From: Actinomycetota bacterium
GTDB taxonomy: Bacteria; Actinomycetota; Acidimicrobiia; Spongiisociales; UBA4744
Assembly (NCBI GenBank): GCA_013152275.1
Contig: JAADGS010000032.1
Location: forward strand, 1-43,925
Direction of reading: 5' to 3'
DNA length: 43,925 nucleotides
Shown here: positions 1-43,925 of the stretch, one piece after another
Layout: each line of letters begins with the position of its first letter
How positions within the stretch are numbered: the first letter of the stretch is position 1
Position numbers and translations under genes: made by a program
Notes under the pieces: generated by a model
Databases searched by the model: none
The model's input: only the letters and a program-made list of their open reading frames with translations
What the model was told of the DNA's origin: nothing

Positions 1-2
1 GG

Positions 3-461
3 CTTCGTGCTCGGACATTCGGGCGGGTCCGAATCGAGTTCATCACGTCGGTGCACACGTCGGATCGACCCACCGATGTCGTCAACACCCCAACCGGGAC
101 GATGCGTGTCTCCACCCCGGAAGCCACCGTGCTCGATCTCGTTTCCTTCCCCAATGCGAGTGGGGCCTTGTTCAACGTGGCGACGATCATCGGCGACATG
201 CTGGGTGAGGATGCTCTCGATGTTGGCCGGCTCGCCGAGGTCGCCTCCGGCTATCCGGCGTCGATTGTGCAACGCACCGGATGGCTCCTCGATTACATGG
301 CCGGGCAGGTCGACGTGGAAGTCGACACCGAACCGCTGGTCCCCGTTGCGTCCACGCGGACCACGCCCACTCTGTTGGACCCCGGCCACGGGCGATCCGG
401 GAACCTCGATCGGCGCTGGAACGTGATCGTCGCCGAGTACCCGGACGAGGAGTCGTCGTGA
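3..461 (+). CDS. AbiEi-type antitoxin, C-terminal part (5' end outside window)
   Basis: This reading frame is open from the first complete codon and has no start of its own before residue 17, so the gene begins upstream of the window. The visible ~150 residues match the C-terminal half of type IV AbiEi antitoxins: a strand-rich stretch, then the conserved STPEATVLDLV segment, then a helical LAEVASGYPASIVQR region. AbiEi binds DNA and represses its own operon, and it counteracts AbiEii without touching it. The stop codon overlaps the GTG start of the next frame in a GTGA, so the two were translationally coupled. Because the toxin gene that follows is cut short, this antitoxin may be an orphan. 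Confidence 0.7.
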   Translation, partial: LRARTFGRVRIEFITSVHTSDRPTDVVNTPTGTMRVSTPEATVLDLVSFPNASGALFNVATIIGDMLGEDALDVGRLAEVASGYPASIVQRTGWLLDYMAGQVDVEVDTEPLVPVASTRTTPTLLDPGHGRSGNLDRRWNVIVAEYPDEESS

Positions 462-826
462 TCCCCCAAGCGGCAATCACCGAATGGGGCCGCACCGTGC
501 CGTGGCCGACGGTGGAGCAGATCGCGCAGGACCTGGTGCTGTCCCGGCTCATCGTCGAGATTGCCAACGACGACTATCTCGGTGACGAGCTGGTGTTCCG
601 AGGGGGCACCTGTTTGCACAAGCTCTATGCACCTGCGCCAGTGCGGTGCAGCGAGGACCTCGACTACGTCCGCAGCACCGGCGGCGGGATTCGCGAACTC
701 ACCCGAGCCGGTTTGGAAAGCGCGATGGACCTATATGCTGTAAAACTATCGGTTAGCGATAGGTTTGCAGCTATGATGTGTGATCATGGCTACGTTTACA
801 CGGCCTCCGATCGGAGCCCGGCTTAG
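458..826 (+). pseudogene. AbiEii-type nucleotidyltransferase toxin, 3'-truncated
   Basis: A GTG start overlaps the antitoxin stop. The first ~90 residues are a clear AbiEii nucleotidyltransferase N-terminus, with the RGGTCLHKLY glycine motif followed by SEDLDY, the acidic metal-binding motif. Similarity ends near base 725 (after GGIRELTRAG). The frame then runs through an AT-richer stretch that is the promoter of the next antitoxin gene, and stops at 826. Intact AbiEii proteins are roughly 270-300 residues, so about two thirds are missing. I read this as a deletion or recombination scar between two AbiE loci. The remaining fragment keeps the metal-binding acidic residues but lacks the rest of the fold, so activity is unlikely. 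Confidence 0.75.
746..777 (+). promoter_or_regulatory. Probable promoter/operator of the second AbiE locus
   Basis: A perfect inverted repeat CTATCG-GTTAG-CGATAG occupies 746-762, followed by a good -10 hexamer TATGAT at 772-777. The ATG at 786 lies only about 8 bases past the -10, so the transcript is probably leaderless. AbiEi proteins are known to bind inverted repeats in their own promoters, so the repeat is a candidate autoregulatory site. No convincing -35 hexamer was seen. Confidence 0.5.
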
Positions 827-1412
827 CGCTGTGGCTGAGTCGCAGCAAGGCTATTTCACTCGTGCCCAGGCGGTTCGTGAGTGTGTCGGCGATATGGCAC
901 TGCAGCGTGCCCTGAAGAGTGGAGCTATCGAGCGGCTCGACTACGGCGTCTACCGGATCGCTGGGGCCGGCTACGACCCCCATCAGCAGCTTCGGGCGGC
1001 GTGGCTTCGGCTCACCCCAGAGCTGTCGGCCCGGGAACGGACCCTCAGGCCTCATCTCTGGGTGTCGCATCGGTCGGCGGCGGGCCTGTTTGATCTGGGG
1101 GTCGCCATCGCCGACGTACCGGAGTTCATCTCCGACCGACGTCTCCAGGCTCGGGCGAACGTCAAGATCCACCTCCGGTCACGTGGTCTGAAGAGGGAGG
1201 AGTGGACGGTGTACGACGGGTTTGCAGTCACGACGCCGGCGCGGACCATTGCTGACCTCGCGGCCGATCACATGGACGGCGGACATTTGGGACGTATCGC
1301 TTCCGAGGCGCTGGCGAGAGGTCTGACCACAGAAGCCGAAGTGGAGGAAGCTCTGGAGGGAAGGGTTGACCTTGCCGCGATTCTGGAGCTGGCAACGGGG
1401 AAGATGCGGTGA
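786..1412 (+). CDS. Type IV toxin-antitoxin AbiEi family antitoxin
   Basis: This 208-residue protein has the AbiEi layout. An N-terminal winged-helix segment (about residues 10-55: GYFTRAQAV, ALKSGAIERLDYGVYRI) is followed by the antitoxin domain with WVSHRSAAGLFDLG and VTTPARTIADLA motifs. It should bind DNA, repress the operon and neutralise the downstream nucleotidyltransferase. I chose ATG 786 because a strong -10 sits just upstream and no Shine-Dalgarno is present; GTG 780 in the same frame is an alternative. The stop overlaps the toxin start. The protein is clearly different from the partial AbiEi at the left edge, so this is a second locus, not a duplication made in place. Confidence 0.85.
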   Translation: MATFTRPPIGARLSAVAESQQGYFTRAQAVRECVGDMALQRALKSGAIERLDYGVYRIAGAGYDPHQQLRAAWLRLTPELSARERTLRPHLWVSHRSAAGLFDLGVAIADVPEFISDRRLQARANVKIHLRSRGLKREEWTVYDGFAVTTPARTIADLAADHMDGGHLGRIASEALARGLTTEAEVEEALEGRVDLAAILELATGKMR

Positions 1413-2311
1413 TGACTCCAGCCGAGGGCGTCCCCTATGTGTCGGCGAGGGATTTCGAACGTGCACTGACCGATCGGATCGCCAACGTCGCGGCCTCATC
1501 GCCCCACGGGGTCGCCGAACTTCGCCGCCAGTTCGCCTACGGACGTCTGCTGGCGAGGCTGTTCATCCGGCAGCCGGAGCGGTGGGTGTTGAAAGGAGCC
1601 ACCGGTCTGCTTGCCCGTCTACCTCTCCGAGCGCGTCACAGCATCGACGTCGACCTGTACTACGAGGGCGAGATCGACGCGGCGCTTGCTGCGTTGCGCG
1701 ACGCGACGGAGGCCGATCTTGGCGACTTCTTCACCTTCGACGTCGAACGCGGAGCGAGTCTCGGCAGAGAGACGGCCGGGATCCAAGTTCGAGTGACCGC
1801 CTACCTCGGGGACAAGGTCTTCGAGACGTTCAGAGTCGATGTGGTCGCGGATCGCACCATGACGGCTGAGCCCGATCTGATCCCACCAATCGAGCCGGTC
1901 GAGATACCTGGACTGCGCAACGCTGTGTACCGCGCTCACCCCATCCCGGACCAGATTGCCGACAAGCATGCGGCAATGATCGGTACTTACGCCGGTCGGC
2001 CCAGTACCCGCTACCGCGACCTTGTCGATCTCGTGCTGATCGCGACCACCCAGACTGTCTCGGCTACCGCCCTCCATGCGGCTCTGGTCAGTGAGCATCG
2101 CCGCCGGGGCATGACCCCGTGCCTGCCGTTCTCGCTACCATCGGACGAGTGGCAGCAGGGCTACCGGAAGATCGCAACCACCGTTCCCGGCTTCGCAGTC
2201 CTCGACGCTACCGAGGCCACCGAGATCGTGAGCCGCCTCGTCGACCCGGTGATCGCCGGACTGACCAGGGGAACCTGGGATCCTGATGGCCTGAAGTGGG
2301 GGTCGCCGTGA
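1409..2311 (+). CDS. Nucleotidyl transferase AbiEii/AbiGii toxin family protein
   Basis: This ~300-residue protein is full length for the AbiEii/AbiGii family. The nucleotidyltransferase core is visible as WVLKGATGLLARL (about residues 53-65) followed by SIDVDLYY, whose two aspartates are the expected metal ligands. The C-terminal half contains ADKHAAMIG and RYRDLVDLVLIA, also typical of the family. Family members transfer nucleotides to tRNA or other RNA and arrest growth. The frame starts at GTG 1409 or ATG 1412, both overlapping the antitoxin stop, so production is coupled to AbiEi. The gene ends in a GTGA overlap with a DUF3024 gene. Confidence 0.88.
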   Translation: MMTPAEGVPYVSARDFERALTDRIANVAASSPHGVAELRRQFAYGRLLARLFIRQPERWVLKGATGLLARLPLRARHSIDVDLYYEGEIDAALAALRDATEADLGDFFTFDVERGASLGRETAGIQVRVTAYLGDKVFETFRVDVVADRTMTAEPDLIPPIEPVEIPGLRNAVYRAHPIPDQIADKHAAMIGTYAGRPSTRYRDLVDLVLIATTQTVSATALHAALVSEHRRRGMTPCLPFSLPSDEWQQGYRKIATTVPGFAVLDATEATEIVSRLVDPVIAGLTRGTWDPDGLKWGSP

Positions 2312-2652
2312 TCCCCGAGATCGATCTCGTTCGGATCCGACGGTGGGTCGATGCCCGCAACGCCAACCTACCTGAGCGCGCTCGTGGCCTCGTTCGTTAT
2401 GAACTCGACGTGACCGACCGAACCGTCACCATCTTGGAATGCCGTCCACCGTGGCAATCCGACTACGGGCCGGAGTGGACCCGGTTCCCCGTTGCCCGAC
2501 TCCGCTACACGAAGACGAGAAGCGAATGGCTGCTCTACTGGCGAGATCGGAACCTCAAGTTCCACAAGTACGATCCGGTGCCGCCGACCCCTCACGTGGA
2601 CCGCCTCATTGCCGAGATCGAGAGCGACCCGACCGCCATCTTCTGGGGATGA
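2308..2652 (+). CDS. DUF3024 domain-containing protein
   Basis: This 114-residue protein matches the DUF3024 family. Characteristic segments are the RRWVDARN start, the central ECRPPWQ and EWTRFPVARLRYTK motifs, and WLLYWRDRNLKFHKYD near the C-terminus. The family's function is unknown. I chose GTG 2308 because it overlaps the toxin stop in a GTGA, exactly as the upstream AbiEi/AbiEii junction does; GTG 2296 is in frame but less likely. The three genes therefore form one transcription unit. The tight coupling suggests a role connected with the toxin-antitoxin pair, but that is inference. No membrane segment or signal peptide is present. Confidence 0.8.
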   Translation: MIPEIDLVRIRRWVDARNANLPERARGLVRYELDVTDRTVTILECRPPWQSDYGPEWTRFPVARLRYTKTRSEWLLYWRDRNLKFHKYDPVPPTPHVDRLIAEIESDPTAIFWG

Positions 2653-2678
2653 CCTCCCCGAGTCCCTTACCCCGATTC

Positions 2679-2701
2679 TTCTAACGGATCTTCTAACGGA
2701 T
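2679..2701 (+). repeat. Tandem 12-bp direct repeat
   Basis: The unit TTCTAACGGATC occurs twice back to back (second copy lacks the last base), just after the DUF3024 stop and inside the last part of the presumed island. It has no obvious coding role. Short tandem repeats near an att site can be recombinase arm sites or replication slippage; the sequence does not distinguish these. Confidence 0.6.
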
Positions 2702-2815
2702 GGGGCGATATGAGGGATTATCCACAGGTACGAGCTAACACGCCCATTGCGAGAAACCCCTGGCAGCGGGCACTATTGAGCACCAACGAGAACCAACCAG
2801 CACCCTTTGAAAGCA

Positions 2816-2849
2816 ACTCATAACCCGAAGGTCGCGAGTTCGAATCCTG
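2816..2849 (+). other. tRNA-Met 3'-fragment, probable attachment-site scar
   Basis: The stretch ACTCATAACCCGAAGGTCGC followed by GAGTTCGAATCC reproduces the anticodon loop (CAT), variable loop and T-loop (TTCGAAT) of a tRNA-Met, probably the initiator. The 5' half is absent, and the T-stem arms (GCGAG and CCTGT) do not pair, so this is not a functional tRNA. A 3' tRNA segment in isolation is the usual footprint left at the far end of an element that integrated into a tRNA gene. The intact tRNA would then lie upstream of the window, with the AbiE genes as cargo between the two sites. No integrase is visible here. Confidence 0.6.
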
Positions 2850-2850
2850 T

Positions 2851-3120
2851 TGGACAACCCCCGGTCGCACTGCCGTGTGCGTATGGAGCGGCCGGCACGC
2901 TTCGACGTCTTCCGATACCGACCTTCTCCCGATGACCCTGGCCGTCATCAGGTCGAGCAGCCTGTTGCGTGTCGGCGACGTACCCGTAGAGGGTCATCGT
3001 TCCGTCCTCGAGTCTCGACGTCAGTTTGGGCATCGACAGTCCCACGACCCCTCCATCGTCGGCGAGCGTGATCGCGATGTCGACGACCTGGTCCGCGGTG
3101 AGCAAGGGTGGGCGTCGCAC
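2851..3120 (-). pseudogene. TetR-family regulator, frameshifted and truncated at the att scar
   Basis: On the minus strand, from a GTG at 3120, about 50 residues form a TetR DNA-binding domain: LLTADQVVDIAITLADDGG, LSMPKLTSRLEDG, TMTLYGYV. Near base 2970 the frame breaks. The continuation LLDLMTARVIG, which belongs to the same helix, lies in the neighbouring frame, so one or two bases were lost or gained. The reading then runs into the tRNA-like scar, and no ligand-binding domain follows. Insertion of the island probably removed the 3' end. The remnant is divergent to the dehydrogenase gene at 3328, which it may once have regulated. Confidence 0.65.
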
Positions 3121-3327
3121 TTTGGGACGGCGGTCGTCTTCACTGCCACCGGGTGTTATCGGTGTGTCCGTTCTGTGTTGGTCGCTCGTCCAGCACGATC
3201 TGAGAACGTTTTCGAAACGGGGATCAAGATGGAAACTGCGGTCGATCGGCTCGGGCCGCTGCCCACGTCCGCATTGCGACAACCGTCCGACTTGAATGCC
3301 GAGTGGAAGTTTCATGGGGAGAGGGAC

Positions 3328-4344
3328 ATGGGCTACAGGCGGGTCGTGATCACCGAGTTCGGCGGACCGGACGTCCTCGAGGTTGTTGAAGAAGCTGTCC
3401 TCCCCGAGCCGGGTCCGGGTGAGGTGCGCGTGAAGGTGCAGGCGACCAGCGCCTGTTTCACCGACACGATGGTTCGCAAGGGCGTCTACTACGGCCTGAA
3501 GCAGAAACCGCCGTTCTCTCCGGGCTATGACCTGGTCGGCGTGGTGGACAAGCTGGGTGAGGATGTCACCAAGTTCGAGGTCGGGGAAGCGGTGGCCGAT
3601 CTTACGGTCTGGGGTGCCTACGCAGAATACATCTGTCGATCGGAGCGATCTCTGGTTCCCGTGCCCGCCGGATTGGATCCGAGCGAAGCGGTCAGTCTCG
3701 TGTTGTCGTACGTCACGGCCCACCAAATGTTGCATCGTTCGGCACACATGCAGCGCGGGCAGAGCATCCTGGTTCACGCCGCCGGCGGGGCAGTCGGCAC
3801 GGCGTTGCTCCAACTGGGAAGACTGGCGGGTTTGCAGATGTACGGGACGGCCTCGGAACCCAAGCACGACTTGGTCGCCGAGCTGGGGGCAACCCCTATC
3901 GACTATCGGAGTGAAGACTTCGTTGCCCGCGTCCGGGCGTTGACCGGTCAGGGTGTGGACGCTGTCTTCGATGCCATCGGCGGAGACAACTTCAAGCGGT
4001 CCCTCGCGTCACTCGGGCCAGGCGGCAAGCTCGTCGCCTACGGTTTCTACGACAGTGCCATGGGCAGAGGCGGCAGCGTCCCTCTCGAGTTCATGCGGGT
4101 TGTGTTGTGGAACTTCCTCCCGAACCGCCGCTCGACGGCTTTCTACCAGATCGGTGCGCTGCGCAAGAAACACCCGGACTGGTTCCGCGAGGACCTGACC
4201 GCGCTCTTCGACCTGTTGGTGCAGGGCAAGATCAGACCGGTCATCGCGAAACGGATGGAGCTGGAGGAGGCCGCGCAGGCGCACCGACTCGTCGAGCAGG
4301 CCGCCGTGCAGGGCAGGATCGTGCTGGTCGTCGACGCAAATTGA
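3328..4344 (+). CDS. Zinc-free medium-chain dehydrogenase/reductase (quinone oxidoreductase/VAT-1-like)
   Basis: This 338-residue protein is a medium-chain dehydrogenase/reductase. The N-terminal GroES-like domain contains GPDVLEVVE, SACFTDTMVRKGVY and SPGYDLVGVV. The Rossmann domain carries the NADPH-binding AAGGAVGTALLQLGR (about residue 150), followed by ATPIDYRSEDF and VDAVFDAIGG. Zinc-ligand cysteines are absent, as in quinone reductase-like enzymes that reduce quinones or enones with NADPH. ATG 3328 follows a good GGGGAGAGGG ribosome site; the open frame extends upstream without similarity. The intact regulator expected upstream is now a pseudogene, so expression may have become constitutive. 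Confidence 0.88.
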   Translation: MGYRRVVITEFGGPDVLEVVEEAVLPEPGPGEVRVKVQATSACFTDTMVRKGVYYGLKQKPPFSPGYDLVGVVDKLGEDVTKFEVGEAVADLTVWGAYAEYICRSERSLVPVPAGLDPSEAVSLVLSYVTAHQMLHRSAHMQRGQSILVHAAGGAVGTALLQLGRLAGLQMYGTASEPKHDLVAELGATPIDYRSEDFVARVRALTGQGVDAVFDAIGGDNFKRSLASLGPGGKLVAYGFYDSAMGRGGSVPLEFMRVVLWNFLPNRRSTAFYQIGALRKKHPDWFREDLTALFDLLVQGKIRPVIAKRMELEEAAQAHRLVEQAAVQGRIVLVVDAN

Positions 4345-4497
4345 TCCGTCGAGAGGAATCGCAGGGGCCACTCGTCTGACTCGGGGTCCGCCGACGGGGT
4401 GTGACGTGAGACCGGCCGCGTCGACAATCTCCCGGCAGCGAGTTCCCTGCTCGAACAGGTCGAGATCTACCATGCTCGACGGCGTATCGGAGGCAGC

Positions 4498-5394
4498 ATG
4501 ACAATCAGATTCGACAAGGATCTGAATCAGGTCCATATCACCAATGACCGACTTGTCTTGACCGTTGCCACCGGATTCGGCCCTCGTATCACCGCTTTCT
4601 CGGAGGTCGGGTCGACGAATGTGCTTGCCGAGTTGGGTGACGCCGCACTCGATCTTCCCGATGGTCGCTCCTACAAGCTTCATGGCGGCCACCGGCTATG
4701 GATTGCGCCTGAGTCACCCGATGTCACCTACGAGCCCGACGATGAACCCGTGGTCGTGACCGAGGTCGGAGCGGCGCTGCAGGTCGTTGGAACCGGCGGT
4801 GTGACCGTCGGGATAGAGAAGAAGATGATCATCCGTCCGCACGCCGGGCAGAACACCGTCTCCATCGTCCACACACTCACCAACACCGGAGACAAGGCAA
4901 TCGACGTCGCACCGTGGGCGATCACCCAATTGCCCGTCGGTGGTACGGCCCTGATTCCTCTGGCTCGCAAGCCCGTCGACCCGCACGGTTTGCAGGCGAA
5001 CGCTGCGATCGTCGTTTGGCCGTATACCGGCGTGGAAGACAACCCGTTTGTGGTCGAGAACCGGATGATCATGCTCGAGGCCAATCGCACCCGTCCCACC
5101 AAGGTGGGAACGTCGCTGGATCGAGGGTGGCTGGCCTATGTGCGGGACGATTCGGTGTTTGTGAAACGTGCACAACACTCCACCGGTGGCCGTCACGTCG
5201 ACCTGGGCGCAACCGCACAGTGCTATTGCGACTCGCGGTTCGTCGAACTCGAGACACTCGGGTCACTGGCCACGCTTTCCCCGGGTGCTTCCACGTCGCA
5301 CGAGGAAACCTGGGAGTTGCATCGAGTCGATCCCGGCATCGATCCACATGACGTCCCGGAGTTGCTCAAACTCGACGGAGGAATCGCGAAGTGA
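4498..5394 (+). CDS. Conserved protein with galactose-mutarotase-like fold
   Basis: This 298-residue soluble protein is almost entirely beta strand. It shows features of the aldose-epimerase/DUF4380-like beta-sandwich family: an N-terminal RLVLTVATGFGPRITAF, then HGGHRLWIAPESP, then a central SIVHTLTNTGD segment typical of carbohydrate-interacting sandwiches, and WAITQLPVGG. Family members bind sugars or sugar derivatives; the substrate here cannot be inferred. ATG 4498 is preceded by GGAGG at a good distance. It lies 153 bases after the dehydrogenase and 75 bases before an SDR gene on the same strand, so the three may be co-transcribed. No signal peptide is seen. Confidence 0.6.
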   Translation: MTIRFDKDLNQVHITNDRLVLTVATGFGPRITAFSEVGSTNVLAELGDAALDLPDGRSYKLHGGHRLWIAPESPDVTYEPDDEPVVVTEVGAALQVVGTGGVTVGIEKKMIIRPHAGQNTVSIVHTLTNTGDKAIDVAPWAITQLPVGGTALIPLARKPVDPHGLQANAAIVVWPYTGVEDNPFVVENRMIMLEANRTRPTKVGTSLDRGWLAYVRDDSVFVKRAQHSTGGRHVDLGATAQCYCDSRFVELETLGSLATLSPGASTSHEETWELHRVDPGIDPHDVPELLKLDGGIAK

Positions 5395-5469
5395 GCCGCA
5401 TGGAGGACTGAGCGGCAGACGGGATAACATCATGGAACGAAGCGAGATGTGAGGACCGGGGGCGGCGCG

Positions 5470-6291
5470 ATGAAGGACTTCTCGGGCAAGGTGGTGGCTC
5501 TCACAGGTGCCGCGTCGGGGATCGGGCGGGCTCTGGCGGTCCGACTGGGAGAAGAGGGCGCAGATCTCGCGCTCGGCGACGTCGACGAGGCGGGGCTGAA
5601 TGAGACCGCCAAACTCGTCGATCGCAGTCCCAAAGTGACGACCCACGTCGTCGACGTCGGCGATCGGCATGCTGTCGAGGCATTCGCCCTCGCCGTCGAA
5701 CGTCGGCACGGTGGTGTCGACGTCATCGTCAACAATGCGGGTGTGGGCTGCGTGGCAACCGTCGAGGACGCGACCTACGAGGACTTCGACTGGGTCATCG
5801 GTGTCAACCTCTGGGGCGTGATCCATGGTGTCAAGGCGTTCCTTCCTCTCTTAAGGAAGAGGCCGGAAGCGCACATCGTCAACGTGGCGAGTGTCAACTC
5901 ATTCCTTCCCTTTCCGACCAGCGGTCCCTACAACATCTCGAAGTCCGGCGTGGAGGCCTTGTCGGAAACCCTGATGGAGGAGCTGTCGGATACGAACGTC
6001 TCCGTCAGCTGTGTGTACCCGGGGGGTGTCAAGACCAACATCTCGCGTAACGCCCGCCACACGAGTGACGAGGAGAACGTCGAGTTCGAACGCCGGGCGA
6101 TGGCCACTCCCGACCAGGCCGCTCGGCGCATCATTCGTGGTATCAAGAAGGACAGGAAACGAATCGTCGTCGGGGTCGACGCGAAACTCATGGTGATCGC
6201 CAGGCGCCTCAGCCCCCTGGGAACGCTCCGACTGGTGACGTGGGGGTGGCGCCGGACCCTGAAAGGGCGGTCAGGCCATCCGACACCATGA
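5470..6291 (+). CDS. SDR family NAD(P)-dependent oxidoreductase
   Basis: This 273-residue classical short-chain dehydrogenase has TGAASGIGRAL at residues ~11-21 for cofactor binding, NNAGVG around residue 90, VNVASVNSF with the catalytic serine region, and YNISK as the Tyr-x3-Lys catalytic pair. PGGVKT follows, as in the family. The C-terminal ~40 residues are basic (RRLSPLG, WGWRRTLKGR) and may associate with membrane, as in SDRs annotated near lipid genes. ATG 5470 was chosen over GTG 5449 because the SDR fold begins directly after it. Substrate unknown. Confidence 0.88.
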   Translation: MKDFSGKVVALTGAASGIGRALAVRLGEEGADLALGDVDEAGLNETAKLVDRSPKVTTHVVDVGDRHAVEAFALAVERRHGGVDVIVNNAGVGCVATVEDATYEDFDWVIGVNLWGVIHGVKAFLPLLRKRPEAHIVNVASVNSFLPFPTSGPYNISKSGVEALSETLMEELSDTNVSVSCVYPGGVKTNISRNARHTSDEENVEFERRAMATPDQAARRIIRGIKKDRKRIVVGVDAKLMVIARRLSPLGTLRLVTWGWRRTLKGRSGHPTP

Positions 6292-6349
6292 ACGCGACAC
6301 GGGGGAGCAGGACGGCCCTGGCGGTCTGGCGAACGGGGCTCGCTGTCCG

Positions 6350-6523
6350 CTCACCGGGCTCGCCGAGTCCCTTGGCGCCGAGAACGGGTCCGTCACAGAC
6401 ATCTACCTGCCGGAGCGGCCCGCGCGCAATCTACCTGCGATCCACGTTCCGCTCATCGCCCTCGTGGTGTTCCTCCACGGACGGAACATGTTGGGACGGC
6501 GAAGACGCGGTCACACAGGATGA
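6350..6523 (+). other. Possible gene remnant in a 426-bp gap (6292-6717)
   Basis: Between the SDR and the methyltransferase genes there is no complete gene. One frame reads like real protein for about 55 residues without a start codon: LTGLAESLGAENGSVTDIY, then RNLPAIHVPLIALVVFLHG, ending in an arginine-rich tail before TGA at 6521. The hydrophobic IHVPLIALVVFL stretch could be one membrane segment. I do not recognise the family. It may be the 3' end of a decayed gene. The rest of the gap shows nothing I can name. Confidence 0.3.
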
Positions 6524-6717
6524 CATGTAGGTCGGCCATCACGACTTGGCGCGAGACGTTCGAGATTCGACAATCTGCGCGGCCGCTCGTCGGCCGGCGC
6601 GGCCCGGACGGTGACCATGGCTGCGACGGTGTCGACTGATCCCGCATTGAGGTCAGAGGTCCAGGTTCCGTCGTCGGTTCGCCAGGTATGAAACCCGGCC
6701 GTGCTACCTTTTTTGGC

Positions 6718-7482
6718 ATGGTCGTGCGTGTCGAGGATACGGGAGGTCTGGGAACCGTCGAGGTGGAGATCGCCGCCGGCGGGGGACCGGTCACGCCGGC
6801 GAGCAGGGTGATGGCACGGGCGGTGGGCCGCTGTCGGGATCTCCTTGTCGGCGTCGGCATCGACTGGGGCACGGGTACCGGGCTCCTCTCCATCGCCGCG
6901 GCCCGTATCCCCGCGGTGACGTCGATCATCGCCATCGAACGGGATCCCGAGGCGGTGGCGAACGCTCGCCGCAACGTCGCCCGCAACGGTGTTGCCGACC
7001 GAGTCACCGTCGTTCGGGCCGACCACTTCACTCCCTACGACCCAGGCGACCGGGATCTGCTCGAGCGGCTGGTCGGCGGTGTCGACTTCCTCGTTGCCAA
7101 CCCGCCGGCTTCCGACGACGGGGACGGGCTGGAGTGGCGGCGCCGGGTCCTCGACGGCGCCCGGCCGTTTCTGAAACCCGGCGCGGTTGTTCTTCTTCAG
7201 GTGTCGTCCCACTACGGAGAGGAGCGGATCAAGGGCCTTGCCGACGTCGGCGGCTACCGGTTCGTCGAGACGGTGGAACGCTCCTCGTGGGTGCCGTTCG
7301 ACCTCTCCCGTGAAGATCTGCGCCGGGCTCTCGACGTCTACGTCGCAGAAGAGCGCCGGGGTGGCCGCCCTTACGAGTTCCATCTTGCCGACGGGTCCGT
7401 GATCGACGCCCGACAGGTCGCCGCCGGGGTGGGCCCTCCACTCACGAGCTGGCAGGCCCACCGTTTCGAACGTACCGGCTGA
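6718..7482 (+). CDS. Class I SAM-dependent methyltransferase (PrmA/HemK-like)
   Basis: This ~254-residue protein has a standard SAM-binding core: DWGTGTGLLSIAAA (motif I), IAIERDPEAVANARRN with the ribose-binding acidic residue, VTVVRADHF, and VDFLVANPPA. The last corresponds to the NPPY motif of N5-glutamine and ribosomal-protein methyltransferases, but here tyrosine is replaced by alanine. Two starts are possible. ATG 6718 sits seven bases after TACCTT and could be leaderless; ATG 6688 adds ten residues. No good Shine-Dalgarno precedes either. The substrate is unknown, and the altered NPPA argues against a canonical glutamine methyltransferase. It is convergent with the nitroreductase-like gene. 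Confidence 0.78.
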   Translation: MVVRVEDTGGLGTVEVEIAAGGGPVTPASRVMARAVGRCRDLLVGVGIDWGTGTGLLSIAAARIPAVTSIIAIERDPEAVANARRNVARNGVADRVTVVRADHFTPYDPGDRDLLERLVGGVDFLVANPPASDDGDGLEWRRRVLDGARPFLKPGAVVLLQVSSHYGEERIKGLADVGGYRFVETVERSSWVPFDLSREDLRRALDVYVAEERRGGRPYEFHLADGSVIDARQVAAGVGPPLTSWQAHRFERTG

Positions 7483-7689
7483 AAGCCGTCCTGGCCTGAT
7501 GCCTCCGCCAAAGGAAGGCGACCACCCGAAGTCGGCATCGCGCCGAAGAGCATCGGTGCGGGATGAGTCGGCGCCCCAGCCGGCTACTCCGTGGTATTTG
7601 GCGTATCTTCGCCGGCATCCAGGCCGCCGGACACAGCGCCGTGGCCGGATATAGGCGTGTCACCGTGGTGGTAGTCGTCGTTGACCTCA

Positions 7690-8907
7690 TCAGATGAGTA
7701 CGTCTCTCAGGGCTCGACGGGGGCTTGGGCGGGCCTCGCGGTCTGCGTATCCGACGCGAAACGCGACCAGGGGCTGTAGCGCGTCGCCACCCACGAGTTG
7801 TTCGAGGGCATTGCCGAAGGTGGGGGCGAGGCCAAGCTGAAGTTCGCGGTCGGCGCGTTCGGTGAGCTGGTTCATGTGCTGGAGGGCGATGCCGTTCTCG
7901 GTGGCAGCGAGATGGATGCGTTGAAGGGTGCGGCCACCGATCAGCCGCGACTCGGTGGCCGCAGCGTCGGGCACCAGGATGATCCCGTAGGCGGCGGCGG
8001 TCACAACCTGGGTGTCGCGCAACGCCATGAGCCAGTAGTCGTCGTTTCGCTGCCGCGAACCGGCGGGGAGCATCTTGGCGATGGCCGTTCGCAGGACGGA
8101 CATTCCCTGGGCATCGAGGGTGATGCCGTCTCGCTGAGCTTGGATGTCGTCCCACGAGTGCCGGAACCATTTGGCGGAGGCTGCTGATTGCTCCAGATCG
8201 GCAATGAGCGCCTCGGTGGCCGCCACGAGGAGCTCACCGTAGCGGTCGGCATCGGAGCCGATCAGCCATCGGACTTTCACACCGTCGAGTTCGCCGAGGC
8301 CGGCGATGTCTTCGAGCAGCCCAGGATCGATCCGTGCACTCGTGTAGCCGGATCGGTTGGTGTGGCGGCCCGGAATCATCCGGTAGAGGCCGGATCGGTC
8401 TGCAGGCGCCGCCACGAGCGTGATGCGGGCGGTCCGATCAGGCTGAGACCGATCGGGCCGATAGGTGATCTGTGGTGCGAAGCCTTCGGCGCGGGCGGTC
8501 AACATCAGGTTCTCGATCGCACAGCCCAGACTCACAACCGATTCACGAGTGAGAGGGTCGATGGCACCGAGAAACCGGGAGCGATCGGCGATGACATCGA
8601 TCCGGTCTGGCCGTACCTCGAATAACCAGGGTTGGCTGTCGTGCGCGTTGGCGGCCAGGATGGCTCCGGCGACCAGGGCTTCGAGTCCGCTGCGATCGGC
8701 GAAGTCGGCCCATGGCGCATATGCCTGCCCCGTGCCGGTGGCGAACACGCCCTGATCGACGGCTCGGTATCCCAGCGTGGTAGCTCCCAGCACCGCGATG
8801 GCACCGGCCACCCGAGCCAGAAACGCTCTGCGGGTCATCCCGGGATGCTCCTCGCCGGTGTCACCGGGTTTCGGCGTGGCGCAGCCTGACTCTTCGTCGA
8901 GCGGCAT
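7690..8907 (-). CDS. Acg-type nitroreductase-like protein with Tat signal
   Basis: This ~405-residue protein starts at ATG 8907, overlapping the tetR stop by one base (TGATG), so the two are coupled. Near the N-terminus lies a twin-arginine signal (TRRAFLARVAGA at residues 25-36) followed by a hydrophobic stretch, which suggests export or membrane anchoring. The rest resembles the Acg family of nitroreductase-fold flavoproteins: NAHDSQPWLFEV, ESVVSLGCAIENL, PGRHTNRSGY and the C-terminal VAFRVGY. Acg-like proteins often bind or sequester FMN. An internal ATG at 8838 begins directly at the Tat motif and is an alternative start. It is probably controlled by the preceding TetR. Confidence 0.78.
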   Translation of the reverse strand: MPLDEESGCATPKPGDTGEEHPGMTRRAFLARVAGAIAVLGATTLGYRAVDQGVFATGTGQAYAPWADFADRSGLEALVAGAILAANAHDSQPWLFEVRPDRIDVIADRSRFLGAIDPLTRESVVSLGCAIENLMLTARAEGFAPQITYRPDRSQPDRTARITLVAAPADRSGLYRMIPGRHTNRSGYTSARIDPGLLEDIAGLGELDGVKVRWLIGSDADRYGELLVAATEALIADLEQSAASAKWFRHSWDDIQAQRDGITLDAQGMSVLRTAIAKMLPAGSRQRNDDYWLMALRDTQVVTAAAYGIILVPDAAATESRLIGGRTLQRIHLAATENGIALQHMNQLTERADRELQLGLAPTFGNALEQLVGGDALQPLVAFRVGYADREARPSPRRALRDVLI

Positions 8908-9533
8908 CAGGAATGTGGTCCTTGCCTGCTGCAGTCGCCGAGGAACTCGTCGCTCAGATGCGGGCCCAACACGGCGAGTACGATCTGGACACCGTGGCGA
9001 ACCTGTTCGGGATCGTTTGGGTCCCCGACGATCTCGAGGTGCCCCATCCAGTGTTCGCCGATGATCCAGAGACCCTCGAGCAGTCCGGTGAACCACGGTT
9101 GTATCGAAGAGCGGATCACCCCTGCAGCGGCGAGCGATTCGGCAAACACGGTGAACTCTTCGAGGCGCCGGCGGTACACGGCGCGGTACCGATCCCGCAG
9201 CTGTGGGTCTCGGGCCAACAATGCGAGGAGTTCCCGCTGGAAGAACCGGTAACGCCGGTGCAGCTCGAATGTCCGCTCGAGGGTTTGGACGAGATCGCTC
9301 GCGGTGGGAGCCCGTCCTGGCGGGAGCTGCCACACCGTGTCCCAATCGTCGACCATGCGGTCGAAGAGGGTGCGGACGATCTCTTCCTTGTTGCGGTAGT
9401 GGTAGTAGAGGTTGCCGGGGCTGATCCCGATTTCCTGGGCGATGCGGTTTGTCGAGACCGCGGCCACCGTGTCCTTGTTGAACAGCTCGAGTGCCGCATC
9501 GACGATCGCATCTCGTGTGTCGACCGTTGCCAT
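8907..9533 (-). CDS. TetR/AcrR family transcriptional regulator
   Basis: This 208-residue regulator has a canonical N-terminal TetR helix-turn-helix: IVDAALELFN, VSTNRIAQEIGISPGNLYYHYRNKEEI (residues ~8-52). A helical ligand-binding domain with FFQRELLALLARD follows. The ATG at 9533 lies beside a dense set of CTCTAA/TTAGAG palindromes (9534-9570), a clear candidate operator for autorepression. The stop codon overlaps the start of the Acg-like gene, making a two-gene operon. The ligand is unknown. The ISPGNLYYHYRNK motif is shared with TetR proteins that control lipid or fatty-acid genes, but this is not diagnostic. Confidence 0.88.
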   Translation of the reverse strand: MATVDTRDAIVDAALELFNKDTVAAVSTNRIAQEIGISPGNLYYHYRNKEEIVRTLFDRMVDDWDTVWQLPPGRAPTASDLVQTLERTFELHRRYRFFQRELLALLARDPQLRDRYRAVYRRRLEEFTVFAESLAAAGVIRSSIQPWFTGLLEGLWIIGEHWMGHLEIVGDPNDPEQVRHGVQIVLAVLGPHLSDEFLGDCSRQGPHS

Positions 9534-9570
9534 AGAGTATGTCCTCTAATTATTAGAGTATAAACTCTAA
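9534..9570 (-). promoter_or_regulatory. TetR operator: overlapping inverted repeats
   Basis: Two overlapping perfect dyads lie immediately upstream of the tetR start. One is CTCTAAT-T-ATTAGAG at 9544-9558; the other is TTAGAGT-ATAA-ACTCTAA at 9553-9570. A further half-site TAGAG at 9534-9538 pairs with CTCTA at 9544-9548. This AT-rich cluster stands out strongly in GC-rich surroundings, and its position fits repression of the tetR-acg operon. Confidence 0.75.
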
Positions 9571-10065
9571 CAGGCGAGACTCAGGACATCGTTGGCGTTG
9601 TGAGTCAAGTTCTCGTCCGTATCGAGGTCGAGAGATGGTGCGGAGGGCGGCTGCGAGCGGTTCGGGGGTGTCGGCGCGTCGATGGTGGTTCTTCCAGAAG
9701 GGAACTCTCCGTACGATCGGATGTCGCCGTGCGTCCGGGAGAACTTCCGCGTGGGTGTCAGGATGTCTCACCCTTCGAGCCAGGTCGCGGAACGCGGACG
9801 ACCCCTTTCCTCCAATGACGCACCAGGACTCGGGCACACCCCTGTCGGCAACATGTATCGGGGCTTTCACTCTGCCGTCGCGGACAAACGCTTGAGATTT
9901 GGGCCCGATGTGTCGAATACCGGATGTGATGATTCCTACTGGATGGGTCGAAACAGGTGTGCCGTGTTCGTCTGAACACCAGGTGAAGATGGCAGGGCGA
10001 CCGTTTTGATCCGGTGGAAGTCCTGTCGGTACAGTCCACCCGCGACGACATCTTTGGAGAAGGCA
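9571..10065. other. 495-bp intergenic region without a recognised gene
   Basis: This lies between the divergent tetR and the pseudoprotease gene. Open frames exist in both directions (for example 9635-9895 on plus), but none resembles a known family, and arginine-rich low-complexity translation suggests they are not coding. A good ribosome site (GGAGAAGG) for the next gene sits at its right end. No hairpin terminator was identified. Confidence 0.4.
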
Positions 10066-11931
10066 ATGCCTCGCAGCATCTGGATCGCACTCGCCGGCCT
10101 CACACTCGTTCTGAGTGCCTGCAGTATCCAGATCAACACGACGACGACAACTACTTCCGATGACTCCGGCACGAGCGCGCCGACCGACACGAATGTGCCG
10201 TCCGGCAATGCCGCCGCCACCGTCCCCGGTGGTGGTGCCGCCGGCTCGACCGGCGGGGCCGTCGACGCCAACGTGCAAGACGCCCGTGCCGCCATCGTCC
10301 GTGTCGTTGCCGGACCTTTCAACGATCCGCCCGAAGACGAGGCGTTGAATCCCGTCGCCGCCGCCGCCACCGGGTTCTTCATCGGCGTCGGCGGAAACAT
10401 CCTCACCACGAATCGTGCCGTCGCCGGTGCCGAGAACATCGACGTGTATCTCGCCGACGATCCACAACCGCACGCTGCCACGGTGAGAGCCATCGACGAG
10501 TGCTCCAACCTTGCCGTCATGTACACCGACATCACGGACACCCCGTTTCTCGACAATGTGGGGGAACACGTCGCTGTCGGCACACACGTCAGCATCGGCG
10601 GGTATCCGCAGGACACGTCCGAGTACACCGTCACCGACGGGACCGTCACCGGTATCGACCTCAGGGGGCAAACCACCTGGTTCGACATCGACAGCGACGC
10701 CCTCTTGAGCCTCAGCGTGCCAACCCGGGCTGGAGAAGGCGGTGCACCCGTCATGATCGACGACGGTTCCGTTGTCGCCATCATCCTGCCCGTCGATGGC
10801 ACGGGCACCTTCGCCGTCCCCTTCTGGGCCATCGGCGCGGGGATCTCCGATCTCGAACTGGGCGGTCGCTCCGGTGGCAGCCCGCTGATCACCATCGGTC
10901 TCAACACCGTTCCCTATCGCGATCCGGCCAACACCTCCGGTCCCGACGGCCTCTGGGTACGTGCCGTGGTTCCAAACAGCGCCGCCGATCAGATCGCCCT
11001 TCAACCCGGCGACATCATCGTCTCCATCGACGGGCGTGAAACTGCCTCCGAACGCGGCTTCGACAACTACTGCATCGCCCTCCACGATCACAATGCCATC
11101 GAGCCCATCCCCATCGTCGTCTACAGGCCCGGCGACGACCTGTTCTACGAGGGGGTCCTTGGTACCGACGTGGTCCTCGGCTCCAACGGGCAACACTGGA
11201 GCAATGCCGGCGCGCCGCAGCCGACGGGTACAACGACGGTGACGAAGCCGCTGCCGCCTCCCACCACCACGACGGTGACGAAGCCGCTGCCGCCTCCCAC
11301 CACCACGACGTTGCCCACCTTCGGGCCGCCGCCCGGTAACGACAACGGCGGTTTCGACTGGATCAAGAACACCGGTTTCTACCTGCTGCCCGCAGAACCG
11401 TACCCGGCTGCCTACGACTCGGTGGACGACGCTCACCATGTCATCCACGCCGTGAAACCCGACGAATGGGGGCTCGAGCTCTCCGTCGATGCCACACCCA
11501 TCTACGGGTCACCCGACGGGCCGTACGGCACCGGCGTGCAGTTGTACGTGATCGGCTCCGACACCATCGGCGACTACACCACCGACTGGACCACCCCCGG
11601 CTACCAGATGGGTATCGCGCACAAGACTCCGTACGACTCATGGACCCCCGAAATGTGGGTCAGATCCCGCGACTGGTCCGACCGGTGCACGGAGGGAGGC
11701 ATCGGTGTCTACGACGACGGCACCTACAACGGCCTGTACCGATTCTGGCACCACTGCAAAACCGACTATCTCGATGCCGTCAAGCTGGACATTGCGGCAT
11801 GGAACGCCGACCACAGCGTCATCATCTGGATTTCCGGACTCATGTTCAGCGAACCGGACTACGACGCGTTCTCCAAAGCCCTCGACGAGCACACCTTCGA
11901 TACGGCTCGGCTTACCTCCGAAGGCTATTGA
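10066..11931 (+). CDS. Lipoprotein trypsin/PDZ pseudoprotease with Pro-Thr linker and C-terminal domain
   Basis: This 621-residue protein begins with a lipoprotein signal whose lipobox is LSAC (ATG 10066, GGAGAAGG upstream). A Thr-rich segment leads into an HtrA-like chymotrypsin fold. All three catalytic positions are changed: the His of TNNHVVAGA is Arg117 (TNRAVAGA), the Asp of DLAV is Asn148 (NLAV), and the Ser of GSSGGP is Gly225 (GEGGAP). A PDZ domain follows (LWVRAVVPNSAADQIALQPGDIIVSIDG is split here only by my reading). Then comes a repetitive Pro/Thr linker and a ~190-residue C-terminal domain I do not recognise, rich in Trp and Tyr. Surface-exposed, probably non-proteolytic, and a paralog of the next gene. 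Confidence 0.85.
   Translation: MPRSIWIALAGLTLVLSACSIQINTTTTTTSDDSGTSAPTDTNVPSGNAAATVPGGGAAGSTGGAVDANVQDARAAIVRVVAGPFNDPPEDEALNPVAAAATGFFIGVGGNILTTNRAVAGAENIDVYLADDPQPHAATVRAIDECSNLAVMYTDITDTPFLDNVGEHVAVGTHVSIGGYPQDTSEYTVTDGTVTGIDLRGQTTWFDIDSDALLSLSVPTRAGEGGAPVMIDDGSVVAIILPVDGTGTFAVPFWAIGAGISDLELGGRSGGSPLITIGLNTVPYRDPANTSGPDGLWVRAVVPNSAADQIALQPGDIIVSIDGRETASERGFDNYCIALHDHNAIEPIPIVVYRPGDDLFYEGVLGTDVVLGSNGQHWSNAGAPQPTGTTTVTKPLPPPTTTTVTKPLPPPTTTTLPTFGPPPGNDNGGFDWIKNTGFYLLPAEPYPAAYDSVDDAHHVIHAVKPDEWGLELSVDATPIYGSPDGPYGTGVQLYVIGSDTIGDYTTDWTTPGYQMGIAHKTPYDSWTPEMWVRSRDWSDRCTEGGIGVYDDGTYNGLYRFWHHCKTDYLDAVKLDIAAWNADHSVIIWISGLMFSEPDYDAFSKALDEHTFDTARLTSEGY
11233..11304 (+). repeat. 36-bp tandem repeat encoding the Pro-Thr linker
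   Basis: Two identical 36-bp units (starts at 11233 and 11269) encode TTTVTKPLPPPT twice. This is an in-frame duplication in the linker between the PDZ and C-terminal domains. Such linkers span the cell wall in actinobacterial surface proteins and vary in length by slippage. Confidence 0.8.
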
Positions 11932-12275
11932 TACCGTCATGATGGTGTATGAGATGGACATGTCCTCGTACTCGAGAGCAGGTTTGCGTCTCGCTACACC
12001 GACGCGACCGCCAAAGGATCGACAAGTTCTCCCAGCCGCACGACCGTCCATCGGTGCGACGATCATCGACCGGCAGATTCGTCCGCGGAACGACACAAAG
12101 GCGGGTGTCGCGGGTGTCCTCGATACTCCGGCGAGAACCCCGTTGTCTGCCCACACCGCATCCGTCGTGAGCGGCGGTCGCCTGCTGTCGGGGATCGATC
12201 ACGAAGCCAGGATCCGGCACACCGGCAAAGGTATGGTGCTGCAACCACGGAACAGTATCTGACAAGGAGAGTGAT
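11932..12275. other. 344-bp spacer between the two protease-like genes
   Basis: No gene or known RNA was recognised. Overlapping plus-strand frames run through it but lack similarity or composition typical of protein. It ends with AAGGAGAG just before ATG 12276. Whether it contains a separate promoter for the active protease is not clear from the sequence. Confidence 0.4.
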
Positions 12276-13727
12276 ATGCGGATCAGGAAACTACATCTCG
12301 CGCTGATGGCCGTGGCGCTTGTCGCCGCCTCCTGTAGCGCCGAATTCAGCATCGGGGACAACCTGGACGACACGTCCGCCGATGGTGGAGGACAGGCAGT
12401 CGACAGTCTGGACCGTGTCCAGGACGCGGTCGTACGCATCGTCGCACATGGCAGTTTCGTGGAACCGGGCGAAGGCACCATGTACAACACGGCAGGATCC
12501 GGCTCCGGGTTCATCGTTGACGAGTCCGGCATTGCCGTCACCAACAACCACGTGGTCGCCGGTGCAGCCTTCTTGGACGTGTTCGTGAATGGGGAGGTCG
12601 AGCCTCGCAACGCCAAGGTCCTCGGTGTATCCGAATGCTCCGACCTGGCCGTCATCGATATCGACGGTGAGGGGTATGCGTATCTCGAGTGGTCCAGCGA
12701 TCCGATCGTGGCCGGCGAGAAGATCTACGCTGCGGGGTTCCCGCTCGGTTCCGCCGAGTACACACTGCTGGACGGGATCGTCTCCAAGGCGAAAGCGGAT
12801 GGCGAGTCCGACTGGTCGTCGGTCGATCATGTGATCGAGCATTCCGCGGACACGCTTCCCGGCTCATCGGGCGGTCCAATCGTCACCGAGAACGGCAACA
12901 TAGTTGCCGTCAACTACGCCGGCGACTCTGCCGGCCAATCGTACGCGATCGGCCGTGACGAGGCGCTCTCCGTTCTCGATCAACTCAAAGCCGGCGAGAA
13001 TGTCACCTCCCTCGGCATCAACGGGCAGGCGATCAGCCAGGACGGCGTGTCCGGCGTCTTCGTCAACTCGGTCGTCTCCGGCAGCCCCGCAGGAAACGCC
13101 GGTGTCAGACCCGGCGATATCGTCACCCTCATCGAAGGGATCGTCCCTGCCACCGACGGCACCATGGCCGACTACTGCGACGTGCTTCGCAGCCGCAACG
13201 CCACCGATGCGATCTCCATCGAGGTGTACCGGCCCGACACGGACCTGTTCTACGAAGGTGTCCTCAACTCGGGTGAGAAACTCGCCGCCGAGGATGTTCC
13301 CGTAACGAACCCCCCGGCCACGGAGCCCACGGCGGCTGCATCACCGAGTCAGGACGACGTGTACGAGTACCTGCAGCTCTGGCCCGGCACCTGCTTCGAC
13401 GACGAAGGGATCGACCTCGACGCCGGCTACATCACACCCGTGGACTGTAACCAGGCACACGACAATGAGGTGATCGCCATCATCCAGTTCGATTCTTCCC
13501 GCCCGTGGCCTGGCGCCGACACGCTCCAAGAAGAATCGGACACAGAGTGCGCCGGTTCCGTCTTCGAAGACTTCGTTGGCGTTCCCTATGACGACTCGGC
13601 ACTGTACGTCGAATCGATCCCTGCCCCCCGGGGCGACTGGGACTCAGGCATGGCCTATGCCATCTGCGTCGCCTACGACGTGGACTGGGATCCCATCACC
13701 GGCAGTGTCTACCAGTCCGGCTACTAG
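12276..13727 (+). CDS. HtrA-like lipoprotein serine protease with PDZ and Septum_form-like domain
   Basis: This 483-residue protein has a lipoprotein signal with a VAASC lipobox and an intact trypsin-like triad: His92 in TNNHVVAGA, Asp123 in CSDLAVIDID, Ser198 in GSSGGP. A PDZ domain follows (GVFVNSVVSGSPAGNAG, RPGDIVTLIEG). After a short Pro/Ala/Thr linker, the last ~125 residues resemble the actinobacterial septum-formation domain: WPGTCF, VDCNQAHDNEV, PWPGADTL, TECAG, YAICVAYD, with four cysteines. It likely acts outside the membrane in protein quality control or cleavage of envelope proteins. It shares with the upstream pseudoprotease the ECS and YC cysteine positions and the VYRP-DLFYEGVL end of the PDZ domain, so the two arose by duplication. 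Confidence 0.88.
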   Translation: MRIRKLHLALMAVALVAASCSAEFSIGDNLDDTSADGGGQAVDSLDRVQDAVVRIVAHGSFVEPGEGTMYNTAGSGSGFIVDESGIAVTNNHVVAGAAFLDVFVNGEVEPRNAKVLGVSECSDLAVIDIDGEGYAYLEWSSDPIVAGEKIYAAGFPLGSAEYTLLDGIVSKAKADGESDWSSVDHVIEHSADTLPGSSGGPIVTENGNIVAVNYAGDSAGQSYAIGRDEALSVLDQLKAGENVTSLGINGQAISQDGVSGVFVNSVVSGSPAGNAGVRPGDIVTLIEGIVPATDGTMADYCDVLRSRNATDAISIEVYRPDTDLFYEGVLNSGEKLAAEDVPVTNPPATEPTAAASPSQDDVYEYLQLWPGTCFDDEGIDLDAGYITPVDCNQAHDNEVIAIIQFDSSRPWPGADTLQEESDTECAGSVFEDFVGVPYDDSALYVESIPAPRGDWDSGMAYAICVAYDVDWDPITGSVYQSGY

Positions 13728-13750
13728 AACCCCCATCTGCCCTGAGAACA

Positions 13751-13776
13751 CGGGGGGCTCCCTCGGGAGCCCCCCG
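13751..13776 (+). terminator. Rho-independent-type hairpin after the protease gene
   Basis: A perfect 12-bp stem (CGGGGGGCTCCC / GGGAGCCCCCCG) with a two-base centre lies 24 bases past the stop at 13727. No run of T follows, which is common for actinobacterial terminators. It could serve both directions, since the helicase gene converges on it. Confidence 0.75.
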
Positions 13777-13970
13777 GTCCGTTCGTGCAGCATCCAACTC
13801 ACAGGTCACGCTATCTCGGCATCCGGAGAAGCCGGCCCGGATCGGCAGGCCGGTCGCCCACGATCGGCGAGAGTGCCGGGCTCCCGTATCACGGCGCCGC
13901 CGAGTTCGTTCCTCACCAAGCCTGCAAACGGTGGTATCAACCCTGTCGGTGATTCGGCGCCGGCGGGGTG

Positions 13971-15458
13971 TCAGTCGTAGTGGCGTTTTGGTTTGGCGAA
14001 GCGGACGGTGAGGTCCCGGCCGTCCAGCATCGAACCGTGCAGCGCTTCGATCGCGGTCCGAGCGGCCGGCTGGGGCATGTCGACGAAGCCGAATCCTTTC
14101 GAGCGTCCTGTCCGCCGGTCGGTGATGATGGTGGTTTGGTGGACTTCGCCGTAGCGTGCGAACAGCGTTTGCACGTCGTCGACGGTGGCTTCCCACGGTA
14201 GGTTCGCGATGTAGACGCTCGGCCCGCCGTCGCCTGGGTGATGCGGCTTCCTCTGGGGGCGTGCGTCCGGGCGCGTGGTCGGAGCTTGTCGCCTTGGCCC
14301 TACCGGCGCAGGCTCGCCGACCCGGTGCCCACCGTGGTTGAGCGCCTCGAGTCGGGGCGCCTCGATGGGTGCATGAAGGTCGAGGTCCCGTTGCATGCGG
14401 CGGACGTTCCGCTGCTGGTCGCCGGTCACGAGGCTGACGACCGTTCCGGTGGCACCGGCGCGAGCGGTGCGGCCCGAGCGATGCAGATAGTCCTTGGAGT
14501 CGCCAGGCGGATCGAAGTGGATCACCGAGGCGACCGCGTCGATGTGGATTCCTCTCGCCGCGACATCAGTGGCGATCAGCGCCTGGGAGCGACCGGACGA
14601 GAACGATTGGAGGGCCCTGGTCCGCTGGTTCTGGGAGCGTCCGCCGTGCATGGCGACTGCATTGATTCCCAGCTTGGAGAGCTGTTTGACGAGTCGGTCG
14701 GCACCGTGACGGGTACGGGTGAACACGATGGAGCGGCCTGCCGCCTCGATCAGGTCGGCGGTGTGCTGCACACGGTCGTGGTGTTGCACGAGCCAGAAGT
14801 GGTGCCGGACGTCGACCGTTTCGGGCTCCACCGTCCCCGCCTCGTGGCGGACAGGATCCCGCTGGTAATCGCGGCTCAAGACGGCCACGTCCCCATCGAG
14901 CGTCGCCGAGAACAACAGTGTTTGCCGTTGCTTCGACGTCTGATCGAGAATACGTCGCACGGCAGGGAAGAACCCCATATCGGCCATTCGGTCTGCCTCG
15001 TCGACCACGACGATATCGACCTTGCGCAGGTCCACGGAGCCTTGCTCGATGAGGTCCTCGAGCCTTCCGGGGGTTGCTACCAGAACATCGACGCCGCGCC
15101 GCAACGCGCCTTTCTGGGGACCGTATCCCACACCGCCATAGATGGCGAACACACGGCGGCCGACCGCCTGAGCCAGCGGAACGAGTTCGCGTTTGATCTG
15201 CTCGGCGAGCTCTCGCGTGGGAGCCAGGATCAGCGCCCGGGGCCGGTACGCGTTCGCCCTGTCCACCTTGGTGAGCAGCGGGAGGCCGAATGCGAGGGTC
15301 TTGCCGGATCCGGTCGGTGCCCTGCCGGACACATCTTTGCCGGCGAGAGCATCGGGGATCGTGACTGTTTGGACGGGGAAGGGTTCGACGATGTTGCCCT
15401 TGGCGAGTGCGCGCACGAGCGTGTCGGGTAGCCCAAGTTGGGCGAACGTGGTTGTCAT
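13971..15458 (-). CDS. DEAD-box RNA helicase fused to a C-terminal RNA-recognition motif
   Basis: This 495-residue protein starts at ATG 15458 (GGAG nine bases upstream). All helicase motifs are visible in order: PFPVQ (Q motif), APTGSGKT, PTRELA, TPGR, DEAD, SAT, IVFTRTRHGADRL, TDVAARGIH and HRSGRTARAG. After a basic, proline-rich linker, the last ~80 residues form an RRM: RNP2 VYIANL and RNP1 KGFGFVDM. Bacterial DEAD-box proteins unwind structured RNA during ribosome assembly, decay or cold adaptation; the canonical RRM would add single-strand RNA binding. The family resemblance is to RhlE-type enzymes, but the classical RRM fusion is less common than the DbpA-type domain. Confidence 0.92.
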   Translation of the reverse strand: MTTTFAQLGLPDTLVRALAKGNIVEPFPVQTVTIPDALAGKDVSGRAPTGSGKTLAFGLPLLTKVDRANAYRPRALILAPTRELAEQIKRELVPLAQAVGRRVFAIYGGVGYGPQKGALRRGVDVLVATPGRLEDLIEQGSVDLRKVDIVVVDEADRMADMGFFPAVRRILDQTSKQRQTLLFSATLDGDVAVLSRDYQRDPVRHEAGTVEPETVDVRHHFWLVQHHDRVQHTADLIEAAGRSIVFTRTRHGADRLVKQLSKLGINAVAMHGGRSQNQRTRALQSFSSGRSQALIATDVAARGIHIDAVASVIHFDPPGDSKDYLHRSGRTARAGATGTVVSLVTGDQQRNVRRMQRDLDLHAPIEAPRLEALNHGGHRVGEPAPVGPRRQAPTTRPDARPQRKPHHPGDGGPSVYIANLPWEATVDDVQTLFARYGEVHQTTIITDRRTGRSKGFGFVDMPQPAARTAIEALHGSMLDGRDLTVRFAKPKRHYD

Positions 15459-15719
15459 GATGACTCCTGGTCCCGAAGGGGAAGATAGGTGAATGTGCCG
15501 ATCTCTCGCTCGACCGCGCGGCGCCCATCGCCTACGGGATCGAGAGTCGGCCGAAGAGGCAGTCCAACCGTATGAGAAACAAGCCGTGTAACCACCGGGG
15601 AAGCGACTATACGCTGGCCTCCACCCGGTGCGGCCTGTGCAACGATAGCAGGGATTCGGGGTTGCACGGCCGGCCGCTCCAGCCGGATGCATTCAACGCG
15701 GGCACGTGCCCGCCGACGG

Positions 15720-16304
15720 TCACGTGGCGAGAACCGGTGCCAGGGTGCTCGTGACGAGATGATCCACGTAGGTGTCGGTGATCTCGTCGTGGTACAGGAG
15801 CCGCCGGAGGTAGAGGGGGCCGATCAGACGGTCGGCGAGCAGGTCGATGTCTGCGCCGCGGACGATCGATCCCTCTTCGAGACCGATGTGGAGGAGATCC
15901 CTCAGCAACTTCGGTCCGAACGCCGTCATCCGCTCGAGCGCGGCAAACACGTCCTCGTCCCATTCGGCAAGGCTGATCATTGCCGTGACGATCTGTCCGC
16001 TGTCACCGTTGAGAGCGGCAGCGAACGTCCGCAGAAGTCCGGTCACCCGATCGGAGATGGGGAGGTTCGCCGGAGGAGGGGCCGGGTGGAGGTCGGCTCC
16101 CCGGCGCAGGAGGTCGAGGAGGATATCGGAGCGGTCGGGCCAGTGGCGGTAGACCGTGGCCCTGGCGACACCGGCCGCGTCGGCGACCCGCAGGTGGGTC
16201 ACCGCTTCGGGGCCGTGTTCCGAAAGCAGCCGACGGGCCGCATCGAGCATGAGGCGGCGAGTGCGTTGAACCTGCGGGTTGGTCCGGCGTTCAGAGCTGG
16301 GCAT
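15720..16304 (-). CDS. TetR/AcrR family transcriptional regulator
   Basis: This ~194-residue regulator has an N-terminal HTH: RRLMLDAARRLLSEHGPEAVTH split by a turn, then VADAAGVARATVYRHWPDRSDIL. The C-terminal domain contains LLRRGADLH and DRLIGPLYLRRLLY, typical of TetR_C dimerisation regions. I start it at ATG 16304 because GGAGG lies eight bases upstream; ATG 16319 is in frame but places the ribosome site inside the gene. It is divergent from the MMPL exporter gene with only 69 bases between starts, so it very likely represses that exporter in the absence of its substrate. Confidence 0.88.
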   Translation of the reverse strand: MPSSERRTNPQVQRTRRLMLDAARRLLSEHGPEAVTHLRVADAAGVARATVYRHWPDRSDILLDLLRRGADLHPAPPPANLPISDRVTGLLRTFAAALNGDSGQIVTAMISLAEWDEDVFAALERMTAFGPKLLRDLLHIGLEEGSIVRGADIDLLADRLIGPLYLRRLLYHDEITDTYVDHLVTSTLAPVLAT

Positions 16305-16373
16305 GTGGTACCTCCACATACATGATATGGTCTGTCTCGCTTAAGTCAGTTTGTCTCATTTGGGGAGTTCTTC
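16305..16373. promoter_or_regulatory. Divergent tetR/MMPL control region
   Basis: This short AT-richer spacer holds the signals for both divergent genes. It contains an imperfect dyad centred on CTTAAG (CTCGCTTAAGTCAG) flanked by direct repeats TCTGTCTC and TTTGTCTC. GGGGAG before 16374 is the exporter's ribosome site. The dyad is a reasonable but unproven TetR site. Confidence 0.4.
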
Positions 16374-18680
16374 ATGCTCACACGCCTCGGTCGGTTCGCC
16401 GCGTCCCATCCGTGGCGATTCATTGCCGCCTGGCTCTTGACGGTAGCCGTGCTCGTCGGCACCGTCCTCGGCGTGGGACAGGCCTTCACTTCCAGCATCA
16501 CTGCTCCAGCGTCGGAGAGTAGTGAAGGTCTGGGCATCCTCGCGACCGAGTTTCCGCATGCAGGAGGCGATCCGGCGACGATCGTGTTCCGGGCCGAACA
16601 GGGTGTCGACAATTCGGATGTGCGAACAGCGATGTCCGAGCTCTTCGAGAGAACGAAGCAGATCGAGGGCGTCGTCAACGTCGTCAGCCCGTACTCACCG
16701 ATCGGGGACAGCCAGATCTCGACGAGCGGCGAGAGCGCGGGAAAGATCGCTTATGCACAGCTCGTCCTGGATGCGGCCACCACGACTGGCGAAGGTGCCA
16801 GGATTGGGGAGGAGATCATATCGATGGCCCCCGAGATCGACGGGTTCGAGTTGGCTCTCGGCGGTGACGTGTTCCGCCATCGCGAACCTCCGAGTTCGGA
16901 GACTCTCGGCCTGGCGTTCGCCATGTTCGTATTGATCGCGGCGTTCGGATCCGTGCTCGCAATGGGCCTCCCCGTCGCGACGGCACTCGCCGGGGTGGGA
17001 ACCGGCGTGCTGATCACGGCGCTGGTGAGCAACATCATCGAGATGCCCGACTTCGCCGCGACGATCGGCATCATGATCGGCCTCGGGGTCGGCATCGACT
17101 ATGCGTTGTTCATCGTTACTCGGCATCGGGAGTACCTCGGCCGCGGGATCTCCGTTGTCGACTCGGCCGCGGCTTCGCTCAACTCCGCGGGTCGCGCCGT
17201 GCTGTTCGCCGGTGTCACCGTCGTCGTCTCGCTTCTCGGTATGTTGCTGATGGGCGTCTCGTTCATCACAGGTCTCGCCGTTGCCGCATCGACGACCGTG
17301 CTGGTCACGATGGTCGCGTCGGTCACCCTGCTTCCCGCCCTCATCGGTCTTGGAGGGCATCGCATCGAGGTGACACGCCGCGGTGGCCTGCTCGCCTCCG
17401 TGCTCGTGGCGACCGCCCTGATCGGCGTGGCACTCGACATCCCGGCGCTCAGGGCAGCACTCATTCTCGCCATTGCCGCCGTTATCGCAGGGCGCTTCTG
17501 GGGACCGCTCAAGAGGCGCGTCGTGATCTCGTCCGGCAAACCCATCGAAGAGACCGCCTTCTACCGGTGGAGTCGCTTCGTCCAGCGCAGAGCAGGAATC
17601 ATCACCGTGATGGGCATCGTCGTGCTCGCCATCGTTGCCATTCCCGTCCTCTCCGTTCAGCTCGGGTTTGCCGACGCGAGCAACGATCCTGTGGGGACGA
17701 CGACACGGGAGGCTTCCGATCTGCTCACCGAAGGCTTCGGGCCGGGCGCGAATGGGCCGTTGCTTCTCATCGGCGAGTTGTCGAGGGGGATAGATCTCAA
17801 GGCACTCCAAGGTGTGACGAACACGCTCGGGGAAGTGGACGGGGTCGCCCGGGTGTCCCGGCCCATTCTCAACGACCCACGGCAGCCGACCGCCGTCCTT
17901 TGGCAGGTGATTCCCGAGACTTCACCGCAGGATGAGGCAACCACCGATCTCGTTCACGATCTCCGCGACGACGTCATCCCGCAGATCGACCGGACGGTGG
18001 GGACCGATCTCAGGGTCACCGGGCCGGTCGCCGCGAATCTCGACTTTTCCGAGTACCTGTCTCGGCGGATCTGGTACTTCTACGGGGCCGTCCTGTTCAT
18101 CTCGTTCCTGTTCCTCATGGGGGTGTTTCGCTCGGTGCTCGTTCCGGCGAGCGCGGTCGTGATGAACCTGCTCGCGATCAGCGCCGCCTACGGCATCGTC
18201 GTAGCGGTGTTCCAGTGGGGATGGGGCGGCGGACTCCTGGGCATCGCTCCCGGTCCGATCGAGCCATTCATCCCGATGATGCTGTTCGCTATCGTCTTCG
18301 GGCTCTCGATGGACTACGAGGTGTTCCTGCTGACCCGTATTCGTGAGGAGTACGACCGACACGGTGACAACAGCGCGGCCGTGTCCGACGGATTGACCGT
18401 CACGGCGCGGGTCATCACGGCGGCGGCACTGATCATGGTCTTCGTTTTCGGCAGCTTCCTGCTCGAGGACACCAGAACGGTCAAGATCCTCGGGCTGGGT
18501 CTCGCCGCAGCGGTCGCCATCGACGCGACCCTGGTGCGGATGCTGCTCGTGCCCGCCACGATGGAGCTGTTCGGAAAGAAGAACTGGTGGATTCCCCGCC
18601 GGCTCGACCGTATGCTTCCAAACCTGGTCGTCGAGCCCGAACAAGTGGAATCGCAGGCACGCCAGGAGTCTGCCGAGTGA
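16374..18680 (+). CDS. MMPL/RND family transporter
   Basis: This 768-residue protein has the two-fold MMPL layout. A first membrane helix (WRFIAAWLLTVAVLVGTVLG) is followed by a periplasmic-side domain and a bundle of helices containing the GLGVGIDYALFIVTRHREYL segment with its conserved Asp-Tyr. The same arrangement repeats in the second half with GLSMDYEVFLLTRIREEYD. These Asp-Tyr pairs carry the proton relay in MmpL3-type proteins. The family exports lipids or hydrophobic drugs using the proton gradient. Regulation by the divergent TetR suggests inducible efflux. It ends with a charged tail (VVEPEQVESQARQ). Confidence 0.92.
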   Translation: MLTRLGRFAASHPWRFIAAWLLTVAVLVGTVLGVGQAFTSSITAPASESSEGLGILATEFPHAGGDPATIVFRAEQGVDNSDVRTAMSELFERTKQIEGVVNVVSPYSPIGDSQISTSGESAGKIAYAQLVLDAATTTGEGARIGEEIISMAPEIDGFELALGGDVFRHREPPSSETLGLAFAMFVLIAAFGSVLAMGLPVATALAGVGTGVLITALVSNIIEMPDFAATIGIMIGLGVGIDYALFIVTRHREYLGRGISVVDSAAASLNSAGRAVLFAGVTVVVSLLGMLLMGVSFITGLAVAASTTVLVTMVASVTLLPALIGLGGHRIEVTRRGGLLASVLVATALIGVALDIPALRAALILAIAAVIAGRFWGPLKRRVVISSGKPIEETAFYRWSRFVQRRAGIITVMGIVVLAIVAIPVLSVQLGFADASNDPVGTTTREASDLLTEGFGPGANGPLLLIGELSRGIDLKALQGVTNTLGEVDGVARVSRPILNDPRQPTAVLWQVIPETSPQDEATTDLVHDLRDDVIPQIDRTVGTDLRVTGPVAANLDFSEYLSRRIWYFYGAVLFISFLFLMGVFRSVLVPASAVVMNLLAISAAYGIVVAVFQWGWGGGLLGIAPGPIEPFIPMMLFAIVFGLSMDYEVFLLTRIREEYDRHGDNSAAVSDGLTVTARVITAAALIMVFVFGSFLLEDTRTVKILGLGLAAAVAIDATLVRMLLVPATMELFGKKNWWIPRRLDRMLPNLVVEPEQVESQARQESAE

Positions 18681-19039
18681 CGCCCACACCTGGCACACGG
18701 CACTTGGTGTTCCGTGCTGCAACCTCCGACCGAAAGGCGAGGGGTGACCGCCGCTGCTGTTGCCGGGGGCTTCGAATGGTCGCGGGACGCAGTAAACGGT
18801 CCCGGATCACCCTGACCCGATCCGGTGAGGGGTGTCGGGTTGCTCTGTGTCGATGGGCGATCGAGGGTCCGCAGGATGTGTGCCAAGCAGTACGGGCCCA
18901 CTCCCCGGACGAAACGGGCCGAAGTGAGCATTCGAGTCTCGGGTATCGTCCTCGCCACGGACGGCACCCGTGCTGCCGGCCGGTCGTGGCCGCGGACACC
19001 CGTGGTCGAAATGCATCCCGCAAACCACGTCCTGAAACG
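18681..19039. other. Gap of ~360 bp after the MMPL gene, no gene recognised
   Basis: Several overlapping frames exist but none resembles a protein family. Together with the hairpin that follows and the merA 3' flank it makes a 530-bp convergent spacer (18681-19210). I see no tRNA or known RNA motif in it. Confidence 0.4.
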
Positions 19040-19069
19040 GATGGTCGCCTCCCCAGGGAGGCGACCATC
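19040..19069. terminator. Strong bidirectional hairpin between MMPL and merA genes
   Basis: A perfect 14-bp stem GATGGTCGCCTCCC / GGGAGGCGACCATC with a CA centre lies between convergent transcription units. GGCTCTTTG follows on plus. On minus it is 142 bases past the merA stop. It would stop transcription arriving from either side. Confidence 0.75.
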
Positions 19070-19210
19070 GGCTCTTTGAGCGGTTTAACGTCCTGCTCAG
19101 GACCCGATTCTGCAGCCGTCCGAACAGTGGGCTACGCGAGGTACCGTGAAGCGCTTCATGCGGTCTCTCCTTTCTTGGTCATCATCATTCATTATCCCAC
19201 AGCATAGGCA

Positions 19211-20857
19211 TCATGCAGCACAACAAGACAGGTTTCTGACGTCCTTGTTGAAGGTCTGGGCGGCGAGTTTGAGCGCCTCGGCCATCGTCAGATACGGGTG
19301 GAACATTCCGGCGATCTCATCGACCGTTGCGTGGTAGTGCATCGCCACGACCGCCGCCTGAATGACGTCACCGGCTCCCTCCGCCAGCATATGTGCGCCG
19401 AGCAACTCTCCGGTCGACTCATCGGCGACGAGCTTGATCACTCCGGCGGTGTCGCGGTTCACCAGCGCCCGGGGCACGGAATCGAGGGGAAGGATCGACG
19501 TCACGACCGGGCGTCCGGTCTCCCGCGCCGCCTCTTCCGTGAGGCCGACCGAAGCAATCGGAGGGCTCGTGAATGTGACACGCGGCATCGTGCGGAGGTC
19601 GATCGCGCGTCCCGCAGCGCGCAGCGCGTTCTCTGCGGCGATATTGCCGGAGGCGGCGGCGACGTAGACGAACTGCGGGATGGTGGTGACGTCGCCGGCT
19701 GCCCACACCGCCGGGTTCGAGGTGGCGAAGCTCGCATCGACGACGATTGAGCCGTGCTTGTCGGTTCCAACATCTGCAAAGTCGAGCCCAAGGTTCGCCG
19801 TGTTGGCCCGACGGCCCGTGGCGATCAGAAGCCGGTCGGCTTCCAGACGCGCGCCGGTGCCGCCGGTCTCGATCTCGAGCCATGTCCGGTCTCCGTCTGT
19901 GCCGGCGCGCCGTGCCACGGCATTCTCGTAGACCTGTCCGCCATCACTGACGAGGTTCCCGCGCAGCAGGTCGGAGATCTCGGGTTCTTCGAACGGGGCG
20001 ATCCGGTCCAACGCTTCGACCCAAGTGACCTTCGACCCGAGATGGGCGAAGAGCTGTCCGAGCTCGAGACCGATGGCATTGGCGCCGACGACGATCAGTT
20101 CCTCTGGCAGTTCCGTCAGCTCGAGAGCGGTCGTCGACGTCAGATAGTCCGTATCGTCGAGACCCTCGATCGGTGGCACCCACGGGGAGGCTCCTGTCGC
20201 GATGAGGTAGCGACCGGCTGTAATCGGTCGTCCATCGACCTCGACGGCATTTGGGCCGGTGAAGCGGGCGGTTCCTCTGATCAGATCGATGTCATAGACG
20301 TCGAGAAGATCGACGTACTTCTCCTGCCGGAGGACTCCGACGAGTTCATCCTTGGCTGCGATGAGGACGCCAAGGTCGAGATCACCGGCGAACGTCGCGA
20401 CTCCGGCGAACGGCGAGTGGCCGGCCTGGTGGTAGAGCTCCGCAGGTCGTAGCAACGCCTTGGACGGCACGCAACCGACGTTCACGCAAGTGCCGCCGAT
20501 GGTGCCCTTCTCGGCGATGGCGACGGACGCTCCGAGATCCCTCGCCTTGATCGCTGCGGCGAACGCCGCCGAACCCGAGCCGATGATCAGCAGGTCGTAG
20601 TCGTCGTCGCCCGAGGCGGTGATGTCCGCCGGCTCGTTGTCGGATGTGGAGACGGAGACGATCTCGTAGGTGGTCCCCTCCAGCGCATCGGTCGCCTTCG
20701 TCACGTCGAACGAACCTGTGTCGATTCCGGTTGCGAGCCCACGGCGCCAGTCGACTTCGAGATCCGTCAGGCCTGCCGAGGCAAGCACGCTCCCAACGTG
20801 GTGTTCGCAGCTGTCGCAGGTCATCCCCTTGACGCCGAGGGTGATCTTGGTACTCAT
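19211..20857 (-). CDS. merA: Mercury(II) reductase with N-terminal HMA domain
   Basis: This 548-residue protein has every MerA hallmark. The N-terminal heavy-metal domain has GMTCDSC (Cys14, Cys17). The pyridine nucleotide-disulphide reductase core begins at LLIIGSGSAAFAA and has the redox pair GGTCVNVGCVPSK (Cys124, Cys129). The C-terminus ends in the Hg-shuttling vicinal pair LSCCAA (Cys545, Cys546). It reduces Hg2+ to volatile Hg0 in the cytoplasm with NADPH. GGAGAAG precedes the ATG. It is the last gene of a sigma-arsR-merA unit; a possible promoter in the 55-bp gap before it could allow separate induction. No merB (organomercurial lyase) is present in the window. Confidence 0.95.
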   Translation of the reverse strand: MSTKITLGVKGMTCDSCEHHVGSVLASAGLTDLEVDWRRGLATGIDTGSFDVTKATDALEGTTYEIVSVSTSDNEPADITASGDDDYDLLIIGSGSAAFAAAIKARDLGASVAIAEKGTIGGTCVNVGCVPSKALLRPAELYHQAGHSPFAGVATFAGDLDLGVLIAAKDELVGVLRQEKYVDLLDVYDIDLIRGTARFTGPNAVEVDGRPITAGRYLIATGASPWVPPIEGLDDTDYLTSTTALELTELPEELIVVGANAIGLELGQLFAHLGSKVTWVEALDRIAPFEEPEISDLLRGNLVSDGGQVYENAVARRAGTDGDRTWLEIETGGTGARLEADRLLIATGRRANTANLGLDFADVGTDKHGSIVVDASFATSNPAVWAAGDVTTIPQFVYVAAASGNIAAENALRAAGRAIDLRTMPRVTFTSPPIASVGLTEEAARETGRPVVTSILPLDSVPRALVNRDTAGVIKLVADESTGELLGAHMLAEGAGDVIQAAVVAMHYHATVDEIAGMFHPYLTMAEALKLAAQTFNKDVRNLSCCAA

Positions 20858-20866
20858 TGTCTTCTC

Positions 20867-20912
20867 CGCTCGTGGTCGTAAGACAGAGTACTCAGATATT
20901 GTGTTAATGCAA
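20867..20912 (-). promoter_or_regulatory. Possible merA promoter with ArsR site
   Basis: The arsR-merA gap is AT-rich against its surroundings. On minus it reads TTGCAT, 16 bases, TACTCT as a weak promoter. The spacer carries ATATTGT (plus 20896-20902) followed by AATG. The same ATATTGT...AATG arrangement occurs in the divergent promoter at 22011-22029, so it may be the ArsR operator. Confidence 0.4.
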
Positions 20913-21287
20913 TCAGTCCTGGTTCATAGGTTGTTCGGTCATCACGATGCGGCACGACCCGATATCGCCAGTGGTCGTGTCGAGGAATCCTTTGCCGAGA
21001 TCGAGCAGAGCGACAACTCGCGCGTTCGTAACCCGGTACTCCACGATACGGCCGCGCCGTACGCTTTCGAGGTATCCGCACCACTCGAGGCACGCGAGAT
21101 GTTGTGAGACGCGTCCCTGGGAGAGGCCGACTTCTTCGACGATCTCCTTTTGGCTTCGAGGGCCTTTCAGGAGAAGCTGAAGAATGCGGATCCGGGTTGC
21201 GTCACCGAGCCCTCGGAAGATGCGGGCGATGAGTTCCTCGTCGGGGAGCGGAACCGGGGTTGCTTCGATGATGGCTGGTCGTCCCAT
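20913..21287 (-). CDS. ArsR/SmtB family metal-sensing repressor (CmtR-like)
   Basis: This 124-residue winged-helix repressor shows FRGLGDATRIRILQLLL, LSQGRVSQHLACLEWCGYL and an RIVEYRV wing. Three cysteines stand out: Cys66 and Cys70 in the HLACLEWCG recognition helix, and Cys112 in the C-terminal tail. The same geometry (Cys57, Cys61, Cys102) binds Cd/Pb in mycobacterial CmtR, and similar ArsR proteins control mer operons in actinobacteria. It should release DNA on binding a thiophilic metal, here most likely Hg(II) given merA downstream. It lies 66 bases after the sigma-factor gene and 55 bases before merA. Confidence 0.9.
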   Translation of the reverse strand: MGRPAIIEATPVPLPDEELIARIFRGLGDATRIRILQLLLKGPRSQKEIVEEVGLSQGRVSQHLACLEWCGYLESVRRGRIVEYRVTNARVVALLDLGKGFLDTTTGDIGSCRIVMTEQPMNQD

Positions 21288-21353
21288 GAAGTCTCCGATC
21301 GTTGTTGCCGGGGAGATATCGACGATAGCGCATACGTTGTTGGGGCGATGGGC

Positions 21354-21971
21354 TCACACGACCGTGCTGCCGGTGACGGCGTAGGTGCCCGGTCCGCAAC
21401 GTGGGCATGCGATCTGTTGGGCGAGGGCCGACTGCAACTGTCGGCGAGCACGGCGAAGCCTGGCTTTTACAGCGTCTTCGGAGATTCCGAGACGTGTCGC
21501 GGTTTCGGCGGTCGAGAAGCCCCAGCCGAGGCGAAGAACGACGACGCCGGCCTGTCCCTTGGGTAGTTCATGAATGGCCAAGGCGGTCCGGCATCCCAGT
21601 ATCGAGATATCGAAGGCATCGGCAGGCCGGCTTGCACCGGGAATGTCTTCGGGGATGGCATCGGACGAACAGGTGGGAGGTTTCCTTCTGCGTCTGACAT
21701 CGAGGCAGGTATTGCGTGCCACCGCGAAGATCCATGTGCCGATCGTCGAGTCACCTCGGAACCGAGGGATGCCTCTGAGGATGCGCTCGTTGATCTCCTG
21801 GATGGCGTCCTCGCTTTCTCCGGGTGACACCATTCGGTGTGCACACCTCCAGAGTCGCTCTTGGTAGCGGCTCAACAGTTCACCGAGCCAGTCGCGGTCG
21901 TCATAGAGCGCCGCGGCCGTGAACTGTTCGTCCGTCAGTGTCGTCCAATTCGGCCTGGGAGTCGTGGCCAT
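21354..21971 (-). CDS. ECF-type RNA polymerase sigma factor
   Basis: This 205-residue sigma-70-family protein contains region 2 (LLSRYQERLWRCAHRMV, ESEDAIQEINERI, TWIFAVARNTCLDVRRRR) and region 4 (LPKGQAGVVVLRLGWGFS, GISEDAVKARLRRARRQL). The tail after region 4 has an unusual CPRCG motif (residues ~188-192) that could hold a metal. No anti-sigma gene is adjacent. It is the first gene of the leftward unit with arsR and merA, so the metal response may include a dedicated sigma factor, or the cysteines may themselves sense thiols or metal. That last point is inference. Confidence 0.85.
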   Translation of the reverse strand: MATTPRPNWTTLTDEQFTAAALYDDRDWLGELLSRYQERLWRCAHRMVSPGESEDAIQEINERILRGIPRFRGDSTIGTWIFAVARNTCLDVRRRRKPPTCSSDAIPEDIPGASRPADAFDISILGCRTALAIHELPKGQAGVVVLRLGWGFSTAETATRLGISEDAVKARLRRARRQLQSALAQQIACPRCGPGTYAVTGSTVV

Positions 21972-22063
21972 GGTGATCGTTGGCTCCGGTAGGTTGCTGA
22001 CGCGTCGATAATATTGTAGTGAGCGAATGTTATATTGCCGGAGCCCGATGAGATACGGAGGTC
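21972..22063. promoter_or_regulatory. Divergent promoter region of the two metal-response units
   Basis: A 92-bp spacer separates the sigma gene (minus) from the MerF-like gene (plus). It holds a conspicuous AT island at 22007-22037 including ATAATATTGT and TTATATTG. ATATTGT followed by AATG recurs in the arsR-merA gap. ArsR-type operators are typically AT-rich imperfect dyads, so this is a candidate shared operator. GGAGG lies before ATG 22064. Confidence 0.5.
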
Positions 22064-22342
22064 ATGCCCGTGACGAACAGGTCTTCGTCCCGGCCGCGTT
22101 CGAGACAGGACGCGGCGGCGAGAGCCGGTGGTGTCGGTGGGGCGATCGCCTTGGCGTTGTGCTGTGGGGGCGCTCTGCTGGCCGCGGCATTGGGGCTCGG
22201 AGCGGTCGCTGCGTTTCTCATCGCTCCGTGGTTCATCATTCCTGTGGTCCTCTTGGCCGCAGGGATCGCCTACCGACGTTCGGTGAGACGCAAGCCGACG
22301 TGTGAAGTTCGACCGACTGCTCAGGAAAGGAAGCGGCGATGA
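22064..22342 (+). CDS. MerF/MerT-like two-helix membrane protein
   Basis: This 92-residue protein has a basic N-terminus and two membrane segments (about residues 25-48 and 49-70). The first contains a vicinal cysteine pair (Cys33-Cys34, ALCCGG); a third cysteine (Cys80) lies in the basic cytoplasmic tail. A Cys-Cys pair in the first helix with further cysteine in the tail is the signature of MerF/MerT mercury importers, which hand Hg(II) from the outside to MerA. The sequence is too diverged for a firm name, but its place beside merA supports that role. Its stop overlaps the next start in ATGA. Confidence 0.65.
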   Translation: MPVTNRSSSRPRSRQDAAARAGGVGGAIALALCCGGALLAAALGLGAVAAFLIAPWFIIPVVLLAAGIAYRRSVRRKPTCEVRPTAQERKRR

Positions 22343-22965
22343 GTGAAAAGCAGAAGGCCCGGCGGCAACGCCGTCGCGCCGAACGAGCCGCCGGCGGTGG
22401 CGGAGCGAGCCGGAGATGGTGGATAGTCGGCGGCATCGGCGTCGTCGTGCTCGTAGCGGTCTCTGTGGCGTTCGCGTTGTCCCGGAGTCCGCAGGCGTCG
22501 ACAGGGCCGAGTCCGCAGGCGTCGACAGGGCCGAGTGCGGCGGCGTCGACAGGGGCGAGTGCGGCGGCCGACGTGGTGCTGCAGGATTTCGAGGGCAACC
22601 CCGTGACCATATCGAGTCTGGAGGGCCGGCCTCTTGTCATCAATTTCTGGGCCTCGTGGTGCCCGGCATGCTTCTCTGAGATGCCGAGTCTCGAGAAGGT
22701 CTACCAGGCCCATCGCGATTCGGTCCAGTTCCTCGGCATCAATCTCGGTAATGACATCGAAGCGGCCATGAGCGTCGTCGAGCAGACCGGTGTCACCTAT
22801 CCACTGGCGAGGGATCCGCAAGGCGAGACGTATGCCGAGTTCGGAGGCTATGGGATGCCGACAACGGTTTTCCTGGATGGGGATGGGCGCGTGATCGAGC
22901 TCTACACCGGTGAGCTCACGGTCGATGAGCTCGAAACCCGGATCGTCAAGTACTTCGAGAGCTGA
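22339..22965 (+). CDS. Membrane-anchored TlpA-family thioredoxin-like protein
   Basis: This 208-residue protein has a basic N-terminus, one membrane helix (residues ~27-47), a repetitive Ser/Thr/Pro/Ala linker and a TlpA/ResA-type thioredoxin domain. The active site is FWASWCPAC (Cys108, Cys111), and the cis-proline is in GMPTTVF (Pro174). It should face the cell exterior and exchange dithiol/disulphide with substrates, being kept reduced by CcdA. It overlaps the MerF-like gene by four bases and ccdA by one, so the proteins are made together. Possible roles are keeping exterior thiols of the mercury transport path reduced, or repairing Hg-damaged proteins. Confidence 0.88.
   Translation: MSEKQKARRQRRRAERAAGGGGASRRWWIVGGIGVVVLVAVSVAFALSRSPQASTGPSPQASTGPSAAASTGASAAADVVLQDFEGNPVTISSLEGRPLVINFWASWCPACFSEMPSLEKVYQAHRDSVQFLGINLGNDIEAAMSVVEQTGVTYPLARDPQGETYAEFGGYGMPTTVFLDGDGRVIELYTGELTVDELETRIVKYFES
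22486..22569 (+). repeat. 24-bp tandem repeat in the TlpA linker
   Basis: Three full and one half copies of a 24-bp unit (starts 22486, 22510, 22534, 22558) encode SPQASTGP, SPQASTGP, SAAASTGA, SAAA. The first two are identical and the third has diverged. It extends the linker between the membrane helix and the thioredoxin domain, in frame. Confidence 0.85.
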
Positions 22966-23831
22966 TGATCCTCACTGCAGCACTTCTGTTCGCGTTTGTC
23001 GCCGGCATGGTCGCCACCGTCAACCCGTGCGGATTCGCGATGCTGCCCGCGTACGTGTCCATGTTCCTCGGTGGCAACGAAGGCGACGAAGCCCCTCCCG
23101 GCGTTGTGACGGGACTTCGAGTCGGCTTCTCTGTCACAGTCGGTTTCTTGGTGTTGTTCAGTGCCGTCGGTCTCCTGGTATCGGCGGGTCTCCAATGGAT
23201 GCTCAGTTTTGTGCCGTGGGTTGCGTTGGTCATCGGCGCATCGCTCCTTGGGATCGGCATCGCGGTGATACGCGGGTATCACCTCACCGCACGAGTCATC
23301 GGCATGAAGAAAAGGCAAGGCCGATCGTTTCTGGCCATGGCAGGATTCGGTGTTGCGTTTGGAACGGCGTCGATCTCGTGCACGCTTCCGATCTTCCTTG
23401 CAGTCGTCGGCCTTTCGGCAAGAACTCCGAGTCTTGTGTATGGCTGGTCGGTCTTCGTTGCCTACGCCGTGGGTATGGGTGTCGTGCTGGCCGCCATCGC
23501 CGTGGCGCTCGCGACATCCCGCCAGGTTCTCGTGACACGTATGCAGAGGATTCTTCCGTACGTTGAACGAATCGGAGGATGGTTACTCGTCGCATCGGGT
23601 CTCTTCATCATGTACTACTGGGCGATATCGCTGTTCGTCAAGCCCGGTCAGGACTCGATCCTCTACCGGCCGATCTTCTACGTGGGAGGAGTCTCGGCGT
23701 GGTTCACGAACAGCATCGGGAATACGCCGATACGCTGGGCCGGCGGCTTCGTCGCCGTGATCGTCGCGATCGGCGTTGCCGAGGCCATCCGCGTTCGGCG
23801 GCGCCGTCGAGCCAAGGAGATCGCATCGTGA
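22965..23831 (+). CDS. ccdA: CcdA/DsbD-type transmembrane thiol electron carrier
   Basis: This 288-residue membrane protein has at least six helices and the two CcdA cysteines: Cys22 in ATVNPCGFAMLPAY and Cys139 in ASISCTLPIF. CcdA passes electrons from cytoplasmic thioredoxin across the membrane to exterior thioredoxin-like proteins, here presumably the TlpA protein encoded just before it. The C-terminal part adds helices and a basic tail (RVRRRRRAKE). The start overlaps the tlpA stop (TGATG), and the stop overlaps the next start (GTGA). Pairing of tlpA and ccdA is usual in cytochrome c maturation, but no cytochrome genes lie here. Confidence 0.9.
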   Translation: MILTAALLFAFVAGMVATVNPCGFAMLPAYVSMFLGGNEGDEAPPGVVTGLRVGFSVTVGFLVLFSAVGLLVSAGLQWMLSFVPWVALVIGASLLGIGIAVIRGYHLTARVIGMKKRQGRSFLAMAGFGVAFGTASISCTLPIFLAVVGLSARTPSLVYGWSVFVAYAVGMGVVLAAIAVALATSRQVLVTRMQRILPYVERIGGWLLVASGLFIMYYWAISLFVKPGQDSILYRPIFYVGGVSAWFTNSIGNTPIRWAGGFVAVIVAIGVAEAIRVRRRRRAKEIAS

Positions 23832-25198
23832 CCGAATCCACAGACGTCGACACGATCGTCATCGGCGGTGGAATGGCCGGTCTCCCGTTCGCGCTGCGTG
23901 CCGCTCGGCGGGGTTCGACGGTGCTCATCGAAGGTGATCTCCTCGGAGGTACCTGTCTGAACCGGGGATGCATCCCGACCAAGACGATGATCCACTCTGC
24001 CAAGGTCGCGCATCTGGCGCGGCGCGCCGACGAATTCGGGATCGACGTGGGACCGGTTTCTGTCGACCTGGGCCGGATCGTCGACCGCAAAGATGCGATC
24101 GTCGAAGCCGTCAGGAATGGGTCGTATCGGGCGGCGGAGCGAGCGACGAATCTCACGCTTGTCGAGAACTGGGCCCGGTTCGTGGGACCGCACGCCGTCG
24201 AGGCCGGAGGGGCCGTGTACCGGGCCGCCCGGATCGTGATCAACACGGGCGCTCGTCCAACCGTGCCCGATCTGCCGGGGATCGGCGAGGTGCCGACTCT
24301 CGACTCGACGGCCGCGTTGGATCTTCGTGAGGCGCCGGAGCATCTGATCGTGATGGGCGGCGGCTATGTGGGCTGTGAGTTCGCCCAGATGTACCGCAGA
24401 TTCGGATCTCGGGTAACGGTGGTCCATCGCCGATCGCGTCTGCTTCCAGCCGAGGATCCCGAGGCCTCCGAAGTCGTCGAGCGTGTGTTCCTGCGTGAGG
24501 GCATCGAGTTGTTGCTCGGCGAGGAACCCACCGCGGTACGCGCGGCAAACGGCTGCATCGAGCTGTCCGTCGGTGGACGTGATGTCGGGGCGTCGCATCT
24601 CCTCGTGGCGGTCGGGAGAACACCCAACACGTCACGGCTCGGCCTCGAGATACCGGGTGTGGCGGTCGATGATGGGGGATTCATCGTCGCCTCCGAACGG
24701 TTCGAAACGTCGGCTGCCGGTGTCTACGCGATCGGCGATGTGATCGGACCACCACTGTTCACGCACTCGGCGAGAGACGACGCAGCGCTTCTCGCGCGAC
24801 ATCTGTTCAACGGAGAGGACATCACGACGTCGACACGACTGGTCCCACATGCCGTGTTCACCGACCCCGAGGTCGCCACATTCGGGATGACGCACGCCGA
24901 AGCGGAGACACGGTACGGCGAAGCGGCAGTGGGGGTCGAGAACTTCCGCGGCGTGGCCAGAGCGAAGGCGATCGGTGAGACGGACGGGTTCGTCAAGATC
25001 GTCACCAGGCCCGATCGAGTGATCGTCGGAGCCACGATCGTCGGACCCGATGCCGGGAACCTCATCCACGAACTCGTCGTCGCCGCGTACGCGGGGCTCA
25101 CCGTCGACCAGGTGCGCAACGCGATCCACATCCATCCCACGCTGGCAGAAGCGGTGAACGCCGCCGCCGGAGGGGTCCACCGACCAACAACGGCGTGA
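23828..25198 (+). CDS. MerA-like FAD-dependent pyridine nucleotide-disulphide oxidoreductase
   Basis: This 456-residue flavoprotein has an N-terminal FAD site (IVIGGGMAGLPFALRAA), a redox-active pair GGTCLNRGCIPTK (Cys43, Cys48), an NAD(P) site MGGGYVGCEFAQMY, and a C-terminal dimerisation domain with HIHPTLAEAV. Unlike the MerA encoded at 19211-20857, it has no HMA domain and no C-terminal Cys-Cys (it ends HRPTTA), so it may not reduce Hg(II) efficiently. The HIHPTL motif is as in dihydrolipoamide dehydrogenase-type proteins. GTG 23828 overlaps the ccdA stop. It could reduce a thiol carrier supplying CcdA, which is inference from the operon. Confidence 0.85.
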   Translation: MTESTDVDTIVIGGGMAGLPFALRAARRGSTVLIEGDLLGGTCLNRGCIPTKTMIHSAKVAHLARRADEFGIDVGPVSVDLGRIVDRKDAIVEAVRNGSYRAAERATNLTLVENWARFVGPHAVEAGGAVYRAARIVINTGARPTVPDLPGIGEVPTLDSTAALDLREAPEHLIVMGGGYVGCEFAQMYRRFGSRVTVVHRRSRLLPAEDPEASEVVERVFLREGIELLLGEEPTAVRAANGCIELSVGGRDVGASHLLVAVGRTPNTSRLGLEIPGVAVDDGGFIVASERFETSAAGVYAIGDVIGPPLFTHSARDDAALLARHLFNGEDITTSTRLVPHAVFTDPEVATFGMTHAEAETRYGEAAVGVENFRGVARAKAIGETDGFVKIVTRPDRVIVGATIVGPDAGNLIHELVVAAYAGLTVDQVRNAIHIHPTLAEAVNAAAGGVHRPTTA

Positions 25199-25516
25199 TG
25201 GCCGATCGGCGGACCTGCCGCGACGACACGGGGCGTCGTTGCCGGTGTCGGTCCGAAGGGGTCGCCCTACGGTCGGGGCACACCATGGGTTCGTGCACCT
25301 CGAGGATCCTGCCGGGGGTATGCCGTTCGGTGATCGGTGCGATCCGAGTAGTCCGGTGACACGTTTTCTCGGGCCTGGGGACACCGGGCGAGACCAACTC
25401 CTCCGCCTCGGTCGACGGAATGTCGGATCGTGAACGGAATTGTGTCGTCCGGAGCGACACGTTTCCGCCCGACCTTCGACTCAATCGTTGGGACCATACA
25501 CAAAGGAGGTGGCCCC
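25199..25516. other. 318-bp intergenic region
   Basis: No gene is recognised. A weak GC-rich inverted repeat around 25220-25242 (ACGAC...GTCGT) may be a terminator for the preceding operon. The right end holds a very strong ribosome site, AAAGGAGG, before ATG 25517. A promoter for the Met-rich operon probably lies here, but no MerR-type dyad like that at 27478 was found. Confidence 0.35.
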
Positions 25517-25984
25517 ATGAGTTGGTTGAAGAAGAACACCAAGACCGAGCGGAAAGCATCGGCTCCTGCCCCCGCATCCCAGGGTGGACAAGCCGGCATG
25601 GACCAGATGGTTCGGATGCTGGCTGCCGCGCCGGAGGATCGGCGGACAATGATGCTCGGAGATCGCCTCGCCGTGTTCGCCGGTCAAGACGAAGCGTCTC
25701 GCGAGCGCGCCATGAAGGGGATGCTCGCCGCAGCGTTGCAGCTTCCCGAAGACGGCTACCGGAAGATCGCCGCGTCACGCTTCAAGGCGTTGAACGGGCT
25801 CGATGCCGATACCCGGATGACGCTGATGAAGTCGCACGCCGCCGTGGTCAAGTCGTTGCCGGCCGACCAGCAGCAGAGGGAGATGAAAACGATGAAGCAG
25901 ATCGTCTCCGCCCTGCCGGAAGCCGAACGTGGCCGGATGATGGCCATGATGCAGAACCTCGGGCTGATGGGAGAGGCGGGATGA
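25517..25984 (+). CDS. Methionine-rich helical-repeat protein of unknown function
   Basis: This 155-residue protein has no signal peptide or membrane segment. After a Lys/Ala/Pro-rich N-terminus, residues ~30-152 consist of about six ~19-residue repeats with a loose pattern L-P/D-x-(D/E)-x-R-x2-M-M. Examples are APEDRRTMM, LPEDGYRKI, LDADTRMTLM, LPADQQQREM and LPEAERGRMMAMM. Seventeen of 155 residues are Met (about 11%). The repeat resembles the superhelical N-domain of MgtE magnesium channels in style, but I do not claim homology. Such Met density could bind soft metals. The stop overlaps the next start (ATGA), and the same kind of repeat recurs at the end of the third gene of the unit. Confidence 0.75.
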   Translation: MSWLKKNTKTERKASAPAPASQGGQAGMDQMVRMLAAAPEDRRTMMLGDRLAVFAGQDEASRERAMKGMLAAALQLPEDGYRKIAASRFKALNGLDADTRMTLMKSHAAVVKSLPADQQQREMKTMKQIVSALPEAERGRMMAMMQNLGLMGEAG

Positions 25985-26172
25985 GCACGCCGGCGAAGTT
26001 CATCGCCGCCTATCTCGGAGTCCTCGTCTTGATGCTGACCTGGTGGTCGACGCTCAGGGCGTCGGGGTCGGTCGGGCAGATTTGGCTCGTCGTGGCAGCG
26101 TACGGTGCGCTGCTCGCCGTGTGGGGTGTCCTGGTGCGGTGGGGACGATCACAGGAAGAGGGGACGAAGTGA
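25981..26172 (+). CDS. Small two-helix membrane protein
   Basis: This 63-residue protein has two hydrophobic segments (FIAAYLGVLVLMLTWWST and IWLVVAAYGALLAVWGVLV) and a charged tail (RWGRSQEEGTK). It starts at ATG 25981 within an ATGA overlap and ends in a GTGA overlap with the next gene, so it is certainly translated as part of the three-gene unit. I recognise no family. It may be a subunit or partner of the large membrane protein that follows. Confidence 0.75.
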   Translation: MSTPAKFIAAYLGVLVLMLTWWSTLRASGSVGQIWLVVAAYGALLAVWGVLVRWGRSQEEGTK

Positions 26173-27386
26173 CCGTCGACTGGCCGGCGATCGTCGGTGT
26201 GAGCCTCATCAGTGCCGTCTTGACACTCATGCTCTTCCCGTTCGCCGAACGGAAGGACTACCTGAAGAGCCGGCCACCATCGTTCATCGCCGGGGTGCTG
26301 TTCATGCCGTTGTTCGTCGCGATTGCCGTCATGCTGCAAACGGGCTGGGCCGATGCCGCCAAGGCAACGGTACTGGTCGTTCTCTTCCTCGGGTTCTGGG
26401 CATCGGCCGCGTGGCTGGTGCGCACCCCGATCGAGGGTGCCTATGTTCGTGGCCTCGAGTTCGGGCCGGGTCTGAACTTCCGGCCAGATCTCATCCTGCC
26501 CGGCGGAGTGATGTTGGTGAAGGGCATCATCCTCACCGGGGTGGGGACGTTGATCGCCGTTCAGGGCGTCTTCGGGCTGCCGAAATGGAGCTGGTCGGGG
26601 TTCATCCTTGCGTTCATCGGCATCATCACGATCATCCCCATCCGGGGAATGGCCAAGATGATCGCTCGAAGAGAGCGGTTCCTCGGCAACGACCCGCGCT
26701 GGCAGGTACCGGTGCGCTGGGCGCTGCTGGTCGGTGGCCTTGCGGTCCTGCTCTACGGTTTTCTGAGCGCGTTCATGGGAGGGACGCCCTTCGTCGATCT
26801 CCTCCCGAAGGCCGAGCTTTCCTGGCTCTCGGTCATCCTCCTCGTTGCCTCGTCCGCGTCGCTGTGGATCCGGGAAGTACGGAAGGCGAATCTCCTCGAG
26901 GGAACCGAGACCATGGCACAGCGGTTCGCATCGAACCTGTGGCTGTACCTGTCCGTCCTCGCCTACATGTATGGATTCATCGTGCTCTTCATGGGCACGT
27001 ATATGTACCCACACCCGGGAACGAATCCGTGGGGTGTGGTGCTCGGAGCCGGGTTGTTCATTGCGGGGCTGTCGCTGATGATCGGGTTCCGGCCGTTCGC
27101 GACCAGGAATGAGCTGAGCGGGACGATCGGCATCATGGTCGGGATGCTCGCGGCCCTCGAGAAGGAGGAGCGATGGAAGATGATGATGAGTCGCATCCGC
27201 ACCATCGCCGCATATCCGACCATCCAGTGCACCTGGCATGTCGGCACCATGGCCTCGGCTCTCGATGGGTTGTCGACGGTCGATCGGGAGCGTGTCGAGA
27301 CGACTCGCAACGAGGTGATGATGTCGCTGTCGAGTCAGGAACGGCAGGCGATGATGATCGCCATGGATCGACTTCGGGTCGCCTGA
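26169..27386 (+). CDS. Polytopic membrane protein with Met-rich helical-repeat C-terminus
   Basis: This 405-residue protein starts at GTG 26169, overlapping the previous stop. About nine membrane helices fill residues 5-315, with several Met and Trp residues and a FMGTYMYPHPGTNPW loop. The cytoplasmic-type C-terminus (residues ~318-405) carries Met-rich repeats like those of the 155-residue protein two genes upstream: LEKEERWKMMM, LSTVDRERVE, LSSQERQAMMIAM. Between them is a Cys/His/Met cluster, IQCTWHVGTM. I recognise no transporter family. The shared repeat suggests the soluble protein and this tail interact or bind the same ligand. Location inside the metal block hints at metal handling; this is inference. 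Confidence 0.75.
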   Translation: MTVDWPAIVGVSLISAVLTLMLFPFAERKDYLKSRPPSFIAGVLFMPLFVAIAVMLQTGWADAAKATVLVVLFLGFWASAAWLVRTPIEGAYVRGLEFGPGLNFRPDLILPGGVMLVKGIILTGVGTLIAVQGVFGLPKWSWSGFILAFIGIITIIPIRGMAKMIARRERFLGNDPRWQVPVRWALLVGGLAVLLYGFLSAFMGGTPFVDLLPKAELSWLSVILLVASSASLWIREVRKANLLEGTETMAQRFASNLWLYLSVLAYMYGFIVLFMGTYMYPHPGTNPWGVVLGAGLFIAGLSLMIGFRPFATRNELSGTIGIMVGMLAALEKEERWKMMMSRIRTIAAYPTIQCTWHVGTMASALDGLSTVDRERVETTRNEVMMSLSSQERQAMMIAMDRLRVA

Positions 27387-27474
27387 GGCGCGTGTTGCCC
27401 GACGTGTGACACGGGCGCTCTTGCACGTGGACGAGTGCGCCACGCCGTACCGATTCATCGTTCCGAGAATGTAC

Positions 27475-27505
27475 TTGACCTTCAAGTTGCTCGAAGGTGT
27501 ACGGT
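27475..27505 (+). promoter_or_regulatory. MerR-type promoter/operator
   Basis: A -35 TTGACC (27475-27480) and a -10 TACGGT (27500-27505) are separated by 19 bases, the over-long spacing typical of MerR-activated promoters. The spacer holds a perfect dyad ACCTTC-N9-GAAGGT (27478-27498). Transcription would start near 27512 and run through the merR gene, and perhaps into the ATPase gene. Confidence 0.85.
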
Positions 27506-27570
27506 CGGTGTCGTCGGCGTGCACCGACGGGAGATTCGGCCGGAGAGTCGGGATAGCAGGTGGTGGTGAG

Positions 27571-27981
27571 ATGAGAATCGGCGAGGTTGGGAAGGCGGTG
27601 GGGGTGGGTCCGCCGACGATCCGTTATTACGAGTCGGTCGGGGTGCTGCCGGAGCCGGAGCGGACCCCGTCGGGCTATCGCTCGTACTCGGTGGACGATG
27701 TGGAGCGACTGCGGTTTGTGACGTTGGCGAGGTCGTTGGGCATCGGGTTGGACGATATCCGCGAGATTCTGGGTCTGCGAGACCGGGGTGAGGCTCCGTG
27801 CCGGTATGTCCGTGCCGTGTTGGATCGTCAGGTGGATGCCGTTGCGGAACGAATCGGCCGGCTCGAGACCTTGTCTGAGGAGCTTCGCCGGTTGCAGCGA
27901 CTGGCTCGCACACTTCCCGATATCGACTCGGATGATCCCTGCGTGTGTCACATCCTCCAGCCTGCCGGGGCACGGCACTGA
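27571..27981 (+). CDS. MerR-family heavy-metal-responsive regulator
   Basis: This 136-residue regulator has the MerR DNA-binding domain: MRIGEVGKAVGVGPPTIRYYE, TPSGYRSY, VERLRFVTLARSLGIGLDDI. A long dimerisation helix follows. Metal-site candidates are Cys77 (APCRYVRA) at the start of that helix and a C-terminal Cys124-Val-Cys126-His127 (PCVCHIL). A Cys at the position of Cys77, rather than the Ser of CueR, is characteristic of MerR proteins sensing divalent ions (Zn, Cd, Pb, Hg) rather than Cu(I)/Ag(I). I start at ATG 27571; upstream in-frame codons lie before the predicted transcript start. It should activate the 27475-27505 promoter. Confidence 0.9.
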   Translation: MRIGEVGKAVGVGPPTIRYYESVGVLPEPERTPSGYRSYSVDDVERLRFVTLARSLGIGLDDIREILGLRDRGEAPCRYVRAVLDRQVDAVAERIGRLETLSEELRRLQRLARTLPDIDSDDPCVCHILQPAGARH

Positions 27982-28256
27982 CCGTGCGTGGAACGACGGC
28001 AACGACAGTCCCCGACGACTTGGACGTGAGGGGCAGATGGCGGCAGCGGCATCGATGACGTTCACGGTGCAGGGGACTGCACGGGATCCGCAGACAGCCT
28101 CGGATCTGCGCCGAGCCATCTGGACGGTGTGATCCGGGCCCGAGCCGGCTACGACGGTGCCGGGTGGAGGTGCGTTTCTACCCGGACCGGGTGTCAAAGG
28201 ACGTCGTTCGAGGACGGATCCGAGCCTCGGGTTTCGAACCCGATTGAACAAACGAG

Positions 28257-30707
28257 ATGACAGAGATGGCCGACGGATCCACAGACCGAAACACCGACAT
28301 CGAGGGCGCACAGGCTGTGTTCCGGATGAAGATCGGTGGCATGTCGTGCTCGTTCTGTGCGTCGACGATCAACAAGGCCTACGGGCGGATCGACGGTGTG
28401 TATGAGGTGGGCGTGTCGTTGGCCCATGAGGAGGGGCTGGTCAGGTACGACCCTTCCAAGGTGACGCCGGAGAAGTTGCGCCGCACGCTGGAGGAACTGG
28501 GCTACACGTATCGGGATCCGGAGAAGGTGCGAAGCTTCGACGAGGACGCCGACGAGCTTCGCCGTGAGCGGGGCCGGTTGATCGCCGCGGGGAGTTTCGC
28601 CGTGGCGAGTCTGCTGCTGATGTTGTTCGGCCGGTGGCTCGATCTCGTCGAGATCCCGCTGATGCCCTGGCTGTTGTTGGCGTTGGCGCTGAACACGATG
28701 TTCGTCACGGGCTGGTTCATCAAGAAGATGGCATGGGCGTCGCTGCGCCGTGGCATTCTGAACCAGCACGTGCTGTTGGAGTTCGCCGCGTTCGCCGGGA
28801 TCGCCGGCGGCTTGATGGGTCTGTTCGTGTTGAACGATTTCCCGGTCGGTGACTTCTTCGCCGCCGCCACTCTGGTCACCACCTATCACATTCTGTCGCA
28901 CTACTCGTCGCTGGTCGTGCGCACGCGCGCATCGCAGGCGGTTCGCCGTCTCATGGCGCTACGTCCCGATACCGCCCGGGTGATCCGTAACGGTGAAGAG
29001 AGCGAGACACCGATCGACGGCGTGGTCTCAGGCGACCGTGTCCGCATTCGACCAGGTGAGTCGATCCCGGTCGACGGAATCGTCGTGGACGGGCTCTCGG
29101 CGGTGGACGAGGCGCTCGTGACCGGCGAGTCGATTCCTGCAGAGAAGGGTCCCGGCGACGACGTGATCGGCGGATCCATCAACCAGACCGGCACCCTCGT
29201 CGTGCAAGTGACTCGGGTCGGCGAGGACGCGTTCCTCTCTCGGGTGGGGCGTTTCATCGACGAGGCCCGAAGCCTCCGCCCCGGCGTGCTGCAGATCGTC
29301 GACGTCGTACTCCGTTACTTCGCACCCACCGTGCTCATCCTTGCCGCCGCCGGATTCGCGATCTGGACCGTTGCACCGGCTCTTCTCGGAGACGGACCGA
29401 ACTGGAATCGTGCATTCCTTGCCGGGCTCGCCACTTTGGTGATGGGGTACCCTTGCGCGTTGGGGATGGCCACACCGTTGGCCACTATTCGCGGCGGTGG
29501 CGAAGCAGCCCAGCGGGGGATCCTGATGCGATCGGGTGAAGCATTCCAGGTGATGGGTGACATCGCCGTCATCGTGTTCGACAAGACCGGCACGATCACT
29601 CGAAGCGAACCCACCGTGAATACCATCGTGCCGGCCGATGGCGTCAACGAAGAGGACGTGCTGCGGATGGGCGCCTCCATCGAGATGAACAGCGAACACC
29701 CTCTCGCCCGCGCCGTCGAAGGCGCCGCCGAGAATCAGGACCTCTCCCTGGTCGAAACCGATGCCTTCGAGTCCCACACCGGATACGGCGTGGAAGCCAT
29801 CGTCGAAGGCGCACGCGTTCTCGTAGGGAAACCGACCTGGCTCATCACAGAAGGTATCGATCTCACACCGCTCGACACCGACCGGCGGCGCCTCGAAGAA
29901 GCAGGCCAGACCGTCATCGCCGTTGCTCGCAGCGGACGGCTTCTCGGACTCGTCGGCATCGCCGACAACAGCAAAGACGACGCCGCCCAAACCATCCAAC
30001 GAATCAAGGACGCCGGCATCACCCCGGTCATGATCACCGGTGACAACCATCGCACCGCGCGAGCCGTCTCCACCCAGGTCGGAATCGACGAAGTACTTGC
30101 CGAGGTCCTCCCCGACGAGAAAGCCGCCGAGATCCGCCGGCTCCAGGACGACGGGACACGAGTGATGATGGTCGGTGACGGCATCAATGACGCTCCCGCC
30201 CTCACCCAGGCGGACATCGGCGTCGCCATCGGTGCCGGAACCGACATCGCCATCGAGTCCGCGGACATCGTCATCATGAGTGACCGGCTCGGTTCCGTGA
30301 TGGACGCCCACGAGATCGGCGTGTCCTCCTACCGCAAGACCAAACAGAACCTGGCGCTCGCGTTCGGCTTCAACGGAATCGGAATCGCCGCTGCGGTCAC
30401 CGGCCTCGTCAGTCCCGTCTGGGCAATGATCGCCATGATCTCATCGGTCACCGCGGTGCTCGCCAACTCGTTCGGAGGCCGGTTTCTCCGTGGCGAGGCA
30501 CGCAACAGCCGATACGAATCCTTCAGCCGAGACAGTCACCATCAGAGTCCCGATCGGCACGACGCGACCAAAGGCGGCGCACCTCACATGTTCGACCATG
30601 AGGGTCTGCTCGAACTTCGCCTGGACGGGCAAACGGTACGCTTCTGGGCCACGCTCGCCGTAGCGATCACGGCCATCACGCTTCTCGTCGGCGTCTGGTC
30701 GACTTGA
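28257..30707 (+). CDS. P1B-type heavy-metal-translocating ATPase with YPC motif
   Basis: This 816-residue pump has an N-terminal HMA domain (GGMSCSFC, Cys31 and Cys34), the TGES actuator motif, phosphorylation motif DKTGT (Asp442), the nucleotide-binding SEHPLA, and GDGINDAP. In the ion-path helix the usual CPC is Tyr398-Pro399-Cys400 (MGYPCALGMATP), losing the first cysteine. The last helices keep Asn and Met/Ser residues (FGFNGIG, WAMIAMISS) as in Cu pumps. A ~80-residue extension after FGGRFLRG ends with an extra membrane helix. The nearby MerR has divalent-type cysteines, so the ion may not be Cu(I). ATG 28266 is an alternative start; neither has a strong ribosome site. Confidence 0.9.
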   Translation: MTEMADGSTDRNTDIEGAQAVFRMKIGGMSCSFCASTINKAYGRIDGVYEVGVSLAHEEGLVRYDPSKVTPEKLRRTLEELGYTYRDPEKVRSFDEDADELRRERGRLIAAGSFAVASLLLMLFGRWLDLVEIPLMPWLLLALALNTMFVTGWFIKKMAWASLRRGILNQHVLLEFAAFAGIAGGLMGLFVLNDFPVGDFFAAATLVTTYHILSHYSSLVVRTRASQAVRRLMALRPDTARVIRNGEESETPIDGVVSGDRVRIRPGESIPVDGIVVDGLSAVDEALVTGESIPAEKGPGDDVIGGSINQTGTLVVQVTRVGEDAFLSRVGRFIDEARSLRPGVLQIVDVVLRYFAPTVLILAAAGFAIWTVAPALLGDGPNWNRAFLAGLATLVMGYPCALGMATPLATIRGGGEAAQRGILMRSGEAFQVMGDIAVIVFDKTGTITRSEPTVNTIVPADGVNEEDVLRMGASIEMNSEHPLARAVEGAAENQDLSLVETDAFESHTGYGVEAIVEGARVLVGKPTWLITEGIDLTPLDTDRRRLEEAGQTVIAVARSGRLLGLVGIADNSKDDAAQTIQRIKDAGITPVMITGDNHRTARAVSTQVGIDEVLAEVLPDEKAAEIRRLQDDGTRVMMVGDGINDAPALTQADIGVAIGAGTDIAIESADIVIMSDRLGSVMDAHEIGVSSYRKTKQNLALAFGFNGIGIAAAVTGLVSPVWAMIAMISSVTAVLANSFGGRFLRGEARNSRYESFSRDSHHQSPDRHDATKGGAPHMFDHEGLLELRLDGQTVRFWATLAVAITAITLLVGVWST

Positions 30708-31121
30708 GACGGGCCTTCCGATCTTCGCGGGAGCCGGCCTGTGCAATGGATGAGACGAGATCGCAGCAGATGTGGGCCGCGACGTGCCGCACGATGACCC
30801 CGATCCGTTGCGGCGCTACGCACGAAAGCCCGGTCGGGGTAATCCGCGACGCGATGGGCGCTCCGCAGGCGCCCGTCGCTTCGCTTTCCACCGATCAAGA
30901 CGACGAATGAGTCCGCCGCATGAGCCTCGCCTCCCGCCCACATCCGGCTTCTGGACGCCGAGCAGACGACCGGGAGCCTGGGGGCGAAGGGGGGCCGGTG
31001 ACGCTCGAACCAATCTGTCGAAACGGCGACGCGAGGCCGAAACGGCATCTTCCACACGGCACGTCGCAGGACAAGCTCCTACTGTGGCCGTGATCCGAGG
31101 ACGGGATGAGGTGAGATCGCG
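30708..31121. other. 414-bp region after the ATPase gene
   Basis: No gene is firmly recognised. A 68-codon frame (TTG 30704 to 30910) and an overlapping arginine-rich frame exist, but neither looks like a known family. The right end contains GAGGTGAG, the probable ribosome site of the methyltransferase gene at 31122. Confidence 0.35.
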
Positions 31122-31724
31122 ATGTGGCTCTACATAGTCTTGGGTGTGTCCATCGGCTTGTGGCTGGCGTTGGGGATATACGTCTTTTCCGAGATCAAGA
31201 CGACCTACGAGGCGAAGGGCACGTTCTCGAACAGGCTTCTCTACACCTGGTACGGCATGTGGGTGTTTCATCACCTTCCGGTGGTCTTGGCGTCCTGGTT
31301 TGCCGTCTGGGCGATACCGGTCGACAAGACGCTCGCTCAGATTGTCGGTCTGGTTCTGTTCGTGATCGGACTCGTACTCTTGCCGATGGGGATGATCGAG
31401 TTTCGTTCGCTGCGGAGGTCGACCGGGCAGGATATCTCGAAGCTCGTCACCTCCGGGATCTATCGATGGAGCAGGAATCCGCAGTTCGTCGGCTGGTCGT
31501 TGATGCTGTTGGGAGTATCGATCTTCGGGCGTTCGGGATTCGCCCTGGCGCTCACGTTCGTGTTCATGGTCGTTTTGCATCTGTACACCGTGCGGCTGGC
31601 GGAGCCGTATCTCGAGAATGTGTACGGAGATGAATACCGTCGGTATCTGTCCAACGCTCCGAGATACATCGGGATACCGAAAGAACCTGGGAGATCACCT
31701 GATCGGGCAACCGGGGGCAGATGA
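31122..31724 (+). CDS. Isoprenylcysteine carboxyl methyltransferase (ICMT)-like membrane protein
   Basis: This 200-residue protein has about five membrane helices and a C-terminal region characteristic of ICMT/phospholipid methyltransferase-like enzymes: LVTSGIYRWSRNPQFVGWSL (SAM-binding), then RLAEPYLENVYGDEYRRYL and RYIGIP. Eukaryotic members methylate prenylated cysteine; bacterial ones have unknown substrates and are frequently annotated close to metal-resistance genes. It lies 414 bases after the ATPase gene on the same strand, so co-regulation is possible but unproven. The N-terminal YGMWVFHHLPVVL segment is also typical of small actinobacterial homologues. Confidence 0.82.
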   Translation: MWLYIVLGVSIGLWLALGIYVFSEIKTTYEAKGTFSNRLLYTWYGMWVFHHLPVVLASWFAVWAIPVDKTLAQIVGLVLFVIGLVLLPMGMIEFRSLRRSTGQDISKLVTSGIYRWSRNPQFVGWSLMLLGVSIFGRSGFALALTFVFMVVLHLYTVRLAEPYLENVYGDEYRRYLSNAPRYIGIPKEPGRSPDRATGGR

Positions 31725-31909
31725 TCCGCCTGTTCGGAGCACGGCAGGGTGCCGGAACGGGCGCACGTGACGGCGTCCTGCTGCATACTCCGAGCAAGCA
31801 CGCTGGAGGGGTTCCGAACACGGGGCCGGGACATGGTCTGGGCAATCCCGCAGTCGGTGTCGGCTGTGGCCGTCGTGGGGGGGTGTCTGTCCGGCGCCTT
31901 GCCTCGGGA

Positions 31910-32719
31910 TCACTTCGCCGCCCGGTAGGTGCCGAGGATGTGGAGATCGTCGATCGAGTGCGGGGGCGGGTCCAGGATCCGTGCCAGCCCGACCGGTCCC
32001 GGCTCGTGCAGCAGATCCACGTAGAAGCGATAGGACCAGGCAGTTCTCCCTGGCCTGGACTCGATGCGGGTCAGGTTGGCACCGCGCAGCCCCAGTTCGG
32101 TGAGAGCCAAGGCCAACGCGCCGGGGCTGTGCGCGGTCGAGAATGAGATCGAGCTCTTGTTGTCGTCTGGTCTGGCGCACGGCGCCCCGGGGGCGAGGGC
32201 CACGAACCGGGTGGCGTTGTGGTCACGGTCGACGACGTCGGAGAGCAGGACGCTCAGCCCGTAGCGCCGATGCGCGTCGGGAGGGGCCAGGGCAGCCTGT
32301 GTAGGGTCACGGTCCTCCGCGACCAGGCGCACGGCGCCGGCCGTATCGGGCACGGCGACCGGCTCCCATCCGCGGACGGTCAGTGTCTCACGGGCCTGAG
32401 CCAGCGCCTCGGGATGCGACAGCACGCGACGGATGTCGCAAGGTTGCGCACCAGGAAGACCGATGAGGGCGTGGCGTACCCGTCCGTAGTGTTCGGCCAC
32501 GATCGACGCATCGGCGGCGTCGAGTCTGTCGAGGACTTCGAGGATGCTTCCCGTCGTCGAGTTCTCGATGGGAACGACCAGCACGTCGACGTCGGCGTCG
32601 ACGAGGGCGGCGAAGGCCTCGGCGAACCCGTGCAGCCCCACCGCTTCGGCGTCCGGATACAGGTCCGTCACGGCCTGGTGGCTGTAGGAGCGTTCCTCTC
32701 CCTGGTATCCGACCTTCAT
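31910..32719 (-). CDS. pheA: Prephenate dehydratase
   Basis: This 269-residue enzyme converts prephenate to phenylpyruvate for Phe synthesis. The catalytic domain shows YQGEERSYSHQAV, VPIENSTTGSILEVLD and the NATRFVALA motif with its essential Thr. The C-terminal ACT domain, which binds Phe for feedback inhibition, has HSPGALALAL and LTRIESRPGRTAWSYRFYVD. It is monofunctional, with no chorismate mutase domain; that activity is fused to the DAHP synthase encoded upstream. ATG 32719 overlaps the tyrA stop in ATGA. It is the last gene of the leftward aroF-tyrA-pheA operon controlled by the attenuator at 34898-35018. Confidence 0.94.
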   Translation of the reverse strand: MKVGYQGEERSYSHQAVTDLYPDAEAVGLHGFAEAFAALVDADVDVLVVPIENSTTGSILEVLDRLDAADASIVAEHYGRVRHALIGLPGAQPCDIRRVLSHPEALAQARETLTVRGWEPVAVPDTAGAVRLVAEDRDPTQAALAPPDAHRRYGLSVLLSDVVDRDHNATRFVALAPGAPCARPDDNKSSISFSTAHSPGALALALTELGLRGANLTRIESRPGRTAWSYRFYVDLLHEPGPVGLARILDPPPHSIDDLHILGTYRAAK

Positions 32720-33765
32720 CGTTCGTCACCTCTGATTCGTGCCACGGTCAACGCTTCGGCATGCAACGCCCGGCACAGGGCCGGAATGTCGTCTTTGCGC
32801 ACGAACACCTGCAGCAGGCCACCGCCGCCATGAGGGGCGTGACGAAGTTGCAGGTCGCGCACGTCTACTCGGCTGTGCTCCAGCGCCCGGCCGACCGCGG
32901 CGAGTTCGCCTGGTCGGTCCAGCAGTGAGATCTCGATCGCGGCTACCGCCGGGTGAAGTCTCTCTTGGAGCCGGCCCGACTCGGCCAACGCCGCGGTGAC
33001 CTCTACGTGCGCCTCGGCCTTGAGGAGATCTGCCCACCGTTGCAGTCTGTGACCGAATCGTTCGATCGTCTCGATGGCAAGCTGTCGGTTCGCAGCAAGC
33101 AGATCGGACCACAGGCCGGGATCGGAGGCTGCCACCCGGGTGAGGTCGCGAAAGCTGCCACCGACGAGGGAGAGGTCTCCAAGTTCTGCCGCGGCTTGCG
33201 CGATCAGCGTCGAGGCCAGCAACTGTGGCAAGTGGCTGACCACGGCGATCGCCCGATCGTGCTCGTCTGCAGACATCCGCACCGGATTGGCTCCGAGTTG
33301 TCTCACGATCTCTTCGACTCGTTCCATGTCGTCGGAATCGGCTCCATCGGTGGTGAGGATCCAGGTTGCTCCATGAAACAACACAGGTGTGGCGGCGGCT
33401 GGGCCACTCACTTCTCGTCCCGCCATCGGATGGCCGGGCACGAAATGGCGGAGATGGGCTCCGGCGGCGATCACGGGGGTCTTGACACCGGCGACATCGG
33501 TCACCAGCACGTCGGTCGAGAGTTTTCGCAGCGTTCCAGGAACCGCCTGCGGCGGCCCGGCCAGAATGAGCAGGTCCAGATCTTCGGAGACGACGTCGTT
33601 CTCGGAGACGGCGATGCTGGCGACCGCACCTCGCTCGTGCGCCGCCTGCAGCGATGCGAGATCCGGGTCCCATCCGATGAGGTCCCATCCTGCTGCGGTC
33701 AAGCCGAGTCCGATCGACGAGCCGATCAGGCCGGTGCCGAGAACCCCCGCCGTGGGCCTACGCAC
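32716..33765 (-). CDS. tyrA: Prephenate dehydrogenase with ACT domain
   Basis: This 349-residue enzyme oxidatively decarboxylates prephenate towards Tyr. The NAD site is GVLGTGLIGSSIGLGL at the N-terminus; GHPMAGREVSG and VVSHLPQLLAS are the conserved catalytic-domain motifs. The C-terminal ~75 residues are an ACT domain (IEISLLDRPGELAAVG), suggesting feedback control. The start is GTG 33765, inside the last codons of aroF (8-base overlap), and the stop overlaps pheA. Strict overlap on both sides means the three enzymes are made together, which fits one attenuator responding to Tyr/Phe supply. Confidence 0.93.
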   Translation of the reverse strand: MRRPTAGVLGTGLIGSSIGLGLTAAGWDLIGWDPDLASLQAAHERGAVASIAVSENDVVSEDLDLLILAGPPQAVPGTLRKLSTDVLVTDVAGVKTPVIAAGAHLRHFVPGHPMAGREVSGPAAATPVLFHGATWILTTDGADSDDMERVEEIVRQLGANPVRMSADEHDRAIAVVSHLPQLLASTLIAQAAAELGDLSLVGGSFRDLTRVAASDPGLWSDLLAANRQLAIETIERFGHRLQRWADLLKAEAHVEVTAALAESGRLQERLHPAVAAIEISLLDRPGELAAVGRALEHSRVDVRDLQLRHAPHGGGGLLQVFVRKDDIPALCRALHAEALTVARIRGDER

Positions 33766-34852
33766 CAGTCCGACTCCTGCCTGCCGCTGCCGCGAGCGGT
33801 GTGAGCGAGTGACGCTGCGCTCTGCGGGATTGGTGCAGAATCGTTTCGAACAGTGCCCGCACCACCTGAGGGTCGAGTCCGGAGCCTTCCGCCTCCGCAG
33901 CCAGGCCTGCGAGGATTTCGGCTTCGCGACCGGGACTGTGCAGGGGCAGGCCGCGAGCCATTTTGGCTTGGCCGATCTCGAGCGAACGAGAGAGTCGCTG
34001 AGCGAGAAGGCGGAGGATCTGGCGGTCGATCCGATCGATATCCTCTCGAACCGAGACGATACCGAGTGCCTCCATGAGCTGCTCGAAACCGGCGGCGTCG
34101 AGCTGTTGTGGACCGTCGGACAGGGCCCGGTCCGGTTCTGGATGCACTTCGACCATCATGCCGTCGGCTCCGACGGCGCGTCCGGCGAGCGCGAACGGCA
34201 TGATCAGGTCTCTGCGGCCCGAAGCATGGCTCGGGTCGATGGTCACCGGCAGGTGACTGATGGCCTTTACGACCGGGACCGCTCCGATGTCGAGTGTATT
34301 CCGGGTGCTGGTCTCGAACGTTCGGATGCCGCGTTCGCACAGGACGACCTGGGCGTTTCCGCCATCCAGGATGTATTCGGCGGCGAGGAGCCACTCATCG
34401 ACGGTGGCGGCCAGCCCACGCTTGAGGAGAATCGGCTTGCCCGAACGAGCGACCGCGCGCAACAGAGCGAAGTTCTGCATGTTTCGGGAGCCGACCTGAA
34501 GCATGTCGACGTGGCTTGCCACGAGGTCGACGTCGGCCGGTTCCATCACCTCCGAGACCGTCGGCAGGCCCGTCCTCCGCCCGGCCTTCTCGAGGATGCG
34601 AAGACCTTCCGGGCCGAGACCCTGGAACGAGTATGGGGAGGTCCTCGGCTTGTAGGCACCGCCGCGCAGCATCGAAGCGCCACCGCGGGCGACGATCCCG
34701 GCGGTTCGCATCATTTGCGCCTCGCTTTCGATGGCGCAGGGACCGGCGATCACGGGGTAGGAGCCGTCGCCGAATTGCACGGGGCCGACTCGAACCACGG
34801 TCGTGGTCGAGTCTTCATTGCGATGACTCTTCAGTGCTGGCTGGCTGCTCAT
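33758..34852 (-). CDS. aroF: DAHP synthase (type I-beta) fused to chorismate mutase
   Basis: This 364-residue protein has a type I-beta DAHP synthase domain: AGPCAIES, RGGAYKPRTSPYSFQG, QVGSRNMQNF, PILLKRG and DPSHASG, covering about residues 20-260. From about residue 268 an AroQ-type chorismate mutase helix bundle follows (VREDIDRIDRQILRLLAQR, EIGQAK, RALFETILHQSRR). It thus performs the first step of the shikimate pathway and the branch-point step to prephenate, feeding tyrA and pheA downstream. In such fusions the mutase domain can also mediate feedback inhibition by prephenate. GGAG lies eight bases before ATG 34852. A 95-bp leader with hairpins separates it from the leader peptide stop. 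Confidence 0.94.
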   Translation of the reverse strand: MSSQPALKSHRNEDSTTTVVRVGPVQFGDGSYPVIAGPCAIESEAQMMRTAGIVARGGASMLRGGAYKPRTSPYSFQGLGPEGLRILEKAGRRTGLPTVSEVMEPADVDLVASHVDMLQVGSRNMQNFALLRAVARSGKPILLKRGLAATVDEWLLAAEYILDGGNAQVVLCERGIRTFETSTRNTLDIGAVPVVKAISHLPVTIDPSHASGRRDLIMPFALAGRAVGADGMMVEVHPEPDRALSDGPQQLDAAGFEQLMEALGIVSVREDIDRIDRQILRLLAQRLSRSLEIGQAKMARGLPLHSPGREAEILAGLAAEAEGSGLDPQVVRALFETILHQSRRAQRHSLTPLAAAAGRSRTGA

Positions 34853-34897
34853 GGTCTCCGGTCCTCTCTCAGGGGACCACGGCTCCGGGAATCAAGA

Positions 34898-34922
34898 AAC
34901 CCGGAGCCGTCGGCTCCGGGTT
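34898..34922 (-). terminator. Attenuator terminator of the aroF operon
   Basis: In the RNA (minus strand) segment 1, AACCCGGAGCC, pairs with segment 2, GGCTCCGGGTT, around a three-base loop. TTTCTTGATT follows, a moderately U-rich tail. Segment 1 can instead pair with the GGCCCGGGT (34974-34966) inside the leader-peptide gene: nine pairs with one bulged A. That alternative would prevent termination. A third copy of CCCGGAGCC (34889-34881) can also compete for segment 2. Confidence 0.75.
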
Positions 34923-34946
34923 GAAGGGGTTGTGTCGTGTGCCTAC

Positions 34947-35018
34947 CTAGTGGCGCGTTCCCTTCACCCGGGCCTCGGGCCCGGCGTAAAAGAACGTAAA
35001 GACGTAGGTGGCTCTCAT
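34947..35018 (-). CDS. Aromatic-amino-acid leader peptide of the aroF-tyrA-pheA attenuator
   Basis: This 23-codon frame, ATG 35018 to TAG 34947, encodes a peptide with the run T-Y-V-F-T-F-F-Y at residues 4-11, so five of eight consecutive residues are Tyr or Phe. These are the two end products of the operon downstream. Codons 12-18 form one hairpin (CCGGGCC/GGCCCGG, 34984-34968). A ribosome waiting for charged tRNA-Tyr or tRNA-Phe would cover its 5' arm, freeing the 3' arm to pair with segment 1 of the terminator. There is no Shine-Dalgarno; the promoter at 35028-35056 would start RNA within two bases of the ATG, giving leaderless translation, as is common in actinobacteria. Confidence 0.82.
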   Translation of the reverse strand: MRATYVFTFFYAGPEARVKGTRH

Positions 35019-35027
35019 CTGACGAGG

Positions 35028-35056
35028 AGCATAGCCACGTCGCGGCGGAGAGCCAA
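35028..35056 (-). promoter_or_regulatory. Probable promoter of the aromatic leader and aroF operon
   Basis: On minus, TTGGCT (35056-35051) and TATGCT (35033-35028) are spaced by exactly 17 bases. The expected start of RNA is A35020 or A35018, at the leader ATG. It is divergent from the DUF1697 gene. Confidence 0.6.
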
Positions 35057-35128
35057 GGAGTTCTTGTCGCGGCGCTTCCCATCACGGGGGCTCCCGGTCT
35101 TTGACCGAGCCGGGGGTAGCCTTGCACA

Positions 35129-35674
35129 GTGGCTACGTTCATCGCCCTGCTCCGCGGGGTCAACGTCGGCGGGCACAAGAGGGTCCCGATGGTGAGCTTG
35201 CGTGAAACCCTTCACAGGGCTGGGTACACGAACGTGGTCACGTACATCCAGTCGGGCAATGTCGTCTTCGATGCAGACGAGAATGGTCCGGACGCTCTGG
35301 CCAAGTCGATCGAGGCTGCTCTCACGTCCAAGTTCGGGTTCGACGTTCCGGTGATCGTCCGCACTTGCGACGAACTGGCCGCCGCGGCCAGTGTCAACCC
35401 CTATGTCGGTGTCGTCGACGACGCCCAGATCGGTATCGCCTTGCTGAAGCGAGTCCCCACAATCGACGACCCGATCGATCCGGCTGTGCACCGGCCAGAC
35501 GAGTTCACGCTCGTCGGCCGCGAGGTGCACTTGCACTGCCCCAACGGGTTCGGAAGAACGAAGCTCACGAACGCCTACCTGGAAGATGCGCTGGGAGTCG
35601 TCGCCACGACCCGCAACGTGCGAACCGTTCGCAAACTGCTTGGACTGAGCGACCGCCGGAAGTCTGCCGAGTAG
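35129..35674 (+). CDS. DUF1697 domain-containing protein
   Basis: This 181-residue protein matches DUF1697. Key segments are the N-terminal FIALLRGVNVGGHKRVPM, the following VVTYIQSGNVVFDA, and LHCPNGFGRTKLTNAYLE near the C-terminus, with TTRNVRTVRKLL at the end. The function is unknown; the family is widespread in actinobacteria as single genes. The GTG at 35129 has no Shine-Dalgarno, but TAGCCT lies just upstream, so translation may be leaderless. It is divergent from the aroF operon, with no evidence of a functional link. Confidence 0.9.
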   Translation: MATFIALLRGVNVGGHKRVPMVSLRETLHRAGYTNVVTYIQSGNVVFDADENGPDALAKSIEAALTSKFGFDVPVIVRTCDELAAAASVNPYVGVVDDAQIGIALLKRVPTIDDPIDPAVHRPDEFTLVGREVHLHCPNGFGRTKLTNAYLEDALGVVATTRNVRTVRKLLGLSDRRKSAE

Positions 35675-35726
35675 TGCCAGTGCGTAGATCGGCGGCTGTG
35701 CGCGTCAGTCGCGTGTTTCGGACTTC

Positions 35727-35739
35727 GTGCTTCGTATCG
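35727..35739 (+). repeat. 13-bp repeat GTGCTTCGTATCG (first copy)
   Basis: The same 13 bases recur at 43747-43759. This copy sits exactly where the exonuclease similarity begins, which makes it a possible recombination point. With only two copies in view it may be a dispersed genomic repeat. Confidence 0.45.
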
Positions 35740-35746
35740 CGATGAG

Positions 35747-36454
35747 GTGATCCGTGACTTCCCCGAAGACCCCGTGCCGGATGACGCCCGGGTCCTCACC
35801 GCCCGATTCGGCAGCGTCATCTTCATCGACGTGTACGTGGTCAACGGCCGGGACGTCACCGACCCGACGTACCAGGTCAAGCTCGAATGGCTTGCCGCGT
35901 TGCGCCGTTGGATGACCGACACCTTTGACCTGAACGACGAGCTCGTCGTCGCCGGAGACTTCAACATCGCCCCGGACGAGCGTGACGTCTGCGACCCGGC
36001 CACGTGCGCCGGCCGCATCCACTGCTCCGAAACGGAACGCGCCGAGCTGCGGTGGTTCCTGGACCGGGGGTTCGTCGACCTTCTCCGCCTCCACAGCGAA
36101 GGCGCCGGCCGGTACAGCTGGTGGGACTACCGCGGCGGGGGCGTTCCATCGTGGCTGGGGCTCAGGATCGACCTTGTCCTCGGCACCCGACCGATGGCCG
36201 ACCGCTGCGTCGAGGTGCGGATCGACCGCAACGAACGGCGCCCGACCGCCGGTGAAGGCAAGCCCGGCGATCATGCACCGATCATCGCGAAGTTCCGGCC
36301 CCAGGAGCTTGTGGTGGGTGCCCGGTACTCGGACCGAGACCTCCCGATGCTCGCATGCCTCGGCGTCGAGCCGGTGGTGAGCGTCGAGGCTGTGCAGCAG
36401 CAGGCCAAGCAGCTCCTGTCACGACGTTCCGATATCGGGACGGACGCCCTGTGA
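35747..36454 (+). pseudogene. Exonuclease III-type nuclease, N-terminal part missing
   Basis: These 235 residues align with the C-terminal two thirds of exonuclease III (Xth): DVYVVNGRDV, YQVKLEWLAALR, the catalytic GDFNIAPDERDV, RYSWWDYRGGG, GLRIDLVL and the final GDHAPIIAKF. Missing is the start of the fold, including the metal-binding Glu of the LQETK motif, so the enzyme should be inactive. The GTG at 35747 immediately follows a 13-base sequence found again near the window end, suggesting a recombination junction. The remaining part shows no internal stop, so the loss may be recent. The last ~45 residues extend beyond the usual family end. Confidence 0.75.
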
Positions 36455-36725
36455 CTACGGAAGGCATTCTCGATCGCTGTGGGAAGTGGGCTCGGGCGGC
36501 TGCGACAGGGCGAGGGGAGAACCGGCGTCCCGGGTCTGGTTGGCTCCTCGATCAGGTAGTTTTGTACGTGAGAGGCGAATCAGATGTGCGAAGAGTGAAT
36601 GTGGCGTGTGACCGCAGATTCACCGGCGTTGGGTGAACAGAGGGTTCCACAGGAGCGTATGGCTCGTCAAGGTGTCGCCGAGCGCCCGACCGACTCCGAA
36701 GTGCACCAAGAAGAGGAGGCTTTCA

Positions 36726-37868
36726 GTGGACATCATCAACAGGGACATGTTCGACGCTCTGGTCGAATCGACGGCATCGCCCGCGGTGTCGATCTACATG
36801 CCCACGCATCGTTTCGGGCCCGAGATTCAACAAGATCCGATCCGTTTGAAGAACCTGCTCCAAGCGGCCCATCGGAGGCTCGTGAGCGATGGTGTGCGGG
36901 CGCCGGAGGCAGAAACACTGCTTCGCCCCGCCGCCGAGCTGAGTGATGATCCCAGCTTCTGGCAGCATCAGGAGGACGGATTGGCCCTGTTCCTCGCGCC
37001 GGATCGGTTCGACTCATACCGACTCCCTGTGGCGTTTCGAGAATTGGTGGTGGTAGGCGAGACGTTCCATGTCAAGCCGCTGTTGCGGGTGATGAGTCGG
37101 GGTGAGCGCTTCTATGTGCTGGGGCTCAGCCAACAGCGGGTGCGGCTGCTGCGGGCATCGAGATATCGGGTGGGTGAGGTCGACATCAAGGACGAGGTCC
37201 CGGAGAGCCTGGCCGAGGCACTCTGGTTCGAGGATCCCGAACGTCAGCTCCAGTTTCACCAGTCGGCACGGCAAGGAGAGGGAAGGCTGACGGCTACGTT
37301 CCACGGTCACGGGATGGGGAAAGAGACCTCATACAAGCGACTCGAGCGGTTCTTCCGGGCCGTCGACCAAGGGATCGGCCAGCTCATCGAAACCGATGCT
37401 CCCCTCGTGCTGGCCGGTGTCGAGTACCTGCTTCCCATCTATCGCCGTGTGAGCGAGCATCCCACGATCCTCGATGGCGAGATCACCGGGAACCCCGAGG
37501 AGCTCACGGCCGAGGAACTCCATCAGCGGGCATGGAGTATCGCCCAACCGTTCTTTCGGAAGGAGCGGGATGCAGCCGCCGAGTCGTTCGCGACAGGCGT
37601 GAATCCGACCGAAACCACCATCGAGGCCATTCTGCCCGCCGCATCCCTGGGACGAGTGGCGGCCCTGTTCGTTGCAGAAGACGCCATCGAGTGGGGGGTG
37701 GCGGACCTTCCGACATCCGTGGAACGGCACGATGAACGTCAGCCCGGAGACCGCGATCTGCTCGATCTTGCCGTCGCAGAGACCTGGCGGCACCGAGGAT
37801 CGGTCTACCTGGAGCCCACTTCGGAGGTCCCGGGCGGTGGGGCGGTTGCCGCCGTGCTCAGATACTGA
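36726..37868 (+). CDS. baeRF-type (eRF1-like) protein
   Basis: This 380-residue protein looks like the bacterial archaeo-eukaryotic release factor families (baeRF, PF188xx group): an N-terminal VSIYMPTHRFGPEIQQDPIRLKNLL, the central LALFLAPDRFDSYRLP, VKPLLRVMSRGERFYVLGLSQQRVRLLR, and a C-terminal L7Ae-like region with RVAALFVAEDAIEWG. These families are thought to act on stalled or hibernating ribosomes. GTG 36726 was chosen because AAGAGGAGG precedes it; the frame opens further upstream without similarity. It stands alone, convergent with the DUF4173 gene. The 271 bases before it contain nothing I recognise. Confidence 0.8.
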   Translation: MDIINRDMFDALVESTASPAVSIYMPTHRFGPEIQQDPIRLKNLLQAAHRRLVSDGVRAPEAETLLRPAAELSDDPSFWQHQEDGLALFLAPDRFDSYRLPVAFRELVVVGETFHVKPLLRVMSRGERFYVLGLSQQRVRLLRASRYRVGEVDIKDEVPESLAEALWFEDPERQLQFHQSARQGEGRLTATFHGHGMGKETSYKRLERFFRAVDQGIGQLIETDAPLVLAGVEYLLPIYRRVSEHPTILDGEITGNPEELTAEELHQRAWSIAQPFFRKERDAAAESFATGVNPTETTIEAILPAASLGRVAALFVAEDAIEWGVADLPTSVERHDERQPGDRDLLDLAVAETWRHRGSVYLEPTSEVPGGGAVAAVLRY

Positions 37869-37907
37869 GACCGGCCTCGCGCGCCGACCCGCTTCCCGCC
37901 TCGCCCG

Positions 37908-39290
37908 TCAGGACTCGCAGGGCGCGCCGGCCTTGTCGAGTGCCCGGCGCCCTCCGGCTTCCGCAAACGTGAAGCTGCGCCAGTCACCGGGCGCCTCCAC
38001 CATCCCGCAGAGGGTCCACGGGTCGATATGGCCGATGAGTGATGGCACCGCGTCCGCGCTCAGTGAGGAGAGGTAGCCGACATCCACCGGATCCTTCGTC
38101 AGGTTGGTGCGGGCGATGACCCCATCGGGATTCACGGCGGCGGTCCCGATGAGCAGCACGATCCCCGTCGCGAACGCAGTCAGCGCGAACGCCGACCGGC
38201 GTCCGCGCAGCAGCATCACCACAACGAGCACGAGCACCAACCCGGCCCACAGCAGGAACACTGCTGCGTAGAAGCGGGCGTCGGTCAGGCCGTACGCGTC
38301 CACATACAACCGGAGGCGGACAACTGCGCCGGCGAGCACGAGGAGCGTCTCGGCGACGAGCACGGTGAGAAGGCCATCCACGATTCGAGAGCGTTCGACG
38401 CCCTGGACGAGGCGGTCGACGGCGAGCGCGAGAAGCACGACGAGCGCACCGACGGTCACGAGCTGGAAGAACCCCCGCCGGGCATACTCCGCGTAGGTCA
38501 AGCCGGTGTTCGTATCGAGCCCGCCGAACAGGTAGGCGAATTGGATCACAACGAATACGGCGAACAACGCTGCGATGGCGACGAGGCCGGCGGTCGCTTC
38601 GACCACCAGGCGCGGCCGAGGGTTCGTCCGGGGAGCCGGTGTCTCCACGCGCAGTGCGTGCCGGAGCATGCCGAGTCCTGCCCAGGTGAGGGCTGCAACC
38701 GTCAGTACGTGGGTCACGAAGCGTCCCAGATCGATGTTGACGACGTCGTCGAGCAGGCGGGAGAAGACGGCATCCGCGCCGGCGAAGAGAGCGGTGAACA
38801 CGATGAGCACCGGCAGCACGACGAGCAGTCCGATCAGGATTCGTCCGACCCGGTTGCCGGTGTGGCCGAAGGTGACGTCCTCGGTCACGAAGTCGAAGGT
38901 CTCGACGACCGCAGCGAGTGTCGCCCTGCCGAGCGCTCCCGCGTACCGTCCGACGGTCCAGGCACGAAGGTCGTCACGCGCCAGCACACGGATGGACACC
39001 ATCCCGAGGCCGACGATGGCGATGACGGCAAGAGCTGTAAGCGTCGGTGCAGCTCTGAACGTCGGGATCCAGGCGACGACCGCAAGAACGAGAGCGAGGA
39101 GCCGTGCCGACGACGTGGGCCGAATGGACAGGGTGCGTTCTCCAAACCACACGACCGCTGCGAACAGCGAACCGGCAACCCCCAGCCCGATGCCCAACGG
39201 GTGCTGGAACACCAGCACGTCGAATGCGACAGCCATCAACACGACGACGGCGGTTGTGCGGGCCGGTCTGGCGACGACTCTCGTGTCCAT
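37908..39290 (-). CDS. DUF4173-type polytopic membrane protein
   Basis: This 460-residue protein has about ten to twelve membrane helices and the DUF4153/DUF4173 signature in the middle: FAGADAVFSRLL, AYLFGG and YAEYARRGFFQLV. The C-terminal soluble segment contains LSADAVPSL and a GDWRSFTFAE end with two cysteines. The family's function is unknown; members often accompany two-component or envelope-stress systems. ATG 39290 was chosen at the first hydrophobic segment; no strong ribosome site is seen. It is divergent from the glutamine-synthetase-like operon, with 106 bases between starts. Confidence 0.85.
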   Translation of the reverse strand: MDTRVVARPARTTAVVVLMAVAFDVLVFQHPLGIGLGVAGSLFAAVVWFGERTLSIRPTSSARLLALVLAVVAWIPTFRAAPTLTALAVIAIVGLGMVSIRVLARDDLRAWTVGRYAGALGRATLAAVVETFDFVTEDVTFGHTGNRVGRILIGLLVVLPVLIVFTALFAGADAVFSRLLDDVVNIDLGRFVTHVLTVAALTWAGLGMLRHALRVETPAPRTNPRPRLVVEATAGLVAIAALFAVFVVIQFAYLFGGLDTNTGLTYAEYARRGFFQLVTVGALVVLLALAVDRLVQGVERSRIVDGLLTVLVAETLLVLAGAVVRLRLYVDAYGLTDARFYAAVFLLWAGLVLVLVVVMLLRGRRSAFALTAFATGIVLLIGTAAVNPDGVIARTNLTKDPVDVGYLSSLSADAVPSLIGHIDPWTLCGMVEAPGDWRSFTFAEAGGRRALDKAGAPCES

Positions 39291-39396
39291 GCACAGTCAA
39301 CGATAGATGCCCGGTTGTCGTCGCGGAGTCGGGAGTCGGCGATGTATCCCGACGTCTAAGATTCACCGGCGGGTGACGGCGACCGAAGGACACGGG

Positions 39397-40770
39397 ATGG
39401 AACGGGGCATGCTCGGCATCGACGACCTTCGAGCCAGAGTGGAGACCGACGAGATCGACACCGTCGTTGTCGCGTTCACCGACCACTATGGAAGGGTGCA
39501 CGGCAAGCGTGTCGACGGCCGGTTCTTCGTCGACGAGGTGTACGAGCACGGCACACACGCCTGCGACTACCTGCTGACCGTCGATATGGAGATGGAACCG
39601 GTCCCCGGATATCGATACGCGAGCTGGGAGTTCGGGTACGGCGACTTTCACATGGTGCCGGATCTGTCGACCCTTCGCGTGGCGGACTGGCTTTCCACCA
39701 GCGCGATCGTGCTGTGCGATCTCGAGGACACCACGACCGGCGAGTTGGTTCCCGTCGCACCCCGTTCGATGCTGCGACGCCAGATCGATCATGCCGCCGA
39801 AATGGGATACACGGCCAAGGCGGCTTCGGAACTCGAGTACTTCCTGTACGAGACGAGCTACCGCGAAGGCGCCGAGTGTCGCTACCAGAATCTCACCCCT
39901 GCCGGCTGGTACATCGAGGACTATCACCTGTTCCAGGGCGCCCGCGAAGAGCACTACAACGCAGCGGTGCGTCGTCACCTGAGCCGGTCCGGAATCCCTG
40001 TCGAGAACTCCAAGGGCGAATGGGGACGAGGGCAGCACGAGATGAACATCCGCTACGCGGGCATTCTCGAGATGGCGGATCGGCACACGATCATGAAACT
40101 GGCGATGAAGGACATCGCCGAGCAGAAGGGTGTCAGCGTCACCTTCATGGCCAAGCCCGATGCCGCCGAAGCAGGATCGAGCTGCCATGTGCACGCGAGT
40201 TTGTGGCGGGACGGCGCCAATGTCTTCCCCGGCGACAAGAAGATGGGTCCGATCTCGGGCTCCGACGACTTCCGCTGGTTCCTCGGAGGGTGGATGGCCC
40301 ACGCTTCCGAGGCGATGGTCGCCTATGCACCGACGGTCAACTCCTACAAGCGCTATCAGGACAAGTCCTGGGCGCCGACCCGTATCGCCTGGAGCTACGA
40401 CAACCGCACTGCAGGGTTCCGGGTCGTGGGGCGCGGTGAGAGTCTGCGCATCGAATGTCGGATTCCCGGGGCCGATGCAAATCCGTATCTCGTGTATGCG
40501 ACCGTCCTCGCCTCGGGGCTCGACGGCATCGCCAACCGGATCGAGCCGCCGGAGATCTTCGAAGGCAACGTGTACGCAGCACGAGACCTTCCTCGTGTCG
40601 CGCGCACCCTGCGCGATGCGACCGACGGTTTCGAAGGCAGCGCCTTCCTGCGGGAAGCGTTTGGCGCCGACGTACACGAGCACTACCTGCACTTCTTCCG
40701 GACCGAACAGGCCGCCTACGACAACGCCGTGACCGACTGGGAGAAGTGGCGCTACTTCGAACGTATCTGA
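39397..40770 (+). CDS. Glutamine-synthetase-family gamma-glutamyl ligase (GlnA3/GlnA4/PuuA-like)
   Basis: This 457-residue protein is a glutamine synthetase homologue: KAASELEYFL (metal-ligand Glu), GQHEMNIRYA, VSVTFMAKPDAAEAGSSCHVHASLW (the KP and HxH region), NSYKRYQDKSWAPTRIAWSYDNRTAGFRV, and RIECRIPGADANPYL. The WAPTRIAW and ADANPYL variants are typical of the group that ligates glutamate to amines (putrescine, ethanolamine) instead of ammonia. It leads a four-gene operon with an SDR, an aldehyde dehydrogenase and an amidotransferase, which matches the gamma-glutamylation route for amine catabolism. AAGGA lies eight bases before ATG 39397; ATG 39409 is possible. Confidence 0.88.
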   Translation: MERGMLGIDDLRARVETDEIDTVVVAFTDHYGRVHGKRVDGRFFVDEVYEHGTHACDYLLTVDMEMEPVPGYRYASWEFGYGDFHMVPDLSTLRVADWLSTSAIVLCDLEDTTTGELVPVAPRSMLRRQIDHAAEMGYTAKAASELEYFLYETSYREGAECRYQNLTPAGWYIEDYHLFQGAREEHYNAAVRRHLSRSGIPVENSKGEWGRGQHEMNIRYAGILEMADRHTIMKLAMKDIAEQKGVSVTFMAKPDAAEAGSSCHVHASLWRDGANVFPGDKKMGPISGSDDFRWFLGGWMAHASEAMVAYAPTVNSYKRYQDKSWAPTRIAWSYDNRTAGFRVVGRGESLRIECRIPGADANPYLVYATVLASGLDGIANRIEPPEIFEGNVYAARDLPRVARTLRDATDGFEGSAFLREAFGADVHEHYLHFFRTEQAAYDNAVTDWEKWRYFERI

Positions 40771-40778
40771 GGAGAACC

Positions 40779-41555
40779 ATGAACAGACTCGATGGGAAGA
40801 CCGCGTTGATCACCGGAGCGGGGAGCGGCATCGGTCGTGAGACCGCCCTGCTGTTCTCCGCAGAAGGCGCGGCGGTCGCGGCGGTCGACATCGATTTCGA
40901 TGCGGTGACGGCCACGGTCGCCGAGATCGAGGAAACAGGCGGCAGGGCGGTGGCGATTCGCGCCGACGTCTCGAGATCGGCCGACAACGAGGCGATGGTA
41001 ACTGTCGCCGACGAGGCGTTCGGGCGACTCGATGTGCTCTTTCTCAACGCCGGCATCATGCATTCGGCCGACGGCGATGCAGTCGGCACCGACGAGGCCG
41101 TGTGGGATCTGACGATGGACATCAACGCCAAGGGTGTCTTCCTCGGCTGCAAGTACGGGATCCCCGCGTTGCGCCGTGCCGGCGGTGGATCCGTCATCAA
41201 CACCGCCTCATTCGTGGCCGTCATGGGTGCCGCCACTCCGCAGATCGCCTACACGGCGTCGAAAGGGGCGGTCCTTGCGATGACCCGCGAGCTGGCGATC
41301 GTGCATGCGAAGGAGAACATCAGGGTCAATGCACTCTGCCCGGGGCCGCTGCACACCGAACTGCTGATGAAGTTCCTCGATACGCCCGAGAAGAAACGGC
41401 GGCGTCTCGTGCATCTGCCGATGGGACGGTTCGGAGAAGCCGAAGAGATGGCGAAGGCGGCTCTGTTCCTCGCCTCCGACGACTCGTCGTATGTGACAGG
41501 AACCGATTTCATGGTCGACGGGGGACTCTCCGCCGCCTACGTGACCGCGGAGTAA
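40779..41555 (+). CDS. SDR family oxidoreductase, second gene of gamma-glutamyl operon
   Basis: This 258-residue classical SDR has ITGAGSGIGRETA for NAD(P), LNAGIM around residue 90, NTASFVAVMG with the catalytic Ser, YTASK, and the C-terminal SYVTGTDFMVDGG. It begins eight bases after the ligase stop with GAGGAGA as ribosome site. An alcohol-oxidising enzyme placed between a gamma-glutamyl ligase and an aldehyde dehydrogenase suggests that the gamma-glutamylated intermediate carries a hydroxyl group that is oxidised to an aldehyde. In the polyamine (Puu) pathway an amine oxidase does this step instead. That assignment is inference from gene order. Confidence 0.9.
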   Translation: MNRLDGKTALITGAGSGIGRETALLFSAEGAAVAAVDIDFDAVTATVAEIEETGGRAVAIRADVSRSADNEAMVTVADEAFGRLDVLFLNAGIMHSADGDAVGTDEAVWDLTMDINAKGVFLGCKYGIPALRRAGGGSVINTASFVAVMGAATPQIAYTASKGAVLAMTRELAIVHAKENIRVNALCPGPLHTELLMKFLDTPEKKRRRLVHLPMGRFGEAEEMAKAALFLASDDSSYVTGTDFMVDGGLSAAYVTAE

Positions 41556-41558
41556 GGG

Positions 41559-42992
41559 ATGAAAGGCATGTTCATCGACGGGACCGCCATCAAAAGCGCA
41601 GACGGAACCGCCGTCACCATCATCGATCCTGCGAACGGTCGGGCCCTCGCAGATGTCGCCCGTGCGACTCCGGACGACGTGGATCGGGCGGTTCGGATCG
41701 CTCATGGGCGGTTCGGAGTGTGGCGCAAGACATCTCCAGGCGAACGGCGGGACGTCCTTCGGCGGCTCGCGGGACTGATCCGCCGGGACCATGAGCGGTT
41801 GGCGAGGATCGAGTCCTCCAACGTCGGCAAGCCGATCTCGGCTGCTCGCGGTGAGATCGAGGCGGCCGCCGCCACCTTCGACTACTACGCAGGAGCCGTC
41901 GACAAGATCCACGGGCAGACGATCCCGACCGGTGCGCCGGGAACGCTGCTCACGTTCCGCGAGCCGCTTGGCGTGTGCGGCCTGATCGTGCCGTGGAACT
42001 TCCCGATGCTGATCCTGTCGTGGAAGACGGCGCCGGCTCTCGCCATGGGGAACACCATCGTCGCGAAGCCCGCCGAGGTGACGCCGCTGTCGGCGCTGGC
42101 GCTTGCCGAACTCGCCCTCGAGGCAGGAGTGCCGCCAGGCGTGTTCAACGTCGTTCCGGGCAAGGGATCGATCGCAGGTGAAGCACTCGTGCGCCATCCG
42201 CTGGTCCGCAAGCTGTCGTTCACCGGCTCGACCGAGGTCGGTACCAGGGTGATGCAAGGTGCAGCCGAAGGCATCAAGCGGGTGTCGCTCGAGCTTGGCG
42301 GCAAGTCCGCGAACGTGGTGTTCGCCGACGCGAACATGGAGCCATGTGTCGAATCGTCGATCTGGGCCGTGTACGACAACGCCGGACAGGACTGCTGCTC
42401 CCGCAGCCGGATCCTCGTGGAGCGGCCGATCTTCGAAGAGTTCGTGCAACGGTTCTCCGCCAGGGCTTCGACGATCAAACTCGGAGATCCCGCAGACGAA
42501 GCCACGGAGATGGGGCCGCTGATCACCCCTGCCCATCGTGAACTCGTCGAGAGATACCTCGAGATCGGTGATGCCGCCGGAGCAACCCGGATGTGCGGCG
42601 GCGAGCGCCCGGGCGGGGCCCTTGGCGAAGGCAACTACCTCACCCCGGCCGTGTACATCGATGTCAAGCCGGAGATGGCCATCATGCAAGAGGAGATCTT
42701 CGGTCCGGTCGTCGCCATCATCGCCTTCGAAGGTGAGGAGGAGGCGGTCCACCTCGCCAACGACAGCGACTACGGGCTCTCGGGCTCGGTATGGACCCGT
42801 GACATCGGGCGCGCCCTGCGATTCGTGCGCGAGTTCGAAACTGGGATGATCTCGGTGAACTCGAGTTCCAGCGTCCACATCGAGGCACCGTTCGGCGGGA
42901 TGAAGAAGAGCGGCATCGGTCGTGAGCAAGGCATGGTCGCGCTCGATCATTACAGCGACTACAAATCCGTGTTCATCGCGGACAGCCGATGA
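41559..42992 (+). CDS. Aldehyde dehydrogenase (PuuC-like)
   Basis: This 477-residue NAD(P)-dependent aldehyde dehydrogenase has VPWNFPMLILSWKTAPALAMG, FTGSTEVG, the catalytic-Glu motif LELGGKSANVVF, and a catalytic cysteine in NAGQDCCSRSR. EEIFGPVV and PFGGMKKSGIGREQG are also present. The family oxidises aldehydes to acids; within this operon the likely substrate is a gamma-glutamyl aldehyde, as for PuuC. It starts three bases after the SDR stop and overlaps the amidotransferase start in ATGA. A second cysteine next to the catalytic one is seen in several gamma-aminobutyraldehyde-type enzymes. Confidence 0.93.
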   Translation: MKGMFIDGTAIKSADGTAVTIIDPANGRALADVARATPDDVDRAVRIAHGRFGVWRKTSPGERRDVLRRLAGLIRRDHERLARIESSNVGKPISAARGEIEAAAATFDYYAGAVDKIHGQTIPTGAPGTLLTFREPLGVCGLIVPWNFPMLILSWKTAPALAMGNTIVAKPAEVTPLSALALAELALEAGVPPGVFNVVPGKGSIAGEALVRHPLVRKLSFTGSTEVGTRVMQGAAEGIKRVSLELGGKSANVVFADANMEPCVESSIWAVYDNAGQDCCSRSRILVERPIFEEFVQRFSARASTIKLGDPADEATEMGPLITPAHRELVERYLEIGDAAGATRMCGGERPGGALGEGNYLTPAVYIDVKPEMAIMQEEIFGPVVAIIAFEGEEEAVHLANDSDYGLSGSVWTRDIGRALRFVREFETGMISVNSSSSVHIEAPFGGMKKSGIGREQGMVALDHYSDYKSVFIADSR

Positions 42993-43693
42993 ACGTCGGG
43001 ATTCTCATCTGCGACCACGTGTCGGACCGGTTCCGGTCGATCTCGGGCGACTTCCCGGATATGTTCCGGAGCCTCTTCGCCCGGGCGGCATCCGATGTGC
43101 GGCTCAGGTTCTATGACCTGGCCGGGGGCGAGGAGCCCGACTCGCTCAACGAATGCGACGTCTGGTTGGCCACCGGAGCAAGAGCTTCCGTCTACGATCC
43201 ACTACCGATAGCGACAAGGCTCGAGCGTCTCGTCGTCGGCATCTACGAAGGCGGCCACCGATACTTCGGGATCTGTTTCGGCCACCAGATGATCGCGCAG
43301 GCGCTCGGCGGGCGGGTCGAGAGGTCGACCCGCGGCTGGGGAGTCGGGGTCCATGTCGCCAAAGTCGTCGACGAGGCGGCGTGGATGCGGCCACCGGCCC
43401 GCCGGCTGCGCCTTCTGATGACCCACCAGGATCAGATCGAGAAGCTCCCACCAGGCGGTCGGACGCTCGCATCGAGCGAGCACTGTCCCATCTGGATGCT
43501 CTCCGTCGATGACCACATGGTCGGGGTGCAGGGGCATCCGGAGTTCACACCCGCCTTCGCAGGAGCCTTGCTGACGGAACGCAGAGATGACATCGGCACT
43601 GCCGTCGCCGATGTCGCACAGGCGACGTTGCACGATGCGACCGACGAGGCGCTGCTGGCCGATTGGATCATCGAGTTCGCCCGCGCCGAGTAG
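42989..43693 (+). CDS. Class I glutamine amidotransferase-like gamma-glutamyl hydrolase
   Basis: This 234-residue protein has a class I amidotransferase fold with the nucleophile in YFGICFGHQMIAQALGG and the His/Glu pair in VGVQGHPEFT. No synthetase domain is attached. Stand-alone proteins of this type resemble GMP-synthase amidotransferase domains and, within amine-catabolism operons, can hydrolyse gamma-glutamyl bonds as PuuD does, releasing glutamate and the oxidised product. As last gene of the operon it completes a plausible ligation, oxidation, oxidation, hydrolysis cycle. Its sequence is closer to the GMP-synthase-like type than to PuuD itself, so the substrate remains open. Confidence 0.85.
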   Translation: MNVGILICDHVSDRFRSISGDFPDMFRSLFARAASDVRLRFYDLAGGEEPDSLNECDVWLATGARASVYDPLPIATRLERLVVGIYEGGHRYFGICFGHQMIAQALGGRVERSTRGWGVGVHVAKVVDEAAWMRPPARRLRLLMTHQDQIEKLPPGGRTLASSEHCPIWMLSVDDHMVGVQGHPEFTPAFAGALLTERRDDIGTAVADVAQATLHDATDEALLADWIIEFARAE

Positions 43694-43746
43694 TCGAAGC
43701 CTCATCCACGGTCGCAGTTCGCTTTGATCGCCCTGTCCGGTATCCG

Positions 43747-43759
43747 GTGCTTCGTATCG
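43747..43759 (+). repeat. 13-bp repeat GTGCTTCGTATCG (second copy)
   Basis: Identical to 35727-35739. It lies between the amidotransferase stop and the 43-bp repeats in a non-coding tail. Confidence 0.45.
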
Positions 43760-43813
43760 TGGCCTCAGGTCGACTCAAGACCGCTGGGTGATGCGTCTAT
43801 TGGTCCCCCCAAG

Positions 43814-43925
43814 GGAGCGAAGCGACCGCAGGGGGGAAAGTACCGCAGCGGCTTTGCGCTGGGGTAGGGGGGTCTTTGTCGGGGAGCGGAGCGACCGTAG
43901 GGGGGAAGGTGCCGTAGCGGCTTTG
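43814..43925 (+). repeat. 43-bp direct repeats, 69-bp period, running off the window
   Basis: Two 43-base copies (43814-43856 and 43883-43925) differ at five positions, all transitions. Each begins GGAGCGAAGCGACCGC or the variant GGAGCGGAGCGACCGT and ends CGGCTTTG. A G-rich spacer separates them. The array may continue to the right. No open frame or known repeat family is recognised. Confidence 0.8.

Follow-up and report, generated by a model that had tools for sequence, protein, structure and literature searches.

The upstream gene of a tandem pair in the window (the whole 43,925-nucleotide stretch that was analysed) encodes an HtrA-like lipoprotein, P0001, which is supported on sequence grounds as a retained, non-catalytic pseudoprotease. 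We think it probable that P0001 belongs to a small dead subfamily of HtrA lipoproteins, with two members in this genome, whose function resides in a conserved C-terminal domain. P0001 is encoded on the plus strand at positions 10066 to 11931 by an open frame of 621 codons, and a good Shine-Dalgarno sequence, GGAGAAGG, lies 5′ of the ATG at 10066. The codon of the lipobox cysteine (Cys19 of LSAC) is at 10120–10122, followed by a degenerate trypsin-like domain (residues about 69 to 265; 10270–10860), a Pfam PDZ domain (residues about 270 to 366; 10873–11163) and a C-terminal domain with a predicted Mog1/PsbP/LpqN-like fold and the conserved Cys541 and Cys564 (11350–11928). The succession of Trypsin_2 and PDZ, both above the Pfam cut-off, places the 621-aa protein in the HtrA/Do family by descent. 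The fold modelled with AlphaFold2 is also that of HtrA, and HtrA structures match it at Z about 25, although the alignment behind the protease part was built from active relatives, which biases the model towards the active fold.

The downstream gene, P0002 (12276–13727, plus strand), encodes a 483-aa lipoprotein HtrA with an intact triad, composed of His92 (codon 12549–12551), Asp123 (12642–12644) and Ser198 (12867–12869), and its ATG at 12276 is also preceded by a good Shine-Dalgarno sequence, AAGGAGAG. Pfam identified Trypsin_2 and PDZ in both proteins and a Septum_form domain, at 13383–13667, in P0002 only. In the BLASTP alignment of P0001 with P0002 (32% identity over 332 residues, E 1e-41), the triad motifs are unambiguously paired (LTTNRAVAG with VTNNHVVAG, ECSNLAV with ECSDLAV, and AGEGGAPV with PGSSGGPI). 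Arg117 of P0001 (10414–10416) stands at the position of the catalytic His, Asn148 (10507–10509) at that of the Asp, and Gly225 (10738–10740; GEGGAP for GNSGGP) at that of the Ser, which agrees with the residue numbers given in the first-pass annotation. Its description of neighbouring lipoprotein HtrA paralogs, the upstream one devoid of the triad, was likewise borne out, as both reading frames, both lipoboxes and the shared Trypsin_2 and PDZ domains are present; so are the parts that it had listed as retained in P0001, namely the PDZ domain, the lipobox cysteine (Cys19) and a pair of cysteines common to the whole family (C146 and C336). The His-Asp-Ser triad of an active HtrA/Do protease (S1C) is thus found in P0002 and not in P0001, and because the nucleophile and the general base are absent, P0001 is predicted to be incapable of proteolysis.

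Of the 49 family members that were aligned, which come from the order and the class and include P0002, 46 have an intact triad, and the replacement in P0001 is therefore not a chance feature. The three members that deviate are P0001, a third copy from the window's own genome, and a protein of a class relative (L099, G230:C156:11088-12050), in which Thr replaces the catalytic Ser (EPGATGGP) and whose branch is long; this last protein has perhaps lost activity separately, or perhaps uses Thr as a nucleophile as in MamO. In the order search, a homologue was present in 32 of 138 genomes, with more than one copy only in the window's genome. Most relatives consist of protease, PDZ and a C-terminal domain that matches residues 488 to 607 of P0001. 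The relatives from genus g40 (L068, L069 and L070) carry the LpqN/PsbP-like domain and then a Septum_form-like domain in a single chain. Three Chloroflexi relatives (L107, L110 and L116) carry three tandem copies of the LpqN/PsbP-like domain, and in L110 an SH3-like domain lies further along.

This survey bears on the C-terminal domains of the pair, which the first-pass annotation had described as different. They do differ in that Septum_form occurs in P0002 only, but the domain of P0001 is the family norm, and it is P0002 that does not have it. In the tree of the protease and PDZ parts, P0002 groups with the g40 relatives (support 96/88) and yet is without their LpqN/PsbP-like domain. The difference in the tails would therefore mainly reflect the loss or replacement of this domain in P0002 and its retention in P0001. 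A recent origin of P0001 by duplication of P0002 was rejected, given that the trees place the two apart, although the long branches leave it unsure where the dead clade attaches at depth.

The third copy is unlinked to the pair (G000:C18:98346-100220, minus strand; L027/L096) and is hereafter called the C18 copy. It is 49% identical to P0001 over the full length, C-terminal domain included, and its triad positions are occupied by His, Asp and Phe, the Ser nucleophile being absent. The two proteins share a His216-to-Leu change at a near-invariant active-site position and an Ala at position 227, two residues after the Ser position, where the family has Gly. They form one clade in the protease and PDZ tree (100/97) as well as in the C-terminal tree (100/99). 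The C18 copy is, on these phylogenetic grounds, the true sister of P0001, and we infer that catalysis had already been lost in the ancestor of both, with the His and Asp of P0001 disappearing later. An orthologue of P0001 with an intact triad, which the first-pass annotation had named as evidence against its proposal, was not found, the nearest relative being the His/Asp/Phe protein. Roughly 1,000 genomes from the order, the class and the phylum, a second order draw included, yielded no further member of the dead clade, in searches that, like the genus search, covered part of the known species and scored few candidates per genome; nor was one detected when GTDB was scanned with short peptide patterns of the two proteins, or in viral contigs scanned with them. 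The C18 copy stands without an active protease neighbour, and the congener G001 yielded only distant homologues of the gene that does neighbour it.

The dead pair shows an inverted pattern of conservation. P0001 and the C18 copy are 39% identical in the protease and PDZ parts and 69% identical in the C-terminal domain, and in none of 861 pairs of active proteins was the C-terminal domain the more alike of the two. In the protease tree the dead copies sit on end branches of 3.87 and 2.02 changes per column, whereas in the C-terminal tree these branches measure 0.25 and 0.19. The pN/pS ratio of the dead pair is 0.77 (0.60–0.98) for the protease domain, as against 0.24–0.60 for the protease domains of active pairs, and 0.39 (0.29–0.52) for the C-terminal domain; these values are rough, as synonymous sites are near saturation and they come from one comparison of two dead sequences in a single genome. 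Relaxed selection, which had been named in advance as an argument against a selected function, therefore applies to the protease part and not to the C-terminal domain. Because of the inverted conservation, it looks as if the protein, once catalysis was lost, was put to a new use that depends mainly on its C-terminal domain, while selection on the protease part became weaker.

Two other explanations could be offered for this pattern. One is that P0001 is a decaying paralogue with no function, as might be suspected from a protease pN/pS near 0.8 and from the retention of only 38 of 65 near-invariant protease and PDZ positions. Such decay, however, is difficult to reconcile with an intact frame of 621 codons that has a good start site and a lipobox, with a second full-length dead copy, and with a C-terminal domain that is as strongly conserved as the identity and pN/pS values given above indicate. 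We regard it as very improbable, and the earlier view that P0001 was retained rather than simply left to decay is upheld by the same observations. The other explanation accepts that P0001 is dead and retained and attributes the inverted conservation to gene conversion between the two C-terminal domains instead of to constraint. Identical residues of the dead pair are indeed encoded by the same codon more often than expected by chance in the C-terminal domain (z 3.4), with no such excess in the protease or PDZ domain. The C-terminal dS is nevertheless still about 0.85, with a dN/dS of 0.27, no sharp breakpoint was found along the dead pair, and the conserved domains of active pairs show a similar same-codon excess (z up to 3.45). 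An old gene conversion may have contributed to the pattern, but we consider it quite improbable as the source, and favour constraint on the C-terminal domain of a retained pseudoprotease.

The C-terminal domain of P0001 has no Pfam match and no sequence match in the PDB, and just 1 of 17 C-terminal domains of relatives matches PsbP in Pfam (E 0.23). Modelled alone with AlphaFold2, the domain reached a pLDDT of 85 and a pTM of 0.82, and the top structural matches to the model (Foldseek, VIA-align 2) were PsbP, Mog1, LpqN and MTC28, at Z 8–10 and about 10% identity. By predicted fold, the domain is LpqN/PsbP/Mog1-like, which does not assign a function.

P0001 and P0002 have the same orientation and are separated by 344 bp, and a promoter and terminator scan of the pair gave no evidence for one operon. 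Directly after P0002, at 13752–13775 of the window, is a GC-rich self-complementary hairpin, GGGGGGCTCCCTCGGGAGCCCCCC, without a T run. The stretch from 9549 to 13887 is absent from the same TetR/DEAD-helicase junction (L184) of G001, the one congener compared, which has no copy of the pair: its TetR and DEAD-helicase genes, about 88% identical to those of the window at the DNA level, lie about 335 bp apart, as against 4.3 kb, pair included, in the window. The pair was either gained in the window's lineage or lost in G001. The pair-less junction (about 1076–1412 of L184) contains a short ORF, part of which is hydrophobic and resembles a membrane segment. A mobile element was rejected, there being no tRNA, no notable flanking repeats and a G+C content like that of the surroundings. 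The genus, order, class and phylum searches, with the coverage given above, found the tandem pair in the window's genome only.

These observations are relevant to the function that the first-pass annotation had proposed for P0001, that of a regulator, decoy or substrate adaptor for P0002. In a broader form of this proposal, a dedicated regulator, adaptor or dominant-negative partner would act perhaps by forming mixed trimers with P0002, or perhaps by using its PDZ and C-terminal domains to present substrates. The tandem, co-oriented lipoprotein genes with related protease and PDZ parts fit such a role, and the two proteins jointly hold both of the C-terminal domains that the g40 relatives have in one chain; moreover, the dead HtrA MamO activates proteolysis by MamE (PMC4794232). 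We think that a dedicated partnership is nonetheless unlikely. The gap and the scan described above do not point to one operon, the pair is found in none of the other genomes searched, the sister C18 copy, unlinked to the pair, stands without an active neighbour, and P0001 does not come out of the trees as a duplicate of P0002. Furthermore, the protease part, which would provide the interface of a mixed trimer, is the least constrained.

The likely history of P0001 as a retained pseudoprotease begins with an HtrA built like most of the family, from a lipobox, a trypsin fold, a PDZ domain and a Mog1/PsbP/LpqN-like domain, that would have lost its Ser nucleophile. The dead gene would then have duplicated, one copy, now on C18, keeping the His and Asp and the other, P0001, losing both. 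No longer needed for catalysis, the trypsin-like and PDZ parts would have drifted and would probably form a platform that is tethered to the membrane and possibly oligomeric, and the LpqN/PsbP-like domain may bind a ligand or a protein partner on the outer side of the membrane. Tentatively, and with some doubt, we propose a wider scheme for a lineage-specific pseudo-HtrA subfamily: a single genome would show the stepwise loss of the triad (first Ser, and afterwards His and Asp), the dead protease would have turned into a scaffold, selection would have shifted to the LpqN/PsbP-like domain, and the functions of a single chain would have been divided between the subfamily and the active neighbour, which lost that domain.

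If this is true, the significance would be threefold. Dead HtrA paralogues with a role are already known from magnetosomes, and P0001 would represent an independent origin in an unrelated lineage. The intermediate (H/D/F) within the same genome and the measurable shift of constraint from a catalytic to an accessory domain would make the route from enzyme to pseudoenzyme testable. Finally, attention would be drawn to the unstudied C-terminal domain of the family as a functional part on its own.

Among known systems, the active HtrA lipoproteins with a C-terminal LpqN/PsbP-like domain, such as L104 (JAHEDK010000010.1), have the lipobox, Trypsin_2, PDZ and C-terminal domain arranged as in P0001, together with the two family cysteines and the C-terminal cysteine pair. 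Unlike P0001, they have an intact triad and a protease part that is more conserved than the C-terminal domain, and they occur as a single copy in every order relative searched. With the LpqN, MTC28, PsbP and Mog1 proteins, the likeness is one of predicted C-terminal fold only, the domain of P0001 having no sequence-family match. A further parallel is MamO of magnetotactic bacteria, a dead HtrA which, like P0001, is a degenerate protease in a genome with an active HtrA and has been re-used non-catalytically (PMC4794232); several independent origins have been reported for dead HtrAs of this type (PMC4794232). One of the structures matched by P0001 is the solved protease domain of MamO (5hma, Z 23.3), and the matches of P0001 listed at E up to 1 do not include the NCBIfam MamO model, NF040961. 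MamO keeps the His and Asp, has Thr for Ser, and possesses a metal site and a C-terminal TauE transporter domain. P0001, in contrast, has lost all three triad residues and is a lipoprotein, with a predicted soluble LpqN/PsbP-like fold in place of the TauE domain.

Follow-up and report, generated by a model that had tools for sequence, protein, structure and literature searches.

Genes of the mercury-resistance locus

The DNA analysed here, a window of 43,925 nucleotides from an uncultured member of the Actinomycetota (Acidimicrobiia, UBA4744), carries a mercury-resistance locus at positions 19211–25198, organised as two divergent units. The leftward unit comprises, in order, a gene for an ECF sigma factor, arsR and merA; the rightward unit comprises the gene for a small Cys-Cys membrane protein, tlpA, ccdA and a flavoprotein gene. 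Gaps of 55, 66 and 92 bp lie between merA and arsR, between arsR and the sigma gene, and in the divergent region between the sigma gene and the small gene, respectively. The rightward genes overlap by 4, 1 and 4 bases, at ATGA (22339–22342), TGATG (22965) and GTGA (23828–23831). An earlier note on this DNA had described this divergent arrangement, and its coordinates and overlaps were borne out on re-reading the sequence.

merA (19211–20857, minus strand) encodes a complete mercuric reductase, scoring 559 bits against TIGR02053 (cut-off 454), with the motif GMTCDSC in its N-terminal heavy-metal-associated domain and a C-terminal Cys pair in SCCAA. The best solved relative is the mercuric reductase 5x1y, aligned over residues 4–547 with GMTC..C, CVNVGC and SCCA matched. 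The family match and this alignment together identify the redox CXXXXC motif and the C-terminal Cys pair of a mer operon reductase.

The small membrane protein (22064–22342, plus strand) has a Cys-Cys pair in its first membrane helix and a further Cys in its tail, in the manner of MerT, MerF and MerE. The pair, C33-C34, is invariant in 12 mer-linked relatives. The protein is conserved in mer loci; its scores are nevertheless below the MerT, MerF and MerE cut-offs. Against the MerT model NF010314 it gives E = 1e-3 and 19.2 bits (cut-off 150), and the best MerF match in the family, E = 5e-4, comes from members other than that of the window. The earlier label 'MerF-like' is fair but weak: searches of Pfam, NCBIfam and PDB profiles for MerF membership returned sub-threshold matches mixed with composition matches. 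In the scan of the small protein, several matches were composition-driven.

tlpA (22339–22965, plus strand) encodes a membrane-anchored extracytoplasmic thioredoxin-like protein with a WCPAC motif and a cis-Pro. It matches Redoxin at E = 3e-24 and the ResA subfamily model at 90 bits, below the cut-off, and ResA (4nmu) is its best profile match. It has the anchor, thioredoxin fold, CXXC and cis-Pro of TlpA/ResA proteins, and the CXXC is invariant in 12 relatives.

ccdA (22965–23831, plus strand) encodes a predicted membrane thiol electron carrier of a divergent CcdA subfamily. Its match to Pfam DsbD_TM (E = 8e-4) falls below the gathering score. With a profile of its relatives, TtCcdA (5vkv) is the best solved match (E = 7e-4), and 5vkv is also the top Foldseek match of the structural model (probability 0.97); a second aligner gave middling fold matches, in which 5vkv (Z 7.9) was tied with NqrE/RnfE-type chains. 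In keeping with CcdA homology, one Cys lies in each of two inverted-repeat helices, and these residues, Cys22 and Cys139, are invariant.

The last gene (23828–25198, plus strand, GTG start) encodes a pyridine-nucleotide disulfide reductase of the MerA/lipoamide-dehydrogenase superfamily, with a CLNRGC active site, an HIHPT dyad and no C-terminal CC. Its identity is 65–94% to four mer-linked relatives, 49–52% to 'mercuric reductase' ORFs of Rhodococcus and Streptomyces mer loci, and 45–52% to Rhodococcus, Streptomyces and Deinococcus counterparts; orthology to the flavoproteins of staphylococci and one other family, at only 27–34% identity, was rejected. The protein scores below the cut-off of every curated disulfide-reductase family (421 bits against NF004992). 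Mycothione reductase was likewise discarded as an assignment (264 bits against TIGR03452, cut-off 636), and a search for MshA or a mycothione reductase above cut-off found neither. We propose a role like that of MerK, the glutathione-reductase-like gene of mer operons (PMC11227200): like it, this gene gives a mer operon an additional disulfide reductase, and it differs from it in its sub-threshold scores.

Predicted operators and probable control of the two units

arsR (20913–21287, minus strand) encodes an ArsR/SmtB regulator (NF033788, 70 bits, cut-off 55) whose Cys triad, CLEWC...SC, is as in CmtR. CmtR (2jsc) is also the best solved match, with both Cys aligned. Assignment as CmtR proper was rejected, the score against NF047906 being 59.5 bits (cut-off 150); the Cys triad is common to both. 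The resemblance to a Cd/Pb sensor, together with a MerR regulator and a P-type ATPase 2 kb downstream of the locus, would suit a regulon whose main signal is a different soft metal (Cd, Pb or Cu) and of which merA is one component. We consider this very improbable, given that the relatives of this ArsR type adjoin merA in 12/12 cases and that ArsR-type mer repressors are known in Streptomyces lividans (PMC3466566). Because of the 12/12 linkage, ArsR probably acts here as the mer repressor.

Candidate operators were sought with a position weight matrix for a palindrome learned from eight relatives, the window being left out. The three best matches in the 44-kb window coincide with the three gaps of the mer locus. 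The best, AATATTGTAGTGAGCGAATGTT (22010–22031, 17.7 bits), lies in the 92-bp divergent promoter region; the second, GATATTGTGTTAATGCAATCAG (20895–20916, 16.0 bits), lies between arsR and merA; and the third, weaker palindrome (21315–21336, 10.1 bits) lies between the sigma gene and arsR. None of 1000 column-permuted matrices placed all of its top three matches in the gaps of the locus. Elsewhere, one other actinobacterial family has its top matches to the motif immediately ahead of merA and ahead of the flavoprotein gene, and in a Pseudonocardia plasmid the top match falls in the divergent arsR/tlpA gap; the Streptomyces loci L242, L210 and L212 gave no clear score. Since the top three predicted operators occupy the gaps of the locus, the shared divergent promoter among them, the two units probably form one Hg-controlled regulon.

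The sigma gene (21354–21971, minus strand; Sigma70_r2/r4_2, TIGR02937) encodes an ECF-type RNA polymerase sigma factor that is present in 5/7 loci of the CcdA clade described below. A scan for consensus sigma-70 promoters found none.

Recurrence of TlpA–CcdA beside merA

The earlier note had suggested looking for tlpA–ccdA next to merA in other actinobacteria. In an even sample of the phylum (346 genomes, 33 merA loci; CcdA within 6 kb counted), the pair lies close to merA at 10 of the 33 loci, where about 0.2 would be expected. The window CcdA falls in a clade of seven, all mer-linked, and relatives that share 46% identity or more with it adjoin merA in seven genomes. From the linkage and operator statistics taken together, we conclude that the locus is not a chance assembly. 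MerA can function without the relay, as 23/33 merA loci are without TlpA–CcdA.

Thioredoxins fed by CcdA are familiar from cytochrome c maturation, and the TlpA and CcdA family names, with a Frondihabitans CcdA that adjoins a cytochrome oxidase assembly gene, could suggest that these are ordinary maturation genes lying close to merA by chance. This is highly improbable. As the earlier note had stated, no cytochrome c assembly genes occur among the surrounding genes scanned at the locus; far from constantly accompanying the pair, CcmF/CcmH occur in 0/23 mer-linked loci; and the genome has its own CcmF/CcmH/CcdA/TlpA cluster away from the mer locus. The likeness to the CcmG/CcdA system is thus that of a TlpA-type thioredoxin fed by CcdA, and the differences are the lack of ccm genes, the separate CcdA clade and the place within a mer regulon, with a shared predicted ArsR operator. 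Very probably, therefore, this TlpA–CcdA is not a cytochrome c maturation unit. The shared operator and the recurrent linkage to merA across several families and phyla indicate instead that it very probably belongs to the Hg regulon.

The arrangement is not new. It is widespread among Gram-positive mer loci and has long been annotated in them, a point that the earlier reading had overlooked. Close versions occur in Streptomyces, Pseudonocardia, Staphylococcus and Deinococcus, and Rhodococcus plasmids have merA divergent from ArsR–small protein–TlpA–CcdA–flavoprotein. The rightward order found here recurs in pRWAY01 of Rhodococcus sp. WAY2 (L247); the set of a merA unit opposed to a small protein–TlpA–CcdA unit with an ArsR regulator is present here, in L247 and in the Streptomyces longwoodensis locus (L242); and in L035 TlpA–CcdA diverges from ArsR–small protein–merA. 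The loci of Rhodococcus sp. WAY2, R. pyridinivorans and S. longwoodensis share with ours two divergent units, an ArsR-type regulator and merA on the opposite side. In the Rhodococcus and Streptomyces loci, however, arsR heads the small–tlpA–ccdA unit and merB is present, whereas the present locus places arsR with merA, adds an ECF sigma gene, lacks merB and encodes a MerA with a heavy-metal domain fused to it. The merAB/merRTP locus of S. lividans, judging from the description in PMC5312570 alone, is also divergent.

Staphylococcal mer operons each bring together merR, TlpA and CcdA, joined by merA and a flavoprotein gene in S. equorum plas2 and by MerT in S. epidermidis SAP105A. They differ in the MerR-family regulator, the single direction, a distant CcdA and a flavoprotein of 27% identity; ORF3/ORF4 of the pI258 type belong to the same staphylococcal group. 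The locus is best read as a variant of this widespread layout, its own features being the ECF sigma gene, arsR on the merA side and the distinct CcdA clade.

A proposed thiol relay in mercury uptake

Thioredoxin-like and CcdA-like genes are found in many Gram-positive mer operons, under such names as 'mercury transporter' and 'ORF3', and the literature apparently contains no test of their role there. We favour, at a probability of roughly 0.6 for the model as a whole, a chromosomal Hg(II)-detoxification regulon working as follows. The ArsR-type repressor probably controls both units from the operator in the shared promoter, with further predicted sites before arsR and before merA, and the ECF sigma factor is probably an amplifier. 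Hg(II) would release ArsR; the small Cys-Cys protein would deliver Hg(II) to MerA, at the heavy-metal domain, for reduction to Hg(0) by this enzyme. CcdA would draw on a thiol donor in the cytoplasm for electrons and hand them outward to TlpA, whose CXXC would hold the exterior Cys pairs along the uptake route, those of TlpA itself and of the small protein, in a reduced, disulfide-free state; the flavoprotein would regenerate the cytoplasmic thiol pool. TlpA may also capture Hg(II) itself, in the manner of MerP.

Keeping the exterior thiols of Hg uptake reduced is most likely the task of the relay. ScsBCD and TlpA–ScoI (PMC6696091; for ScsC, PMC8900818) are similar in being outward thiol relays that serve a metal-handling protein, and differ in that they concern copper, periplasmic chaperones and Gram-negative bacteria. 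The TlpA of Bradyrhizobium reduces ScoI and COX II (PMC6696091), and reduction precedes metallation by the title of ref. 84 therein.

Two other functions were weighed. The pair might repair general oxidative or thiol damage to surface proteins under Hg stress rather than serve the uptake path, as might be supposed from the many TlpA–CcdA relatives, the majority, that lie outside mer loci, and from Thermus, where transcript levels of a tlpA, along with those of further oxidative-stress genes, rose with Hg and where reduced thiol pools matter (PMC6445937). The tight fusion to the small Cys-Cys protein, through a 4-base overlap, and the conserved gene order make this unlikely. Slightly less likely again is that TlpA–CcdA carries Hg(II) itself, the TlpA CXXC binding it outside and the two membrane Cys of CcdA passing it to MerA, CcdA being a repurposed importer. 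This would agree with the label 'mercury transporter' among the GenBank names in Table 4 of PMC12195606, and with the cytosolic CC tails, like those of the small transporters, that CcdA bears in the mer loci L035, L037, L040, L212 and L242. However, nearly all TlpA–CcdA mer loci have a separate small transporter containing Cys-Cys or CPC, MerT coexists with TlpA–CcdA in S. epidermidis, and CcdA relatives outside mer loci retain the same two Cys. The window CcdA, moreover, has no CC tail, and the tail was rejected as a mark of Hg-handling CcdA (4/24 among mer-linked proteins versus 2/79). Were CcdA such a conductor, thiol-to-thiol transfer of Hg(II) would make a metal-import route out of a disulfide relay.

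Returning to the reducing relay, the part of the earlier reading that placed TlpA–CcdA in an Hg regulon, apart from cytochrome c, stands; the part in which TlpA takes the place of a missing MerP fares less well. There is no stand-alone MerP among the surrounding genes scanned, but a MerP-like heavy-metal domain is fused within MerA, an S. epidermidis plasmid carries a MerT along with TlpA–CcdA, and since stand-alone MerP is absent from actinobacterial loci with and without TlpA alike, comparing presence and absence over 40 loci has no power. TlpA might thus stand in for MerP at most conjecturally. The common predicted operator, the repeated linkage to merA and the lack of cytochrome genes sharpen the question whether Hg resistance in these bacteria requires outward electron flow that keeps the uptake thiols reduced. 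At the S. longwoodensis locus, a VKOR-family gene adjoins CcdA, a pairing that would suit oxidation over reduction.

Genes of the mercury locus

The stretch is contig 32 of the 100 that make up the 3.07-Mb source genome, whose named relatives are metagenome assemblies from the Acidimicrobiia or the Actinomycetota. On re-checking, the gene list and coordinates in the earlier note hold. Leftward run genes for an ECF sigma factor (21354–21971), arsR (20913–21287) and merA (19211–20857); rightward, a gene for a 92-residue membrane protein with a Cys-Cys pair in helix 1 (22064–22342) is followed by tlpA, ccdA and a 456-residue flavoprotein with a GTG start at 23828 (23828–25198), these genes overlapping by 4, 1 and 4 bases in turn. 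MerA is complete, with a fused heavy-metal domain and the motifs CVNVGC and SCCA, and TlpA has a CPAC motif, a cis-proline and a membrane anchor. CcdA belongs to a divergent subfamily, barely detected by Pfam (E = 8e-4), in which both membrane cysteines are invariant. The NMR structure of CcdA (5vkv) is the top match both of a 28-sequence CcdA profile in a sequence search and of the predicted model of the window protein in Foldseek; a second structure aligner ranked it fifth, tied with NqrE/RnfE-type chains.

The flavoprotein retains a dithiol active site and an HIHPT motif, lacks a CC tail and passed none of the curated substrate-specific models. It is 65–94% identical to its counterparts in four mer-linked relatives of the window group. 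More distant relatives are ORFs named 'mercuric reductase' on Rhodococcus plasmids (52%, one of them directly 3' of ccdA), next to merA on a haloarchaeal plasmid (about 51%), in the Streptomyces longwoodensis mer locus (49%) and in a Deinococcus cluster with merB (45%). No genes for mycothiol synthesis or mycothione reductase were found over the cut-off. We propose for the flavoprotein a role similar to that of MerK, the name given to glutathione-reductase-like genes of mer operons (PMC11227200). On the haloarchaeal plasmid (L248, 3910–6862), the relative lies directly 3' of merA, with an ArsR-family gene on merA's opposite side; in locus L060 (G011:C16:200235–201584), a flavoprotein frame directly 3' of merA contains one in-frame TGA.

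Downstream of the flavoprotein are three consecutive ORFs of 155, 63 and 405 residues (25517–27386), none of which matched Pfam or NCBIfam; the first and third recur in the same order in L061, the sister genome, and close to another mer locus, L210. A predicted second metal-resistance unit, also conserved in L061, follows at 27406–30707; it consists of a MerR-family regulator and a P-type ATPase that bears a heavy-metal domain.

A candidate operator common to both units

The window ArsR shares its cysteine pattern, CL-x-x-C ... SC, with CmtR and with all of its own relatives. Among the relatives sampled, this ArsR is present in 12 genomes, each time next to a merA scoring over the MerA cut-off. 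In Streptomyces lividans, mer is known to be controlled by repressors of the ArsR type (PMC3466566).

A palindromic operator motif, trained on arsR upstream regions of eight relatives with the window left out, scored 167.5 compared with at most 109 for shuffled sequence. Its three best matches in the 43,925-base window fall at 22010 in the divergent promoter, at 20895 in the arsR–merA gap, overlapping the last 4 bases of arsR, and at 21315 in the sigma–arsR gap. Among 1000 column-permuted symmetric matrices, none had all three top matches in those gaps and 22 had two; if the four-base margin around the gaps is dropped, the number of matches inside is two out of three, which 11 of 1000 permuted matrices equalled. 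Four loci outside the training set (L061, L081, L082 and L084) have their best or near-best matches at the same places, and the distant Pseudonocardia plasmid L035, likewise outside it, has one in the arsR/tlpA divergent gap. In another actinobacterial family, with Flav-MerA-ArsR-TlpA-CcdA loci, tandem matches stand just before merA in five of six, four of these five having a further match before the flavoprotein gene. The scan gave no clear score in Streptomyces L242, nor in loci L210 and L212. Because of the matches in the window gaps and at other loci, both divergent units are very probably under the control of the mer repressor.

The sigma factor gene lies between the divergent promoter and arsR, a placement found in five of the seven loci of its clade. 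A sigma factor inside a mer regulon is unusual; an anti-sigma gene is not visible.

Recurrence of TlpA-CcdA beside merA

At 46% identity or above, every CcdA relative adjoins merA, in seven genomes (arsR in 7/7, sigma in 5/7); a 52% relative in L008, whose locus is cut off at a contig end, stands outside these seven. The relatives at 36–45% identity also occur as TlpA-CcdA pairs, but most of these pairs have no merA nearby. The earlier note had suggested looking for tlpA-ccdA near merA elsewhere, and the association recurs: across 346 genomes sampled evenly from the phylum, CcdA lies within 6 kb of 10 of 33 merA loci, as judged by crossing the coordinates of the two sets of matches, where about 0.2 would be expected from 1–2 CcdA genes per 3-Mb genome. 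The 10 loci come from five families, one supplying six. In the CcdA tree, the window protein falls inside a seven-member, all-mer clade (SH-aLRT 99). The mer label changes 7 times on this tree versus 21.8 in shuffles, so that the association has been gained or lost several times, these counts being descriptive because some loci were picked for closeness to merA.

The earlier note saw no cytochrome genes at the locus, and the wider comparison agrees. Relatives of CcmF and CcmH were found in none of 23 mer-linked loci, and the genome has its own cluster on another contig, where a canonical CcdA accompanies CcmF, CcmH and a thioredoxin of the TlpA type; in the tree, that CcdA does not group with the mer-linked ones. 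The window TlpA-CcdA unit is very probably not a cytochrome c maturation unit.

Locus L081 has a second TlpA gene (8710–9324) between ccdA and the flavoprotein gene, as has the Deinococcus plasmid L241 at the same place. In the S. longwoodensis mer locus (L242), a VKOR-family gene directly 3' of ccdA (6045–6680) would be an oxidising partner adjoining the proposed reducing relay. The mer-locus CcdA proteins of L035, L037, L040, L212 and L242 have cytosolic Cys-Cys tails, like small mercury transporters.

A possible thiol relay and its relation to known mer loci

The identities of the parts, their linkage and the shared operator are supported. In the proposed mechanism, electrons would pass outward via CcdA to TlpA, which would keep the exterior cysteine pairs that serve Hg uptake in their reduced state and may also bind Hg(II); the flavoprotein would replenish the inner thiol pool, and the ECF sigma factor could serve as an amplifier. 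The best analogue is the TlpA of Bradyrhizobium, which reduces ScoI and COX II (PMC6696091). That TlpA takes the place of MerP is possible; the comparison of TlpA with MerP by presence and absence is without power, and MerA itself bears a MerP-like domain.

In Rhodococcus sp. WAY2, merB-merR-merA diverges from arsR-small protein-tlpA-ccdA-flavoprotein, the latter matching the rightward order in the window, and the layout recurs in closely similar form in S. longwoodensis, in Pseudonocardia and in further Actinobacteria. Staphylococcus mer operons also contain TlpA-CcdA, and the TrxA and CcdA proteins regarded as mercury transporters correspond to ORF3 and ORF4 of staphylococcal pI258. For S. 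lividans, PMC5312570 describes merAB and merRTP units that diverge. Actinomycete TrxA and CcdA proteins are listed as mercury transporters in PMC12195606; tests of the TlpA-CcdA pair of mer loci were not found in the literature searched. Since Rhodococcus and others carry the same or close layouts, the window adds a variant, one with arsR in the merA unit, no merB, an ECF sigma factor, a fused-domain MerA and a CcdA of a distinct clade.

Follow-up and report, generated by a model that had tools for sequence, protein, structure and literature searches.

The question raised by this locus is whether a short reading frame rich in tyrosine and phenylalanine codons, lying upstream of an operon of the Phe/Tyr branch, governs that operon by transcription attenuation. 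By the window we mean the whole stretch of DNA analysed, 43,925 nucleotides long. The operon itself is clear, as family matches bear out the gene names given in the initial annotation: aroF, whose product fuses DAHP synthase to chorismate mutase (DAHPS-CM), followed by tyrA and pheA. Chorismate mutase models match the aroF product at residues 265-347.

33758..34852, minus strand: aroF, 364 aa, type I-beta DAHP synthase carrying chorismate mutase as its C-terminal domain (PRK12595, TIGR01361)
32716..33765, minus strand: tyrA, prephenate dehydrogenase, overlapping the end of aroF (family match)
31910..32719, minus strand: pheA, prephenate dehydratase, with an ATGA overlap with tyrA (family match)

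Upstream of aroF, on the same strand, we observed a promoter-like pair of hexamers followed closely by the short frame.

35051..35056, minus strand: -35 hexamer TTGGCT (sequence, with spacing kept in relatives)
35028..35033, minus strand: -10 hexamer TATGCT (sequence, with spacing conserved in relatives)
34947..35018, minus strand: leader peptide ORF of 23 codons plus TAG, MRATYVFTFFYAGPEARVKGTRH (sequence and conservation)

The frame opens with ATG at 35018 and its TAG ends at 34947. Codons 5, 7, 9, 10 and 11 specify aromatic residues (five of eight), and we treat the frame as a predicted translated ORF carrying codons for the amino acids that the operon produces. A shuffled window is expected to hold 0.05 frames that start with ATG or GTG, span 12-40 codons and include five or more aromatic residues within eight; two were seen here, the leader and one ending in WWW. 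The two hexamers are separated by a spacer of 17 nt, with 9 nt between the -10 box and the ATG, and among relatives in the order the end of the -10 box lies 6-11 nt from the leader start. From the position of the -10 box, transcription would start at about 35019-35021, and the leader mRNA is predicted to be leaderless or nearly so, with a 5' UTR of a few nucleotides at most.

Within and beyond the frame lie five segments whose pairings can be arranged in alternative ways, together with a U-tract.

34978..34984, minus strand: segment 1, CCGGGCC, 5' arm of hairpin 1:2, in codons 12-14 (alignment and covariation)
34966..34974, minus strand: segment 2, GGCCCGG(GT), 3' arm of hairpin 1:2 and 5' arm of antiterminator 2:3 (covariation)
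34912..34921, minus strand: segment 3, ACCCGGAGCC, 3' arm of the antiterminator and 5' arm of the terminator (alignment)
34899..34908, minus strand: segment 4, GGCTCCGGGT, 3' arm of the terminator (3:4 helix in the alignment)
34890..34899, minus strand: interrupted U-tract TTTCTTGATT of the intrinsic terminator (sequence)
34881..34889, minus strand: segment 5, CCCGGAGCC, potential partner of segment 4 in helix 4:5 (duplex z-scores and covariation)

Segment 1 adjoins the last control codon, immediately 3' of codon 11, and both arms of hairpin 1:2 fall within leader codons 12-18. Segment 2 pairs with segment 3 (ACCCGGAGCC) over nine pairs with one bulge, and the alternative partner of segment 3 is segment 4 (GGCTCCGGGT); with segment 3 common to both helices, antiterminator and terminator are mutually exclusive. 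The initial annotation had described the nine bulged pairs between the 3' arm of the hairpin and segment 3, and had placed the leader frame, promoter, hairpin and terminator; all of these can be read on the minus-strand sequence at the positions it gave. A U-tract follows the hairpin in most of the related loci, is broken in the window (TTTCTTGATT) and is nearly missing in one relative (L015).

We compared the region across 40 DAHPS-CM fusion loci of the same order, the window included, which represent at least seven families. At 34 of the 40 we see the leader together with the promoter region and both hairpins. Of the 39 loci that have a leader start, 36 show a promoter pattern at the correct distance (TT[G/T] 16-19 nt before TAnnnT, itself 6-11 nt before the leader start); among shuffled upstream regions the figure is 0.4%. 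In a single genus, g7, five loci (L036, L037, L039, L040 and L041) keep the promoter, the start codon and a terminator-like hairpin, but the aromatic run and segment 5 are gone, as if the attenuator there were decaying. At one further DAHPS-CM ortholog (L042), a leader was looked for and none was seen. Such comparison shows that the frame, its choice of amino acids, the competing helices and the promoter geometry are conserved.

At E<=0.01, a covariance model built from the 34 loci matched 82 of the order's 138 genomes, with some of the matches at pheS sites, and in a class-level sample its strong matches (E<1e-10) were confined to the order. Among the weak matches in other classes, L166, L168, L169, L173, L175, L177, L181 and L182, judged one by one, were tRNA-plus-terminator false positives, as was L201 from the scan of the order. 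Rfam gave no match at the gathering score for the window and none up to E=1 for positions 34750-35150, so that none of the leader families listed by Rfam, Trp_leader among them, matches this leader by covariance model. The covarying loci are numerous enough to build an RNA family model from them.

The helices are conserved in pairing more than in letters. For antiterminator 2:3, 88.9% of the cells in the 34-row alignment hold standard pairs and 30 cells are changed on both sides, a count to be read with the relatedness of the rows in mind, as changed cells are not independent events. The pair types are CG and UA at one position and CG, AU, UA and GC at another, the changes on both sides falling at columns 56-110 and 57-109; where more than one pair type occurs at one position, a single change cannot account for them. 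The 2:3 covariation score of 0.214 compares with 0.122 in shuffles, none of 500 reaching it, and it drops to 0.07 or less when the alignment is slid by one column. Terminator 3:4 is paired in 90.9% of cells, with compensatory changes, and hairpin 1:2 also shows compensatory change. Compensatory changes of this kind had been anticipated for relatives in the initial annotation, and they are present in all three helices.

To follow the effect of a stalled ribosome, we folded the transcript to the end of segment 3 with the ribosome placed codon by codon, in a static folding model that assumes the ribosome to cover 12 nt past the A site's first base. The fold was ended at segment 3 because termination is decided during transcription, which makes equilibrium folding through segment 4 a poor test. 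In the window, 2:3 has a predicted probability of 0 without a ribosome. Placing the A site at codon 5 raises it to 0.48, codons 6-12 give 0.98-1.0 and codon 13 gives 0.79; from codon 14 up to the stop it never exceeds 0.05, and at the stop itself it is 0. The aromatic codons 5, 7, 9, 10 and 11 thus all fall inside the range, codons 5-13, where a stall is predicted to bring about antitermination. At all 34 loci, a ribosome at the best aromatic codon gives 2:3 a probability above 0.7, and one at the stop gives about 0. In about half of the relatives, 2:3 is predicted even without a ribosome, so that the off state there would depend on folding order. Codon-by-codon folding supports the attenuation mechanism, short of proof.

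Taken together, these features suggest the following course of events. The transcript would begin at or beside the leader ATG. With both tRNAs charged, the ribosome would reach the stop codon, 2:3 would not form, the 3:4 terminator would, and transcription would end near 34890. Were tRNA-Phe, tRNA-Tyr or both in short supply, the ribosome would stall at codons 5-11 and cover segment 1; with segment 1 masked, segment 2 would take segment 3, the terminator would be blocked and RNA polymerase would enter the operon. Once read-through has occurred, segment 4 of that transcript would be left free to pair with the conserved segment 5. The locus displays the features by which a trp-type attenuator is recognized, namely a leader ORF with codons for the product, an intrinsic terminator, an exclusive antiterminator and, in folding only, a 2:3 helix that depends on stalling. 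Conservation, covariation and stall folding all favour this reading, which the initial annotation had also proposed, and we consider it very probable that a trp-type ribosome-mediated transcription attenuator matches aroF-tyrA-pheA to how much charged tRNA-Phe and tRNA-Tyr is available. We infer stalling, termination and the sensing of both amino acids from these features.

The amino acids specified by the leader bear on what is sensed. The run before the hairpin contains both Tyr and Phe in all 34 DAHPS-CM leaders, as had been expected of relatives if the run were functional, and Trp in none; residue totals in these runs are 98 F, 54 Y and 0 W. A reading that differs from ours in scope would have attenuation respond in practice to Phe alone, the Tyr codons contributing little, as in the AroR leader of Corynebacterium glutamicum. 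Besides the greater number of Phe residues, it can point to position -1, which is Phe in 31 of the 34 leaders, and to the account in PMC11802643, citing Neshat 2014, according to which Phe limitation raised aroF transcription in C. glutamicum and Tyr limitation reportedly did not; by this analogy the contribution of Tyr may be small here as well. Against it stand the presence of Tyr in every run, the Tyr at position -4 in 18 leaders and the fact that the last control codon of the window, codon 11, is itself Tyr. Several genomes of the order, moreover, carry leaders of the same architecture at pheS (L184-L191, L193, L195, L196 and L202, two of the pheS sites being confirmed by family scan), and these contain Phe without Tyr or Trp, as in MKSLLQRQHFAFTGPGARASRMS. 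Tyr codons are thus apparently kept only where tyrosine is a product, and we think a response to Phe alone rather unlikely. Upstream of the pheS gene of the window's own genome, no such leader was found.

An attenuator sensing both amino acids also accords with leaders found at other genes. Stand-alone DAHP synthases serve all three aromatic products. Leaders at stand-alone DAHPS genes in other classes of the phylum (most of L209-L229, L233, L164, L167, L174 and L176) include Trp in 20 of 21 cases, for example MKRYFWFFG and MSRSFGFWFFYGG; they are attenuator-like and carry all three aromatic amino acids, as in MKRYFWFFGTSGSPEADAS. In the same genome as the window, a complete trp operon (L258; G000:C12:2400-11200, minus strand) runs trpE-G-D-C-F-B-A and then into an overlapping DAHP synthase gene, and upstream of it are a leader, MSMRNTCSVQQWWWSSR, with Trp-Trp-Trp and then a terminator; on its sequence, this is a Trp-specific DAHPS under a putative Trp attenuator. 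Leader composition thus tracks the downstream gene, as is expected from codon-specific stalling.

Several side observations were made during this survey. In one genome of the phylum, 7 Mb in size, a stand-alone chorismate mutase gene is preceded by a leader, MSDRRSYFYYGTGSPAAVGRA, and a terminator (L180). A Cys-rich leader, MSPSTVCVCCCCRRFRVRPG, followed by a terminator, precedes a cysteine synthase gene (L197; G120:C55) and is likely a Cys attenuator. The codon just 5' of segment 1 is TTT in 30 of the 34 DAHPS-CM leaders and, as codon 11, TAC in the window; TTT accounts for only about 9% of codons for Phe in seven of the window's genes, and the preference for it may reflect a slow codon or a structural constraint. 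The window's genome has six WhiB genes, and among 14 control genomes WhiB occurs only in C. glutamicum, which points to an actinobacterial genome.

Segment 5, a conserved element downstream of the terminator that was missing from the initial list of segments, sits directly 3' of the U-tract, between the terminator and the aroF ribosome-binding site. Compared with shuffled downstream sequence, the 4:5 duplex is stronger, its z averaging -2.5 over 37 loci (three eroded g7 loci included) and lying below -2 at 26 loci. Its outermost pair is G-C at 17 loci, C-G at 13, A-U at 2 and G-U at 1, pairing being kept at 33 of the 34 loci, a count somewhat inflated by taking the best-matching register at each locus; that segment 4 base finds a partner in segment 3 at only 20 of the 34. 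The segment is missing from the eroded g7 loci. As a general trait of actinobacterial aromatic attenuators it is unsupported, being found with only 2 of 20 stand-alone DAHPS leaders (mean z -0.4). Since segment 5 is transcribed only after RNA polymerase has cleared the terminator, it is unlikely to decide termination. Our tentative suggestion, offered with well under even confidence, is that it captures the released arm: in such a five-segment attenuator, helix 4:5 might lock the read-through form, stabilise the mRNA or tune aroF expression. A read-through lock and a role in mRNA stability are both guesses. Were the five-segment arrangement true, it would be an element that, to our knowledge, is undescribed for classical attenuators, and a testable extension of the textbook scheme.

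The position, conservation and covariation with segment 4 of this element might equally be cited for control exerted chiefly at the initiation of aroF translation, the ribosome-binding site being opened or closed by segment 5 together with the 3' terminator arm, and at four loci (L028-L030 and L032) the SD is indeed more open in the antitermination state. Over 31 loci, however, SD accessibility shows no difference between the two states (Wilcoxon p=0.40), leaving translational coupling through segment 5 unsupported; in the window the change runs the opposite way, and a U-tract after the hairpin in most loci speaks for termination. Translational control as the main mode is accordingly very improbable. 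That nothing is regulated here, the frame being a short ORF that arose by chance next to an ordinary terminator belonging to the upstream region, is scarcely credible: the imperfect U-tract and the loss of the leader in one genus would fit it, but it appears largely refuted by what at least seven families conserve (the frame, the amino acids it specifies, the spacing of the promoter and three helices in competition) and by the 0.05 such frames expected per window.

Transcription attenuation at aroF-tyrA-pheA would thus provide a comparative case of leader-peptide control on the Phe/Tyr branch in a little-studied actinobacterial order. It also suggests an end-product logic within one genome, with a Trp-Trp-Trp leader on a trp operon that has its own DAHPS and a Tyr/Phe leader on the DAHPS-CM operon. 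Isozymes of the entry enzyme would then be tuned by product-specific leaders and not by repressors such as TyrR and TrpR.

We found no report in the open-access literature of an attenuator on this type of operon. Seliverstov et al. (2005) described classical attenuators upstream of trp, trpS and leuS in Actinobacteria, as well as candidate leaders and terminators upstream of ilvB, whereas in the genomes then available no conserved RNA structures were found upstream of phenylalanine/tyrosine operons (PMC1262725). Leaderless attenuator peptides, for their part, are routine in the phylum. In Streptomyces lividans, the transcripts of trpL1, leuL1, leuL2 and ilvL start at the start codon, a start like the one predicted here, and none of the eight leaders listed is for Phe or Tyr (PMC8079986); for C. 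glutamicum ilvB, a leaderless attenuator peptide is mentioned through a reference cited in PMC4046766. The initial annotation had called a leaderless attenuator sensing two amino acids unusual; a leader with codons for both is indeed present, but its rarity was overstated, given these peptides and the known Phe-Tyr-Phe leader of C. glutamicum aroF.

That system is the closest in kind. The aroF gene of C. glutamicum has an attenuator with an AroR leader containing Phe-Tyr-Phe (Neshat et al. 2014, as presented in PMC11802643 and PMC4046766), and like the arrangement predicted here it combines ribosome-mediated attenuation of an actinobacterial DAHP synthase gene with a short leader carrying Phe and Tyr codons. 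Compared by description, the locus studied here differs in that its DAHP synthase is fused to chorismate mutase in an operon with tyrA and pheA, its run of aromatic residues is longer, at five in eight, and the terminator is followed by a fifth segment. With the trp, pheA and pheST attenuators of Escherichia coli it shares the logic of 1:2, 2:3 and 3:4 helices, control codons right before segment 1 and predicted stalling at codons for the operon's own product; unlike them, it has a predicted leaderless or near-leaderless start, specifies two amino acids and carries the extra segment 5. It is best viewed as a well-conserved addition to the classical amino-acid attenuators and not as a switch of a new kind, segment 5 being perhaps a variant feature.
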